This document shows, piece by piece, positions 1 through 64,000 of a stretch of DNA of 64,000 nucleotides (positions are counted from its first letter, which is position 1; each line of letters opens with the position of its first letter). A program made the position numbers and the translations under genes. The DNA lies in assembly GCA_009192285.1 (NCBI GenBank), contig WBVU01000015.1, positions 620,001 to 684,000 on the forward strand, written 5' to 3'. Origin of the DNA: Morchella semilibera. Taxonomy: Eukaryota; Ascomycota; Pezizomycetes; Pezizales; Morchellaceae. The notes under the pieces are model-generated. The model was not told the origin of the DNA and searched no databases. It saw only the letters and a program-made list of their open reading frames with translations.

Positions 1-681
1 CTGCTGATGCAGTAGATTTTGCTGCTGCTGTTGCTGCAAATGCTGTTGTTGTGCATAAAAAGTCATGATGCTGTCCCTTCCTCTTCCCACGGTAGCATAA
101 TGAGGGTGGTACCCAGGGTCTTTTTGAGGTGGTGGGGGGGGCGGGGGCGGAGGAGGGGGTGGAGGAAGAATTCCAATTCCATTTTGCATTGGAGAATTTC
201 CTACTGAAAACCCGCCACTATTATTTCCAACTCCAACCCCAACTCCTGGCCCTACTCCTACCATTCCACCTGGCCCGTTACGACCATCCAACACCGATGT
301 CGAAACATGTCGTAATCCCATGCCGGGCTGGCCCGGCAACATCGAATTTCGTGAAGGCTGTCTGGGCTGCATTCCGGCAAACATTCCACCGCCAATATCC
401 GCAGGCGATGAGGCAGCACTTGTATGAGCTCTCGGGCGGCCGCTCATCATATTATTGTATCCCGCACCTGAACCCGAGGTCGGGATGGGCAAGAAGTTAC
501 CCGTAAAGTTTGGAATCTCGCTCAGTTGCTCAGGCTCGTGCAGATAGTGCGCTGTTCCTGGTGTGTTCATGCCACTACCAGGAGTTGCACCGCTCATGTT
601 CATTCCCCCGGGTGAGGGTGTGCTTGTGATTGAAGGGTTGTTCTGGGAAAGAACACTCGCAGAGCGTTGACGCGAGACCAT
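1..681 (-). CDS. Gln/Pro/Gly-rich low-complexity protein, N-terminal 227 residues (partial)
   Basis: An open frame runs from an ATG at 681 down to the left edge without a stop, giving 227 residues of a truncated protein. It begins MVSRQRSASVLSQNN and is rich in Ser, Gly, Pro and Met. Visible features are a Gly-Val repeat (VGVGPGVGVGVG, about residue 150), a run of about 13 prolines (about residue 180) and a glutamine-rich tract at the window edge (AQQQHLQQQQQQ). No folded domain is visible in the part present. Long Q/P/G-rich N-termini are common in fungal transcription co-regulators and chromatin-remodelling subunits, but that is only a general resemblance and I do not recognise the family. 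The continuous frame through 680 bases with strongly biased composition supports real coding; an intron inside is not needed. Confidence 0.7.
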   Translation of the reverse strand, partial: MVSRQRSASVLSQNNPSITSTPSPGGMNMSGATPGSGMNTPGTAHYLHEPEQLSEIPNFTGNFLPIPTSGSGAGYNNMMSGRPRAHTSAASSPADIGGGMFAGMQPRQPSRNSMLPGQPGMGLRHVSTSVLDGRNGPGGMVGVGPGVGVGVGNNSGGFSVGNSPMQNGIGILPPPPPPPPPPPPPQKDPGYHPHYATVGRGRDSIMTFYAQQQHLQQQQQQNLLHQQ

Positions 682-3600
682 TACTCTCTTCCTTTCCCTT
701 CTTCAGCTCCTCTAACACCCTAACACCCCCTGCTGCTGCTTCCTCGGATAATATTCTATATTTTCTTGGCAGTTCTCAAAAACTTACCATCAGCTGGATG
801 TGATAGTCGCCTCGATCGCCGCTGCCGAGAGTTGTGCGCGCGCGGTCGTTTCGTAACCTTAGAGACTTCAAAGCTCCCCGAGCAAGGCTGTCCGAACAAA
901 TACTTGTATAATTCAGAGTTCACGGACTGATCAGAACCTGAATAACTAGCTGACTGAACTGAACTGACTGACTGAGAGTTATCCCCTCACTTAGTAGAAA
1001 CAAAATGGAAAAAGAAAAGAAAAAAAGTATAACCCGTGGGGTTGTAAAGCGAGCGAGCGGCTCTGTATCGTATTTCGGGGGGCTCGTGCGTAAACGAGCT
1101 CTCGATATGTAGATATGTAATCCTGAAGATGTAGTTTTTTTTAAAATTATTATTATCTCCTCTCTTTCTTTCCCTCTTTTTTCAATCTTCCTTCGCAAAA
1201 AAAAAATGATGTTAGGATATGTAGTTAGAACAGGGTAGGATGTATGAAGGTCAAGGTTGAAGGATAAGCAAAGCAGTTTGTTGTCGTTCCTTCGAGGGTG
1301 TTCGGCGGCACAGCACATCAGCCCCTGCTCCGCACTCGCCTGACACTCATTTCGTATTTTATACACAAACCCTGCGAATCTCTGTACCCTGCCCTCCTAT
1401 TGGGGCTGAACATGAGATTTCGATGGTCAGTGGCGGTAAGCGCAAGGCACCAGGAACAACCTCCCTCGAGGTACCCTTAGCAGCATTGAATTGAATAACT
1501 CGAACTCCCCTTACACTCTAAGCTGACGGTATTTGGATTTCCTCTATCCCTCGGTCTTTGGGCCGAGTGGTTGTCGTTACATACATCGCTTCCCCACTAC
1601 ATCTACATACAGCAACTACATGTACCCCTTGTGTAACCAGTGAAGCACTTTCCGGTGGGGCACCTCCAAATCTAAAAAAACTGCTGAAGCTTCTTTCAAC
1701 ACCAAAAAAGAAACAATCCCTATATATATCTACCACTGACTTACAATCAGACCTCTTTTTTTTTGGTCGCATGCACGTACGTCAACTGCTCTACATATAT
1801 GTAGGTATCACATTTGTTCGCTCAAGGAAAGGTTCTCATCCCGTGGTTATTATGATGCCGAGCGGTGCACAGTCCAGATACTAACGCTATTTATACTACG
1901 ACATACATACACCTAGGCATGCACCATGATGCCTCCCTTCTCCAGACTCCAGAAATACTCTTCTGCCTTCAAACTGTTGAGATTGGAGGGGGTCTGTTGC
2001 TATTTTTACACAGAACAATTGTCGACCGTGGGCCCGAGACACCATAAATCTATCCTGCAAGTATGGCGATGACCCTTGTCCGACGTCCGTCAGTCCAAAG
2101 TAGCGGGATGTATCATATCGGGCTTGAATGTGGAAGAAGGGGAGAATAAAAGAAGTAAGACGGCGGAGATTTCCATCGGATCAACAGCCCTGAGAAAGGC
2201 TTGTCACTTGAGTACTCCGAGGCAGCTGATATCCCGATCCCCGGGTGGTTACCAGGAACACTCCTCTACATACCATACATGTACCTGGAGACCGTTCGGC
2301 TTTGACTCTAGTAAGTACCTATACATGTATGCACCCCATAGGGCAAGCCCGAGGCGTTAAGAGACATCTCACCAGGCTAATATTTCCTAGATACCCGCAC
2401 CGTTGATTGAAGGTACGTTAACTTAGCGCGAGTGATAGTTAAACCGAGCTTAAGAACCCTGTACGTCCCCAGCCCGATTAAACTCCATGCAGCTCGACGG
2501 CACATGCAGAGGTGTGAACGTATCTCCACCTACTTACACATCTAGAGTGCTCGTGCATTCCTACATGTAGGTACGTATGTGGGGAAATTTATGTTTCATC
2601 CTTCATCATATAAGAGACACCAGTAAATAATACATATGCGCAAAAATACAGTACATGTCTAACCCTCTACAATACCACATACACGTATATTTACTGATCG
2701 CAGGGCTTAATCTCGGTAAAACCACAAACGGACACAATTGCAAGGTATACGTATAGCGTGCATCTGTCCGACGTCTAGTTAGAGCTGAAGCCATGGATAC
2801 CTGCCTTAGTTGATCCTTCGATACGGATAGGTAAGGCGGGTTAGGGAGCGTTATCATGTATGTAGGTACTTGGAGTTCTTGCTTCACGGCCGCGAGATCG
2901 ACTAGACGTAGGTCCATGTGCTGATATAGAGGTAGCTATGTGCAAATGCATCTGAACGGCCCGGTGGTCCCAATTATTGTTAACTCTCCCGCAGTTTCAC
3001 GACACCGCTTATTAGGTCGTGTACCCGATTTTTGAACCGGCCCATTGACGTGCATGGAAGCGAGCCCGGGCGAACATTTCTACTTTGACCATTGATCATG
3101 GGTTGCTCTGTTCTTCATGGACGGCATTCAACACCCTTATTTCTATGCTTGATGGTAGCATGAACGTGCAGCTTGTAAATAGCCTAGACTGCGTCTAGTG
3201 ATGCTAAATTTGAACCACCGTGCTCAATCGACTTGCATAACCCTGTCAGACGTGCCTACTCCAAAAACTCTGTAGACATGGGTCTCCCAATCTGATTTCA
3301 TGTTATTGTTTGGCAATAGTTCGATTATTAGCTATGCAAGGTCGTATACGAGAAAGGAATACTTTCTTCTTTTCCGTCTTCCTTTCCCTCAAACGGCAAC
3401 ACATGCAGCAGCCGTGGTACTAGTAATCGTGCTATCGGTATGTAACAGAAACAAGGACACATCGTAGATTGTGCCGTAAATAATAGTCCTTTGTACTGTT
3501 CCGATTGGGCGGAACATCTACCATCCCCGGCCGTTGGACGCTTCGAGGAATCCTGCTAGCTAGTGTTGCTGATCCTGAAATTATTTGACTATCCAAATAG

Positions 3601-5987
3601 GAAACCTTTAAAATCGACCTCGAGAACTCTGTTGAGCTATTTTTAATTCAGAGGGTATCTAAGAAGTAGGTTCTAAGGCCTATAATAGCTTAGTTTATTG
3701 TGGGTAACTGTCGTGGCGGTTAATACATTGAGAGAACATGGTTCTCAGCTGATCTCGGTGCCATGCTCCAGTCAAGGTTTATGAAAAGATACGAGTCCAG
3801 CTAGATAGGCCTCGACCCCATAGCTTGTCCCTGGTAATCTAATGGACCTCCCATCCCATTACAGAGGATAAAGACCAATGCCATGTGTATATACATTGCC
3901 ATCCGATAAAGTACACCAGAGGTGGCGAGTATACCCGGATCTCTAGCTTTAAAAGAACATACATCTCGGACTTTGATCCAATATCGATCAGTGAAGCTTC
4001 GATACGGAAATCAGATCCGTTTGAAAAGGAGAGAGCCATACTTGAATCGCCCTTGAGCATACCACCTCTTCTAATCCCATGTTTCAATTAGACATTTTAA
4101 CCCTATTCCCCCTTTTTAAAAGGACGCATTGGTCACTGAATATGAGCATTAGACGTGCCAACCTTCGTTTTAGTTGAAAGCGGTTACATTGCATGGATTT
4201 TATGCATTAAGCTAGGAATTGCTGGAAAACTCAGCTGAACACAAAAGCTACGTTAGTGCAATGTATGTCCTCCTTCTCCCAGAAGATAGTCCGATCTCCG
4301 TGGCAAGGTTTATCATCCCCTATTTCGCGGAGATGGTTATACCGAGCAGAAAATCAGGTCTTCCCTTGATACAGGCCACGCCGCTCATGCTTAGACCTAG
4401 GATAGCCAAAAAACTTCTACACAGTGTAATTCCCCAAAAACTTCAGATACATATAACTCTTTCTTTTCCTTTCTCTTGTTTTTATATGTAAGTTCAGGGA
4501 CCGTAGTTTCCAAAAAGAACCATACCAAGCATAAAAATAGAATATTTTGTGTAACTGCTCGATCGCGACGGAGAATTATTCTATCGCACCCACGATTTTA
4601 GCGGAGGTGCATGCCAGAGGGTGTGGTTCACAACTTATCACTCGCAACCATCGGTTGGACTAGAGAGTTTTGAAAGAATGTCAGAGCTCCCAACTAAGCG
4701 TCCATTAGCCCCAGGCTAGTAATAGATCGTGTCTCCGTCTTCAATGTGAAGGTGGGCTCTATAAATCTGAAACTGACACCAACGCCTGGAAGATCTCCTG
4801 TAAAGATTTAGTGATGAACGATATTTGCTCATGATAAATGATAGGTTATGTGAATACGTTGATTACTGATGTAGGCTAAGTACATATATGTACTTATCGG
4901 CATTGAAAATGTTCCGAAGGGATGACGAATGGAAACTTGGAGGTAATTGCGTTGTTAAAATCCTGCAACACCAACTCTCCTAATAACTGTTTAGCCGGTA
5001 AATACCGCACCAAACGTGTGGTATTTCTTTAACATTTACAGAAAGTAAAAACTACTACTAAACACTAAAACGACGCAATTCATGAAGCATAAATAAATAA
5101 ATAAACTAAAACGACGCAGGTTATATTTTTCTTGTGCGAGTGATATTCTGTGGATATAAATGCTATAGTTTGGGGATGTAATGTCCCGCACTCCCGCACT
5201 CCTTTGGCAACCTCGCATTCCATTCGATCCCACCTCCACCCCCACCTCCACCTCATTCCACCCATCTCTACAGCCAAGCCAAAAAACTACATACATCTTA
5301 TGTGTAGCCAACCACATAACCCTACACTTTGAGGTCATTCAAGCAAGCTCAAAAACTCGAGGGGTTAACTATCTCCGGCCAGGGACTGTCTACTTAACGA
5401 TTGAACGGTGTAGATCATGTCTTTTGGTCTCATTTGCATAACCAATCTCGGTACTCTTCACCTTTACTATCCCGGCACAAAACATGGTTAGGTACTTGTA
5501 ACTGAGTCTCTGGCTCTGCTTGCAATCTGCCTGAAGGGGAACGGAACTGATATTCCGATATTATACATATTATTTATTACTCATGCACGCGCATTTCTCG
5601 TTTACCCTAGAGTGCCTCAATCTCCCTGTTTACCACGGACCAACACTAGCCTGGCCACCATTACTTAGTAAATACGGGCTCCAATAAGAAATTACCTGCA
5701 TGTACATACTTATAGTACTAGAGGAACCAAATCACGATCCAGTCTACTTAATGTAATCGCCCGTCTCTACAAAACAAAACAACCCTCCCTCCATAGACTT
5801 AGGTATTCTCTAGGGACTTCAAAAAGGGCTAGACCCCACCACCAGTCCTTGCAAATCTCTCAAAATCACAAGTAGCGCCGATGTCATAGTTGCTTGTGGT
5901 ACTGGAGCCACATCTTACTCAAGCCTTCACTAGGACCAAACACGAGCATTTGTAAATTATATTATCAATTTCAGCAGCGTAATATAA
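682..5987. other. Intergenic, no gene recognised
   Basis: No long open frame with recognisable protein similarity occurs on either strand. The first 700 bases, upstream of the left-edge gene, contain C/T-rich tracts and should hold its leader and promoter. The rest is AT-leaning sequence with four copies of TACATGTA (1617, 2276, 2322, 2562). A 13-base direct repeat (ctaaaacgacgca, near 5066 and 5106) flanks a short (aaat)n stretch. Nothing else was resolved. Confidence 0.6.
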
Positions 5988-6077
5988 GCTCGGCTGGTCT
6001 AGTGGTATGATTCTCGCTTAGGGTCACACTCTAAGTTAATATGCGAGAGGTCCCCGGTTCAAACCCGGGGTCGAGCC
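5988..6077 (+). tRNA. tRNA-Pro (anticodon AGG) with 18-nt intron
   Basis: The cloverleaf folds fully. The acceptor arm GCTCGGC pairs with GTCGAGC (one G-T pair) with discriminator C at 6077. The D-arm region is TGGTCTAGTGGTATGATTC, the anticodon stem CTCGC/GCGAG, and the T-arm CCCGG-TTCAAAC-CCGGG. The anticodon AGG is at 6020-6022. An 18-nt intron (about 6024-6041) sits one base 3' of the anticodon, the standard place for nuclear tRNA introns; removing it leaves 72 nt. It is very similar to eukaryotic tRNA-Pro(AGG). Confidence 0.95.
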
Positions 6078-6714
6078 AAATCAAACTTAAACTTGGTGGA
6101 TTTAGTCTCCTTCCAAGTGGCGGTTTCTTTTTTCAAGCCTCCACTCCTTTCATATTGATCACTGGGTATTGCATACAAAGCTGTTGATTTTTGAGGCCTC
6201 TTGGAACTCGCGGTTTTGGCATGCATGTTGAATAACGGGGTTCCCCTTTAGCTGGCTGGGCATGTGAGTGGGAGACCGTGAACTCATTAGATCCACTTTA
6301 GGCCCCAAAACTTTTGCCTCATGCGGCTTCTTCATATATAAATGATCGAGTTTAACATTCTGTTGATTGGATGACTTCGTTTTCAGCATTTCGAACTCCG
6401 TTTTATGTTTATTTAGGTGCGGGCCGGATCCAGTCAATTCACTGTATCTTACTGGTCGCAGCCAAGAGGCTCTTGATTAACTATTCAGTTTTAGGAATCG
6501 CATGCTTCGAGTGATTATTTGTGACGGATATTAGGCGTTTAGGTTCAAGAAAAGATTCCAAGCACAAAAACCACAAATCCAATTTAGGACAAAAAATTGA
6601 AAGGTATCAATGTTAAACTAGCTTTAAACTATGACCTTAACGACGAAAGGTTATATCAAATACCCAGGACCCAAACCCTTGGAAATAATACCAAAAGAAA
6701 TGCCTCCAAGCCAC
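6078..6714. other. Intergenic between tRNA-Pro and the prenylcysteine oxidase gene
   Basis: This stretch should contain the 3' untranslated region of the minus-strand gene ending at 6715. A 92-codon open frame on the minus strand (6159-6437) has no recognisable similarity and is probably chance. No repeats were seen. Confidence 0.5.
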
Positions 6715-8457
6715 CTACAACCCGTTCTCACCGTAGTACTTCATCCCCAACTCGGCCTCCTTCTCCCATTCGTTGACAATCAATTTCGCGACGTTCATGC
6801 CCATCAAACTACTGGTTTCCATGGTACTGATGAAGCTCTCAATACCACTAGTATACCACAATCCTTCATCCAGAATAGGGTCTTCGAATGTGACTCTAGG
6901 GTACAAGTACGGATATGATTGCCATATTTTTCTGTAAGACCAGCTGATCTTCGCCTCCTCCGCTGTCTTTGCGCCGAGAATTTCATATAACTGAGCGTCC
7001 GTGAATTCCTTGGGCGAGAAAACTTTGTAAAGGTACTCAAATCGCCCCTTCCGGGTCTCCTCACCACCCGAAGGGCTGTCAGGGTCAATGTTAAAGTTGA
7101 CGGTGCTACGGAGTGTAGAGATAGAAAAGAACCCTACTGAGCCAACTGCATCGGAGCTGGTGCCTCGTGTAAATCGTTCAGAGGCTTGCTCGGTTTCATT
7201 GAGCGTGGTAAGAATAGCTTCAGGGACCCGGTCTCCAACAGGTAATCCAAAGAATTCGGGGTCCAACCTGTTCGGCGAGGTAAAGAGTGTCACGTGAAGA
7301 GTCACATATGGAATTTCGTCAGGCGTCCTTTTGAGCTCGGGGCTGATTGATAATTCGGAGAACTGATACGGCGCAGCAAGGACAACATCATCATATTCCT
7401 CTTCTACAACCTCTCCGGATGGGCCATGAGAGCTGAGCACCCAAGTCTTAGGGCTTGGTCCATTGGGGTCGCGGGCGACTGAGGAAACCCTAGTTCCTAA
7501 TCTCACTTCGGCTTTGGAGGCATCAACCATACCCGAGAAGATCCTCCAGTTTCCACCCTGGACACTCACAGCGCCATCGGTGGCCATGCAGACCATGGTC
7601 TCCAATCCGTGAATAAGACCCAAGTTTTGGCCATAATTCACACGAGTTGATGCTTGGATAAGATCTGTCGGGAATTTCCCGGTAATACCATTTTTAACTA
7701 GATATTGTTCCCCGGTGTCGGATGTAGCCTCCAACAGACCAGCCTCCTCGACCGCCGAAGATAGAGAAGAGAACGGGAATAATGGCGCCTCATACATGTT
7801 GAGAAATTTACCCACAGTACTAGACATCAGTTTTTTAGTGCGTAATGGCGCGGTAGGACCATATTTCCAGAGAAGCTTGGCAAGGCTCCACCAGTCTTGG
7901 AGTTTTCCTTCTGTGTATGGTTGGCGGAAGGCAAACTTTGAGCCGTCCCAGACTGCAAGTGGATCTACATTCTCTTCCCCAGGACGGTCCTCAGCAGAAC
8001 CAGAGATATCGAGACCGAATTCTTTGGCTGCATTCATGAGGTTGTAGTTTACAGAGACGAAGATGGACGCACCAAGCTCTACAGGCTGGGTTGGATCATC
8101 GTAGACATCTACTGTGGTGCTGCGACCGCCAATGTAATTCTTGGTGTCGAAGATAGTTATGTTTACTGGTTGGGTTCCGGCATATTTTCGGAGGTAATAA
8201 GCTGCTGAGGAACCCCCTGCGCCAGCACCTATAGTCCATTACATGAGATTAGCTATCTATCTGGAGGCAATGATATGTTTGTACTTACCAACAATGGCCA
8301 CTCGTTTAGGGTGTTGCCCACTTAGCTCCTCGTTTACCAGGGGCTGCTGCTGATAGTTATGAGTCTCTGGAGGGCTGAAGGCGAAGGCGTAGAGGAAAAG
8401 TGTGAGGGAAGCGAGAGTGAACGTGGCGAGCACAATGCTCGTTCGTGAGCGCACCAT
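6715..8457 (-). CDS. Prenylcysteine oxidase / lyase (FAD-dependent)
   Basis: Two exons, 8457-8289 and 8228-6715, are joined across a 60-nt GTAAGT...TAG intron and encode 560 residues. The family oxidatively cleaves the thioether of prenylcysteine released when prenylated proteins are degraded, giving cysteine, an isoprenoid aldehyde and H2O2. The N-terminus has a hydrophobic segment (about residues 7-27, IVLATFTLASLTLFLYAFAF) that looks like a signal peptide or anchor. It is followed by the dinucleotide-binding motif VAIVGAGAGGSSAAYYL (about residues 53-69), which spans the splice junction, and the FAD-contact motif IGGRS. The C-terminal two thirds match the prenylcysteine lyase domain (YVTLHVTLF, then SWSYRKIWQSYPYLYPR, near the end YTSGIESFISTMET). 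Length is typical for the family (about 500-560). The start is the only ATG before the hydrophobic segment. Confidence 0.92.
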
Positions 8458-8943
8458 GATAGCTTTGCTTAAACCCAGTTCTTGCAGGGAGAAGATGTTG
8501 GATGTAAAAAGACAGAGAGTTTGGTTAAATACCAGAATCTCACCTGAGTAAGTGAATTGAGGGAGGTTGGATGTTACGGTTAGAGGATGTGGTCGTAAGA
8601 TATGGGTGTCCCGCTGTCTTGCAGCTGCCGCGAACGCACCCCCCAACCAGCCAATGAGGATGATTCACTTAACTTCTAAGTAATCATCCTACGCCTTACA
8701 CATATTTGAGGCCCTTTACGCAAAAGACTCCAGAGTCTTTCTCAACCAATCACACAAGTAGAGTCTCACGAGAGGTCTCGCGCAGAGTATTTCCCACTGC
8801 CACGCGCCTATAAAGTGCAAGAACTCTGACCTAAGCACCTCATGCAATGAGATGGCGCGGGGATGATCGCCAGGGTCCACTATGAGATAAGATTTCTAAT
8901 ACTATTATTGTTTATATACTTTAGATGATCATTGTTATTATAT
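8458..8943. other. Upstream region of the prenylcysteine oxidase gene
   Basis: The stretch lies between the start codon at 8457 and tRNA-Thr at 8944 and should hold the promoter of the minus-strand gene. A minus-strand frame continues upstream of the chosen ATG to 8646 but adds residues unlike the family. No distinctive motif was found. Confidence 0.45.
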
Positions 8944-9016
8944 GCTCTGGTGGCCAAGTTGGTAAGGCGCAGCACTAGTAATGCTGAGATCCTCGGTTCA
9001 ACTCCGAGTCAGAGCA
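8944..9016 (+). tRNA. tRNA-Thr (anticodon AGT)
   Basis: An intronless 73-nt cloverleaf. The acceptor GCTCTGG pairs with the 3' strand TCAGAGC, discriminator A at 9016. The anticodon stem is CAGCA/TGCTG with loop CTAGTAA, so the anticodon is AGT. The T-arm is CTCGG-TTCAACT-CCGAG. A seven-T run starting at about 9025 is a good RNA polymerase III terminator. A second, nearly identical copy lies on the other strand at 46122-46199. Confidence 0.95.
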
Positions 9017-9207
9017 CACCTGAACTTTTTTTCCCTTCAATAAAATAATACCTACCGATACAACCAAACCGGAGTTTTCACCCCCTGTAAACTCCGTTCA
9101 AACCAGGCTTGAAACTCAGTCCTGCCCAGTTGCCGAACGGGCCCTGAAATGCCACGGGAGTCTCCAAGTAGCACCGGCACTTACCACTGAGACTTTATCA
9201 ACTCATA

Positions 9208-9346
9208 TACTCCGTTTCCCCGCTCAGCGAGATCCCTACTCAGTGAGATTCACATACAAATATTCCTTGGCTGCAGGCAGATTTTATGTGGTGGAGGGCC
9301 ACAGTTCTCGGTCAATAGCGATCTCGCTGAGCAGGGAAACGGAGTA
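9208..9346. mobile_element. MITE-like element, 25-bp terminal inverted repeats, TA target site
   Basis: The stretch from 9210 (CTCCGTTTCCCCGCTCAGCG and five further bases) is repeated in inverted orientation ending at 9344. There is one mismatch in 25 bp. Both ends are flanked by TA (9208-9209 and 9345-9346), the target-site duplication of Tc1/mariner-type transposons. The total is 139 bp with no coding capacity. The interpretation as a miniature inverted-repeat element follows from the structure alone. Confidence 0.75.
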
Positions 9347-9591
9347 CCCATACATACCAAATAAAGGCCAGGAGGCCGGTAGCTAGCTAAGTAGGTACAT
9401 GTAGCAATCGTGCTGTGGCTTTATCCCCTGGTCTGTCTGCTTGCCACGGAAAACCTTCTGAGTGGCTGTAAAACTCTCTAGCGAGTAATACACACTCAGT
9501 TTAGTCGTGGCCCCAAAACGCCACGAGAGAACCGCATAGATCGGGAGACAATGGAGGTATTAAACCCGCATGGGAGATCTAGAATAACTAT

Positions 9592-9692
9592 CACAGCGAT
9601 AGGAATGATCAATGGAAAAACGGGGTGTCAAAACGGAGAGATATCTGTGTACCATATAACTGCGTTTCCCATAGATCATTCCTATCGCTGTA
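9592..9692. mobile_element. Short inverted-repeat element (MITE-like)
   Basis: Arms CAGCGATAGGAATGATC (from 9594) are repeated perfectly in inverted orientation ending at 9690, a 17-bp perfect match that continues imperfectly inward (ATGG...AACG). The right flank is TA (9691-9692); the left flank is CA, so any TA duplication has decayed. It is about 100 bp and non-coding. Confidence 0.6.
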
Positions 9693-11501
9693 TTTGATAA
9701 AGAAGATCATAGGATCTGTTGGTAGGAAGTCCTTGTAATGCCACACAAAATTTGCTTCCCCTTCTGGGGTTCAAGGGATAAAGTACAAGAGGGTGCCGGC
9801 TTCAGCAGCGAGCTGCCTAAATACCTACCTACGCCAGATCCGCGGATGCTCTGGTTTGTGTAGAGTGCAGTCTCTGATTTGGTGATAATCTACCAGTCTA
9901 CAGGATCGTGCCCTACGTCCTGGTCTGTCTTTTTTAGTTGCTGGCTCTTCGAACCTCGATATAGATGGTCGGGTGGGCGCCCAATCATGAATATGTGTGG
10001 GGAAAGTAAGTATCTAACGTATAACTCCCCCACAAGGAAGAGCACATGAGAAAGAATTGTTGAAGCCTATTGTACTAAGGGTCGAACATGAATTTTAGTC
10101 CCAAACCAAACACCTTGCCATTGATCTTGTATACCACAACAGACTCACCTTCTTAGGCAAACAACTAAACTTGGTGTGTACTCACTTGTTAAGATCCACT
10201 CGGGAATTTTCCAGGATGCCGAGACCTCGTGGAAACAGTGGAAGGAACACTGCCAATTGGGCAGCCAAAAGCTCGAAAAAAAAAGCGTTTGTGGTTGAAG
10301 AACGGATTTATGGTCGAATCTGGCCTAGAATCTATTTAGTGTGTGGCGGATAGCGGTCAAATACATAGTACTGTAAGGCAGTGCGTGTTCCGATGACTGG
10401 TAGAGAACCAATTTATCAGATCAAGGAGGAGACAATTGATGTATTGGAAGGACGGGCAAATATAGTCTTCGCTAGTGGGTACTCTAACATAGGTTAATAT
10501 GTTTCACGATTTTTAGATTTAGGATGAATTTGGAAAACGAAATCTGTATTATACTAATAAAATGATACGAAATTGAAAAAAATATATTATATAATAGTTT
10601 TTGACTAATAAACATTTTAACTGGTGGGTAAAATACCATTCAGCGAACAGTAGACGAATGGGCTATCTTTGTGCGTGGTCCTGAGGGATACAGTACCGTA
10701 CATAATTTGTTGTCACGTAACCTGCGCCACAGTACTAACTGCCCACTGCTGTGACTACATGTAAGTAGTTTCTAGGCTGTGTTGAGCTGCTGGTGGATAT
10801 GATTGTTGGAAAAAATGTCAGCGGCCACGGAGACCGTTTGTCACTGCAGAACCAACTCCGTTTGCCGTGGGTACATACAACCCCATGTCTTGAGTTCCTA
10901 CACATCCGAGGCCTCAACCCAAGGCCAAGGCTGGTCGAATTAGTACGCGTTACTGTAGAATAGAGGGTCTTAGCTACACGGGTTGGGTAGTCGAGCACTT
11001 GGATAGAAACTCCTGTACCTCTTATTGGCTAAGTCCTTGTAAGTCTTTGCCTAAAACAGCTAGAATTCCTGTCCAACCTAAAACATTGAGGTCTGCGCTC
11101 ACCGAGGCGTCATGGTCTCTCACTCGATACTAACAAATCTACATGTAGTGAAATGGTTAGATGTGTGAGTCCTGCAAAAAGGCTATCCGGGGTGAGAGCA
11201 CCAAGAGTTATATACATGTAGTACATGTACTAGCTGCCTCCTGCTACGATATGTATAAGTGGGGGTGGGCTATGACTTTGGTGGTAGACCCTGAGGCTTA
11301 TCGATAAGGGCCCCACATCTAGCCTCAATCTCATCTAATCGCCATGCGGCCTAACTACATGCATAAAAAGTAAGAATTCATTACCCTGCGGCGGCCAGGT
11401 ACGATATTCAATAACTACATGCTGCGCGTGGCGACTAAGGAATCGAAAGGCTCATCAGATTCCATCTCATGTCGGGTAGAGAGATGAGTGCTCTGGTTGG
11501 T

Positions 11502-11507
11502 TATAAA
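11502..11507 (+). promoter_or_regulatory. TATA-like box upstream of SHMT
   Basis: TATAAA lies 235 bases before the SHMT start codon. A T/C-rich tract (11555-11640) follows it, as is common just upstream of fungal transcription or translation starts. Position and composition are the only evidence. Confidence 0.35.
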
Positions 11508-11741
11508 TTGGCCTTATCGGGGATGATCGGACGTTATGGTGGGGGTTTTTGGGTGTAATTTTTTTCCGTTAGTTTTTTCTTTTTTTTTTCCAAGTCTGCC
11601 CCTCCCCCGCGCAATTTTTTTCTTTCGGTTTTTTTTTTAGTTCATGGATACGCAACAAAACCCCGACGGGTCCCCTCATCGACCCGAAACCCATCCATCT
11701 TCATTACCTCGATTTCATCGACACAGAAAATCTACTTCAAA

Positions 11742-13338
11742 ATGACTGAAACAAACTCTGCCTATGCCCTTTCTCAGGCTCACAAGGAGGTAGGCTATCA
11801 GCTACAGTAGTTTTATCAAGTTGATACATAATGACTCACACTATCTATAGCTCATTGAGACTTCTCTTCGTGACAGTGACCCTGAGGTCCAGAAGATCAT
11901 GGTTATTTTATCTCATCTCATCTCATTTCATCTCAATTGCTAAACCTTAATAGGACCTCGAGATCAAGCGTCAGCGCGAGTCTATCCTCTTGATTGCCTC
12001 CGAGAACGTCACCTCCCGCGCTGTCTACGATGCTCTCGGTTCCCCTATGTCCAACAAGTACTCTGAGGGATACCCCGGTGCCCGTTATTATGGTGGTAAC
12101 GAACACATTGACTCAATTGAGACTCTCTGCCAACAGCGTGCTCTCCAAGCGTTCCACCTCGACTCTGAGAAATGGGGTGTCAACGTCCAGTGCTTGTCTG
12201 GATCCCCTGCAAACTTACAGGTGTACCAGGCTATCATGAAGCCTCATGAGCGTCTTATGGGCCTTGACCTTCCCCACGGTGGTCATTTGTCTCACGGATA
12301 CCAGACAGCTACCAAGAAGATCTCAGCTGTTTCAACTTACTTCGAGACTATGCCCTACCGTGTTGATCCTGCGACTGGTATCATCGACTACGACATGCTC
12401 GAGAAGACTGCTGTTCTTTACCGCCCTAAGACCCTCGTTGCCGGTACCTCCGCATACTGCCGCAACATTGACTACGCCCGTATGCGTAAGATCGCTGACC
12501 TCGTCGGCGCCTACCTTGTTGTTGACATGGCTCACATCTCTGGTCTTATTGCCGCTGAGGTCATTCCTAGTCCTTTCCTCCACGCTGATATCGTCACCAC
12601 CACCACCCACAAGTCTCTACGTGGTCCCCGTGGCGCCATGATCTTCTTCAGGAAGGGAGTGAGGAGCGTCGACAAGAAGGGAGAGGAAACCCACTACGAC
12701 TTGGAGAACCCAATCAACTTTTCGTAGGTTTTTATTCACTTCGGCTCTGGATTATGCTAACATTTCAAAGTGTCTTCCCTGGTCACCAAGGTGGTCCCCA
12801 TAACCACACCATCACTGCTCTTGCCGTTGCCCTCAAGCAGACCTTCTCTCCTGAGTACAAATTCTACCAGCAGCAGGTCATCGCCAACGCCAAGACCCTC
12901 GAGGAGGAGTTCCGCCGCATGGGATATAACCTCGTCTCTGGCGGAACCGACTGCCACATGGTTCTGCTCGACCTCAAGTCCGTTCGCCTCGATGGTGCTC
13001 GTCTCGAGGCTATCCTTGAGGCTGTTAACATCGCCTGTAACAAGAATGCTACCCCCGGTGACGTTTCCGCTCTCTCACCCTCTGGTATCCGTGTCGGTAC
13101 TCCCGCCATGACCACCCGTGGTTTCGGTGCCGAGGAGTTCAAGCGTGTTGCCCAGTACTTTGACACTCTCATCAAGCTCGCCAAGAAGATTCAGTCCGGG
13201 CTGCCAAAGGAGGCCAACAAGCTAAAGGACTTCCGCAAGCACGTTCTCTCTGGAGAGGTCCCGGAGCTCAATGAGATGAAGAAAGAGATCGCCGCGTGGG
13301 CATCTACTTTCCCTCTCCCCGTTGGCCCTGCCTCATAG
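11742..13338 (+). CDS. Serine hydroxymethyltransferase (cytosolic type)
   Basis: Four exons, 11742-11789, 11851-11901, 11954-12723 and 12771-13338, encode 478 residues. The enzyme is PLP-dependent and interconverts serine plus tetrahydrofolate with glycine plus 5,10-methylene-tetrahydrofolate. Family hallmarks are clear: [59 protein letters not shown] and the PLP-lysine segment [13 protein letters not shown], with the lysine at about residue 253. [12 protein letters not shown] spans the last splice junction. The absence of an N-terminal presequence before [16 protein letters not shown] suggests the cytosolic isozyme. Introns are 61, 52 and 47 nt with GT-AG ends; the second consists largely of a ctcat repeat. 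Codon use is strongly C-biased in the third position, typical of a highly expressed fungal gene. Confidence 0.97.
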
Positions 13339-13855
13339 ATTATTTGTATCTAGAGTTTAATTTCCTTGGTAATTTTCTTTTCTTTTCGTCTGGGTCTTGG
13401 GGGGAAAAAGTGCTTCAACTCACAAGTGGCCTCTATTTTGTGCTGTCTTGAAATTTATCTTGTAGCTCAACGCTAGGAGTTTTTTATCGGTTTGGTTTAT
13501 GTATAAGAATGAAAAATTATTCTAAGACACTAGATTTCCGATTTCCCACCTGCTTTCCAAACCCCGATGGTGACCCACCTAGCTGCCAACAATATTGCCA
13601 ACTATTGGTCTACTCTATAAAATGTATCGTGGGGGGAAGGAAAAGGAAAAGGAAAAGGAAAAAAAAGTCCAACCCAGAAAAGATACTTCTAACTTTAACC
13701 CTCTTTATTAGTTGCGTTTATACTATCAGAGCTTTAGTATATATATAAAAAAAACGCTTCTCAATGTTTCTCACCCATTTTTTAAAGCCTTTCTCTCCCC
13801 AAACCCATTCTGTAGATGGGGACTTGTGGAAATATTCAGGATAAGATTGTCTGTA
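13339..13855. other. 3' flank of SHMT up to tRNA-Arg
   Basis: This should contain the SHMT 3' untranslated region. It has a purine-rich (ggaaaa)n stretch at about 13637-13665. No gene recognised. Confidence 0.5.
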
Positions 13856-13938
13856 TGATCGCACCAGGGGTCGAACCTGGAATCTCTTGATATCAATGAT
13901 GATCGTAGTCAAGCGCCTTGCCATTGGGCCATGCGACC
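13856..13938 (-). tRNA. tRNA-Arg (anticodon ACG) with 11-nt intron
   Basis: On the minus strand the acceptor GGTCGCA pairs with TGCGATC, with discriminator A. The anticodon stem CTTGA/TCAAG encloses CTACGA, an 11-nt insertion and a final A, so the anticodon is ACG. The T-arm is CCAGG-TTCGACC-CCTGG. Removing the insertion, which lies one base 3' of the anticodon, leaves a normal 72-nt tRNA. Confidence 0.92.
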
Positions 13939-15109
13939 AGTGATGTAAAGCTTTGATATCAAAGTTAAACGATATTACTGCTTAATTGAACCTTATTTAT
14001 GAATAATCCTAAGACTATATAAACTACTTGTACCATGTCTATTCAAATAAAGCTAAAGGCTCCCTACTCTCCCCTACTCCTCTCACCATTCCTCTCACTC
14101 ACGCCCCCCCCCCCCCCAAACCTATATACACTCAGAGAGTTGTCAAGTACTAATTTTAGTAGCGCGGTGTGGTAGCTCTGATAAGGAAGAGATGCGAATT
14201 CTAGTTTTGTATGGTGCCCCGCTACGATGAGAGCCCTTTCTCTTCCTATAGCTAAATACCCAGCCCTGGGCGCTGGGTGATATTTCTATCGGGAATTAAG
14301 GCGGACGTTCTTGGTAGTGGTCTATTGGACGGCCTTTACCTATGGGCACTGGTTGCGCCGGTAGGTTGATGATCGGAGAGTAAAATACCTAAATATCTTT
14401 CTGCTAAGTATAGAAACCCCATTCGGCATGTTCTCAACCTTTTTCCGTCTCTAATCTCTAGAAGTTTATTTACTTTCTGGGTTTGATGGGGTACTCTCCT
14501 AAAGGGGCTTCACTCAAGCTTATAGGCGACAATAAATCGTTGGTGGGTACCGAGACCAGAGAGTGGTGATTTACCATCATGAGTGATCACTCGCTATAAA
14601 TCTTCCCTTAAACTGTTGTTTTGTTCTTAATTATAAACCATTTCGTGATTCTGGATCCGGCTAACCCAGTTTTTATTTGTAATAAAGCAAACTATACTAT
14701 TGCTCTTTACCTTTAGTTAATCTAGAGTGATCTGTCCTATCTTACTGTAGGTAGTACGTACTTAGTAGAGCGGTAATATATGGTGACAGGAACCACCGGA
14801 TCGATGCCAAAAGCAACAACGCAACAAGATATATGTTTAATAACATAAGTACAACTAGTCTAACATATAAATCTCAGGCCTGTATGACAGCTATCAAAAT
14901 TAAGGGCTCGGAGTGGACTTGCGAAATTTTCAAATCCCATACAAATTCGAGGTCTTGGCAGTAATTTCAGGATCTCACTCAAGACTACTACAGTTGAAAG
15001 TAAGCTCAGAGAATAATTCACCCTAGTAATTGCTATTATACAACTCTTCAAGCTAATCCATCAAAATAGCCTTTCCTGGTGTGTTTTGTTCTAACCAAGA
15101 AATATAAAG

Positions 15110-15388
15110 TACAGCCACTCATCAAAAGTGTTCGTGATTCGGATCTAATATGACATGTCCGGCTCAAGTCAGTTATCGAACTGTGCGTTGAAATGTTTAA
15201 AATCTCAAGCCACCAGTACTTAATGGAGGCTAAAATCAATATTAGATCTTCATGGTGTTTTTATTCTCTGTTATCAGGTTTCTATAATTCTATAGATACA
15301 TTTGAGTTCTTTGATACAACTCTGTAAGCCATATTGAGCACTGACCATCTTATATATGAATCACGAACACTTTTGAAGAGTGGTTGTA
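15110..15388. mobile_element. MITE-like element, about 28-bp terminal inverted repeats, TA ends
   Basis: Arms at 15115-15140 and 15358-15383 (left begins CCACTCATCAAAAGTGTTCG) are inverted copies with one mismatch in 26 bp. The match continues outward through TACA to TA at both extreme ends (15110-15111 and 15387-15388). It is 279 bp long with no coding capacity. Structure suggests a non-autonomous Tc1/mariner-type element. Confidence 0.65.
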
Positions 15389-18186
15389 GATACATAGTTA
15401 ATCACACGCCATCCTCCCCCGAAAGTGGCAGTGACCCAAGACACGAATTCTATTGTTCACTAGAACCCTATAAGGTCAAAGGGGCTTTCTTCGACAACCC
15501 AGGTGCAGAGACCACCACTTGCTACCCCAAATATACACCCACTAGTTAGGTTCGAGGCTCTGCCACCCGGGGCCTCTCCCAGCGTACAGCCCAATACTTG
15601 GCAGGTTTTATATATGTATAGGCCTCTCTATCCAACTCGTGGGTAGATATGCTGCGCACCACTCCCACACCCCAGAGACCCATGAGTCTCAAAGGATAAC
15701 ACGAACCCAGAACTGGCAACAAACGCTACTAGTTCAGGCTCTCAAAGGCCCTCCCCAGATTCTGCTCTGTTTGAACTTTAAACAGGAACACCGTTCAAAA
15801 CACCAAATCGAGTAGCGTCATATTGCTAAGATGCTTCCGGGGTCAGGATTTGGCCCCCTTCCATCTACCAAAATAGATCTGGCATCCGGCCCAGTTGCCG
15901 GCCCGAGTGATAATCCATGATTAACTGTTATTCCCTGCAAGAAAACAAAGCGTAAGAGCCCTACCTAGGCTCCTTACTGTAACAACTTTAACAATCTTAG
16001 CAGGGAGGGAAAAACGCTACAAAACTCGCTGTTCTTGGTCATATAGGCCGAGTGGAAGGGTTTTCATGGGTTGCATAATTGGGGTTTTTTTTCTTCATCT
16101 ATCACTCGGTGTTCAACGGCTATCCAGCGTGATACAGCGAAGGCTTACCCCGGAGTTTCGCTCGTAAAGGGTGTCTAAGGCGGATACGATTATACTTGGA
16201 GGGGATCTGTATCTGCAAAGCCGAGCACTACTACAACTTACTCACTGGATACTTTTTTATATGTTCAAGCATAATGACATCTAGGGGCACTATCAAGGTC
16301 ATAGAAGCTATCATTTCTTATGATAACCGCTGGCAGAGGGGCCTGGATACAGCTCCTCTTGGCAAGCAATTGGCCTACTGGGAAAGCTACGGAGAGGTGA
16401 TAATGCGGGGGGGCACCGGGGGGAAAAACCTGTGCCCCAAAGTATATTCCCCGAAACCATTTATCCAATTAGGAGCTATCCTCCCTCTTGTTTGCCTGTT
16501 CAAGGCCTGCTTCGAGAATTACTAGCAATGACGACACCTAAACGGCAACTCGACCAATCAACCAACAAAAAACCATATCTCAGTGCCCCTATCTGAATCC
16601 ATCTCAATACACAATTGCTAACAAGCATCGCTTGTGTTCTCCTAACCAACAGCCCTAGCCTTTTATCTTTCAACACTCCCTTAAGCGAAGGCCCCGGTCC
16701 CGATCCTTGCCCCCCTGCTTACTCTCCTGCCCGCCACCGGTCTGGACCTCTCTGAGGTGTTTTGTGTTGAGGTGATCAAAGGGCGTGAACTTTCTTTTCA
16801 TAGCAAGTTTGCCGGATAGGAAACGCCGGCGATCGATTATTTAGCATCATGAGGCCAAGAGGAAGGAGAGAGTGCGGAGAAACGGCTGGCTAGTTGGTTG
16901 GGTTGGGAAACAACAAACAGCACACAGAGTAAGGCGGTGGTGGGGGAGAGAGAGAGCCACGATCGTTGTGGATGTTGTTTTTAAAATATGGCCGACCTGC
17001 GGACGCCTCTTTGGGCTTCTACTCCCCTTTTATTCGAGACCCCTAACAAACACGGCGGGCCGGAGGTGGCGAAGGCTTCATTTCGATTTAAAGAATCCAT
17101 GTCGAAGATGAAGAGAGGAGGAGTGGTAAGGGGTATATCGCCGCCGCCACTTTTTTTTTTTTTTTTTTTTTTTTTTTTACGCTTGCAGAGTAAACCTTGT
17201 CTGCAATATCAAAAACCCCCCCATCTGGATCACACGATCTCACTCGGCAGTCTCCCGCCCCGACAGCTTCTTCCCCAATCGCTTCAATTACCACTCGGAT
17301 TTGTCAGAAAACCCTGTATAGGGCAAAAAATGGAAGGTGCGAGAAGAGGGATTGGTGCCGAGACTTTTTTCCTCCTCATCGACCGATCTGAAGAGGGCCC
17401 CGTCCGAATTGATATTCGGGATAGCCGCATCGTTGCTCGTTTTGGTTTTTTTTTTTTTTTTCCTTCCCCGTGGCGACAACGCTATGTCTTTTCATAAATT
17501 AATCCCGGCCCGCGTTATAAACGCCGAGGTTACCGAGGATACAAGATAAAAATAAATAAAAAATAAAAAAAAGGATCGATGCTAGAATATTTTGAGTGTG
17601 GATTATGAGGGGGGGGGGGTGTTTGGATCGATGTATTTTTATGTGTACGTATCTTTTTTTATTTATATTTTTATTTTTTTTATCGCTGCTGCTGCTGCTG
17701 CTGCTTGTTTACGCAACCACGATGAGATATACATACCAGCCCAACAATCAGACTTTCAAACATGACTTGATGCACTAGTAGAGATGGTACATAGACGGCT
17801 CTCTCTTACCCTAGGTAGGCAGGCATGAGCTGTTTGTTGTGCCGGACTGGACTGGACCGGAGTGAGGGCAACTGGATTTCAGGTGGTAGTATGTATGTAT
17901 GTAAATACCTATCGCTGTGTTGTTGTTGTCGTTCCGATTTTGTTCATCAGCGATCACTCGATCACGTACATGTCGCATCTTACTACCTTCCTTGTCCAGG
18001 GAATGAATGGGTCGAGGTAAGGTGACCCGATGGTTTATTAGTGGACAGGGACAGCCAGGCAGGCAGGGCAGTTGATGATGAGTGATGGGATGTTGAGCGC
18101 CGGACCACAGTAAAAAAACTACGTGTAAAAAGTACGCGCTGTCAGCTGGTTCAGCGGAACATTTTTGATGGGGGGGGGGGGGGTAC

Positions 18187-18236
18187 ACCCACACACCCAG
18201 ACACACCACACACACACACACATACACACACACACG
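18187..18236. repeat. (CA)n microsatellite next to a G run
   Basis: A mostly CA dinucleotide array, interrupted by a few other bases, follows a G run at 18169-18183. It looks like ordinary simple sequence, likely polymorphic. Confidence 0.8.
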
Positions 18237-18720
18237 TACATGTATGTCGGTATGTATTTACCTATTCGCATTGTATCTATCTCTCCATCACCAGCATCAG
18301 CCATCATCCGCAGCAAAACCAAAAAAAACAAGAAAAAAGAAAAGAAAAAGAACAGGAAGAAGAGGCATGGTCTGCACGGACATTTAATTGCCGACCATCT
18401 GATTGGAGATCATGTGCAGGAACCAGTCCCCGATGCTTGGCAACAGGACCAGCCAGACGCGAGACGCAAGCAGGGCCGTTGCTATCGAAACGTGACCGAC
18501 TGACGGCCAGCGCAGATAATGGGGTGTGTGTGTATCTGTATGCAGTAAGCGCGCGCGGGGGGGGGGGGGGGGGGAGGGAGGGGGGAGTACTGTACCTACT
18601 GGAACGATCAACATCTCCAACAACAGCAGCAGCAACAACAACAACCATGGATTTAAAAAAAAGCCGAAGATGAGCCGAAGAGGGAAAAAGGGCTTCTATA
18701 TCCCTATTTTAGGAGAAACA

Positions 18721-18840
18721 GGAGCAGAAGCAAAAGCAGAAGCAGAAGCAAAAGCAAAAGCAAAAGCAAAAGCAAAAGCAAAAGCAGGAGCAGAGGCAGA
18801 GGCAGAGGCAGAGACAGAAGCAGATGTGAAGCAGAGGCAA
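18721..18840. repeat. Hexameric AAAGCA / GAAGCA / GAGGCA repeat array
   Basis: About 120 bases of imperfect six-base units. Read as protein it gives alternating Lys/Glu-Ala, which produces a spurious 135-codon open frame spanning 18526-18933. No homology or intron structure supports coding. Confidence 0.8.
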
Positions 18841-21634
18841 GGAGAATATGTTGACCTTTTTTTTTTTTTACAATCAATCAATCAGTCAATCATAGGTAGT
18901 AGATACTCTCGGTGCAACAATCTGAGTAGGTAACTACATATCGCGCGAGCTGTGTGATGTACCCCGCGCTGCACGTAAACTTCACTCCACGGAGAGGGAA
19001 AGGCGGGGTATCAAATCATAGCTCAATACCGAGCCAAATAACCTACATGCCCTAATATGTGTGATATGTGTGGTATGCGGGCCTACATCCACCACTGGAC
19101 TCATTGCCCAAAGGAATAATCCGGAATAGACCTTTTAAGGTCCGCAGTAGAACGTTACACCGTTGCGCACGGCCACATCACCGCGGGCAGGCAGCTTCTT
19201 CCTTCAGTGCCTACATGTAAGTAAGTATGTAATGTAGCCAAATCATCATCACCGCACCACCACCACCACCACCGAAGAACGGACCGACTCATCTCAAGCT
19301 TCTTGAAAACAAGTTTTTTTTTTTTTTTCCCTCGTTCTTGTCGTCTTTATCCTCCATTCCCCTAGGCTAGGCTAATGCCCGATTCATCTGAGCATATCAT
19401 GGCATAGCCTTTGGGGGGGGGGGGTGATTGCCGAAAACTTCATGAGAGGGTACGGGTGATGATTGCAGACTCATTGTGATCATCCGACCTTTGCACAGAA
19501 TAACCCCCCCCCATAAAATGAGTTATTATCATTCACCCCTCCATCCCAACATAGTAAAAGAACAACAAACCCAAAACCCAACAAACCATCCCATCGAAGC
19601 CGACCAAAAGTTAGAAAAGAAAAAAAGAAAAGAGAAAAAAGAAAGTCCCCGCACCCAGTAAACTAACTAACTAGATCCCACCCCCCTCCTCCTTCCTCTT
19701 CTACGGCAGCAAGCATCAGCCCCTCATCAGTTGTAGTACCTACCGGTAGGCTCTCCATAACTAAAGAAACCCCCACAAAGTAGGCTGTATGTTCCAGATT
19801 CCTACATACTTCTTACGTACTCGTATCCAATATCAAAATGTTATTCCCCCCCAGCTTCCCTTTAGCCCTTCACCTTCTTTCCCGTCCACACTTCCCGGTT
19901 CCGCACCCCCGAAACTCTATCGGCGTTAATGCCCTCCCAGAGTGGATGTAAATATGTATGTCCCAGTCTGTTACCATGGCCACGGACTTTCAAGGGCACC
20001 AGTTCCAGTTCAGCGTGCAAGGCTTCTTCTCCCTCTTCGTGTCTGGGGTCGCGCGCGCGGTGTGGGGGGGGGGGGTGTGTGTGGGAATGGGAAGTGGTGG
20101 GTGGCCCGTGTGTGGGTGGGGTGGGTGGTTCCTGGTCATGGATAAGCACTCGTTTATCGCAATTCGCGATAAGGGTGAACACAGAACAGGGACAGACCCC
20201 GGATTCTGGGGGGGGGGGGTGGTGCGCGCACCAATTTCCAACTCACACAACCCCTTCCCCCTGGCCCCCCTCCCTCCTGGAATTCATATCTACGTACAGC
20301 CTATCTAGTTCCATTCTGTCTTAGAGAGAGCTCTGTGCTGGCTTCTGTCTCTCTCACTCTCTCTCTCTCTTCAAACCCTCCCGGATCCCCCCCCCCCCCT
20401 CATCATCATCATTAATTAATTCTTAGCTGGCTTCCCCAATGATGCTCCTGCACATTGCACATTGCACAATTGCAATGGGTCGGAGGAGGGGGGGGGGGGA
20501 ACGTCACGATACATATTCGTGCCTATATGTCTACAATTTGAAATTTTCTGGTAGAAACACCCGTCCCAAGTGACGTCAAACATCCCTTCGTCACTTCTGC
20601 AACCTTACTGAAACTGGGGTGCAAAATAAGGGTAGGAGAGGGTAAAAAAAAATAGATTGAACCCCCCAAAAATTTCCTACACACCGTATGTATCATTCAT
20701 CACCACCACGACGACGACACATCATATCACGAGTTCAGCTACCCATTACTTCTCGAACACGAGAAGGAAGCATCACGGATATGCATGCACTTAGAGAGTA
20801 CGTACTCTAAGGACTCTATATGCGCTAGTCCAATGTTGAGAAAAAAAATTATAGAACAGAAATAAATTCCCTTTTTTATTTATACCCTTTTTTCCTTTTT
20901 TGGACCAGTTTCCCTTTTTTTTTTTCTTTACCCACCCGCCCGCTCCCATCAGCCCAGCTCCAATCCCTAAGCCAAAATCGAGAAGTAGAAAAGAGGAAAA
21001 GTTACAAAAACGCAGGTTTGGAGAAGAAAGCAAATATCAACATGCCGGGAAAAAACAACGATGATCCGGGCCATATGAACGACTCAGGACCATGGGTGCG
21101 TAAGATCATGACATGAGGGAAATCATTAAAAAGAAACACCAAAGAAGCGCAAAAAAAGAAAGAAAGAGTAAAAAAAATCAAAGAGCGCCCCAGTAGTAAT
21201 TCCTCTCTATAAATTTTTATAAGGAAAAGAAATAGGAAAATAATCAAACTTACAACACGGGGAAAAACGTGGGGAAAAAAGGGTATAATGTAAAACTAAA
21301 GTCGCGGTAGTAAAAGAAACCAGGGGGGAAGTGGGGGATATTGCGACTCCGTCTCACGTTACACCAACAAACCCCAAAAAGGAAAGTATTAAAACTACAA
21401 CTATTAGAAATAACCGCCGCAACGAAGGACAGTACGGCGCAAACGAATGCAGAAAAGAGAGAAGTAGAAGAGAAAAAAGCAATTGCAAACGAAACAGTAA
21501 TGAAACCCGTATAGCCTATCCATTAACCCACTCGGACCTTTTTCTAGAGTTCCCCACAAGAAAAAAAAAAGGCGTGATGATGCGCCGGGATTACCCCACG
21601 TTATTAGTGACGGGGTATCGCGCTATGATTCCTC

Positions 21635-23505
21635 TTAGTGGCTTCCCTCGCGTTCTTTCTCGCTATGAGACGAGGTGCTTGAGGCTCCCGCCGCTGCTCC
21701 TGTGGCTCTAGGGGTAGTAGAGTCGCCGACGCTCAACCCCGCCATTCCGGGCACCAGGCTAGGCACCTCCGAGGGTTGCGCAAAACTAGCTCCAGCGGGA
21801 GGCGCAGGAGAAACCGGGTATTTAACTCCATTCTCACTATTGAGTGTGCTAATATCGGTAGCCTCCATTTCCTCTGACACTGTCGGAACGCTGAGTGTGG
21901 CACCATTAGGTGTACCAGTACCGGGTGTGGACACACCGAGCCCCGTTTTTCTCTCCAGCCTTTCGTCTGCCCCCACGGAGCTGCTCACACTGCCAGCCCT
22001 GCTTCTCGCTAGAGCTGGGCTCACAAACCCGCTCCCTAACCCCGCACCGCTGCCACCAAAAGCCAATTCACTACCGGCCCAACAGCCAAACCTTCTCACG
22101 AGACCTCCTATCATCTTGACAAAGAACATATGCACCTCGACAAAGAGCTCTTCTCTGCCGACCAACTCCGCTAGCCCCTTCTGGCTGACGCCAAATCCAT
22201 TCTCGCCAGGCGGCCTTCTGCGGAGGAACCCTTCGGGCCCACGAGAAGCGACGGAAGAGAACGAATTGTTCAGCGACGGAGACACCTGTGCATCTTCCTG
22301 TTGCTTTTTTGCTGCCAATTGCTTGATGCGGTGCACTAGGGTTTCGAATGCCGAAACCACGTACTTCCATGAACTGACAACAATTTTTTGGTCAGGACAT
22401 ATACAAACTAGTGCATACGAGCGTCTTCCTCCCCGAGCTTTGGGATCAGGAAGTCGAAACACATAGGCAATTGTGTATCCTGCAAGAGGGTCCCCGAACA
22501 TCATGGGGCCTGTTTGAGCAGGTATCAGCTCGCAAGAGAGCGTGCGGACGCATGCCTGCCGCAAGGTAGTGTAATGTGCAGGCACAGTTGGAGCTCTAGT
22601 AGAGATATATGTCAATTGATGTGTATGCGTAGCTAGCCCGTTTGTGGAACTGCCTTGCGGAGCTCCGTCATCAGACGCAGGGGCGGAGTGAAAGTAGGTA
22701 TGCGCGCCAGGGGACGAAGAAAGATGACGAGCATCATCGTTCTGACGTTGAACAGCTCGGATATTCGAGAATTGGCCTTCTGCCGGCTCTTCCTCGTCTT
22801 CGCTCCCGGATGGGGTGCAGGCAAGAATTGATTCCTTTGTGCGCAGCGTAGGCCGCGTGACAGTACCATTGGAGGATGCTCGTTCCTGAAGGCCCTTGGG
22901 GAGGGTCATACTACAGTTCTTGCAGGTATCACCACCGGTGGAGACCCCTGTCGTGGAAGCCGCTGATGGACCTGCATATCCTGGACCTGCAGTAGCAAGG
23001 GAGGCACTAGCCAGAACAGGGCTCCTCGGTGATGGAGGGGGTGTCTCCATTGGGGTGGAGACATTAGATGATGAGGCTGAAGAGGTTGTAGTCCCACTAT
23101 GACTTAGGAGCGATGCGTTTGGACGGAGACTTGAGGCGCTCTGGGAGGCTAGGGTATTTAGGGCAGGATTACTCTTATTGAGATGGACCGAGCTGTTATG
23201 GGAGGTTTGAGGAGGTGTTGGGCCAAATGGTTGCTGCTGGTGTGGCGTAGAAGGGACAATTGTGCCTGAGCTTGCAGTAGAGGGACAGCATGTCGTGCAT
23301 ATCGGGGGGGTCACTTGAGTGCAGATGATTGATGTAGGACCATGGATCTCGCAGAAATGCGCGAGGGACACCTGGTGACAGGAGATCCCATTAGCTATGC
23401 ATAATCTACATGCAGGCCCGGGACTGGGGGGGGGGGTGTGAAAGAAGGGGGAGGGGGTTCGAGTACGATGAAATGTAGAAGGGATCAGCATACAATGAAG
23501 TTCAT
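21635..23505 (-). CDS. Lst7 / folliculin-like longin-domain protein
   Basis: The proposed model has a 12-nt first coding exon (23505-23494, MNFI), a 122-nt GTATGC...CAG intron and a long second exon (23371-21635), 582 residues in all. The joined N-terminus MNFIVSLAHFCEIHGPTSI follows the start of folliculin family proteins. Without the join the frame opens at an ATG at 23491 and adds 40 unlike residues. Lst7/FLCN with Lst4/FNIP acts as a GAP for Rag-type GTPases in amino-acid signalling to TORC1 at the vacuole or lysosome. The folliculin N-terminal region is visible in two blocks: residues 1-40, then YISTRAPTVPAHYTTLRQ, CELIPAQTGPMMFGDPLAG, YTIAYVFRLPDPKARGGRR and SYALVCICPDQ. The blocks are separated by a long Ser/Thr/Pro-rich insert containing CxxC pairs (CTTCC; CKNC). 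The C-terminal third is disordered, and no DENN domain is visible, as in yeast Lst7. Confidence 0.85.
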
Positions 23506-26500
23506 GATGGGCTAGTATCCCAAGACGGGAGAATTAAGAGCTCTCTTAGAATAGTAGCAGCTCTGTTTCCAGAGTGCGTGTGTATAGTAGTTGTGATGGT
23601 GGGGTTAGTTTCTGCTGGACTGATACTAATATTATTGCTTTTCTGGCGCTTTCTGGTGGTGGTTGTGCCTGATCCCTTTCCCTTTCTTTTCTCCGTCCGA
23701 TTATTTCCTCTGTGCGCTGCCGCCTTCCGTGAGTAGACTTTTTCTTACGAAAGGATGTCGCGTGGCGCGATGGTGATGGGAAATGGTAAACACACCCGCG
23801 CAAGTAGTAGGGGGTGGTGGTGGTGAGTGAATGAGTGTATAGGCAGGCCTAGGTGGGTTGGTTTGGGTCAAGTAAACGTTCTGTCGGTAGGTGTAAGAGG
23901 AAGTGGACAGGTAACGGTAGGTACTCTACTGAGAATAGGGTATTATGAGAGACCTAACAGCTAGACTACCAGTGACTAGTGCGTCGGACAAAGTGAGTCG
24001 ACAGCAAACAGGCGTATACAGACTGTCAGACCGGGGGGGGGGAAGGTATGAACCTTGAACTGGGTAGGGGAGGGGCGGCGGTTCAATGTCCCTTTTCTTT
24101 GCCTAATTAGATAAGAGGTACAGGTACTAACGGAACCTTTCTGCTGATGCTGATGCTGTGGTCGATTGGTAAGAATCAATACGTGGGACTGCTGTGCTGA
24201 TGTTCCTGATGCGAAACGTTGCCTGGTTAGATTGATTAATTGATTGATTGATTGATTGACCGACTGATTGATTGATTGATTGCTTTGGTCTTGATCTTGA
24301 TGAACTCTCGGTATCGGTACATGCAAAAAGTGTGTGCCTGCGTATGTAGGTGTATGTACCTCCTAGGCCTCGCCTTAAAACTCCGCTCACTCTCACTCAC
24401 TCACGTTTCTCTATCTCACTCACGCCTCTTATTTCTAATACCCTATCGACTATCTCTCTCCCTCCACCCTCGATTTGTCTGCGCCTGGTCTTGATTGATT
24501 GATTTCCCACCCTCCTCCTCCCTTCCTTCGCCGCACACTGATTTCTCGGTTTCACCCAATCGATCGTCTCCGGCGCTCCGGATGCAAACAATGAGAGGCG
24601 AGAGTTGATCCTTCCACAAAAAAGCAAATTTGTCCTGTGTACCCTGTAACTCTCATGCAAGTGTTTTTTTTTTTTTTTTTCCTTTCCTGCTGCTGACAAT
24701 TCGCTTCCCGGGGGATAAAGAAAAAAAGAATTCCCCTTCTTGAAACACCAATCGATAGGGTTAGCTGCAGCTATCAATCAACACGAAGGAGGGAAGACAT
24801 ATTGAAGGAAGCAAATTTACAGTGGAAAGGACAGACACGATATACCGGTGCGATGGTAGTCCGATGGAGGGGGGGTGTGCTGCCGGAACCCAGAGGGAGG
24901 GATGCAGCGGGAAAAAAAAAAAAAAAAGTAAAAAAAAAAAGAAAAAACGAAAAGAAAAAAAAAACCCCAATCTCCAAAAAAGCAAAAAATAGAAACTCTA
25001 CTTCTAGAGCTTAAAGGTTTACCTTACATACAGGAAGGTGAACTAAAGAAAAAAAGGAAATAAAAGGGAAAAGCCTCCCGGTAGAACACAACCGAGAAGC
25101 GGGAGCACAACGTTGGGCAGGCAGGGGAATTCAGATAAGAAAGTGTGAGTGAGCAAAGCTTTAGAGGCGTGGGCGTACTTGAAGTCTGAGCGTCAATTCG
25201 ATATTGGAGGTTCCAGAAGCTGGAACCCCTGCTCCCCTCCTTGACCATATTAAAACCTACACACTCGACCTCTGGACACACCATCTAATTCTAGACCATG
25301 GTCCAGACGAGGAAGGAGTCCGACCTTTACTGAGCCTTCCGCAGGTCGCGGAGTCGGGATGGAGGTCGGGATGTTGGCTAGGCTATCCGCCAACACCGAG
25401 GGGGATCGACAGTCGGGATGTGTCAGGCCCAAACCGTCAAGTCCCTATCGTGTCTGAGACTTATAATAATACTCTATCGTATTACCTAGTACTCGGTACT
25501 GCACGACACTTCATTACTGTACCACTCAACGATATTATTATTAGAGAGATCGTCCGGCTCAATTAATTGAGTTGATTTGATAGACTTGATTAATGAGTTA
25601 ATGAATTGATTGAGTACGTACAACGGCGCTTCGCCCGCAACAACAAATGTTCTAGAGATGGAGATTTCCCCCATACAAACCGACCACCACGGTTTACATA
25701 CTTTACATAGACACGTATTTCTGCAGTAGTCGAGTTCCTCACCGCAAACGGGGGAGTGTGAGTGCGTGTGAATTGTTTCCTTCACACCCTCACGCTCGCC
25801 CACCACCACACACCACACCACCCACCCACCCACCCCCTTTTTTTTTATCTTAATCTACCCCCATGCTCCCATGCATCGGGCTCAATTGTAAAGCCAACCA
25901 TCTCAACCGGGGAGACAGCTTACAGCGTGCATAATGTAGATTACTTTGTTTTACAGTACACCTTATCCTAGTCCTCGCGAATAGGGCTCAGGAACTCGAA
26001 GGGTCCCAATGTCGCAGAGTTCCTTAAACGGTGATCCAAAGTACCATTGTGTGTAAAAATAGATCATTTCACTTACATGGGGCGCAACTGATAAGTCCCC
26101 ATGTATCCGGGTGTGGTAGCTGGCGATAAGAGGTCAGAGACATTGGAAACGTACTCCTTGTGGCCTGTCTTTCCCACGGTCGCGACGGATATTTTTTCCG
26201 ACATTTCTGATCATTGACCCCATTGCTGACTGTCAGGGTTTATTCCTGTTTTTCTACTACGAAAGGGCAGCCAGCCAGCCAGAGAGCTTTCAACTCCTCA
26301 CCCGACCCGGGCCCCGCTCACTCGCAGCTCGCAACTTCTTTGTTGTCCTCATCGTCAACTTCCCCTCAAAGCAATCAAAGCAAGGAACTGCCAAAGAACC
26401 GCGCAAAAAAATAAAAAAAAAACAATCCATCAACCCCGCCCGAGCGAAGGGAAGGGAAGGAAAGGGTAAGAAAAGAAAAGAAAAAAAAGAATGGACCCAA

Positions 26501-29486
26501 AGTCTCTCATCTCAAATGACAGCGCTGATCGTACCCCGTTTCCTAAGGGAGGTCAATCAACGCATCGGAGGTTTCTTTTGGCACTCCCAGCAGCAGCTTG
26601 GGTTGTGGGGATCGTAGGTTAAGGTGAGCATCGAAGTTACATTTCAACAGGCTGGCTGGCTGACCACCCCACGTTTGTCCGCTCTAACGGTTTCTTAATC
26701 TCCAACAGGTTCGCTCGCTCACTGCTCTGGTGACCCGGGCAGGCATGGTCGGCGCGACATCGACGATTTGCACGCCGTCGAATCTATGGCTTCAAATCCG
26801 TCTATCCTGATTTCGGTTGCACAGGCGACGTATGAGCTTCGCGAGGAGGAAAAAAAAAAGGAAGGGACCGCTCCGAGCGAGCGACCATCGACATTACAGA
26901 GGTCCGACGGGTGGAAAATTGGTGGATTTGCCCTTCCGCTCGCTCGCTTCCGTTTTTTTTTTTTTTCTTTCTTTCTCTTCTCCCGCTGTAGATGATATTC
27001 TTACCTGAGAGGGTAATAATCTCCTATGGCCTTCTACCATAAGCATAATCGTTTTACAGCTGGCCACGCTTCCTGTTGCTGGGGGTGGAAAACCGATTTG
27101 GGTCGATTTCACTGTCAGAGATGGGGGATCTCGATCAGAATCAGGAAACAACTTGATTATTCGAATCCTTCTGCCCAATCCACTTAGCATGTGTTCATTC
27201 ATGTAACTGCCACATGAAGACCACAGCCACAACCTCGTGCACTGCGTGCAAATCAATCGGTCGCCGTTCCCAACGTCGAGGATACGCGAGAGCAGGGACA
27301 AGGGCTAGCTAGCAGGCTAGCAACATTGCCCGTTCTATTTTCCTGCTTTAGACTCACTGAATCTCGATCGTTTTTTAGTCTGTCGGACCGTGGGACCCCA
27401 GCAGGGTTGGGTTGGGCTCCGACGGCTTGAGCCGACCGACTGTAGAGTGTTCCCTCTCCCTCTCCCTCTCTTTGGAGCCTGGCTGGGGCCATGGGGGGGG
27501 GGGGAGGACTTGTTTTACTTTATCTATCTGGCACCGATGAGAATGAGATCTCGGAGAGTGTGCGCACTAACCCTCTTTCGACGAGCACTTTTTTAATTTG
27601 CGCGTTTCATTCCTTCTCTTCTCTAATGCCCTTCACGGTGCATAGTAGAGTGCCTCATGAAACGTTGCCTTGCTTTCCTTGATTTTGGGTTGATGAGTTC
27701 GTCACAGGTACCGGCACGCGCGGTAGATATTTGCTGCATTTTCATTTGTGTAGGCCAAGGGAAGTTTGGCCGGTGCCTGAATCCTCATGCCTTGAAGGTT
27801 GTTGGTATACCTAGTAAAACAGTCCAAACTCCAACTCTTGTTTGTCAATGATTGATTGACCTGTCAACCAAGTAGGTACCTAAGCCCGTCGGGATTCAAA
27901 TGTAGACTGGACCTTGGGGCTAGGGTGCTTTTCTTTAATAGCTAGTGCGAGCCACGAAAGGGCCGCCCGCCTGCCGGACGGACTCCAGCCCCCTTCACAT
28001 GGAAAGCTAATAAGCAAAAAAGCAAGTCTACTAATCCACCCCTAGCCCCAAGGGCCCCCCAGTATATATTTGGACCCTGACATACGGTGATCTAGGTTGG
28101 TTGCAATCAATCATCGATGAATAAAAGGTTGGGGGTTTGGTTCTACCAGGAACGCAATTTGTAAAGCTCTGATGATTGCTTTTTGACAGCCGGCATGCTA
28201 TATAACATACGGGGAAGGGGGGGAGAGCTTCGTTCTAATTTCCCTATTGAGCATGCTTGCGCAACTCAGGGTCCACAAATCCCATGCCTTACTGCGTGGT
28301 TTACATTTTTGAGTTTATCGGGGTAGGAGTGAGTGGGTGTGTGGTCCGTGGGGCTCCTCAGAGAAACGCGAAGAAAGATAACGCGGATCTAAGAATAGAT
28401 TAGGAGGTATGTATCTACTCCTAGAGTTAGAGTAGAGTACATACATGCAAGTTAGGGGATCATTTGGGGGGTTTGGGTCTTTTGAGGATGGGGGTCTAAT
28501 GTGAGGCTGGTTCTACAGGTTCTACATAGTGGGGTGGATTTTTATGGATTCGCGTGGTGGGGTTAATGAAGCCCTATCGAACGAAGGTGACAAGGGGGTT
28601 GGATGCGGAGGAGGATGTGAGACCCTGTAACTACTGTAATGCTCCCGGTTCAGATGTCTTAGTGTGGCTCGATTTACGCTACATGCTTGGCAACTTGGCG
28701 GCTTGGCATCGATTCCACGGTGTTAATCTAACGGAAGGGGGGGGGGGGAGGCAGGAAATGTCGCGGAACATCGAGATCGCACAATACTATGGCAAGGACC
28801 CGGGAGAGTCTTGCGAACGAGATGGCAGCAACAAGGGCAGATGGATGGGCGGAATGGAGGTACCAGCAGCACAACACACTGCAACGGTTCGGTGGATCAG
28901 GGCAGAGTCACTTAGATGAGATCAAAGGAGAGAGGTGGACTTGCTTGTTGGATCCTGGAGTCAGAACAAGAGACCAGTACCATCACTGGGCCGCCGCCGC
29001 CTCCAGGTAGTGGGCGACCACCAGACATCAGCCACAGTAGCTGCTTGCCTACGAGGACACAAGGCAATCAGCCTCTCGACCGTGTTCTTCTTCAACAGAG
29101 TTGAACAGAAAGAGATCACCTCGATTAGTTCTAACTGTTGATTCATCGAGTTGCCGATTCGATCAAATCAACGCTTATACCCTCTACTATTAATTCTATC
29201 GCATACAGCCTAGACCGTAGTAGCAGGCTAGCAGCTCCTGGAGCCTACATACATGTACGTACATGTAGTTAGCAGCTAGCTACTGCTTACATACATGTAC
29301 TGAAATACCATACCAATTCTAGAAGCAGCACCTTTCAACTGACTGCGTATGTACGAACACACGGACTACCCGTATCATACTACCGCGGTCAGTACACGAA
29401 AGCATCATAGGGTCCTCAGCGGAAATAACAACAACAAACGCCCTCAGAAGAGCAGGAACCATTGATACTCCCTCACTGACTGGAAT
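23506..29486. other. 6-kb region upstream of frq, no gene recognised
   Basis: It contains divergent promoter sequence for the Lst7-like gene at its left end. Homopolymer tracts (T18 near 24,663; mixed A runs near 24,910-24,965; T runs near 25,839 and 26,954) and many short open frames without recognisable similarity make up the rest. A tandem gattgatt-type repeat lies at 24,235-24,280. Three TACATGTA copies are at 29250, 29260 and 29292. In Neurospora the frq promoter also extends several kilobases, so much of this may be regulatory. Confidence 0.5.
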
Positions 29487-30755
29487 GCTGCAAAACGCTG
29501 CACGCCAAATCAAATAGAACCAGCGGAAAACAATTGAACAACAACAGAAACTCTGCAGAAACAGAATTTTATCCCACCCCTCTCCCTCCTTCCCATTCAC
29601 TACTCACATATCCTCACTCACCGTGCTCATTTCAAAGCCTTACCACCCCCCCCCTCCCCTTGATCTTCATAAGCCCCAAACTGCATCTCAAGCACAAGCA
29701 CAAACAACTCAGGCACTTCTGCTGCTGCTGCAAGAGCAATAAAAATAATAAGTACGTGACCATCAGGAACTACAGCTGCCATCAAAGAAAAATAAGAAAA
29801 TAAAACATATTTCACCAGAAGGAAGTCAGGCTAGGAGGGAAAAATAAAATAAAGAAAACCACAATTCAAAGATCCCACTGGCTAGAAGCCTCATCCGTCC
29901 AAAGAGAAAAAACCACTCGGATTTATATCGAACACGAACACCGCATAGATACGGAACACGACCCTCTCTACATAGCTTATTATTTAACCCTCTGCATTTG
30001 TTTCTCTACTACAGCCAACCCCCCCTCTCACCCTGAGTTTCCCCCTTCTTGTGTTCCCAGTACCTATTCACCGTCCTTCTGTCCCTGTTCCCCGTTCTAC
30101 TAGTTTTGAATCCGCCCGCTCCCCACGCAAAGCACCTTGCAGCAAATCTACCCTCCCCCCCCCCCCCCCCAAATAATCCCTAACAACCTTACCTACTATC
30201 ACTCACTCCACAACCAAATTTACCCACACTCTACCAGCACACCCTCACGCACCTCCGCTATCCCTACCTACCATTATCTTCTAGGCTAGGCAAATAAAAA
30301 AAGGACTCGCTTGGCTCTGCCTCTGGTCCGACCAGATCTTGAGACACACACGCAGACGCAGCAGACGCAGCAGACCCTACCTACTTCAAGATATCTATCA
30401 ACGGCGTGGCTCCTTGCCTACTTCTCCCCTCGATCGCCCGCCACCGCGATCAATCTACAAATATTTCTCCCCCAACACAACTGTGAACAGTAAGCCCCGA
30501 AGGTCTTTCTTAGCTGGAAAAATAAGAAGAGGAAAAAAAAAAAGTCCCGAGCCCCTCATCACGCCCGTTTATCATCACCATACTTCAAAAAACACCTGCT
30601 TTTATTCTTCCTCAGTAACCACGTGAAAAAATAAATTAAAGCGCCCAGCGGTATTTCTCCACAAGAAATAAAAACAGCTGCCCCGGGCATAAATCTGGAG
30701 GAACATTCTTCCTCTCAGTACAAAGCGTTAACTCTGGCTCAATACGAAGCCGACG
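29487..30755 (+). promoter_or_regulatory. Probable long frq 5' leader/promoter, ATG-free for 1.27 kb
   Basis: Reading the plus strand by eye from the ATG at 29484 to the next ATG at 30756, I find no ATG in any frame, although CAT occurs at least 18 times. The sequence is A/C/T-rich and G-poor with poly-C (30161-30174) and A-rich stretches. This asymmetry is expected of a transcribed leader that must not initiate translation early, and Neurospora frq has a 5' leader of comparable length. It includes a CACGTG hexamer at about 30621 and a candidate untranslated intron with GTAAGC at 30490 and CAG ending at 30615. The transcription start was not determined. Confidence 0.5.
30431..30455 (+). promoter_or_regulatory. 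Candidate light-responsive element (paired GATC-type repeats)
   Basis: CGATCG (30431-30436) and GCGATCAATC (30446-30455) form two imperfect GATC-containing repeats 9 bases apart. The White Collar complex in Neurospora binds imperfect GATC/CGAT-type repeats in the frq light elements. The match is to a loose consensus from memory; location about 400 bases before the start codon is plausible. Confidence 0.3.
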
Positions 30756-30797
30756 ATGACTACTCGATCAACACCGGTCAGCCGGAACTTCACATAA
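30756..30797 (+). CDS. Upstream ORF in the frq leader (13 codons)
   Basis: ATG at 30756, with A at -3, opens MTTRSTPVSRNFT and stops at TAA 30795-30797, 45 nt before the frq start codon. It is the only ATG-initiated uORF between 29487 and 30841. Neurospora frq carries several uORFs that affect its temperature-dependent translation, so a regulatory role is plausible. The peptide itself looks featureless. Confidence 0.45.
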   Translation: MTTRSTPVSRNFT

Positions 30798-30841
30798 ACT
30801 TCGATCACCATACCAATTCAAGATCCCATCACCAAGAAAGC

Positions 30842-31166
30842 ATGTTACCAATTATGTCCACTCAACAGCAACAACCCTCCCAACCCGATCCTGGCTGCCC
30901 ACACCTGAGACACGACTCCTCTGAATTGCCTGTCAAATCGTCCTCCACTGCTCTTGCTTCTCCTCCCTCTTCTATGCAAGACCATCATCACCATCGACAT
31001 CAACGCCAAACGGCACTTGAAGATTCAAATTCCCTAAGGCATCAACATCAAGGCCCTATGGAAAACACAACTACTACAACACAACTACTACCACACCTAC
31101 CTACAGAATCAATACCTTCAGGAAGACGAGAAGGAAACAACAATATGGCGGGAATGTTGGACCAAG

Positions 31167-31199
<33 letters not shown>

Positions 31200-34100
31200 T
31201 CACAAGAGGCGGAAGGCCTCCACCTACACATCACGGAGACAGTGGTTTTGCGAGTGGCGATGCTTCAATGTTCCCAAGTCCTCCACCTGAAGACGCTAGA
31301 GACGAGGCCATGCTCGGGTGGAAAACGAAGTCTAAATCCTTTGTAGGGAGCGCGGCGTCAGGAGCCGGTGACGGAGCCGACACGGCCTCAGGTGAGATCG
31401 ACCTGGACAGCATCGCAGATAGCGGGGCTCACAATAGTTGTTCGGAAGATTGGTTCAGCAGTTTTAATCGTGATGTTGGAGGAAATAATTATGCTTCACT
31501 AGATGGTATGATACGATCCTTCTTTTCGGGATAGCGTCTTGGCAGGGGTTTCTCGATTCAAATGATGCTTACGATTATATTTCTTGTGTAATAGACGATC
31601 CTCCTTACTTCCTTCCAAATAATGCCTACTTCCTTCCAAATAATGCCTACAAGAAGAGCACCCCCGGCAGCATTTCTCGATACTCTCGTCTCAACAGAAT
31701 GTATCCAGGTAAAAGTTCAAGAGCTGGTATGAAGCGTCTTCATCCTTCCGGTTCGATAGGACTCATCGACAGTACAGAAGAAAGCAATAGCGATAGCTTC
31801 CGAAGCGTCATTGATGACCTTACTGTCAAGAGTATGTAACAATACTACCCTATCACAACCTTTAATGACAATGTGCTAATCCGTTTATTTTACTTGTCAG
31901 ACCAAAAACTCAAGAAGCGTCTAAAGAAACTCGAAGGTTTACATGGCGGTGGTTTGGCCGAAGAGAAGTTGTTCGAGGTCCGGATGCATGGACTGCCATT
32001 GTACGACCCTTCGCTTCACCCCCACGTCTACCGTTTATGGTTACTAATGTCTTTATTAGACACAAGAAGCAGGAGCTTGAACGCTTGCTGCAGGGATTCG
32101 CCTCAACACTCGACAGCGATCAATCACCCGTCTCATCATCAAAGAAATCTCCGGAAACTTCTTTGAGTCCTAGCTTACCATCAATTAACCCTTCTACCTC
32201 ATCCCTTAACATTGCCGACTCTGCGTATGCCTCCAATTCACGGTCTGGGACCACATCGGTTGCACAATCATCCCATATCAAGACAAAGTCTCATGTTGCT
32301 CGCTCTTTATCGGCAAGCGACAAAATGTCTGGTGGTAGTGTAATGTCCTCACCACTAGCAGGGCCTAATACAGAAAGGGCAAAGATGAAGGAAGTTGTAC
32401 GGAAGCTGGAACAACTATTCACTGGTTACAAGTCAAAGAACTCCGGGTCCACACCTGAGAGCACCAATTCTGACCGCTCTGGTTCAAACGTTGGGAACGT
32501 CATACCCGAGGAGGGTGCGCGAACAGCCTCGATAATGAACCCCCTTCAAGATAGACAGGCAGCTGAATTCGGTGAACCTATAGTTGTCTTGCAGTCAGAA
32601 CCGCACGCTATCGGATCAGACGGGGTTACGGACCAGCGCCCTACCAGGCCCAAGGACCTCGACCCCAAGCGTTTGACAAAGGCTGAAGACAACATTGAAT
32701 ATCTTTCCAATCTAACGCACAGTGGAGTAGCAGGAACCAGAGCTGAGGGATTGGGAGATGGATGGTTTTACTTGAATCTGTTAATCAACATGGCACAGCT
32801 GCACACAATCAGCGTCACTGTCCCATTCGTTAAGAAAGCCATCCTCGGTACTAGTGAGAAGTTGGAACTATCTTTGGATGGGACAATGGTGAGGTGGAGA
32901 GGTGGTTTGGAGGGTACGAGGTTGAGCAGTGAGAGTTCATCGGGAAGTGGGGTTGACAGTGCAAGTATCACCAGTGATGGAAGCCCTGAGGATTGGGATG
33001 GTTTGAGGAAAAGGTCACCAAATGATTCAGATGGAAACCCAATGTCAATTGATCCAACATCAAAATCGGGATCACGAGGAAGAGCGAGCTCATCAGGCCG
33101 AAGATTCCCAGCACTTTCCCCACAAAGCATGAGCGACAAATTCCACTACAAGCCCATGTTTGCCCAATCTCAGTCCTTTGAGGATGATTCCTCTAGTACT
33201 CTCAGCACCTCAATGGGATCTTACCCGCGTGGAAGTTCGGATGAGGGGGGTATGACAAGTGTGACAAAAAAGACGACTCCTTTGGACGGGCCAATCATTT
33301 ACTATGAAGGCGGAAAGTTCTGCACGGATCTGACTACTCAAGTTGTGAAAGATGGCAAACACCTCACGGGATTCCCATACGAGAGATTCACAAACAACCC
33401 AATTGGGGAGAAGCCGGCGCACGTACCATCAAGCCCAATCACCAAAAGGGAAAGTCCGCTGTTCTCAAAGGATGCGCCACCACCAATGCCCTCGGACAAT
33501 GATTCCATGAATATTGATTCTGACACTGATGTGGAACTCCAATTTTCACCGCAATTCTCTTCAACTAACGACCCTACCCACCCTCCACCAATGGAGTTGG
33601 AAGCTTCAGGAATCGGCGGTGTGCTTCCGGATGACAACTTTGCAATCAACGTGCAAAAGAGGCATTTTTTGCTCCCGCAAAACGCCAACGGTGCACTGCC
33701 TTGTTCAAGGAAGAAGCTGTCCAAATCGAGAATTCTGAGGAAGATCTCGCATTCAATTCCGAAATCGTCGATCGATGCTTTCCAACAGAACGAGGACTTG
33801 GACGAATCGGGAGAGGAATCATCCGATGAGGGATCCGAGGGTGGGAGCAACTCGATTGTAGATTCTGGAGACGAGCGTTCTGTCGAATCAGATGCCGATG
33901 ATTCAGCAGACTCAGATTCGGAATCCTCGGAACCAGCCGTCAACACCAACACCACCCGCCGAAGATTCCATCGTCATAAGCTCATCAACCCCGAGCTTGT
34001 GTCGGCACACATCCTCAGACTTGAACCTTCACAACTTCCTCCGGCAAGCTACGGATGCTGGCCACCTTCTGATGAAACCTCTTCTGTGGATACAGATTCC

Positions 34101-34625
34101 GGTGCCGACCCGCTCTCCTCCGGCTCGGAAGGCTCCTACCTCCGCGCAATATTAAGACAAGCAAGCAATAACGCCGGCTACGGTTCAGTTGACGAGGACG
34201 ATGACATGAGCCACGGTATCCTTTGCGCCAACGGAATGAAAATATACCGACCTGCAGTACCCAGGACCGAAAACGGCGAGGCCGGTTCATCTGCCGCTAC
34301 TGCTGGCGACGCTAGTGGTTACTCAACCCCTGCAGTTGTTCCCGTCAATGAGGCCAATATGGTTCAACTACCGACAACGGGCATCATGGATTTGGGCAGA
34401 GATGATGGCTGGGGTGACAGCCCAGATAGTGGAACAAGTGGGGATCAATTCTCGTCTTCTGCTGGGGATGACGAAGAAGAGGGTGGCTTTGTTGGGATGG
34501 GTGATAGATCATCCTTGAAGAGGGGGCACTGTTCTGTGGCCTCGCCATCGGGGAGCCCTATGGGGCTTGTCCGCAAGACTAGGAAGAGCGAGCAGCCTAT
34601 TTCGTTGGATGATGATTCTTGTTGA
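30842..34625 (+). CDS. frq: Frequency clock protein (FRQ)
   Basis: Four exons, 30842-31505, 31595-31831, 31901-32000 and 32060-34625, encode 1188 residues (Neurospora FRQ has 989). FRQ is the negative element of the fungal circadian oscillator: with FRH and casein kinase 1 it represses the White Collar complex and is progressively phosphorylated. Conserved blocks are in order: DWFSSFNRD (about 203); DDPPYFLPN (about 222); the coiled-coil SFRSVIDDLTVKNQKLKKRL (287-306); EEKLFEVRMHGLPLHKKQEL (about 320-340); KEVVRKLEQLFTG (about 443-455), corresponding to the CK1-docking helix FCD1; RPTRPKDLDPKRL; DGWFYLNLLINMAQLH (about 567), near FCD2; FHYKPMF; FCTDLT; and IGGVLPDDNF (about 852). Acidic Ser/Asp/Glu stretches around 915-960 are PEST-like. 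Additions include a Gln run (110-119). Third-exon boundaries are fixed by frame: ...HGLP-L-HKKQE. Confidence 0.95.
31608..31649 (+). repeat. 21-nt tandem duplication inside frq exon 2
   Basis: The unit TACTTCCTTCCAAATAATGCC occurs twice in direct succession, giving the peptide YFLPNNA twice right after the second splice junction. The duplication is in frame, so it lengthens FRQ by seven residues without disrupting it. Confidence 0.85.
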
Positions 34626-37106
34626 TTTTTGAGTGCAAAGTTTTGGCTGCCTATTTTAGCGTGTCTGGGACTGTTTCTTGGGGGTTTTAGCGAAGGATTT
34701 CCTGTTTCTATTACTTTTTTGTTTCCATGCTTTGATTTGATATCATGGGGTGTCCTTGGAGCGTTTTAGGAGTTTATTATTTCCTATTATTTATATATCT
34801 GCATTGCATTTTTGAGTTATTTTCATACCCATTAGCTATTAGCTTTATGAATTTGTCCTGTCTGGGTTTATTTCACTGTTTCTGGGGTTTTCTCTGTTAT
34901 CTGTTCCTCTATTTCTATTTCTATTTCTATTTCTCTTGGATAAATTTATATAAAAGAGGCTCATGAAGGCGCATTTTTGTTGTTAGTTATTTAAGGGCTC
35001 TATTAGCAAATAGCCAAATGCGTGATGGAATTTGATGGGGGAAGTTTTTTTCTTTTATGCCTGGAACTTCATGGGTCTCTTTTTATCTCTTTCGCATCTC
35101 ATATCAGGGGTCGGGATTGGGGGGTGTTGGAGTTACATTTTTTTTTTTTTTTGCTCACTTCGAGGGTCATCATGATATGTAGTACATAGTAATCTCGAGA
35201 AGGAAATCAATCCAAAATTATGTTCTATTCTAATCTCCTCTCCCCAGGGAGAAGGGAAAAAAAAAGGGGGGGGGGTGTGTGTGATTCAATGTATATAGAT
35301 ACCTTATTTATCTGAGGGAAAACAAGAATAGGAAAAGGAGATTTGGTTGAGCACAGTCTTGTTTTGGTTTTGGAATTGTTCGATTCGATCCGATCACGTT
35401 CGATTCGATCGTTGGCTCGTTTACAGCCAGACGACGTACGTTCCTTCAGCTACTCACCCCGTCCGCTAGTAAACTTAAGCCCCCTTCTTAAGGATTTCAA
35501 TTTGGGCTGGGACGAATGAACGTCTAGGGTCGGGAAGGCTAGGAGTAGCCTTCTCTTTTCAAGCCAGTCCAGTCCAAATAAAGTAGCGTGAGGGGAGTCA
35601 GTGCAAATAAGTACATGTACACACTACCGTGGACACCCTACTGTCATGTAGGCCCACTCAGGTTTAATCTAACAACAGTCACAGCGGATCTCTCAATTCT
35701 ACTGTATCGGACAATTACTCTGTTTCGATACGTGTGTGTTTAGGTACATACGCACAGAACTAACGCCTGCAATCACATTGGCACAGTGCGCATATATAGT
35801 CACTCGGTCTAGAGTAAGTAGGTGGATATGTCGATCAGATGAGAACGAGCAGGAGGTGCTCATCACTCTTGCTACTCACGTAACCAGCATAAAGCAAACA
35901 TCGCCAGTTCTCAAGATTGGTTGCGTATTTAATACCGCTGCTCCTGCTGCTGTTGCTGCTGTTGTTCCTGCCTTCGTTTATCCCTTCCCCCTTCCCTGGC
36001 AGCTGTTGATTACAGCTTAATGCTTACGAGCGAGTCACCGCCCATCGTTTGAATGTGCCTGATATCGCACCCCGAATTCCGATTCATCGGTGCTCAACCT
36101 ATCAACCTAGATCCCTATTCTATCAACACTCTTTCTTTCTCTCTCCTATGTTTAGCCGCGCACCTGTCCTGTCTTTAGACTCCCAACCTCATGGCCCCAC
36201 AATATCCAGTGACTTTTAACGCGCTTGGTTCGGTATGGGACCCGGTATTGTCGCCACCTGGCTTATCCTGTTTGCTCCGCTCTTTTTCCCAGGCTGGGAA
36301 ATTGGTACATCGATGGGGCTCAAGATCTGAGATCGATCGATGAGACCTGCACCCACGTGGTTAGGGTAGAGGTTGGACGTCATATCATCTCGTTGATCCC
36401 ATTGGAGCGCGGGGATAAATGGGGGGACCCTGAATTGGGGGTACATATGGGGGCATGTCCTTTAAAGGAAAATCCCGGGGTTATGTGGGTAAGGGGAATT
36501 TGGTTCAGGGTTGTTGGAAGTGTCCGGGGGGGGGGGTTAGGGGTATGTTTCCGGTTGTGATTCTCGATCGGAGGTTTGAGGATTTATCGAATTTGAAATT
36601 GGTGTTTTCGCGCTACCGTACCGGCATATCCTACTGGAGCAGGCGACACTTGGATAATTAGTAGGTAGGTACTCACTAGTTAGCAATGATCTCTCTTTTT
36701 TTTTTTTTTTTTGTTTTTATCCGTTCGCTTTTTTTTTTTTTTTTTTCGCTTCAAGAGCAAGTAGCGTATCCCCGGTAAAACAAAGAAGGGAAAAAAGAAA
36801 AAAAAGAAAAAAAAGCAACTCCGATTTTCCCCACCCTCCTCCTCTCACGATTACTGTTGGGGGGGAAACGGTACGGGATGACGTCCGCCGGGAGCAATTA
36901 AAGGCAGCAGAGCAAGTTGATCGGGACGCTCGAGTCTTTTGTGTAGATTGACCGTTTATCCCGATGGATGGGGGATACTGTAATCATCATCAACAGCTTT
37001 CCGATGGAGGCTTACACATGTAAGACAATAACGATTTTTACTTTTTTGCTCGCCTGTTTCCTTGGGACCGGCGGATCATGGGTCAGTCCATCATATCATG
37101 GTATGA

Positions 37107-37129
37107 TGCTGCTGCTGCTGCTGCTGCTG
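37107..37129. repeat. (CTG)n microsatellite
   Basis: About seven to eight CTG triplets in an intergenic setting; no frame supports coding. Confidence 0.7.
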
Positions 37130-38720
37130 ATGATCCGCGCAGTAATCATGCATGGAGGAAATGTTTCTAGAAACGAGTAGGAAACCAGGTTTATCATCAA
37201 GTTGCATGATCTTATCTGATTGACATGTGTCACCACCCGAGTAGAGTAGTAGCCGCCGCGGGCTTGTGGCTGACCGGCGAACGGGCCGTGGCTGTGTGAT
37301 CTTTGATCTTTATGGACTAGTCGGTTTTACATAATTGTAGCCCTTGATCTCGATCGATTCCCGATCTAGAATGGCGTGATTTCTTTTTGGAATTTTAAAT
37401 CATGGAGCATCACTCGGCCTGCCCACCATGGGGTCGCTGGCGCTGTAGATATCTCTTGCCACCATATTGGGAGGAGTCTGAACGGCCGTGAGGGAGTTGG
37501 GATAAGGTAAAGGGCGGCGGAGGGGGGCCTACCTACGAAGCACTTGATAGCCCCAGGTAAGCAAAGAAAAGCAAAAGTGAGACTTCCTTTGGGGGCGTTA
37601 TTAAGCCACACTTTATTTTGACGTTCTCAAAGGTGGCGCACTACTATGGCGACTTCAGGGGAGTTTTTGAAAATGCCACCATTAGCCTAGGCTCTAGCAC
37701 CGCTATGGTGATAATAGGTAGTTTCTGTAGATTCGTTCAAAAAAAAGGAGGGGGGAAGACGCCGAACTTAAACATATGCCCCCCCCCATAGCTTCTCGAG
37801 CGCTAGAAGGGCCCTCCTATCGATCAATTAGGGATACTGTGGAGAGTGACAGCTACAGGAGTGCTAGACCTAGTAACAACAAACCTTTTAACACCCCAAT
37901 CTAAAGTATATATGATTGGAAAGGATTAATCCGTGATGGGAATGGAAATGATCATTTGCCCCACATTTTTCTTTATGGCAGTGTCCTTAAATTATTCCTT
38001 CCCGGCCCATCACTTTCCACGTTTTCTGGGAGTTCCGGCTTACGACCCCATAGTAAGTAGTACCACCAAGCACATAATTACATTTGTAGAGCCCTCCGCG
38101 CTAAGAGGCGAATGGTTGGCGTTTTTTGCATATAGGTGTGACAAAAAACGGCTTTGGGGGCAGGGTGCGTAGGGCTTCAATTTTTTGCACCATCACTGGG
38201 TTGGATAATAGTTGCTTCGTGGAACCCAAAACGTTATAGTCAGGTACGCATCTTCAAGAGATGAGATAATTGGTGAGATCCACATTTCTAGAAAGATCCA
38301 GGTATTTGGGACCTGCACATATGAGGAGAGATGGCGGTCTCCGACTTATTCCCCACTAGGTCATCCCCACACGCGGTACTCAATCAAATATAGTTTGAAG
38401 CACAATACTGTCCATACAAGTACATGTATCTCTACCAGGGCTAGGGTTGTATCAAATGTTAACCCAGTGCTTAATAAACATCTTTAACGACCGATCACTA
38501 ATCCTCCCTAAAGTTAAAGCCAACCGCCACAGGGGCAATATCTTTTCCTTTCTTTTTCAGGGCCAGGGTTGGATTATCACTACTCCATGGAGGTTTGTAG
38601 TAGTACTGAAGATGGTGGTGCCCCGCCGATCAGCCCCCCAATCGAGCATGATTTGTGGGAATCACTGGTAAAAATGTTAATAAAAGATTAAGTAAGCGGC
38701 ATTTTAATTAGCTGTATACG

Positions 38721-38837
38721 TACTTCGGTGGTAGGGGTAAGTCTGTCAATAGGTGGCGGTGATATACAAGTAATATTCAAGAATCTCCTGCCAATGCACC
38801 GCCACCTGTTGACAGACTTTCCCCTACCCCCGAAGTA
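38721..38837. mobile_element. MITE-like element, about 40-bp terminal inverted repeats, TA ends
   Basis: The left arm begins CTTCGGTGGTAGGGG at 38723 and includes GTCTGTCAATAGGTGGCGGTG. The right arm, ending at 38835, is its inverted copy with a few mismatches and one indel. TA flanks both ends (38721-38722, 38836-38837). Only about 35 bases separate the arms, so the whole element folds into a long hairpin. It is non-coding. Confidence 0.75.
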
Positions 38838-41241
38838 CTATACATGTATATACCACTGTGTGGCTCTCCAACCTGTGATCTCCCAATGCAAGGGTGGTGG
38901 GTGTTAAAATGTGTACTGTTCGCGGACCGTCAGGTCAGTTGCAATTGGCTACTTCATTTACCAACGTAGGGTATGTCCTTTGTATAGAGTAGGTCTGATA
39001 TGTGCATATATGGGCTACTACTGTACATATGTAACTCTTGTTTAGACAGCACGAGAAGGCCCGTGTGGCTCATACACTACACTAGTATTAATCATAGAAT
39101 ATCACTCGTTTGACTTCCATCACGGTACATGGTTTTTTTCTTTTTTTTTTTTTGTCTAATTCATTAATTGTATTTTAAGGGACATGTAGACTTCGGTTAT
39201 GTTTGCTACCGACCTTATTAATACCCAACAAAAAAGCCCATGAAGATTCTTATTTTGGAGTGTAGTACAAGATAGGATCTAGAGCCAGGTACATCTCTCC
39301 CCAAGTAGGGCGCTGCAGTGGGGTTAGCCAGTGTAATGCAAGGGGATGTGATTTTGGACCGGCTGCGCCACCCAATCATTTTGCTTCATCCGTTCCAGTG
39401 CTGAAATACTAGTTGCCGGGGGGGGTTAGCATCTGGCCGGTGGTCGAGTGGGCACAGCTGGCCCATTGCCGAGGGTTTACCGCCATGGTTGGGGTGGGAG
39501 TTTATTGCCTTAGCTTCACGCCTGGGACTGACCTTTTGGCCTTCTTTGTAGTTGTGTACATGTAGAGCGACACTGTGGAAGCCCTCTTGGATGGCGTTCC
39601 CCATACACACGCTGCCCCCGGGTCCCTCTCTGCCACCTTCTACTTTTTGATACCAGTATGATGGGTTAGGTTTACCACTCCGGCCAACCAACCAAAGCGC
39701 CGGAAACCCATTCCAGTACATACTCCTTATAGACAGGCCCTCTTCTCGTGTCCTGGTGCCGTGGGAGATCACTGTAGTCGTATACTTTTCTGTGGGGCTG
39801 GGTCTGTGTGTTAAGATGGAGCGGCTTGCCTTCTGCTATATCGGATTTTCTATTGAGCCAGTATTATGGCTGGAATACTATCTTGAGGGTGAGGTGGGAG
39901 CCCGGGCCTGCGGTATACATATACATATATATCCCAGTAACATCGTCTCGGGCTGGGCATACAAGTACCTAAGTAGCTAACAGAAAGCTCCCTAGCTGCA
40001 CGGAGGATGGACACTGGTGGAGGGTATCTCGGCGCCGAATGGGGGCTACTGCATGCAAACAGAAGCTCTGTGACGGAGGGGTAGATGAAGACTATATGTA
40101 TAAACCGCTGAGAAGACGACCCCGGGGGGGTCGGTCTACCCTTCATGGGTCATGCGAACGCCAGGGCCTTTAATTCTTCGAGAAAGAAACTAGTTGACCA
40201 AACTCTGCGCCAGGGCCTAAGAGGGCGTGGGTCTACCTATACTACGTACCTACACCACCAACCGCCGCCCGCGAGGCCAACACGCGTATCCCGACCCCAG
40301 GCTGCGACTGTCAACCCCTCACTAGCGGTAGAGGGGGTGAATCCGACCTCTCTAGATCCCCGACACAGTCTCAGACCGCCGACCTCCCCACTAGAAGGGG
40401 GTTGACTTACCGCGCTCTCGGGAGGATGATGTCCGCTGGTGCCCGCGGCTAAAATACTTGTAACTAAGCGCACTGACTGGCCTTGGTCACCACCCATCAC
40501 TCGCTTCGCCGCCGTCGCGGGGTGGGTCGCAGCAGGGTTTAGTGTGGTGTAGGAAGAAAGAGGCCCCTTGGACCGATAGACCCTGCCTGCAACGGATGGA
40601 AACTTGATCGCCCTGCCTCTGCTCTATTCTGCGTCTAGTATCTGGTCTGGCCGGCGCATTATCCCCAAAATAGTATGTAGGTACACGTTAATCCTCTCCC
40701 GTTGTGGACACCCTGGGACTTGGTTCTCCCTCTTTTTCTCAACAGCTTGTTACGCTTGCTGCCTGTGCGCATACAAGTACTGAATTAACAGCATCATGTA
40801 TGAAGTATCAGTAATGAATTAACAGCAACGACAGGGGACGGAATGTCTTGGCGCACGAGTGACAGTCCATGATCCATACTCGGGTGTGGGGGTGGAGTCT
40901 CTAGCTAGAGGGAATCCCCAGATAATAACAAGAATAGCCAGCATCCTACTCTTCCACCCGTGCTAGGCCTGGGCTGGATAGAGTTTGTTCAATTCAATGC
41001 TTAGTTTCACTCCGCCCGCATCCCGCCTACTCCATAAAGATATGACATATAAAGCAACATATGCGAGTCAACAGGCCCACATAAATAAAACACAAAACCG
41101 GAAAAAGGAATAAAGAAAAGAAAGACATGAAGCAGGATCTAGACGTATATATCTCGACCACACGTATACAAAAAGGAAACAAAAGACAAAAAACAAAAAA
41201 GATCCTGCCGCCCGCAACCACCAACAACACTCCCACCCTCA

Positions 41242-42710
41242 TTACGCTTCACTCCCAAACTCCTGCGTCCAATCATCACTCTTCTTGACATCCTCCTTAC
41301 TAACCGTAGGCCTACTATTCTTGATTGCCTTTACAAAGTCCTTCAGCACCAGCGCCGGCTCCTGCAGCTCATCCGGATTCACATCCATCCACGTCATTTC
41401 CACCGCACCAGAATCGCCGGGACTGCAAGGGGTGAGTTTGTCCCCGACGCGCTTGTAGTGCGTAGCCGTCTGGATCTTGCGTACGGGCTGCATAAGAGCG
41501 TCCTGCACGGCAATGTTAATGTCGGAGCCCGTGTAGCCTTCCGACATCTGCGCGAGCGTCTTGAAGTCCTGGGGCGTCAGATCGCAGGGGGTGCTGCCAA
41601 CAGAGAGCTCAAACATCTTCATGCGGCCTGGCATATCGGGGACTGCGATGTGGATGCGGCGTTGGAATCTAGTGTGGCGGGGTTAGCGGTGTGTAGGTGA
41701 GGGGGGAAAAGGGGTTTCTCACCGACGTCGGATGGCAGAGTCGAGCTGCCAGGGGATATTGGTGGCGCCGAGTACGAGGACACCGGAGGTGTCGTTACCG
41801 ACACCGTCCATTTGGACGAGCATCTCGGTTTTGATACGACGGCTAGCTTCGCTCTCGCCTTCGCCACGGGTACCGCAGAGGGCGTCGACTTCGTCAATGA
41901 AGATGATTGAGGGCTTGTTCTCACGCGCCATTGTAAAGAGCTGTTTTACGAGCCTGTCCCGACCGCCGCATATCAGCACCCAGCACCCCCAATTGGTGCT
42001 CAAACCGGAGAAACTGACCTTTCACTCTCTCCCATCCACTTACTAACTAGATCACTACTTGAAACCGAGAAGAACGTTGAATTCGCCTCGGTCGCCACCG
42101 CCTTCGCCAAGTAACTCTTTCCCGTCCCCGGGGGGCCATACAGCAATATCCCCTTCCACGGCTTCCTCTTCCCCGTAAATAGGTGCGGGAACTTGATCGG
42201 TAATATAACGGCCTCCTTGAGGGCCTCCTTCGCGCCCTCCAGCCCCGCCACATCCTCCCACCTCACGTTCGGCTTCTCCGTCAATATGGCACCCGCTAGC
42301 GCGCCGCGCAGCTTCTTGTTCTCGGGGTCCACCGAGTCCTCGTCCTGGTCGGCCTTGCCGCCGCCGGTGGTGCTGCTACCGTTGGCGCCCAGCTTGCTGG
42401 GCTTTTTCTTGTTGGCACTCTCGTTAAGGTGCGTCTTGAGCTTCTCGGCGCGCTCCATGTACTCGCCGGCTTTGGCGCGGATGGACTCCTTCATCTTGGG
42501 ATTCTTCTCCCATTTTAGCGCGAGCATGAAGCATTCTAGCGCTTGGTAGTACTGCTGATAGGCAACCTCGTAGTTACCGGCGGTGTCCTCTTCTATGGCT
42601 TTTTTGACGATTGTGATGGCTTTCTGCGCGTGGACGCGTTAGCTCTAATTAGCTGTGAGAGGGGGGGCAGGGGTAGGGAGGCATACGCCAACGAAATCGG
42701 TGTTCGACAT
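41242..42710 (-). CDS. VPS4: Vacuolar protein sorting-associated protein 4 (AAA ATPase)
   Basis: Four exons, 42710-42687, 42623-42019, 41953-41723 and 41668-41242, encode 428 residues (yeast Vps4 has 437). Vps4 hexamers disassemble ESCRT-III filaments on endosomes and at other membrane-scission sites. The MIT domain occupies about residues 1-75 ([20 protein letters not shown], with the first splice junction after residue 8). A linker follows, then the AAA domain with [20 protein letters not shown], Walker [14 protein letters not shown] (about 170), pore loop [14 protein letters not shown], Walker [12 protein letters not shown] (about 230), [15 protein letters not shown] and the arginine fingers in AIRRRFQRRI. 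The C-terminal part has the beta-domain insert and the Vps4 C-terminal helix ([18 protein letters not shown]). All introns (63, 65, 54 nt) have GT-AG ends. Confidence 0.97.
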
Positions 42711-43421
42711 GATTGCGGTGGTGGATTTAGAACTAGATTTTGGGGCGCCAGTGGATGGAGAGAGGGGGAGAGCTAGGGCTGAAGTTGGATGTTTATCGAG
42801 AGATGAGGAGGTGTCGACTCCCTGCGTGCAGAATGCGGGGGTGGGGGGAGGCTTCGTAATGCGACAATCAGGAGCAGCCTCCTGTTAGATGCAGACCCTA
42901 CCTGCCACGTTAGCCTAAGTACGTACAGAAGAGTAAGCAATGCTGATTCGCTCATTCGTAAGGAGTAGGAGGGCAGGGGTACGAAGAGCAGGAGGAGGAG
43001 GAGAAGGAGGAGGAGGAGGAGGAGGTACTGGGTGTATGTAGCTATGTATAGGGTAGAGTGGTAGAGTGCTAGAGTAGCTGATAACCCAAGACGCTTCTCT
43101 CCAACTACACAGGCGTGTGCATACAATTAAAGGGCAGTTTTGTAAAGGTAATGTAGGGATGAGATCGGAGTGATGATCAGGGCTGGGACTATGGACTGGG
43201 GAAGAGATCTTGACTTACTTACTTACTGACTGACTGACTGGGATGGGTTGGTGGTGGGTGGAGGGGGTGAGAGACAGGAATGGAGGGAAGGTCGTTGTCA
43301 CCCTCGTCTATCGTGTCTTGGCACCTGTCTGGTTTCTGATGTTCAAACCCCACGTTTTGTTTTTTTAACCCCACTACCTTTTTACCATACGATCACTCGA
43401 CCACCCCGATACATACCAGCA
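42711..43421. promoter_or_regulatory. Shared divergent promoter region of VPS4 and prefoldin 6
   Basis: The 711 bases between two divergent start codons must hold both promoters. A GGA/GGAGGA-type microsatellite lies at about 42988-43025 and a (tgac)n stretch at about 43223-43240. No TATA box is obvious next to either start. Confidence 0.5.
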
Positions 43422-44001
43422 ATGGCGAACCCCCAGCAAGTAATCCAGAAACTCACCGAGGAGTTCACAACCCTCCAGAAAGGCAAGCCAGCCAGCTCCG
43501 CTCGAGGTATCAGGACCCAATTGGACCTGCATCTGCTGATACACTACGCGCAGAACTGACCGCCGTCGTGGAGGCCCGGCAAACGCTCGAGAGCCAGCTG
43601 CAGGAGAACCAGTCGGTGCAGAAGGTATATTGTTTATAGTTGTATATATAAGCTTCCTTTTTGAGATGAGATGAGGTGTGGTGGTGTGGAGCTGATTGCT
43701 GTTGTAGGAGTTCAACGGCCTTGACGACGCAGCCAACATCTATAAGCTCATTGGGCCCGTGCTCGTCAAGCAGGACAAGTCGGAGGCCATCATGGCCGTC
43801 AACGGACGGTTAGAGTTTATCGAGGCCGAAATGTGCGCGCGTGATCCTTTACCCTCTCAGCTTGGTGCTGAAGGATTATACTGATGTTGGGATAGAGCGA
43901 GAACGGAGGAGAAGATCAAGAGTATACAAGAGAAGCAGGAGGAGAAGAAGATTGGGATCATGCAGCAGCAGCAGCAGGCACAGGCACAGCTAGCTGCGTA
44001 G
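43422..44001 (+). CDS. Prefoldin subunit 6 (beta-type)
   Basis: Four exons, 43422-43482, 43554-43624, 43708-43832 and 43896-44001, encode 120 residues. Prefoldin is a hexameric jellyfish-shaped chaperone that delivers nascent actin and tubulin to the CCT chaperonin. The coiled-coil/beta-hairpin pattern matches subunit 6: EEFTTLQKELTAVVEARQTL, LQENQSVQKEF, then LIGPVLVKQDKSEA and GRLEFIEAEIARTEEKI. The C-terminus is Gln/Ala-rich. Intron 1 needs a GC-AG donor (AAAG|GCAAGC at 43483) to keep the family spacing. A GT donor 24 bases downstream (43507) gives the same phase but inserts eight residues. The gene starts 711 bases from the divergent VPS4 and converges on the RPA34-like gene. Confidence 0.93.
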
Positions 44002-44231
44002 TTAGTTGGTTAGAATCGGGGTTTCGGGGGGGTTCGTTGTTTAGATCAATGATACCTTGCACTAGTTTTCCAGCTATGCAGCAGTATATTTTTACACCAC
44101 CAATCTAGTAGTAATATTATACAAAAAAAAGAAGAGTAAATTTGCAAACAAGCACAAAGAACAAAAAGAGAAAGGAAAAGAAAAAACACTTTTTGGCATC
44201 CATTAAAACTACTTCTACCTACCTAAGTCAT

Positions 44232-45354
44232 CTACTCCTTATTACTCTTCCTCCGATGCTTCTTTTCCTTCCTCTCCTCCTTCTCATCGTGCGTCCTCCT
44301 CTTCTTCTTCTTATGTCCCTCGCTGCCGGCGGCGGCAGCCTCCCTGGCCGGCCGCACCTCCAGCTTAACATCCCGCATCTTTACATCCCCATCCCCACCA
44401 CCGTCAATCTCACCCTCGAACCCGATCGGCTTGAACCGCATCTTGAGGCCCTCCGGCTGCTCCTTTACCGGCTTACTCTTCACCATCTCCTCGGTGACCA
44501 CCCTGTTCGTCGGAAGTGCCTCAACCATCTGGAAGCTCTTTGAGATCTTCTTGCCCGCTATCCACACACACACATACACATTAGCCTCTCCCCTCACCCC
44601 CCCCAAAAAACACACAACAAGGAAAACTCACCCAACCGATACCCTCCCCCTTGCGCGACAAACAGATCCACCTCCTCCCCTGCTCCTTCATCCTCATCAT
44701 CCTTACTCCTCAGACAGTAGCTCCTCCCCGAGCTCGTCATCAGCACCGGCAGCCCCTCCGCGATATCCGCAGGGCTGATCCTGTCAACCTTACTCAGCGG
44801 CGCTGCGAGCGGCGCCGTAATGAACCACAGCTCCTTGCCGTTGAGGTTTGCGGCCGAGAACGGGTTTGCGCTGCCCGAGGCGGAGGCAGAGGCGAGCTTG
44901 AAGGACGGCGGCGGCGCGTACTTGTAGCTACCCTTGGGCAGTTGCCTAGAACAGTCTGTTAGCTAGGCAATTAGGAAGGCGGGAGTGGGGGCGGGGAAAG
45001 ATGAGCGTACGCGGAGGCAGCGATCTCTTCCTCATCTTTCTCCTCCTCGTCGCTGCCGGACTCTTCGGAGCCAGACTCAGACCCAGTCTCGGTCTCTTCT
45101 TCCTCGGAGCCGGACTCAGACTCAGACTCAGACTCGCCCTCCGTCACGGTAGCAGTAGTCGTCGTCTGCTGTGTCTCTGCTTCCTCCTCACTCTCGCTCT
45201 CGGACTCGCTGTCGACCACCTTCTCCTCCGACTTTCTTTTGGTGGGCTTCTTTATCGGCGCAGGCGCAGCCTTCTTCTTCTTCGCTGCTGCTGCTACCGG
45301 CGCAGCTTTCTTCGCGGTGCTGGGCTTCTTGACGGTTGTTTTTGGGGCGGCCAT
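44232..45354 (-). CDS. RNA polymerase I subunit RPA34-like
   Basis: Three exons, 45354-45011, 44945-44632 and 44557-44232, encode 327 residues. The family (yeast Rpa34, mammalian PAF49/CD3EAP) dimerises with RPA49 and stabilises Pol I initiation and elongation on rDNA. The N-terminal third is low complexity: Lys/Ala-rich up to about residue 40, then a Ser/Glu stretch (about 48-110), unusual in length for the yeast protein and likely disordered. The middle carries the recognisable core, NPFSAANLNGKELWFITAPL followed by LSKVDRISPADIAEGLPVLM and YCLRSKDDED. The C-terminus is strongly basic (KKKKRRTHDEKEERKEKKHR), as in the family. Similarity is moderate because the family evolves fast, so the assignment rests mainly on the core motif plus architecture. 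Introns are 65 and 74 nt. Confidence 0.82.
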
Positions 45355-46121
45355 TTCTTCTTTGCCTCAATGCTCAATTGGTGTTTTTTTGGGGCGCAAA
45401 AAATTCGAAATGTCTTTTGCCCAGTAATCGTTGCAATGCCCACAGCGCCAAGAGAAAAATATGACGGGAGGTTCCGCCACGACTAGTACGGATTCGGAGG
45501 GGGCGAGTGAGAGTGCGTGCAATTAATGTCAATGAGGATCTCTCGCTGTCTTTTTCTTTTCGTTCTTTTCGTTCTCTTCCGTTCTTTCTTTTCTTCTTGG
45601 GGGGGGGGGGGGTCTGAGGTCTAGTTCAATAGTGGTCGACTGGGCTCTCGGCGGAGATTTTGGTATGTATAGTTGGGTTTTTGGATGCTCCTGTGGTGCT
45701 GTCGATGGGGAATTGGACCCTACATAAGTACATGTAGTAGACCCTGATGTCAATACCGGCCATTGAGAGTTTAATAAACAGGACATCGAATGCTAACTAA
45801 AAGTCCAGGAGCTTACTCTACTTGTACCTATCACGATCATGATCACCATCAATGCGTCCAACCACTAATGATCTCGCCGGGTTCCCAGACACGAGGAATT
45901 GTCATCTTCAACTCCACCAACAACCAAAACACCAGCCCGACGAATAGCCTAGTTAGAGGTCTATAGGGTTCATAGGGTTCCCTACTACATGTAGGTACGA
46001 ACAGTGCCAAGGCGCCACTCAACGCTAAGGGTATATAATATACTCCAAGGGGCTAAAAAAAAAATTTCTCCTCAGATGAGGCCAACCAACGGCCACGAAT
46101 CACGAAGGAGTCTTGAACAAC
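45355..46121. other. Upstream of the RPA34-like gene, no gene recognised
   Basis: It should contain the promoter of the minus-strand gene; a G run lies at 45600-45612. TACATGTA copies are at 45729 and 45986. A ten-A run (46055-46064) is a T run on the minus strand, about 57 nt past the 3' end of the tRNA-Thr copy. Confidence 0.5.
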
Positions 46122-46199
46122 TGCTCTGACTCGGAGTTGAACCGAGGATCTCAGCATTGCATTACTAGTGCTGCGCCTTACCAACTTGGCCACCAGAGC
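46122..46199 (-). tRNA. tRNA-Thr (anticodon AGT) copy with a 5-nt insertion
   Basis: The sequence is identical to the 73-nt tRNA-Thr at 8944-9016 except for five extra bases in the anticodon arm: ACTAGTAATGCAATGCTG against ACTAGTAATGCTG. The insert can be placed exactly between nucleotides 37 and 38, where nuclear tRNA introns lie. It would then be a 5-nt intron, far shorter than the 11 and 18 nt introns seen in the other tRNAs here. It is equally a direct duplication of ATGCA/AATGC that could make this a pseudogene. No T run follows immediately; a T10 tract is about 57 nt downstream. Confidence 0.75.
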
Positions 46200-48529
46200 A
46201 TGCTTTTCTGCTATCACGATGTGTTTAAAACGCTAAACAGGGTTTATCCCGTGTCATGTACGGGTGGAGGGCCGGTGCGACCGATGGGACGGGCATTGTG
46301 GTGGCCAGGATATCAATTTGCATAACCAAACCTGTCCCTATGATAGGGAAAAGAAAGAATGCGATCCAAAGCGGTGGGACGAAATAATACCGTGTCACCC
46401 AAAGAGTTTATAGTATCGCTTGTCAAGAGGAGACATCCCAAGGCTTTGGAGCAGATTATCGGAAATGCGGGAATAGAACCCGGACCACCTCCAAACTAAC
46501 TAGTAGAACACCTTATAGTAAGATGTTTGGGTGCTAAAGAGGAGTTATACCACACCCCCTTCGACATTTAGTAAGAAGAATGCAAATTTGTTTCTGCGTG
46601 CGACTCTTGGGAAGACCTGATGTCTAGGTTAGTGATTGGCGCGGCATGTAAACTGTCTTGGAGGGGATGGGAGGCATCTGGGCCTCTGAGAGAATGACGG
46701 AGCATATTTGGGGCGTTGGAATCCGGCAATACTTTACACGGACTTTAGGCGGTGGGTACTATAAATACACGGGCGGCGTGTGTTCAACTTCGGGTTTTTA
46801 ATTCTGCCAGAACCGTTTATTGGACAATTAATGGCATCCGATATGACCCCGCTCCCGTAAGACTACCCCAGTTCGTATAGTTGAGTTCACCTGGATGGTG
46901 ACAAATGTTTCGTGTTATATCTATAACTCCCTTAAGCTTATCTGAGTAGTAAATACATGTATGTATATGTATAGTTCGTTGAGCTCCATAGGGTTGTTTT
47001 TGTAGCAACCACTATTATAACAGCTTTTTGTATCCAAGCCAATAGTCCTCCTTGGGTGAAGATTGTTATTAAGTCCACTAGCCTCCACAGAAGTTTACAT
47101 TATTCAAACTGTGGTTCTAGTGTGAGCACGCATCGTACTCGCAGCACCAGACTAATAGCTCTGGGTGAAATCCGTAGTGGTAGTAGTGTGGTGTGGTTGC
47201 GCGAAAAATTATTATCGTAGATCATTAGCCCCTTTGAGCCCTTATTATTACCGCAGCTAGTTGAGACCCGCATAAACTTGGCTAGCCACTGTATGAACTT
47301 GGCTAGTCATCGTGACTCGAACTTTTAGTAGCCAACAAAAGCAATGTTTACGGGGTTATGATCTGCTGTGAGCTCAAGGGTGGCATAGCCGTCGACACTA
47401 CTGTTTCACGGAAATCATCGGATTGATTGACCTATTGGTGCCCTCCAGGGAATCTTAATCAATCTTAAGTGGTAGTGTTGATGTTTGAGGGATTGAATTG
47501 GGTTGAAATCGAGCGTCTGGGGGATGATATATCTAGGTATATGTAGTCAGTATGATATTTCTTAATCTTTGTCCGTGTAGTCAGAACGATTAGAACCCCT
47601 GGGGATAATAGAGTAAAGCTAAGAGTCGATCCTGAGGGAGGGATTATAGACTGCCTCCCCGAAAGCTCAGTTGAAAGTCTCCTCTTGTGGTGGGCCTCAG
47701 TGTTGAAGAGCAGCTGCTGGTGCAATCGAATTAGCGGGGATAGGAGGGGGTGCTGAAAGATGATCTGGGGATTGGGTGATCTTTGAGAACCTACCTTTTT
47801 TTTTTTGGTGGTGAGCTGGGGCTGATACTTGTATGAGCATAAGAAGAGAACGAGGTATCCGTTGTTGTGGGTAGCTCTATGTGCCAAACAGTACCAGGAT
47901 AAACGGTACTTTAGGACCTTCTTCTCGAGGGTTGAACTTTGCTCAGTCATTGGCGGGGCGAGTGGGTGCTACATGCTTCTTTGTGGCTCTTGCTCTCTGG
48001 GGGGTTCCCGCTTCTCCTCAGCCAGTGGGTATCTTGTTGCGGAGGGGTTAATTAAGTTGGTGTGGATGAGATTGAGAGATTCGGGGGGGGGGTTTATAAT
48101 TAAGCTGCAATGAAAATCAGATACCGTGCTGCAAGCTCCATAGTAAGCTTAGGTCTCTGCAGTCTAGGTAGTTTGGTATTGGATTTCCTGAAAAAAGAAC
48201 GAGAGAGGCGGGCCATGTTTGCAGTAGTCACCCTCTGGCTTTGATGCATAAGTACAGGTTATGGTAGCTGAACGAGGGGTTTTTCTTTCGTACTATTCAA
48301 TGGGAGGAGAGCCCCCTAGGGGGGAAACCAGCTGCTACATTATGGGGTAAAATGGGGCAAAAAAAAAGACTATTTTTTTTAAGCTCAAATAGCAAGGCTC
48401 TGTCTGGGTAACTTCGAGACCAAGTCCCCTAATTCCCCCATTCTCCCTCAACTCCCACAACTCCACAATCCAATTCCCCATCTTTCATCACAACTCAATC
48501 ATCAATCAAAAAAAAAAATCCTCCCAACA
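46200..48529. other. Intergenic, with a degenerate tRNA-like stretch
   Basis: No protein gene recognised. A tRNA-like stretch lies at 46459-46556 (minus). One TACATGTA copy is at 46954. A 161-codon minus-strand frame at 47465-47950 contains a Lys run and shows no recognisable domain. The last 150 bases before 48530 are C/A-rich and probably the leader of the F-box-like gene. Confidence 0.5.
46459..46556 (-). other. tRNA-like sequence with A-box and B-box (pseudogene or SINE head)
   Basis: On the minus strand TGGTATAACTCC resembles a Pol III A-box and GGGTTCTATTCCC resembles a B-box, about 60 nt apart. CAAAC and GTTTG could form an anticodon-like stem around a long loop. The acceptor ends do not pair, so a functional tRNA is unlikely. 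A decayed tRNA or the head of a short interspersed element fits better. Confidence 0.35.
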
Positions 48530-49435
48530 ATGGTCATCACGGCCTACCCAAAAATCAAGATGTCTCCTTCAACCTCCAAAGCTAATTCCCTCCCCTGCGA
48601 GCTTATGGCGGATATCATGAGTCTCTGCACAAACTTCGACGATCTTTTGAAACTCTCTTCAATTTCCAGAAACTTCTATGAAACCTTCGAGTCTCTCAAG
48701 CCCGCTATCCTCTGCAAAGTCACAAAGAACATCGTCGGTTCCGGGAAAACCTTTGACTATCTTGTCGAGGTGCTCAAGTATCAGCGTCACAGCAGGGCGG
48801 AGATCTTGCAAGGCTTCCCATCAATTGTTGTCAACTACCACAAAGTCAAACCCTCCCTCAGCGAAAAGTTCAACTTTACCCTCAACGATGCCAAAAACGT
48901 CAAGATGAACCAGGAACATTTCGAGATGGTGCAACAGTCCTTTGTCCCTTCCCTTGCAGCCGTCCACAGACTTGATATTAGAAACTCCAGTTTCGCTGCC
49001 AAGCAGACCGTCTCCATCGGGATGTTCTATGAGCTCTGGGTTGCCGCACTTAGGTTCGGTTGGGAAAGCCTTGCTGACTGGAGACTTCATCCTGAGCATG
49101 CCGTTCCTGAAGACGAACAAAAGATGCTTGACTTCAAGTTGATCTCTGAAGTCATGCAACGTGGAAAGTTCGTCGCTACTCCCCAGTGGGCTATTCGCTC
49201 CCCTGGGGCGTATGAGGATGGCGGCAACACTCTCTTCAACGTCTTGATGCGTAACTTCGGATCCGAGCCCCGCGTGATGGAGTTCGGAAAGTGCGTGGCC
49301 CACTACAATAGTGGCCTCGCCATCGCACCTTATGCACGCCAGACTTACGACTACCAGGAGTTCTATACCTTTTTCCATGCCAACTCTTTGCGGGAAACCA
49401 TCGAACATTACGAACTCGACAAAAACTGGATCTAG
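48530..49435 (+). CDS. F-box-like protein, intronless, function unknown
   Basis: One uninterrupted frame of 301 codons starts at ATG 48530 after a C/A-rich leader ending in a ten-A run; a second in-frame ATG is at codon 11. Residues about 20-50 (SLPCELMADIMSLCTNFDDL then LKLSSISRNFYETF) have the Leu-Pro-x-Glu-Leu and spaced hydrophobic pattern of an F-box, which would link it to SCF ubiquitin ligases through Skp1. The remaining 250 residues show no repeats I recognise (no leucine-rich, WD40 or kelch pattern) and end ETIEHYELDKNWI. Fungal genomes contain many such single-copy or lineage-specific F-box-like proteins. The regular third-position bias supports coding. Substrate and role cannot be inferred. 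Confidence 0.8.
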   Translation: MVITAYPKIKMSPSTSKANSLPCELMADIMSLCTNFDDLLKLSSISRNFYETFESLKPAILCKVTKNIVGSGKTFDYLVEVLKYQRHSRAEILQGFPSIVVNYHKVKPSLSEKFNFTLNDAKNVKMNQEHFEMVQQSFVPSLAAVHRLDIRNSSFAAKQTVSIGMFYELWVAALRFGWESLADWRLHPEHAVPEDEQKMLDFKLISEVMQRGKFVATPQWAIRSPGAYEDGGNTLFNVLMRNFGSEPRVMEFGKCVAHYNSGLAIAPYARQTYDYQEFYTFFHANSLRETIEHYELDKNWI

Positions 49436-50293
49436 TCTGGCCTGGGCTCGCTGGGGGGAATGTAATGTAAGTTTGGAACAGTTTGGCTCTCGTTTGGTTC
49501 ACTTTTCTGATAGCTAATTGGAATCATGTTCCTTAGTTTCAACCCCACCTGCCACATCCTCATCGTCAAGGGTTTACAATTTTCGTCATCAAGGGTTCAA
49601 AATATTTCAAGGGGTATATGAGAGTGCGGTTTCCTGTAACTTAGTTCTGTGTTGGTGGGGATAAAATACGGTAGCACTTTCAGACAATCTTTTCACATCA
49701 TTGGTCACGAAGTGAGATGTTTAGCTTAGCTTGCAAGAGGTGTGCTGCGTGTATTCTTAATGGCCAGCATGAATGATCCATCTTTTTCCGTGGTCAAGTT
49801 CGATAACGACAAATAGGTATCAGATGCTATCATCATTGAGTTTGGATACTATGTATTACTAGCAAAACCACGGATCTAGAGAACAGCAGCCCAAGGGGAC
49901 GCCTTTCGAAAACCTCACCTTAAGTGTCTTCGTGGGCTCCAAAAAGCCACGTGGTCTGGAGAGCTGGGTTGTTGTATATACATTTATACTGGTGGGTAAG
50001 TACATGTACATGTAGGCAAAGCCCCACCGACCTGCATGAGCTAGCGAGTGATAATCTATGATCCAGACAATCTTTGCATTTTTTCTCTCTTCATACTGAT
50101 AATCTTTACATTCCAGGCGTGTCGTGTCTGTATACCCTATAATGAGCCCTGGAGAATCAGTCCAGGAGGATCTCCTGTCATGAGTATCCACGTACAAGTC
50201 ACGACGGAGCTCCAGAGATCAGCAGTCTTAAGGTGTCAGGTTAGCATCTATACTGTGTGATCAACCGTCAGAGAGAAAGGAAAAGGAGTCCTA

Positions 50294-50401
50294 GAATACT
50301 GTAATTATGTAGATTAGCCACAAAGGTTAGGGTTATATACAGCGCCCTTTGTGCTATTACCTGAATACTGTAATTATGTAGATTAGCCACAAAGGTTAGG
50401 G
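50294..50401. repeat. 39-bp direct repeat, 69-bp period
   Basis: The 39 bases at 50294-50332 (starting GAATACTGTAATTATGTAGA) recur exactly at 50363-50401. The following sequence TGCTATTACCT is also repeated (50352 and 50406), so the duplicated period is about 69 bp. Confidence 0.9.
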
Positions 50402-50484
50402 GGGTTGCTATTACCTTTAGAGGGGAGCTAGGGGTGCTGTCTTAGTGGTTGCGGGCCAAGCCGTTAGTTGAAGGCAGGAAAATC

Positions 50485-50561
50485 TTTCTCTGGCCAGATC
50501 AATTTCTCTGGCCGGATCAATTAATTTCTCTGGCCGGATCAATTTCTTGAGGCCGGATCAA
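50485..50561. repeat. Tandem array of an 18-bp unit, four copies
   Basis: The unit TTTCTCTGGCCGGATCAA occurs at 50485, 50503, 50525 and, diverged, 50543. A 4-base TTAA spacer separates copies two and three, and the first copy has one substitution. Non-coding. Confidence 0.9.
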
Positions 50562-51016
50562 CCTCTCAGAGCGGGACGCTCTAGGGTTAGGTGAGTGGGC
50601 ATCATGGTCACTGTGCAATCCCCGCTCTGGCGGATGTTGATATGATCAGCCACAGTACCCCCAATTGCAACCATAAAAGCCCGCCTCTCCCACCACCCTT
50701 CTTCCCTCCCCATGCCATAATCGTAATCTGCTTACCCCCCGGGGGGAAGCAAAAAAAACGACCCCTTTCCTTTGTTCCTTTTTGGGTCAGCCGGTTAACA
50801 ACCGTGGCACAGAGAGGGTTGGCAACCTCTCTGTACTGGCAAAAAGACACTAGAACCCCCTTTCTAGGGGTTCGTGTCATTGTGTACTCTCGGGACCCTC
50901 AGACTCATTCTGAGGGTCCACAGTGTCGCCAGCGTTTCACTGCTGCTGGCTGACGCGAAAAAAATCTTTTTTTTTCATTGCTTTCCTGGCTGCTTGCGAG
51001 GGAGTGATAAAAGAAA

Positions 51017-51250
51017 AATTTTTTTTTTATTTTTTTTATTTTTTTTATTTTTTTTTTATTTTTTTTTTATTCTTTTTTTTTTTATTTTTTTTTTTTTATT
51101 TTTTTTGTAAAATCTGTTTGTTTTTTTATATTTTTTTTTTTTATATTTTTTTTTTATTTTTTTTTTATTTATTTATTATTTATTTATTTATTTATTTTTA
51201 ATCTTTGTATTTATTTTAATTTATTTTAATTTATTCTATATCTATTTATT
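51017..51250. repeat. T-rich low-complexity tract, (T)n A / ATTT repeats
   Basis: About 230 bases almost entirely T with single A interruptions, becoming regular ATTT near 51165-51198. Purely T on the plus strand, so strongly strand-asymmetric. It could be expanded simple sequence or the tail of a retroposed copy. Confidence 0.85.
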
Positions 51251-52596
51251 TTACATCCTTTTGCACATCGATCCAATGATTTTCTTTTTATTCCATCATG
51301 TTAGTAGCTCATGTCATCCAATTTATTTATCCGTATTTATGTTCCCCTCCTCCTCTCTAGATCTAGCTCTAGCCCTCCAAAAATTCCTCAAAAAATAAAA
51401 AAAAAGGCCTCCTCCAGCTGTCTGTGAGGGGGGCAAGCTTAGGAAGAGCTCTCCTCCCTTACAGCCCCCAGTGCTCGATGCCTCGGGGTGGGGTGGGGAT
51501 GTTTTAGGGCTGATTTTTAGCTACGATATCTGTTTGTGAATACGCGGATTTTCAATGTGCTAATAGGTTGCTTCAATATCGCGGAATCTAGAGATCTAGA
51601 GAACACCACCTTGCGTTGGACGCTATTGCTGCAAGGATTGACATAGTAGATGGATAGATAGACTTGGCACCACTACGTGATTGCGGATTATTTAACTAGT
51701 TGGGTTGTAGGAGACTGCGGGGATGGACATCATGATTACTTGTATTTAAACTTATAAGCCGTTTAGGTCTATTACTTAAACTCATTGCAAGACTTTAATG
51801 GGCTCTAGTATACGGCCATGTCGATACGTACACAGAAGCAAAGCCACAACTAAACCAAGGTAGAAGAACAATTGAGCCCCTCCTGTATGTCTAGGAATTG
51901 AAGCAACCCCCCCACCGGTACCCGCGGGCTTTATCATATAGACTTAAATAACCGTACAAGACAGTCACTACACATCAGCTAAATGGCAGACCAATACACC
52001 CGGGCGTGAGGTAACTCCTCCGCCCCCCAATCTCAACCAGTTGCATAAAACTGGAGTGAGCTAGAGAAAGGGTATACGTAAGAGAAAGAGCAAGCATAGG
52101 TCTCGTCCCCCTAAACCCAAGCCTGCTGTTCCTTCACTCTACGGGCCTAATTTCATTCAACACAGGTATGCGTTGACTGGAGGGGACCAGAAGAAGGAGA
52201 CATCAACCTACTAAATAACTGCATCCCTATACAGGTTCAGTCTTTTACTGCGGTTCCTGGTGGGGCTGTGAGGTAGTTATAGCTAAAGATAGATGGACCA
52301 TATATAGGGTTAGTCTTTAGTGTCTGAGCATATATAGGCTTGCTATTGGGCCGTGTGGACTACCAGCACCAAGACCAACAGAAAACCCAGATCCACGGCA
52401 ATCGGGTGGTTTGCACTATGTAATTATTTCCCATGGTCTTTTACGCACATTATAAACTGGTTTTATTTTCTCCAGTATAAATAAATAAAGAAAAGGCCTA
52501 GCGCCCCTCCCTGCCAATGATATTTACGACCGGTTGCAACCCTTGCGTTACAACTACCACCCAACCCATACACCAACCCTGTAGCCCTCACACCCT

Positions 52597-54170
52597 CTAC
52601 GCCCCCAGCGGAAAATCAATGACCTGCAGCCTTCTATCCGGGTACGACCCAGATTGGCGGAAGAACACAGAAAGGATGTTCTGGTCCTTCAAGCGCGCCT
52701 TGTCAAACAGGGGCTCGGTATCGAAACCCGTGCCGGTCCACAGGAGCTTCCAATCCTTGAACGAGCCTGCAACGGTCGAGTAGTAGATATATACCTCTGT
52801 GTTGGTGTTAGATGGGATCAGAGCGATGAGTTCGCCGCTGTTGGCGATTGCGAGCTTGCCGCGGAGGCCAGTGGCTGTTGGCGCGCCGAGGCCGCTGATC
52901 GAGATGGCATTTCGGGTCCATATACCTGTGGATATTAGCTAAATTCGGGGGAGAGAGGGGAGGGTAGCATACCAGTCGCGCTCCTCCAATAGTGATACCA
53001 CAAATACGTGCCGCTCGTGGTCTCCCTATTCAGCACATGGAACCTCCCCGCACTATCCGCAATCTGCCCCTCCTGGTTCAGAATACCGCTCCCCTGTGGA
53101 ATTGTGTAAACGATGCTACCACTTGTAGTTGGCCCAATGGTTGTGCCGGCGCTCATGCTGGCCACTGTTGTGCCGGCATTGTTTTTCCACGTCTGGCCCT
53201 TATCATCGGAGTAGGCGTAGCCAAGGTCGTGGTTGGTCACGACGTCGGGAGTCTCACGCCAAGTCCAAGAGACGGATATACGGCCGTTGATGTAGTCAAA
53301 GCCGTTGATGTAGGCATTGTTGTCGCTGCCTTGAAGGTAGCGCCCGACTTGTGACCAGGAGTGGGTAGTGGAGCTGTACAGGTAGATATAGGAATCACCA
53401 GCGCCAGAACTGTCGGGGTTGTTAGAGTTGACCGGGAGAAAAGTGAGGATTTGTGACTTACGCCCCAATACGCATCTCAAAAAAGAGGTCGTTGTCGACC
53501 CGTTCGAAGCGTGGGTACGTCACGGGTGTCCATATGCCTGTTGCCCCTGGGAGTGCATTCAGGGTGCTGCCAAAGAGCGCCGTGGTCCATGTGTACGATG
53601 CTGGGTTTGTTGCGACGCCCTGCTGCGAGACACGGTAGTGGAGGGGAACATCGTGGTGGTCTACTCACATAAGTTAGGGCCAATGAATCACCTATGGAGG
53701 GGAAAGAGGGGGGGGGGGAGGGTGTACCATAGCTTAAATGAATAGTGCCGTCCCCGGTAGAAATGCCGAGTGAGATAGTGTTATGCCCGTCAATGGTGGT
53801 CTGGACATAGTCGGTAAATACAATGAACTCCCACGCGCCTACAGGACTGATCTTGCGGCGGCCGAGAGTCACGAGGTTCTGGGCGTAAGTGCCCGAGGTG
53901 TTGTAGAATGCTGCGTATTGCCTATGTAAATGTCAATGACCTGATATAGCTATTATTATTATTATTACTGGGGTGAGTTATGCATATAGCCACCGACCAT
54001 CCATTATAAGAAGTGATAGCACTGGTTTGAAAGCTTCCGCCATTAAGACGCGCGCTGCCCTGAGGATCAATACCCAGATTGGTCGTGGTAGTGCCCGTTA
54101 TCGAGAGTCCAAGCACCACCGAGACCGCAGCGAGGAGCCAACAGGTGAGGAAGCTGTGAAATCTAGCCAT
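52597..54170 (-). CDS. Secreted BNR-repeat beta-propeller protein (BNR_4-like), possible polysaccharide lyase
   Basis: Five exons, 54170-53998, 53921-53728, 53660-53462, 53409-52973 and 52925-52597, encode 443 residues. A signal peptide is clear (MARFHSFLTCWLLAAVSVVL then GLSITG). The mature part has NGWQYAAFYNTSGTYAQNLV, the conserved DGHNTISLGI and TIHLSYDHHDVPLHYRVS, then Asp-box-like WTWRETP and YSDDKGQTW, and YHYWRSATG. This is the pattern of the BNR_4 family of fungal and bacterial secreted propellers. Some related seven-bladed propellers are polysaccharide lyases acting on uronate-containing glycans (for example a Fusarium rhamnose-glucuronate lyase), so action on plant or algal polysaccharides is plausible but not shown. 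The first intron uses a GTCGGT donor, fixed by frame at NG-W-QYAAF. The fourth intron is only 47 nt. Confidence 0.85.
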
Positions 54171-55351
54171 TGCTTGTTTCGAGAGCTGATCAATCTTTGG
54201 GAAGAGGGGAATTGGCCAATACTTATATAGCCCAATTTATTTCATTTATTTATTTATCCAACCGGCAAATTCGGTGTACGGGCTAATGTTTGCCGCTATA
54301 TTCAGATCTCATGTTTATTTCCCCCCTTCTTCTTCTTCGTCCTAACCCGGTGTTTGGCCCTAGTTTCCTGGATCATTAGTGATAGACATGCAGCGGACAA
54401 GCTCCCGGGCATGGGTGCGGCGGTAGTAGCTAGGCTAATGTGTGATCTGTGTGGGGAAGGATAATGCGGGGTGAGGAAGGGGGGGGGGAGGAAGGAGAAA
54501 GGGACGGAGGAGGAGGGGGGGGATTAATATAATCTAGACCTCATCTAAGTAGATGAAGACAGATGGCTGCCCCTGCATGGATCGGGGCGCCCGCTGGTGT
54601 TACCACCTGTAGGGAGATGCATGTACCTAGAGAGGTATTATTGCTCTCAGCAGTTGCTATAGGCATGGGTTGTAAGATGTGGTTAATTTATGAGGAATTC
54701 CCAATGCCTCTATTTCTCTATTATGCACTGCATTGACGATATCTCGTCTGTATTATTCTTTTTCACCTTGCATATGTGAGTTCGGTTAAGAGATACCAGT
54801 GTGTCGATCACCACACCGGCTTCCAACAGGGAGCGGCTGCTCGGCTTCCGCGCATTACTTTTTATACCCTGGCTTCTACTAGCTGCCTTGTATGCCCCAA
54901 AGCACAAGTACTGCACTTGTGGAACCCAATGTGCTTTTGGGACAGTGCGTATCCAGCCATGCAGTCCAGCTGGGAATGCTTCGTTTCTTTCCTCCTGGTA
55001 TGGCTGGCAGTCAAACGCCGAGTGAGCACTTGTGATGATAGGTAAATATTTTATTATAGCCCCCAAAATGCAGACTGCCCTAGCTACATGTATGGCCAGA
55101 AATAAAAGAGAGCAAAGAACAGAGACCATAAAAATGCATGTGACAGCTGATTTCGAGAACAAGAGCCTGTAGAGGAGTGTGTAATAGATCTTGCTATATA
55201 TCACACATAAAATAACAATGCTCCTCAAACTATTTCACCTCCAAAGTTTCAGTTTCTATTTTCGATAATCTTCAATTCAATACTCCCCCCCCCCTTCAGT
55301 TCCCATTCATCTTAAAAAAAATACTGCTTCCGTCACTTCAAACAAAATTCA
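54171..55351. other. Intergenic between the BNR-repeat gene and eIF2A
   Basis: It holds the promoter of the BNR-repeat gene (a TATTTATT-rich stretch near 54,240), G-rich runs at 54,480 and the 3' flank of eIF2A. Overlapping open frames on both strands at 54,710-55,228 have no recognisable similarity. One TACATGTA copy is at 55085. Confidence 0.5.
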
Positions 55352-58017
55352 TCAATACTCGCCCAATGCTGCGAGTTCCTGCTTAACCTGGTCTTCCGTT
55401 TTGATCTTCTTGAGTTGGGTTTCCTCAAGTTTCTCTCCACTGGCCAGTCTCGCTTTCAGCTCCTCGATAGCTCTCAACTTCTTGTTCAGGCCTCTGAGTT
55501 TTTTCTCATTACTTGAGGGAGTATCCAGCGCTTCCGGTTTAGGAGACTCACTCTTGGGTGGAACCTCCACTGCTTGTGGGGGCGCCAATGTCTCGGCACC
55601 AGATCTTGAAGGGTGCTGCGAATGCGTGTTGCGATCGCTTTTACTCTTGGACCTCTTAATCCCGTCCTGGTCTCGGTTGTTGCGACTCTTGCTCCTAGGG
55701 TGAGGACTACGGTTGTCCCTGCGAATTTGGTGTTCGCGCCCGTCGCGACCCTGGCGCTCGTTGGTACCATTGGCAGGGCCAGAGGGGGCTCCGGGAACCC
55801 CCGGGGCACCCTGCTGCTGTTGTTGCTGTTGCTGCTGCTCGAGTTTCGCCTTTTTAGCAGCTTGCTTCTTCTTGTTCTTGAGCGCGGTTCTGGTAAGATT
55901 ATCCTCATCACCAGTGCCTGCTGTGGGCAATGATACGCCGCCACCTGGAGCCGCTCCAGGAACAAACTTCTCAGCTGGCGCAGCACCGGGGACCTCCCGT
56001 CTCTTCCCTCTTCCAAAACCATTAGCGAGTCCAGAACCAGCTCCGTTCGCATATATGTGCGCCGCACCACCCTCATCTTCACGCTTGAAGTGAAGTGGAG
56101 TTTCCGTGTTACGGGCATGCGGCGGGCGGTACGCACCAGTCGGCTTTGGTGCTGTAGTGGCAACGTGCGTAGCTGCCGACGGGTGCGGGGCCGGCGCAGG
56201 CGGGAGTGGGTTTGGAAGTGGGTGCGCAGAAGCAGCCTGGGGACGCCAAAAGACGTTGTAGAGCTCATCGATTTCACTGGAGTACATCAACTCTCCAGTA
56301 TAGTGCCAAATCTTGACACCATTGTCGACCCTCAGCCTCGGGCTAGTAGTGGCGGTTAGGATATGCCTTCCGTCAGGGCTCCACTCGCAAACGCTGGCAT
56401 TAGAGGCCTCAATCGTGCAAATCTTCCTCATTCCAGTCTGCCTATCGTAGATATCCATTGATCCGTTCAAATTCCCAAAACCAGCAACAAGAACAAACCT
56501 TGCATGAGGTGAAAACAAGATTGTGTTTCTTGGTCCTGGCGCGAGCTGATGGACGGCTCTAGCGCGAAGGTCGAAAATGGTCGTTTTAGCAGGCATGAAT
56601 CCGTAAACCACACCAAATTCCCTGGAATCAGCCGACCAGGAGACATCATGAATTGGGCCTTCCTTATCTATAATGAAATGTTGCATTAGTGGCGGGCCCT
56701 GTCACAGAACTATAAGGATTTATACATACCAAGAGAAACGCGGCAGTCATAGTTACCAGCCACGGTAATCAAGTAAAGGTTGGTCTCTCCATAATAGCTC
56801 TTCCCGGTCTTATCTGCGTCAGTCTGCGCAAAGATGAGAACACTTGTTCCCATCGCATTCCACTTCAGTTGAATCCTGTCTGCCTTGAAGAAACTTTTCT
56901 GGCACAGAATAGTCTCAAATTGAGGAACCTCGTAAACCCTGACCTGGGCCGGTTTCCCCTTAAAAAAAACCAAGTCAGCATCCCTACTTTGCCTTGAGTA
57001 ATCAAAACTAATACCTTTCGTTCCGGAATAAACACGGCAACAGAATAGTTCTTGCCGGGGCTCAACGCAAATTCCGTGACGCCCTCGACGTAGAGATGAC
57101 CCCAAACAGTAGCCATGTTGTTAGCCTCGAAAAATTGGACTTCGTTCGAGACGACTCTTGCGCAGTATTTTTCATCGTGTGTGTACTGAAGGTTCCATCC
57201 GGACTGGGACTTCTGGACGAACGCTGCAACATGCTCTGTAGTTGATGTTCTCCACACCTTGAGGTTCTTGGTTGCGCTATTATCTTCTTGCTTGGCTTTT
57301 GGGGGTGTTAGTATTCGGAGAAATGAAGACTCTGCTTAAATGGGGTAACATACTAGGTCTTTCCCAGGTAATAATGTAGCTTCCGTGAGGGGAAAATCCA
57401 ATTTCATGGACATTCTGAGCCGGGAGAGTGCTGATAACTTCACCGGTATCCGGGTTGGATATTTTGACGCTGTTTGATATGAGTCAGCACAAATCCTGAA
57501 ACGAGATACCCACAGGATTCGGGTGGTGGAGCTCGGTCTGAAGCAGGAGAACAGTACTCTTCATTACAAGCCCAGGCAAAGTATTTGCCATCTGGGCTGT
57601 AGACACAACATCTATTGTTGGTCTCTGGCCTGTAGTAACACAGGAGGGTTAGTTCTCGGCGTTCAGGATCATGGTAGCAAACCACAGGTGGAGCAGCTCG
57701 CGATACAAAGATTGGGGCATATATCACCTGCTAAATCCAGACTGCGGCGAATACTGGGGATATGCTTCCGTTAAGCCGATAGTCTTCTGTGACCGGACTG
57801 GAGGGGCAATGTCAGTTCAAAAATTCCATCATTTACAGTTTCATCACATCATCACTACAAATGCACGGAATCCGACCAAGGCGCTAAACTACGATAGGCA
57901 TTATCTTCAGAAGATACGAATTCCGCTGAATCCGCTTTCTAGTTCTATATTTCATGCGGGGGTCTCGGAGGAGGTTCACTTACAAGCAAACTGGGTCTGT
58001 ACGGTAGTGGATGCCAT
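55352..58017 (-). CDS. Eukaryotic translation initiation factor 2A (eIF2A)
   Basis: Seven exons, 58017-57984, 57797-57728, 57629-57558, 57469-57354, 57295-57015, 56958-56730 and 56667-55352, encode 705 residues (yeast YGR054W has 642). eIF2A is a WD-type beta-propeller protein implicated in non-canonical initiator tRNA delivery. The start is MASTTVQTQFA, followed by CCVYSPDGKYFAWAC, EIGFSPHGSYIITWERP, LKVWRT, QSGWNLQYTHDEKYCARVVS and ADKTGKSYYGETNLYLI. Next come VSWSADSREFGVVYGFMPAK, FGNLNGSMDIYDRQTG and SVCEWSPDGRHILTATTSPR with LRVDNGVKIWHYTG, all typical of the family. The C-terminal part contains TGAYRPPHARN, a Gln run, a basic RS-like segment and the conserved helix LRGLNKKLRAIEELKARLA and TQLKKIKTEDQV. 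Six introns keep frame exactly; exons 1-4 are small (34, 70, 72, 116 nt). Confidence 0.95.
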
Positions 58018-58642
58018 GATGACCCTCACAAGTGAATGGGAGAGTTGAAGTTCGGAACTAAACGGATAGAACTTCTTCTATTCGCTTTTCTTTCGTTTCG
58101 ATTCTTTCAAGTTGTATATTTTTCCTAGTCGTCGAGTTCTGTAGTTTTTTGCTTTTTTTTTCTTACTCGGAAGTTCGATCTGTTTCAAGGGTGGGTACCC
58201 GCGAACTGGAACAACGGGCGAATTGTAAGAAAACTAGCTAGACTTGGGTATTGGAATAGTGGGCAACCTTGCAAGAAACCGAAAGGCAAAAAGTGCAAAG
58301 CTTGAACAGCGGAAGTCTCGAGGAGTAGTTAAACCACCGAGAACAGGGGCGGGACAAGAAGAACCGAAACGAAGAGGCCGAGGGGAGGTCACGAAGCGAT
58401 GGTGGGAAGGTTGAGGAAACTGAGACTCGAGGAGGGAGGAGAAGAAGAAGAGAAGAAGAAGGGGAAGAAGGGAACACGAGGGAAAAAGCATGCTTGTGTG
58501 CGCTGCAACGAAGGGGTCTCCAAGCAGCACCAAAATCAGCCGGTAAAACTTCCTTGTTGGGGAAGGCGGGACAGCTTGAACCACAAAGGGCCACACTCGA
58601 GGCAACCGTTGGCACAGCTCATAGGCAGGTGGGGCGAAGTGA

Positions 58643-58685
<43 letters not shown>

Positions 58686-60527
58686 GGCAAAGCCTCCCTC
58701 TCTCTCATGCTCACTCTTGCAATTGTATGAAGTAATCTTACCTTTTTCGAATTGAAATCTACAAGGACCAGACTTCATCTTAGCAGTTCAACCGATTACG
58801 GGTTCGGTGGCAGGGGGGGAGCTTGAATCCTCAGAAGAGTTTGGATTCACCTGTCAGCGGGGTTCCACGCTTGAATTCGGGGATTTATCGTCGATCAATG
58901 CAGTCTCAAATTAACGATCTTGACTTCGCAACACAAGACAACCCATGCAGCTCTTAAAAAATCCGATCTGATTACGATAATCGTTTGATTATATTCGAAA
59001 TACTCGCGCGTTAACTACAAACGCTTATCAAAAATTCCGACTTTTTAATTAACGACTGCGTATGTCGACTCGAAATAACATGGTGGAAATCCTAGATACT
59101 TACACATACGTGTCCATAACTCTGCTCCCTGTCTCCCGTAATTCCAACCAGCACAGCCACCCTTCATTCTATTCGGGTCCTGATGGTAAAATTACGTAGT
59201 GCTCAGAAATTCCGGGTATTTCTCCTCCGGCTCTATTTAGCGGCGGAACACGAGTGACGTCTGATGACTGCAGACCATGGTCCTTTGGCTACGGACCTTT
59301 TCGTACGTTATCTATAAACAACGCGTTCCCACCATTCAACGAGGGATCCGCATCCCTACTCGCTGGATCACCGTTCAGCCGGATACTGGAGGACCTACCT
59401 ACTATCAACTGTTGAGAATGGGGTCGTTATGAACGGGGTGCGGGCTGTTCAGTCGCCTGAGAGGAGGGTCACGTGAGCTGGGTGATAAATATAATTCATG
59501 TAATTAATATAATTCTACTGTATTATTAATATGGAAAGGGGGGGTTCGGGGGGCGAAGCCCCCGTGTGTATATGCGTACAAACATTTGAGCAGATAGGAT
59601 TTGTCTACAATTAAACAAGCACTCGGCGAGCAGCCGTTCGTTTCATGAAAATATCCCGACCCGTGCCAATCTCCCGCTATGTGCAACGCATCTATATTTA
59701 TATATCCCTTAATTAGTACTGTACATGTACCTGATTGCAATTGTACTCTAAAAGCCAGAGTGGGTAGAGTGAGTAAAGCCCCAAAAAGTTTTCGTGCTGA
59801 ATTAAGCAACGGGGTTGTCCACTAAAATACTCTATTGCACCCTAACCACTCCTTTCTACCAGTTCAAAAATGTGCAAAAGGCTTCTCCCAAACTACATCC
59901 TCTGTTCATTACTTATAATTAATTATGTTGTGGCTCTACTTGGAAGCGGGTACTTGGCCCTTCAACGTTTGGGCATGTATGTAGGGACTTTACATACATG
60001 ACATACATGCATGCACCTACATGTAGCCTTTCAAGATGGCCGTTCAAGATCTTGCAGGAGGGTCGAGATAAGTGTTTCGTACCGGACCGAGCACAAGATC
60101 TAAGATCGAGGAGCCAAGAGGCCAAGAGTTGCCTATGGGATGGGTACACAACGTCGGCCACGTTTGGGAGGCCTGAAAGCCTGGGAACATGACAATCCCA
60201 GTCACCCTCCCAATCAATTATTTCTACAGTACCTACCTACATGCAAGTACATAGGGCGACTTCATGCTCACATGGAAAATTAAAAGGGGCTCGTCACAAC
60301 TACATGTAATAAAAGGTGTAGGCCTAAGGGCTGTTTCTATAACATCTTAGGCCCTAGCTTAGGAATAATCTCTTAATCCTGACATAACAATATAATATTA
60401 CTATTTGTATATATTTGGGTACTAAGATTTTGATATGTCTTAAGATATTAGCCTGCGTCCTGCAGGCACCTCTCTACCTGGCCAGAAAGGCTTACAGAAA
60501 ACAAAAGAGAAGGCACCACTTCAGGCG
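58018..60527. other. Intergenic between eIF2A and GRC3
   Basis: The left end should contain the eIF2A promoter; a 33-base A run (58649-58681, broken by no other base) lies about 630 bases upstream of its start. The middle has no recognised gene. TACATGTA occurs at 59722, 60018 and 60301. The right end should be the GRC3 3' flank. Confidence 0.55.
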
Positions 60528-63016
60528 TCAAGGCCGCCCTCCTGTTGTATACTGCCTTCTCATAACATTCTTCCTGAAGCGCCACACCCCAGCACCAATC
60601 CCACCCTTACCCGCAATCGCGCCAACATGGACCCACGGCGCGTCCCCACTGAACGCACCCAACATGTCCCACACCGGCAACTCGGCGCTCCCCCTCACAA
60701 GGACCACCTTCAAGCCGTCCCCCTCCCACCCCGCAATATCCGCCTCTCTAATACCCGTCAGGAGCTGCAGGCACCCGCTCCCCGCATCCACAGCGCGGAT
60801 CAGCGCCAACCCGGCCGCAAAACTGCTTTCCGGCGCCGGCGCCTCCCGGAGCCATGGCAGCCCTGACCCTGGCGCGGCGACAGCCTGCGGGAGTGCATGC
60901 TCTTCTACAAGTACCACACCTACCAATGTCCCGTCGACCGCAGTGACGAGTTCGTCCGGCGTCACGCTCTCGCCTAGCACCGTGATCCCGTCAATCCCTG
61001 CCTCTGGGCCTGTATATGGGACAACCCAGGGCGCCACGGCTGTCAATGGGGTGGCAAAGTCCCAATCCCCCTTCTCGGGGCGGTGGTGCATATAGCTCGT
61101 GGTCTGCAGCGCTCTCAGGTCCGAGGCTGTGTATCTACTGGGCGAGTCCCCCGCAACGCTCACCAACTCATAGAGTGCTACATTCGGCGGGACTATCTCT
61201 AGGATAGGGTTGAAGCGCTCCGAGGAGGTAGCAATATGCACCAGGTCTGATGCCTGCGCATTATAGATGATTTCGCCTAGTAACTCGAGGCCAAGGCCCT
61301 TTGTCCATCCGGCAGTGTTTATGATGAGAGGGGCTCGGGCGTCACCTGCGCTTGTGGCCGACTCCAGGTTCTCGCGGTAGGTCGCGATTAGGTTTATGAT
61401 GCATGATATGTAATGCGCCGGGTCGTTCTGGGGGGAATTGTAGCCTGTATAGTGGGCTCGGACCACGGTGTCTGGGTTCGGATGTGTAAACTGTGGCCCA
61501 AAGACCGGTTTTGTGATGCGGTGGAGGGAGACGAAGCCTTGAGTTGTGAACTCAGGTTGACCGGGGTCTACATCGAGGAAGGCGACCGCAGCGCAGGTTG
61601 ACGTGAGGAGCTTATTGATGAGGGTGCGGCAAAATGTAGATTTTCCTGCTCCTTTGGAACCGGTTATTATTATTGAAGGGGGAGAAGGTGTCGGGTGTGT
61701 TTCTGGAGAGTTTTTCTGGATGAGGGTATCGTAGACGGACTCGAATCTGGGTAACGTATCGATTGTGGAAACACGGCAGGTGGTGGTGAATAACTATTTG
61801 CAGTTATTAGCAGCTAGCAATGATCAAGAAGTCGAAAAGGCCCCTACCGGGAAGAATGAACCAGTCTCCTCCATCCTCTCGGCCTTGGTTCGCGCCGGAC
61901 TCCATATACCGCCAAACATTGGAGCTGTCTGCCCGATATCCGCCAACCCCGATTTACGGCCATTCCCCGTAACTATAATCTCGGCATCAAACTGCTGGTC
62001 CTCCTCCCTGGCATTGCTCTTGAGTTTGTTGCATTCAATGACTGGCAACGACCCCGTTGACGGTGCATATACGGTTTGCCGGCCCGATTCTTTTGTCAAA
62101 GTGGCTCCATAGAGCTCTATACTCCCAAAGACGACCTCGAGGATGTACTCGCCAAGTATGGCGAGCGTTTCGCCGGAAATGAGGCGGAAGGTACTAGTAA
62201 GCCCATCCTGCGACTGAACGTAATTGCCGTCGTTGGGGACAAAGGTCGAGATCTGTACCGGTTCTTCATTCGCCGCCCTACACCCCACCAATTGTGAGCA
62301 TTTCGCCGCTCCCTCCCCCCAACTATCTCCTCTCTTGCACGGAAGAGAAAAAAACCACTAACCTATCATCCACCTCCGACATAACCTCAACATCGTCCTC
62401 AAACCCCCGAGCCCCCTCCGTCAGCTCACCCGCATCAGCCATCTCCTCATCCACCTCGTCAGCGCCCTTACGCCCGACCCGTATCCGCGCCAGCGCAGAA
62501 TCGTCAAGACTAGTATTCCCGTACTCCTGGACGGCAGCGGCAGCCCGAGCCCGTGTCTGCGCCCGCACCTGCGCCCCAAGCTTCTCCTCAATCTCACGCC
62601 TTTTCGCCGCAATATCCTCTCCTGCATCTCTGGCCTCCTCCTCCACCACAACAGTCGCTACTTCGGGCACCTTCACCACGACCGTCTCTAGCACTTCTGG
62701 TTCTTGCTCTGGGGCAGCGGGTGCCGCCGCCGCTGCCTTCCTCTTCTTTGGCTTCTTGGTGGTCTTTTCTGCTGCTGCTGCTGCTGCTGCCGGCGGTGCT
62801 GGTTCTGCTTCTGCTTCTGGTACGGGCACTGTTACTTGCGACCGCAGCCGGCGCGCTGCAAGTGCACTGATGGGTGCTGCTGCTGCTGCTTACTATTATT
62901 ATTGTTTCCACATTCACTCACTCACTCGTTTCTGCCTGCCTGTCTGTTTCTAGTGAGGGGGAGGGAGGGGGCGAATTGGCGGTACCTTTTACTGCGTCTA
63001 TGCTGCGTTTTGGCAT
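60528..63016 (-). CDS. GRC3: Polynucleotide 5'-hydroxyl-kinase GRC3
   Basis: Four exons, 63016-62986, 62885-62363, 62277-61848 and 61793-60528, encode about 749 residues. GRC3 (Clp1/NOL9 family) phosphorylates RNA 5'-OH ends and works with Las1 in cutting ITS2 during 60S maturation in the nucleolus. The N-terminus is short (MPKRSIDAVK), then Ala/Glu-rich with APISALAARRLRSQ and a basic stretch (TTKKPKKRKAA). The conserved part includes LISGETLAILGEYILEVVFG, a Walker A loop GSKGAGKST (373-381), the FLDVDPGQPEF motif (about 398) that binds the phosphate donor site, PSRYTASDLRALQTTSYMH and the family C-terminus RKNVMRRQ. The neutral Ala expansion in exon 2 is GCA-repeat encoded. Its acceptor lies in a CAG repeat so the exact start of exon 2 is ambiguous by multiples of three. 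Confidence 0.93.
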
Positions 63017-64000
63017 TTTTTGGTGGTGGTGATGGTGAGTGGTGGAGGTGGAGGCTCTGGGAGGGAACTTTTTTTTTTTGCAGAAGAGAAGAGATGAACG
63101 ATAATGCAGGAACCGGGATGGAGTTGTGGATCTGATAAGATTAGATTAGATTGTGATGTGATGATGGATGACTAAGCTGATTTGGTTTACAGACTTGCTT
63201 TGAGCGACCGTCTGATCAAATCTTTACGGGCAACAGCATCACATACCTAAATGTCCGTCCTTCTTTGCTAAGTGTAGCCCATGCGCGCGGTGATGGCTAA
63301 GGCTTGAGCGCTGACTTTGTTTTGGATTTTCTTCAGCACGGTCCACGTACTGCTCAGTACAGGCATCTGTGTGTTATCTTATCGGATCTTAGTTGATGGC
63401 ACTCTACGGGTGGTAGATTAGATCTGCGCAAAGATCTAATCAATAGGGAAATCCGCATTCGATCCTATTAAAAATGTCTCACCTACACTTAGTAGTTCAC
63501 TACACGGCCAGAGGAGCCCGGACTTTTTTTTTTTCACACAATCCTCACTCACTAAATCATGGAGGAATGAGAGCAATTCACGTATAGCCTAGGAGAAATC
63601 TTTTTTGGAAAAATGATTTTTAAATTATTGATATGGTGCGCGCGCACGCGCACCATCCTCCCCCATCTTCTCCACAGCGACAAAGAAAGGGAAAAAGAAA
63701 AAGAAAAAGAAATTGAAGAAGAAAAGAAAAAGGGGAAAAGAAAGAGAAATAAGCACAACGCAAATACCCTCTATGCAAAGCACCTGAGCGGTTACTCCAA
63801 CCTTTCCTCCACATTTCCGTGTAGGAAAGGCGGGGAGGCAGGAAGAATGCCTGCGATGGGCGTTGGCTACTGAAGACCGGTCCATTTCTAAGATACTCAC
63901 AGGAAGTCAGCAAAAATATGACGCTAACATCATTAAAAGAGTGGCAGGGTATTTACATACTTAGGGTCTCTTGCACGTTTGGATGGATGAGCTGGTGAGC
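63017..64000. other. Upstream of GRC3, no gene recognised
   Basis: It should contain the GRC3 promoter. A perfect 10-bp hairpin of alternating purine and pyrimidine lies at 63633-63656, and a gaaaaa-type array at 63685-63745. No gene was found to the right edge. Confidence 0.5.

Follow-up and report, generated by a model that had tools for sequence, protein, structure and literature searches.

A complete copy of the clock gene frequency in Morchella semilibera, with White Collar-type motifs in its flanks

The stretch of Morchella semilibera DNA analysed here (the window; 64 kb, positions 620001-684000 of contig C12 in a genome of 56.76 Mb and 23 contigs) contains a plus-strand gene at 30842-34625 that raises two questions: is this a whole frequency (frq) gene, and does it belong to a clock? 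Sequence comparison confirms that the locus carries this fungal clock gene in full. We also conclude, with high confidence, that it is the frq of a filamentous ascomycete and would supply the negative limb in a clock built on White Collar feedback.

Membership in the FRQ family is based on the curated Pfam profile (PF09421), which the whole predicted protein of 1188 residues matches with E=4.3e-79 and 267.2 bits, the curated cut-off being 26.6. When the protein is cut into seven pieces, five of them match the profile in conserved order, and two exceed the cut-off on their own. The first of these matches, residues 280-353 (31768-32117, with introns 2 and 3 inside it), covers profile positions 121-194 with E=2.7e-20. 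It contains the coiled coil, which is split by intron 2 (31810-31932) and in which the positions I294, L297, N301, L304, L308 and L311 follow each other at heptad distances of 3, 4, 3, 4 and 3, as read from the sequence; its role in dimerisation is a prediction. The same piece includes EEKLFE (residues 321-326) and HGLP (residues 330-333), together at 31960-31998. Next comes VVRKLEQLFTG (residues 446-456, 32394-32426), the expected casein-kinase docking helix of FCD1, within a piece that matches profile positions 231-341 with E=2.5e-5 and 23.1 bits, below the cut-off when taken alone. Residues 523-636 (32625-32966), containing FCD2 and the core, match positions 418-537 with E=6.7e-34; the assignment of FCD1 and FCD2 to their respective pieces is one that we presume from the first-pass annotation and from general knowledge of the family. 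A second core block, residues 731-759 (33249-33335), corresponds to profile positions 626-654 (E=5.1e-4, below the cut-off alone), and the expected FRH-binding block, FFD, residues 845-894 (33591-33740), to positions 748-797 (E=6.1e-4, likewise below the cut-off alone). The last of these blocks includes GGVLPDDNF (residues 853-861), whose DNF is encoded at 33633-33641 and, reading by block rather than by alignment, probably occupies the place of the N. crassa tripeptide DHF 774-776, replacement of which by AAA is reported to abolish FRH binding (PMC12796302). The first-pass annotation had identified the protein as FRQ from several blocks in order, among them the coiled coil, EEKLFE, HGLP, VVRKLEQLFTG and GGVLPDDNF; each has now been located in the translation, and the identity is upheld by the curated profile together with the ordered functional blocks.

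Judging by profile position, the region from FCD2 to about residue 760 would roughly correspond to the region around residues 490-658 of N. crassa FRQ, described as part of the ordered core in an AlphaFold model and as having given a rigid spin-label pair (PMC10963029). A winged-helix-like fold of this conserved core may be entertained as an idea. A sequence search of the PDB yielded a single weak match, to the La protein 1s29 (E=0.59, residues 558-615, 32730-32903), which was set aside as chance, as was a sub-cut-off Pfam match of one piece to Attachment_P66 (E=0.027). The N-terminal 220 and the C-terminal 284 residues, searched separately, match no Pfam family at E<=0.1; by eye, the C-terminal part looks acidic and serine-rich, and counterparts in it of the PEST-2, NLS and hyperphosphorylated C-terminus of FRQ would be putative. 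One scan of viral contigs for relatives of the protein found none.

The gene model consists of four exons. Exon 1 (30842-31505) extends from Met1 to the first base of codon 222 and encodes the low-complexity N-terminus, which has no Pfam match of its own; its frame is open upstream from 30635, and 30842 is the first in-frame ATG. Exons 2 (31595-31831) and 3 (31901-32000) are followed by exon 4, which continues to the stop codon (32060-34625). The three predicted introns, all GT..AG and 59-89 nt in size, are intron 1 (31506-31594, 89 nt, GTATGA..AATAG), intron 2 (31832-31900, 69 nt, GTATGT..GTCAG) and intron 3 (32001-32059, 59 nt, GTACGA..ATTAG); introns 2 and 3 have a CTAAT branch site, while no site of the form searched for turned up in intron 1, the weakest of the three. 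The splice sites are predicted ones, and the predicted join of 664, 237, 100 and 2566 nt gives a coding sequence of 3567 nt, or 1188 amino acids, with zero internal stops. All three introns are required for the open frame, since introns 1 and 3 shift the frame, and intron 2, if left unspliced, brings in a stop codon at 31837-31839. The join between the first two exons is outside the Pfam-matched region, and its support therefore comes entirely from splice consensus and frame. The four-exon structure proposed at first pass, with its start at 30842 and its stop ending at 34625, stands as an open joined frame. So does the claim of a protein about 200 residues longer than its Neurospora counterpart (1188 versus 989 residues in N. 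crassa, a difference of 199), with a glutamine run, encoded by (CAG)10 at 31169-31198 in exon 1, and an N-terminus whose richness in serine and glycine is visible by eye. Exon 2 also contains a perfect 21-bp in-frame tandem duplication (31606-31650, YFLPNNA twice), perhaps a recent one. The GC3 of frq (0.48) is the lowest among eight genes compared, and we make no claim about its codon use because folliculin (0.50) and prenylcysteine lyase (0.52) are close.

The duplication and the long simple-sequence N-terminus might be expected of a pseudogene or a diverged paralogue. We consider this reading highly improbable and already disfavoured: the frame is open over all 1188 codons, and the genome contains no FRQ match beyond four, two per copy, at the C12 locus and in its copy on contig C13, without an internal stop in either. 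The C13 copy, also counted against the pseudogene, is identical to C12 across the whole 64-kb window, and is for that reason uninformative on selection; over a neighbouring 60 kb, the two contigs differ by 98 gap openings and 4 mismatches. Contigs C9 and C10 form another near-identical pair with paired matches, and both pairs may be either assembly duplicates or the contents of two nuclei. FRQ was found in none of 14 control genomes, of which the named ones are prokaryotes, so that this has little bearing on fungi.

Besides the complete gene, whose conserved blocks come in the family's order, the genome contains homologues of WC-1, WC-2 and FRH. Genome searches returned nine matches to GATA fingers and four to PAS_9. 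On the minus strand at C12:566.8-569.7 kb, and again on C13, PAS_9 and GATA matches are found about 1.3 kb apart, in a stretch with a LOV domain containing GRNCRFLQ and a zinc finger CANCHTRVTPEWRRGPSGKRDLCNSC; we take these two features to mark WC-1, and name the C12 gene accordingly. On C4, a PAS_9 match precedes a GATA finger by 0.8 kb in a gene that is presumably WC-2. Three DSHCT helicase matches lie on C3 and on C9/C10, and from their signatures we presume the C3 protein to be MTR4/FRH-like and the C9/C10 one SKI2-like. Homology with WC-1, WC-2 and FRH/MTR4 is thus proposed on domain content. Photolyase/cryptochrome matches are on C19 and C1.

We infer the splicing, the rhythmicity and every binding and regulatory step, and the clock would be expected to work as follows. 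The White Collar complex (WC-1/WC-2) would bind GATC-type elements in the flanks and drive frq. The product would dimerise through its coiled coil, hold casein kinase 1 by FCD1 and FCD2 and FRH by the C-terminal block, and, together with FRH, would direct casein kinase 1 to phosphorylate the White Collar complex and thereby silence it. FRQ itself would be slowly phosphorylated and then destroyed, which would end the silencing.

The presence of parts is, however, no proof of a clock, because in Verticillium dahliae frq is reported not to be rhythmic although the conserved parts are there (PMC7493669). The Morchella gene might, by the same precedent, be a genuine orthologue of frq with a function in light response or in development, but without a self-sustained clock in this species. 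Such a role would be in line with the report that Pyronema frq cycles and is synchronised by light but is not entrained by it (PMC4592989), and with the lack of a VVD-type second LOV protein, as one genome search with the LOV domain found two matches, one to the C12 gene named WC-1 and the other to its counterpart on C13. Against it stands the presence of the main FRQ blocks and of all three partners, WC-1, WC-2 and FRH, and we regard a clockless frq as unlikely, although deserving of serious weight. The assignment to the negative limb of a clock remains the reading that we prefer.

Among the closest known systems, N. crassa FRQ (NCU02265) has the same order of coiled coil, FCD1, FCD2/core and FRH block, as judged by the Pfam profile, and a similarly long low-complexity remainder; the Morchella protein differs in its greater length, its glutamine run and its long exon 1. 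The frq of Pyronema confluens (PCON_09365) and FRQ of Arthrobotrys oligospora likewise represent the family in early-diverging filamentous ascomycetes, and FCD1 and FCD2 are described as strongly conserved in Pyronema (PMC4592989). VVD is reported as not found in Pyronema either (PMC3778014). In Morchella sextelata, frq, frh, wc-1 and wc-2 are likewise listed within one genome (PMC13300869).

The long frames of WC-1 end near C12:569.7 kb and frq starts at C12:650842, so that the two genes are about 81 kb apart on one contig; the wc-1 locus is thus about 50 kb to the left of the window. Given the size of the genome, a randomly placed partner gene would have a chance of about 0.3% of being no more than 81 kb from frq in either direction, a figure to be read with the proviso that the proximity was noticed post hoc. 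The N. crassa genes, with locus tags NCU02265 and NCU02356 (PMC3778014), are also on one chromosome but recombined in 11 of 69 progeny (PMC1949147), a difference from the 81 kb seen here. Since the two genes share a chromosome in N. crassa, their linkage is plausibly old, again with the caution due to a post hoc observation. In Pyronema, the two locus tags, PCON_09365 and PCON_03119, have widely separated numbers (PMC3778014), which is neither for nor against linkage because that assembly is in scaffolds. The N. crassa statement was the sole one on wc-1/frq linkage found in the literature that we consulted.

The flanks of frq are dense in words of the White Collar type, of which GATCGA and the gapped GATNC-CGATN have been published (PMC7493669, PMC3210137). 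GATCGA has 40 matches in the window, or 36 after merging overlaps, and 11 of these 36 merged sites fall within the gene and its two 2-kb flanks (four upstream, two in the gene, five downstream), where 4.4 would be predicted from the length. Three GATCGA-type sites just upstream of the ATG, at 30430, 30764 and 30801 (30430-30806), are candidate proximal elements, and CGATTCGATC at 29155-29164 on the plus strand, 1.68 kb upstream of the ATG, is a candidate distal element; further GATCGA-type sites are at 35831, 36331-36340 and 36564 (35831-36569). The alternative is that these clusters reflect chance or local composition and are not White Collar sites. Simulated sequences attained 11 sites in 0 and 5 of 1000 cases under Markov orders 1 and 2, which argues against chance, but in 48 of 1000 under order 3, which leaves room for it; similarly, among 180 hexamers of the same composition, GATCGA has the highest count inside the locus, but is fourth, not first, by the ratio of inside to outside.

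A wider test, over 134 kb of C12 with 61 merged sites and 1260 placements at 100-nt steps, gave a similarly divided result. The two 2-kb flanks together have nine merged sites, and only 6 of the 1260 placements reach nine, all six no farther than 0.8 kb from where frq begins. Among 2-kb windows of the whole 134 kb, the one downstream of frq is the richest (0.7% of windows reach its five sites, and all of these overlap it), a point against chance, but the upstream 2 kb is not rare, as 3.6% of the 2-kb windows reach its four sites. When its gap is limited to 3 nt, the gapped motif matches once in the window, within exon 4, which favours chance. Widening the limit to 15 nt gives nine matches: 29140 upstream of frq, 31555 in intron 1, 33805 and 33891 in exon 4, two overlapping ones at 35382-35410, and, elsewhere in the window, 3975, 38640 and 45684.

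CGATTCGATC has 74 matches genome-wide, including 29155, 35381 and 35401 at frq, all three repeated on C13; it is not enriched overall, because a reversed control yields 90, which again favours chance, but by eye comparison of the 74 matches frq, in both copies, is the only place with at least two of them no more than 20 kb apart. None of the 74 is near the wc-1, wc-2 or photolyase/cryptochrome matches. One, at C3:654255, precedes the first long MTR4/FRH-like frame (C3:656196-659781) by about 1.9 kb and was considered too weak to be claimed as an FRH-side element. With the motif words having been picked after looking, we rate chance or composition as a possible explanation falling somewhat short of even; the dense motifs around frq are, on this post hoc evidence, likely to be White Collar binding sites.

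A cluster of such words lies 753 nt past the stop codon, at 35378-35410, where a 13-bp direct repeat, GTTCGATTCGATC, occurs twice, the copies being 20 bp apart. Six CGAT/ATCG words crowd into 40 nt there, and clusters as dense were produced by 0, 1 and 19 of 1000 simulations under orders 1, 2 and 3, the first two values speaking against chance and the third for it. Among 60-nt windows of the 64 kb there is one other place of equal density, 36306-36365, which is also downstream of frq. We tentatively propose the repeat as a candidate light element (qLRE) of an antisense transcript, qrf, an assignment made post hoc that we would sooner expect to fail than to hold. For Pyronema, the available account describes no spliced antisense RNA, and unspliced antisense may occur there (PMC3778014).

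The region before the start codon is poor in ATG. There is one in the 1042 nt upstream, where the dinucleotides predict 6.5 (a count this low in 7 of 1000 simulations), and there are two in 29400-30841, a stretch rich in A and C, against 11.5 expected (1 of 1000 as low); in the nearest 542 nt, one against 4.1 expected is not significant (76 of 1000). Such scarcity is suggestive of a long leader from which upstream starts are kept out. It contains one upstream ORF, of 13 codons, in contrast to N. crassa frq, which has several. Pyronema frq has three putative ones (PMC3778014). At the start codon of frq, alternative splicing is known from both N. crassa and Pyronema. In Morchella, a scan for an intron across the ATG found donor-like sites at 29752 and 30490 and a single acceptor passing the filter, at 30014, so that the consensus lends no support to such an intron, although one may exist; in Pyronema, a light-dependent intron over the start codon is described (PMC3778014).

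A six-frame Pfam search at E<=0.01 found nothing in 23.56-30.64 kb or in 34.63-41.12 kb, which leaves frq as the one gene seen from 23.6 to 41.1 kb, although another with short exons or without a Pfam domain could be missed. The neighbours, both on the minus strand, are a folliculin gene (21638-23533) and a VPS4-like gene with MIT and AAA domains (42003-42638, with frames visible by eye to about 41.2 kb). Pfam also recognised prenylcysteine lyase (6715-8235), serine hydroxymethyltransferase (11954-12724), a BNR_4 protein (52938-53519), eIF2A (55355-56701) and a CLP1-type P-loop protein (60531-61793). ARAGORN found four tRNAs in the window, three of them also detected by Rfam.

FRQ is known from Sordariomycetes, Leotiomycetes, Dothideomycetes, Pezizomycetes, Orbiliomycetes, Lecanoromycetes and some Eurotiomycetes (PMC4592989, PMC9508176, PMC13300869). 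The first-pass remark that it is sparsely studied outside Sordariomycetes and Leotiomycetes was thus overstated; such FRQ proteins are already published, and the gene described here therefore adds to a known family. A broader proposal, which we put forward as improbable, is that wc-1 and frq belong to an ancient clock region whose linkage filamentous ascomycetes have kept, and also that matched White Collar sites drive both frq and its antisense partner qrf, with the antisense arm predating the Sordariomycetes. The presence of frq in full, together with its partners, in a single well-assembled genome provides a comparison point for how the fungal clock came together, and the closeness of wc-1 to frq and the candidate light element downstream each amount to a simple comparative test across Pezizomycotina. 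If the linkage does not recur, this would be an ordinary frq gene; if it does, the positive and negative limbs of the clock would have been inherited as a block.
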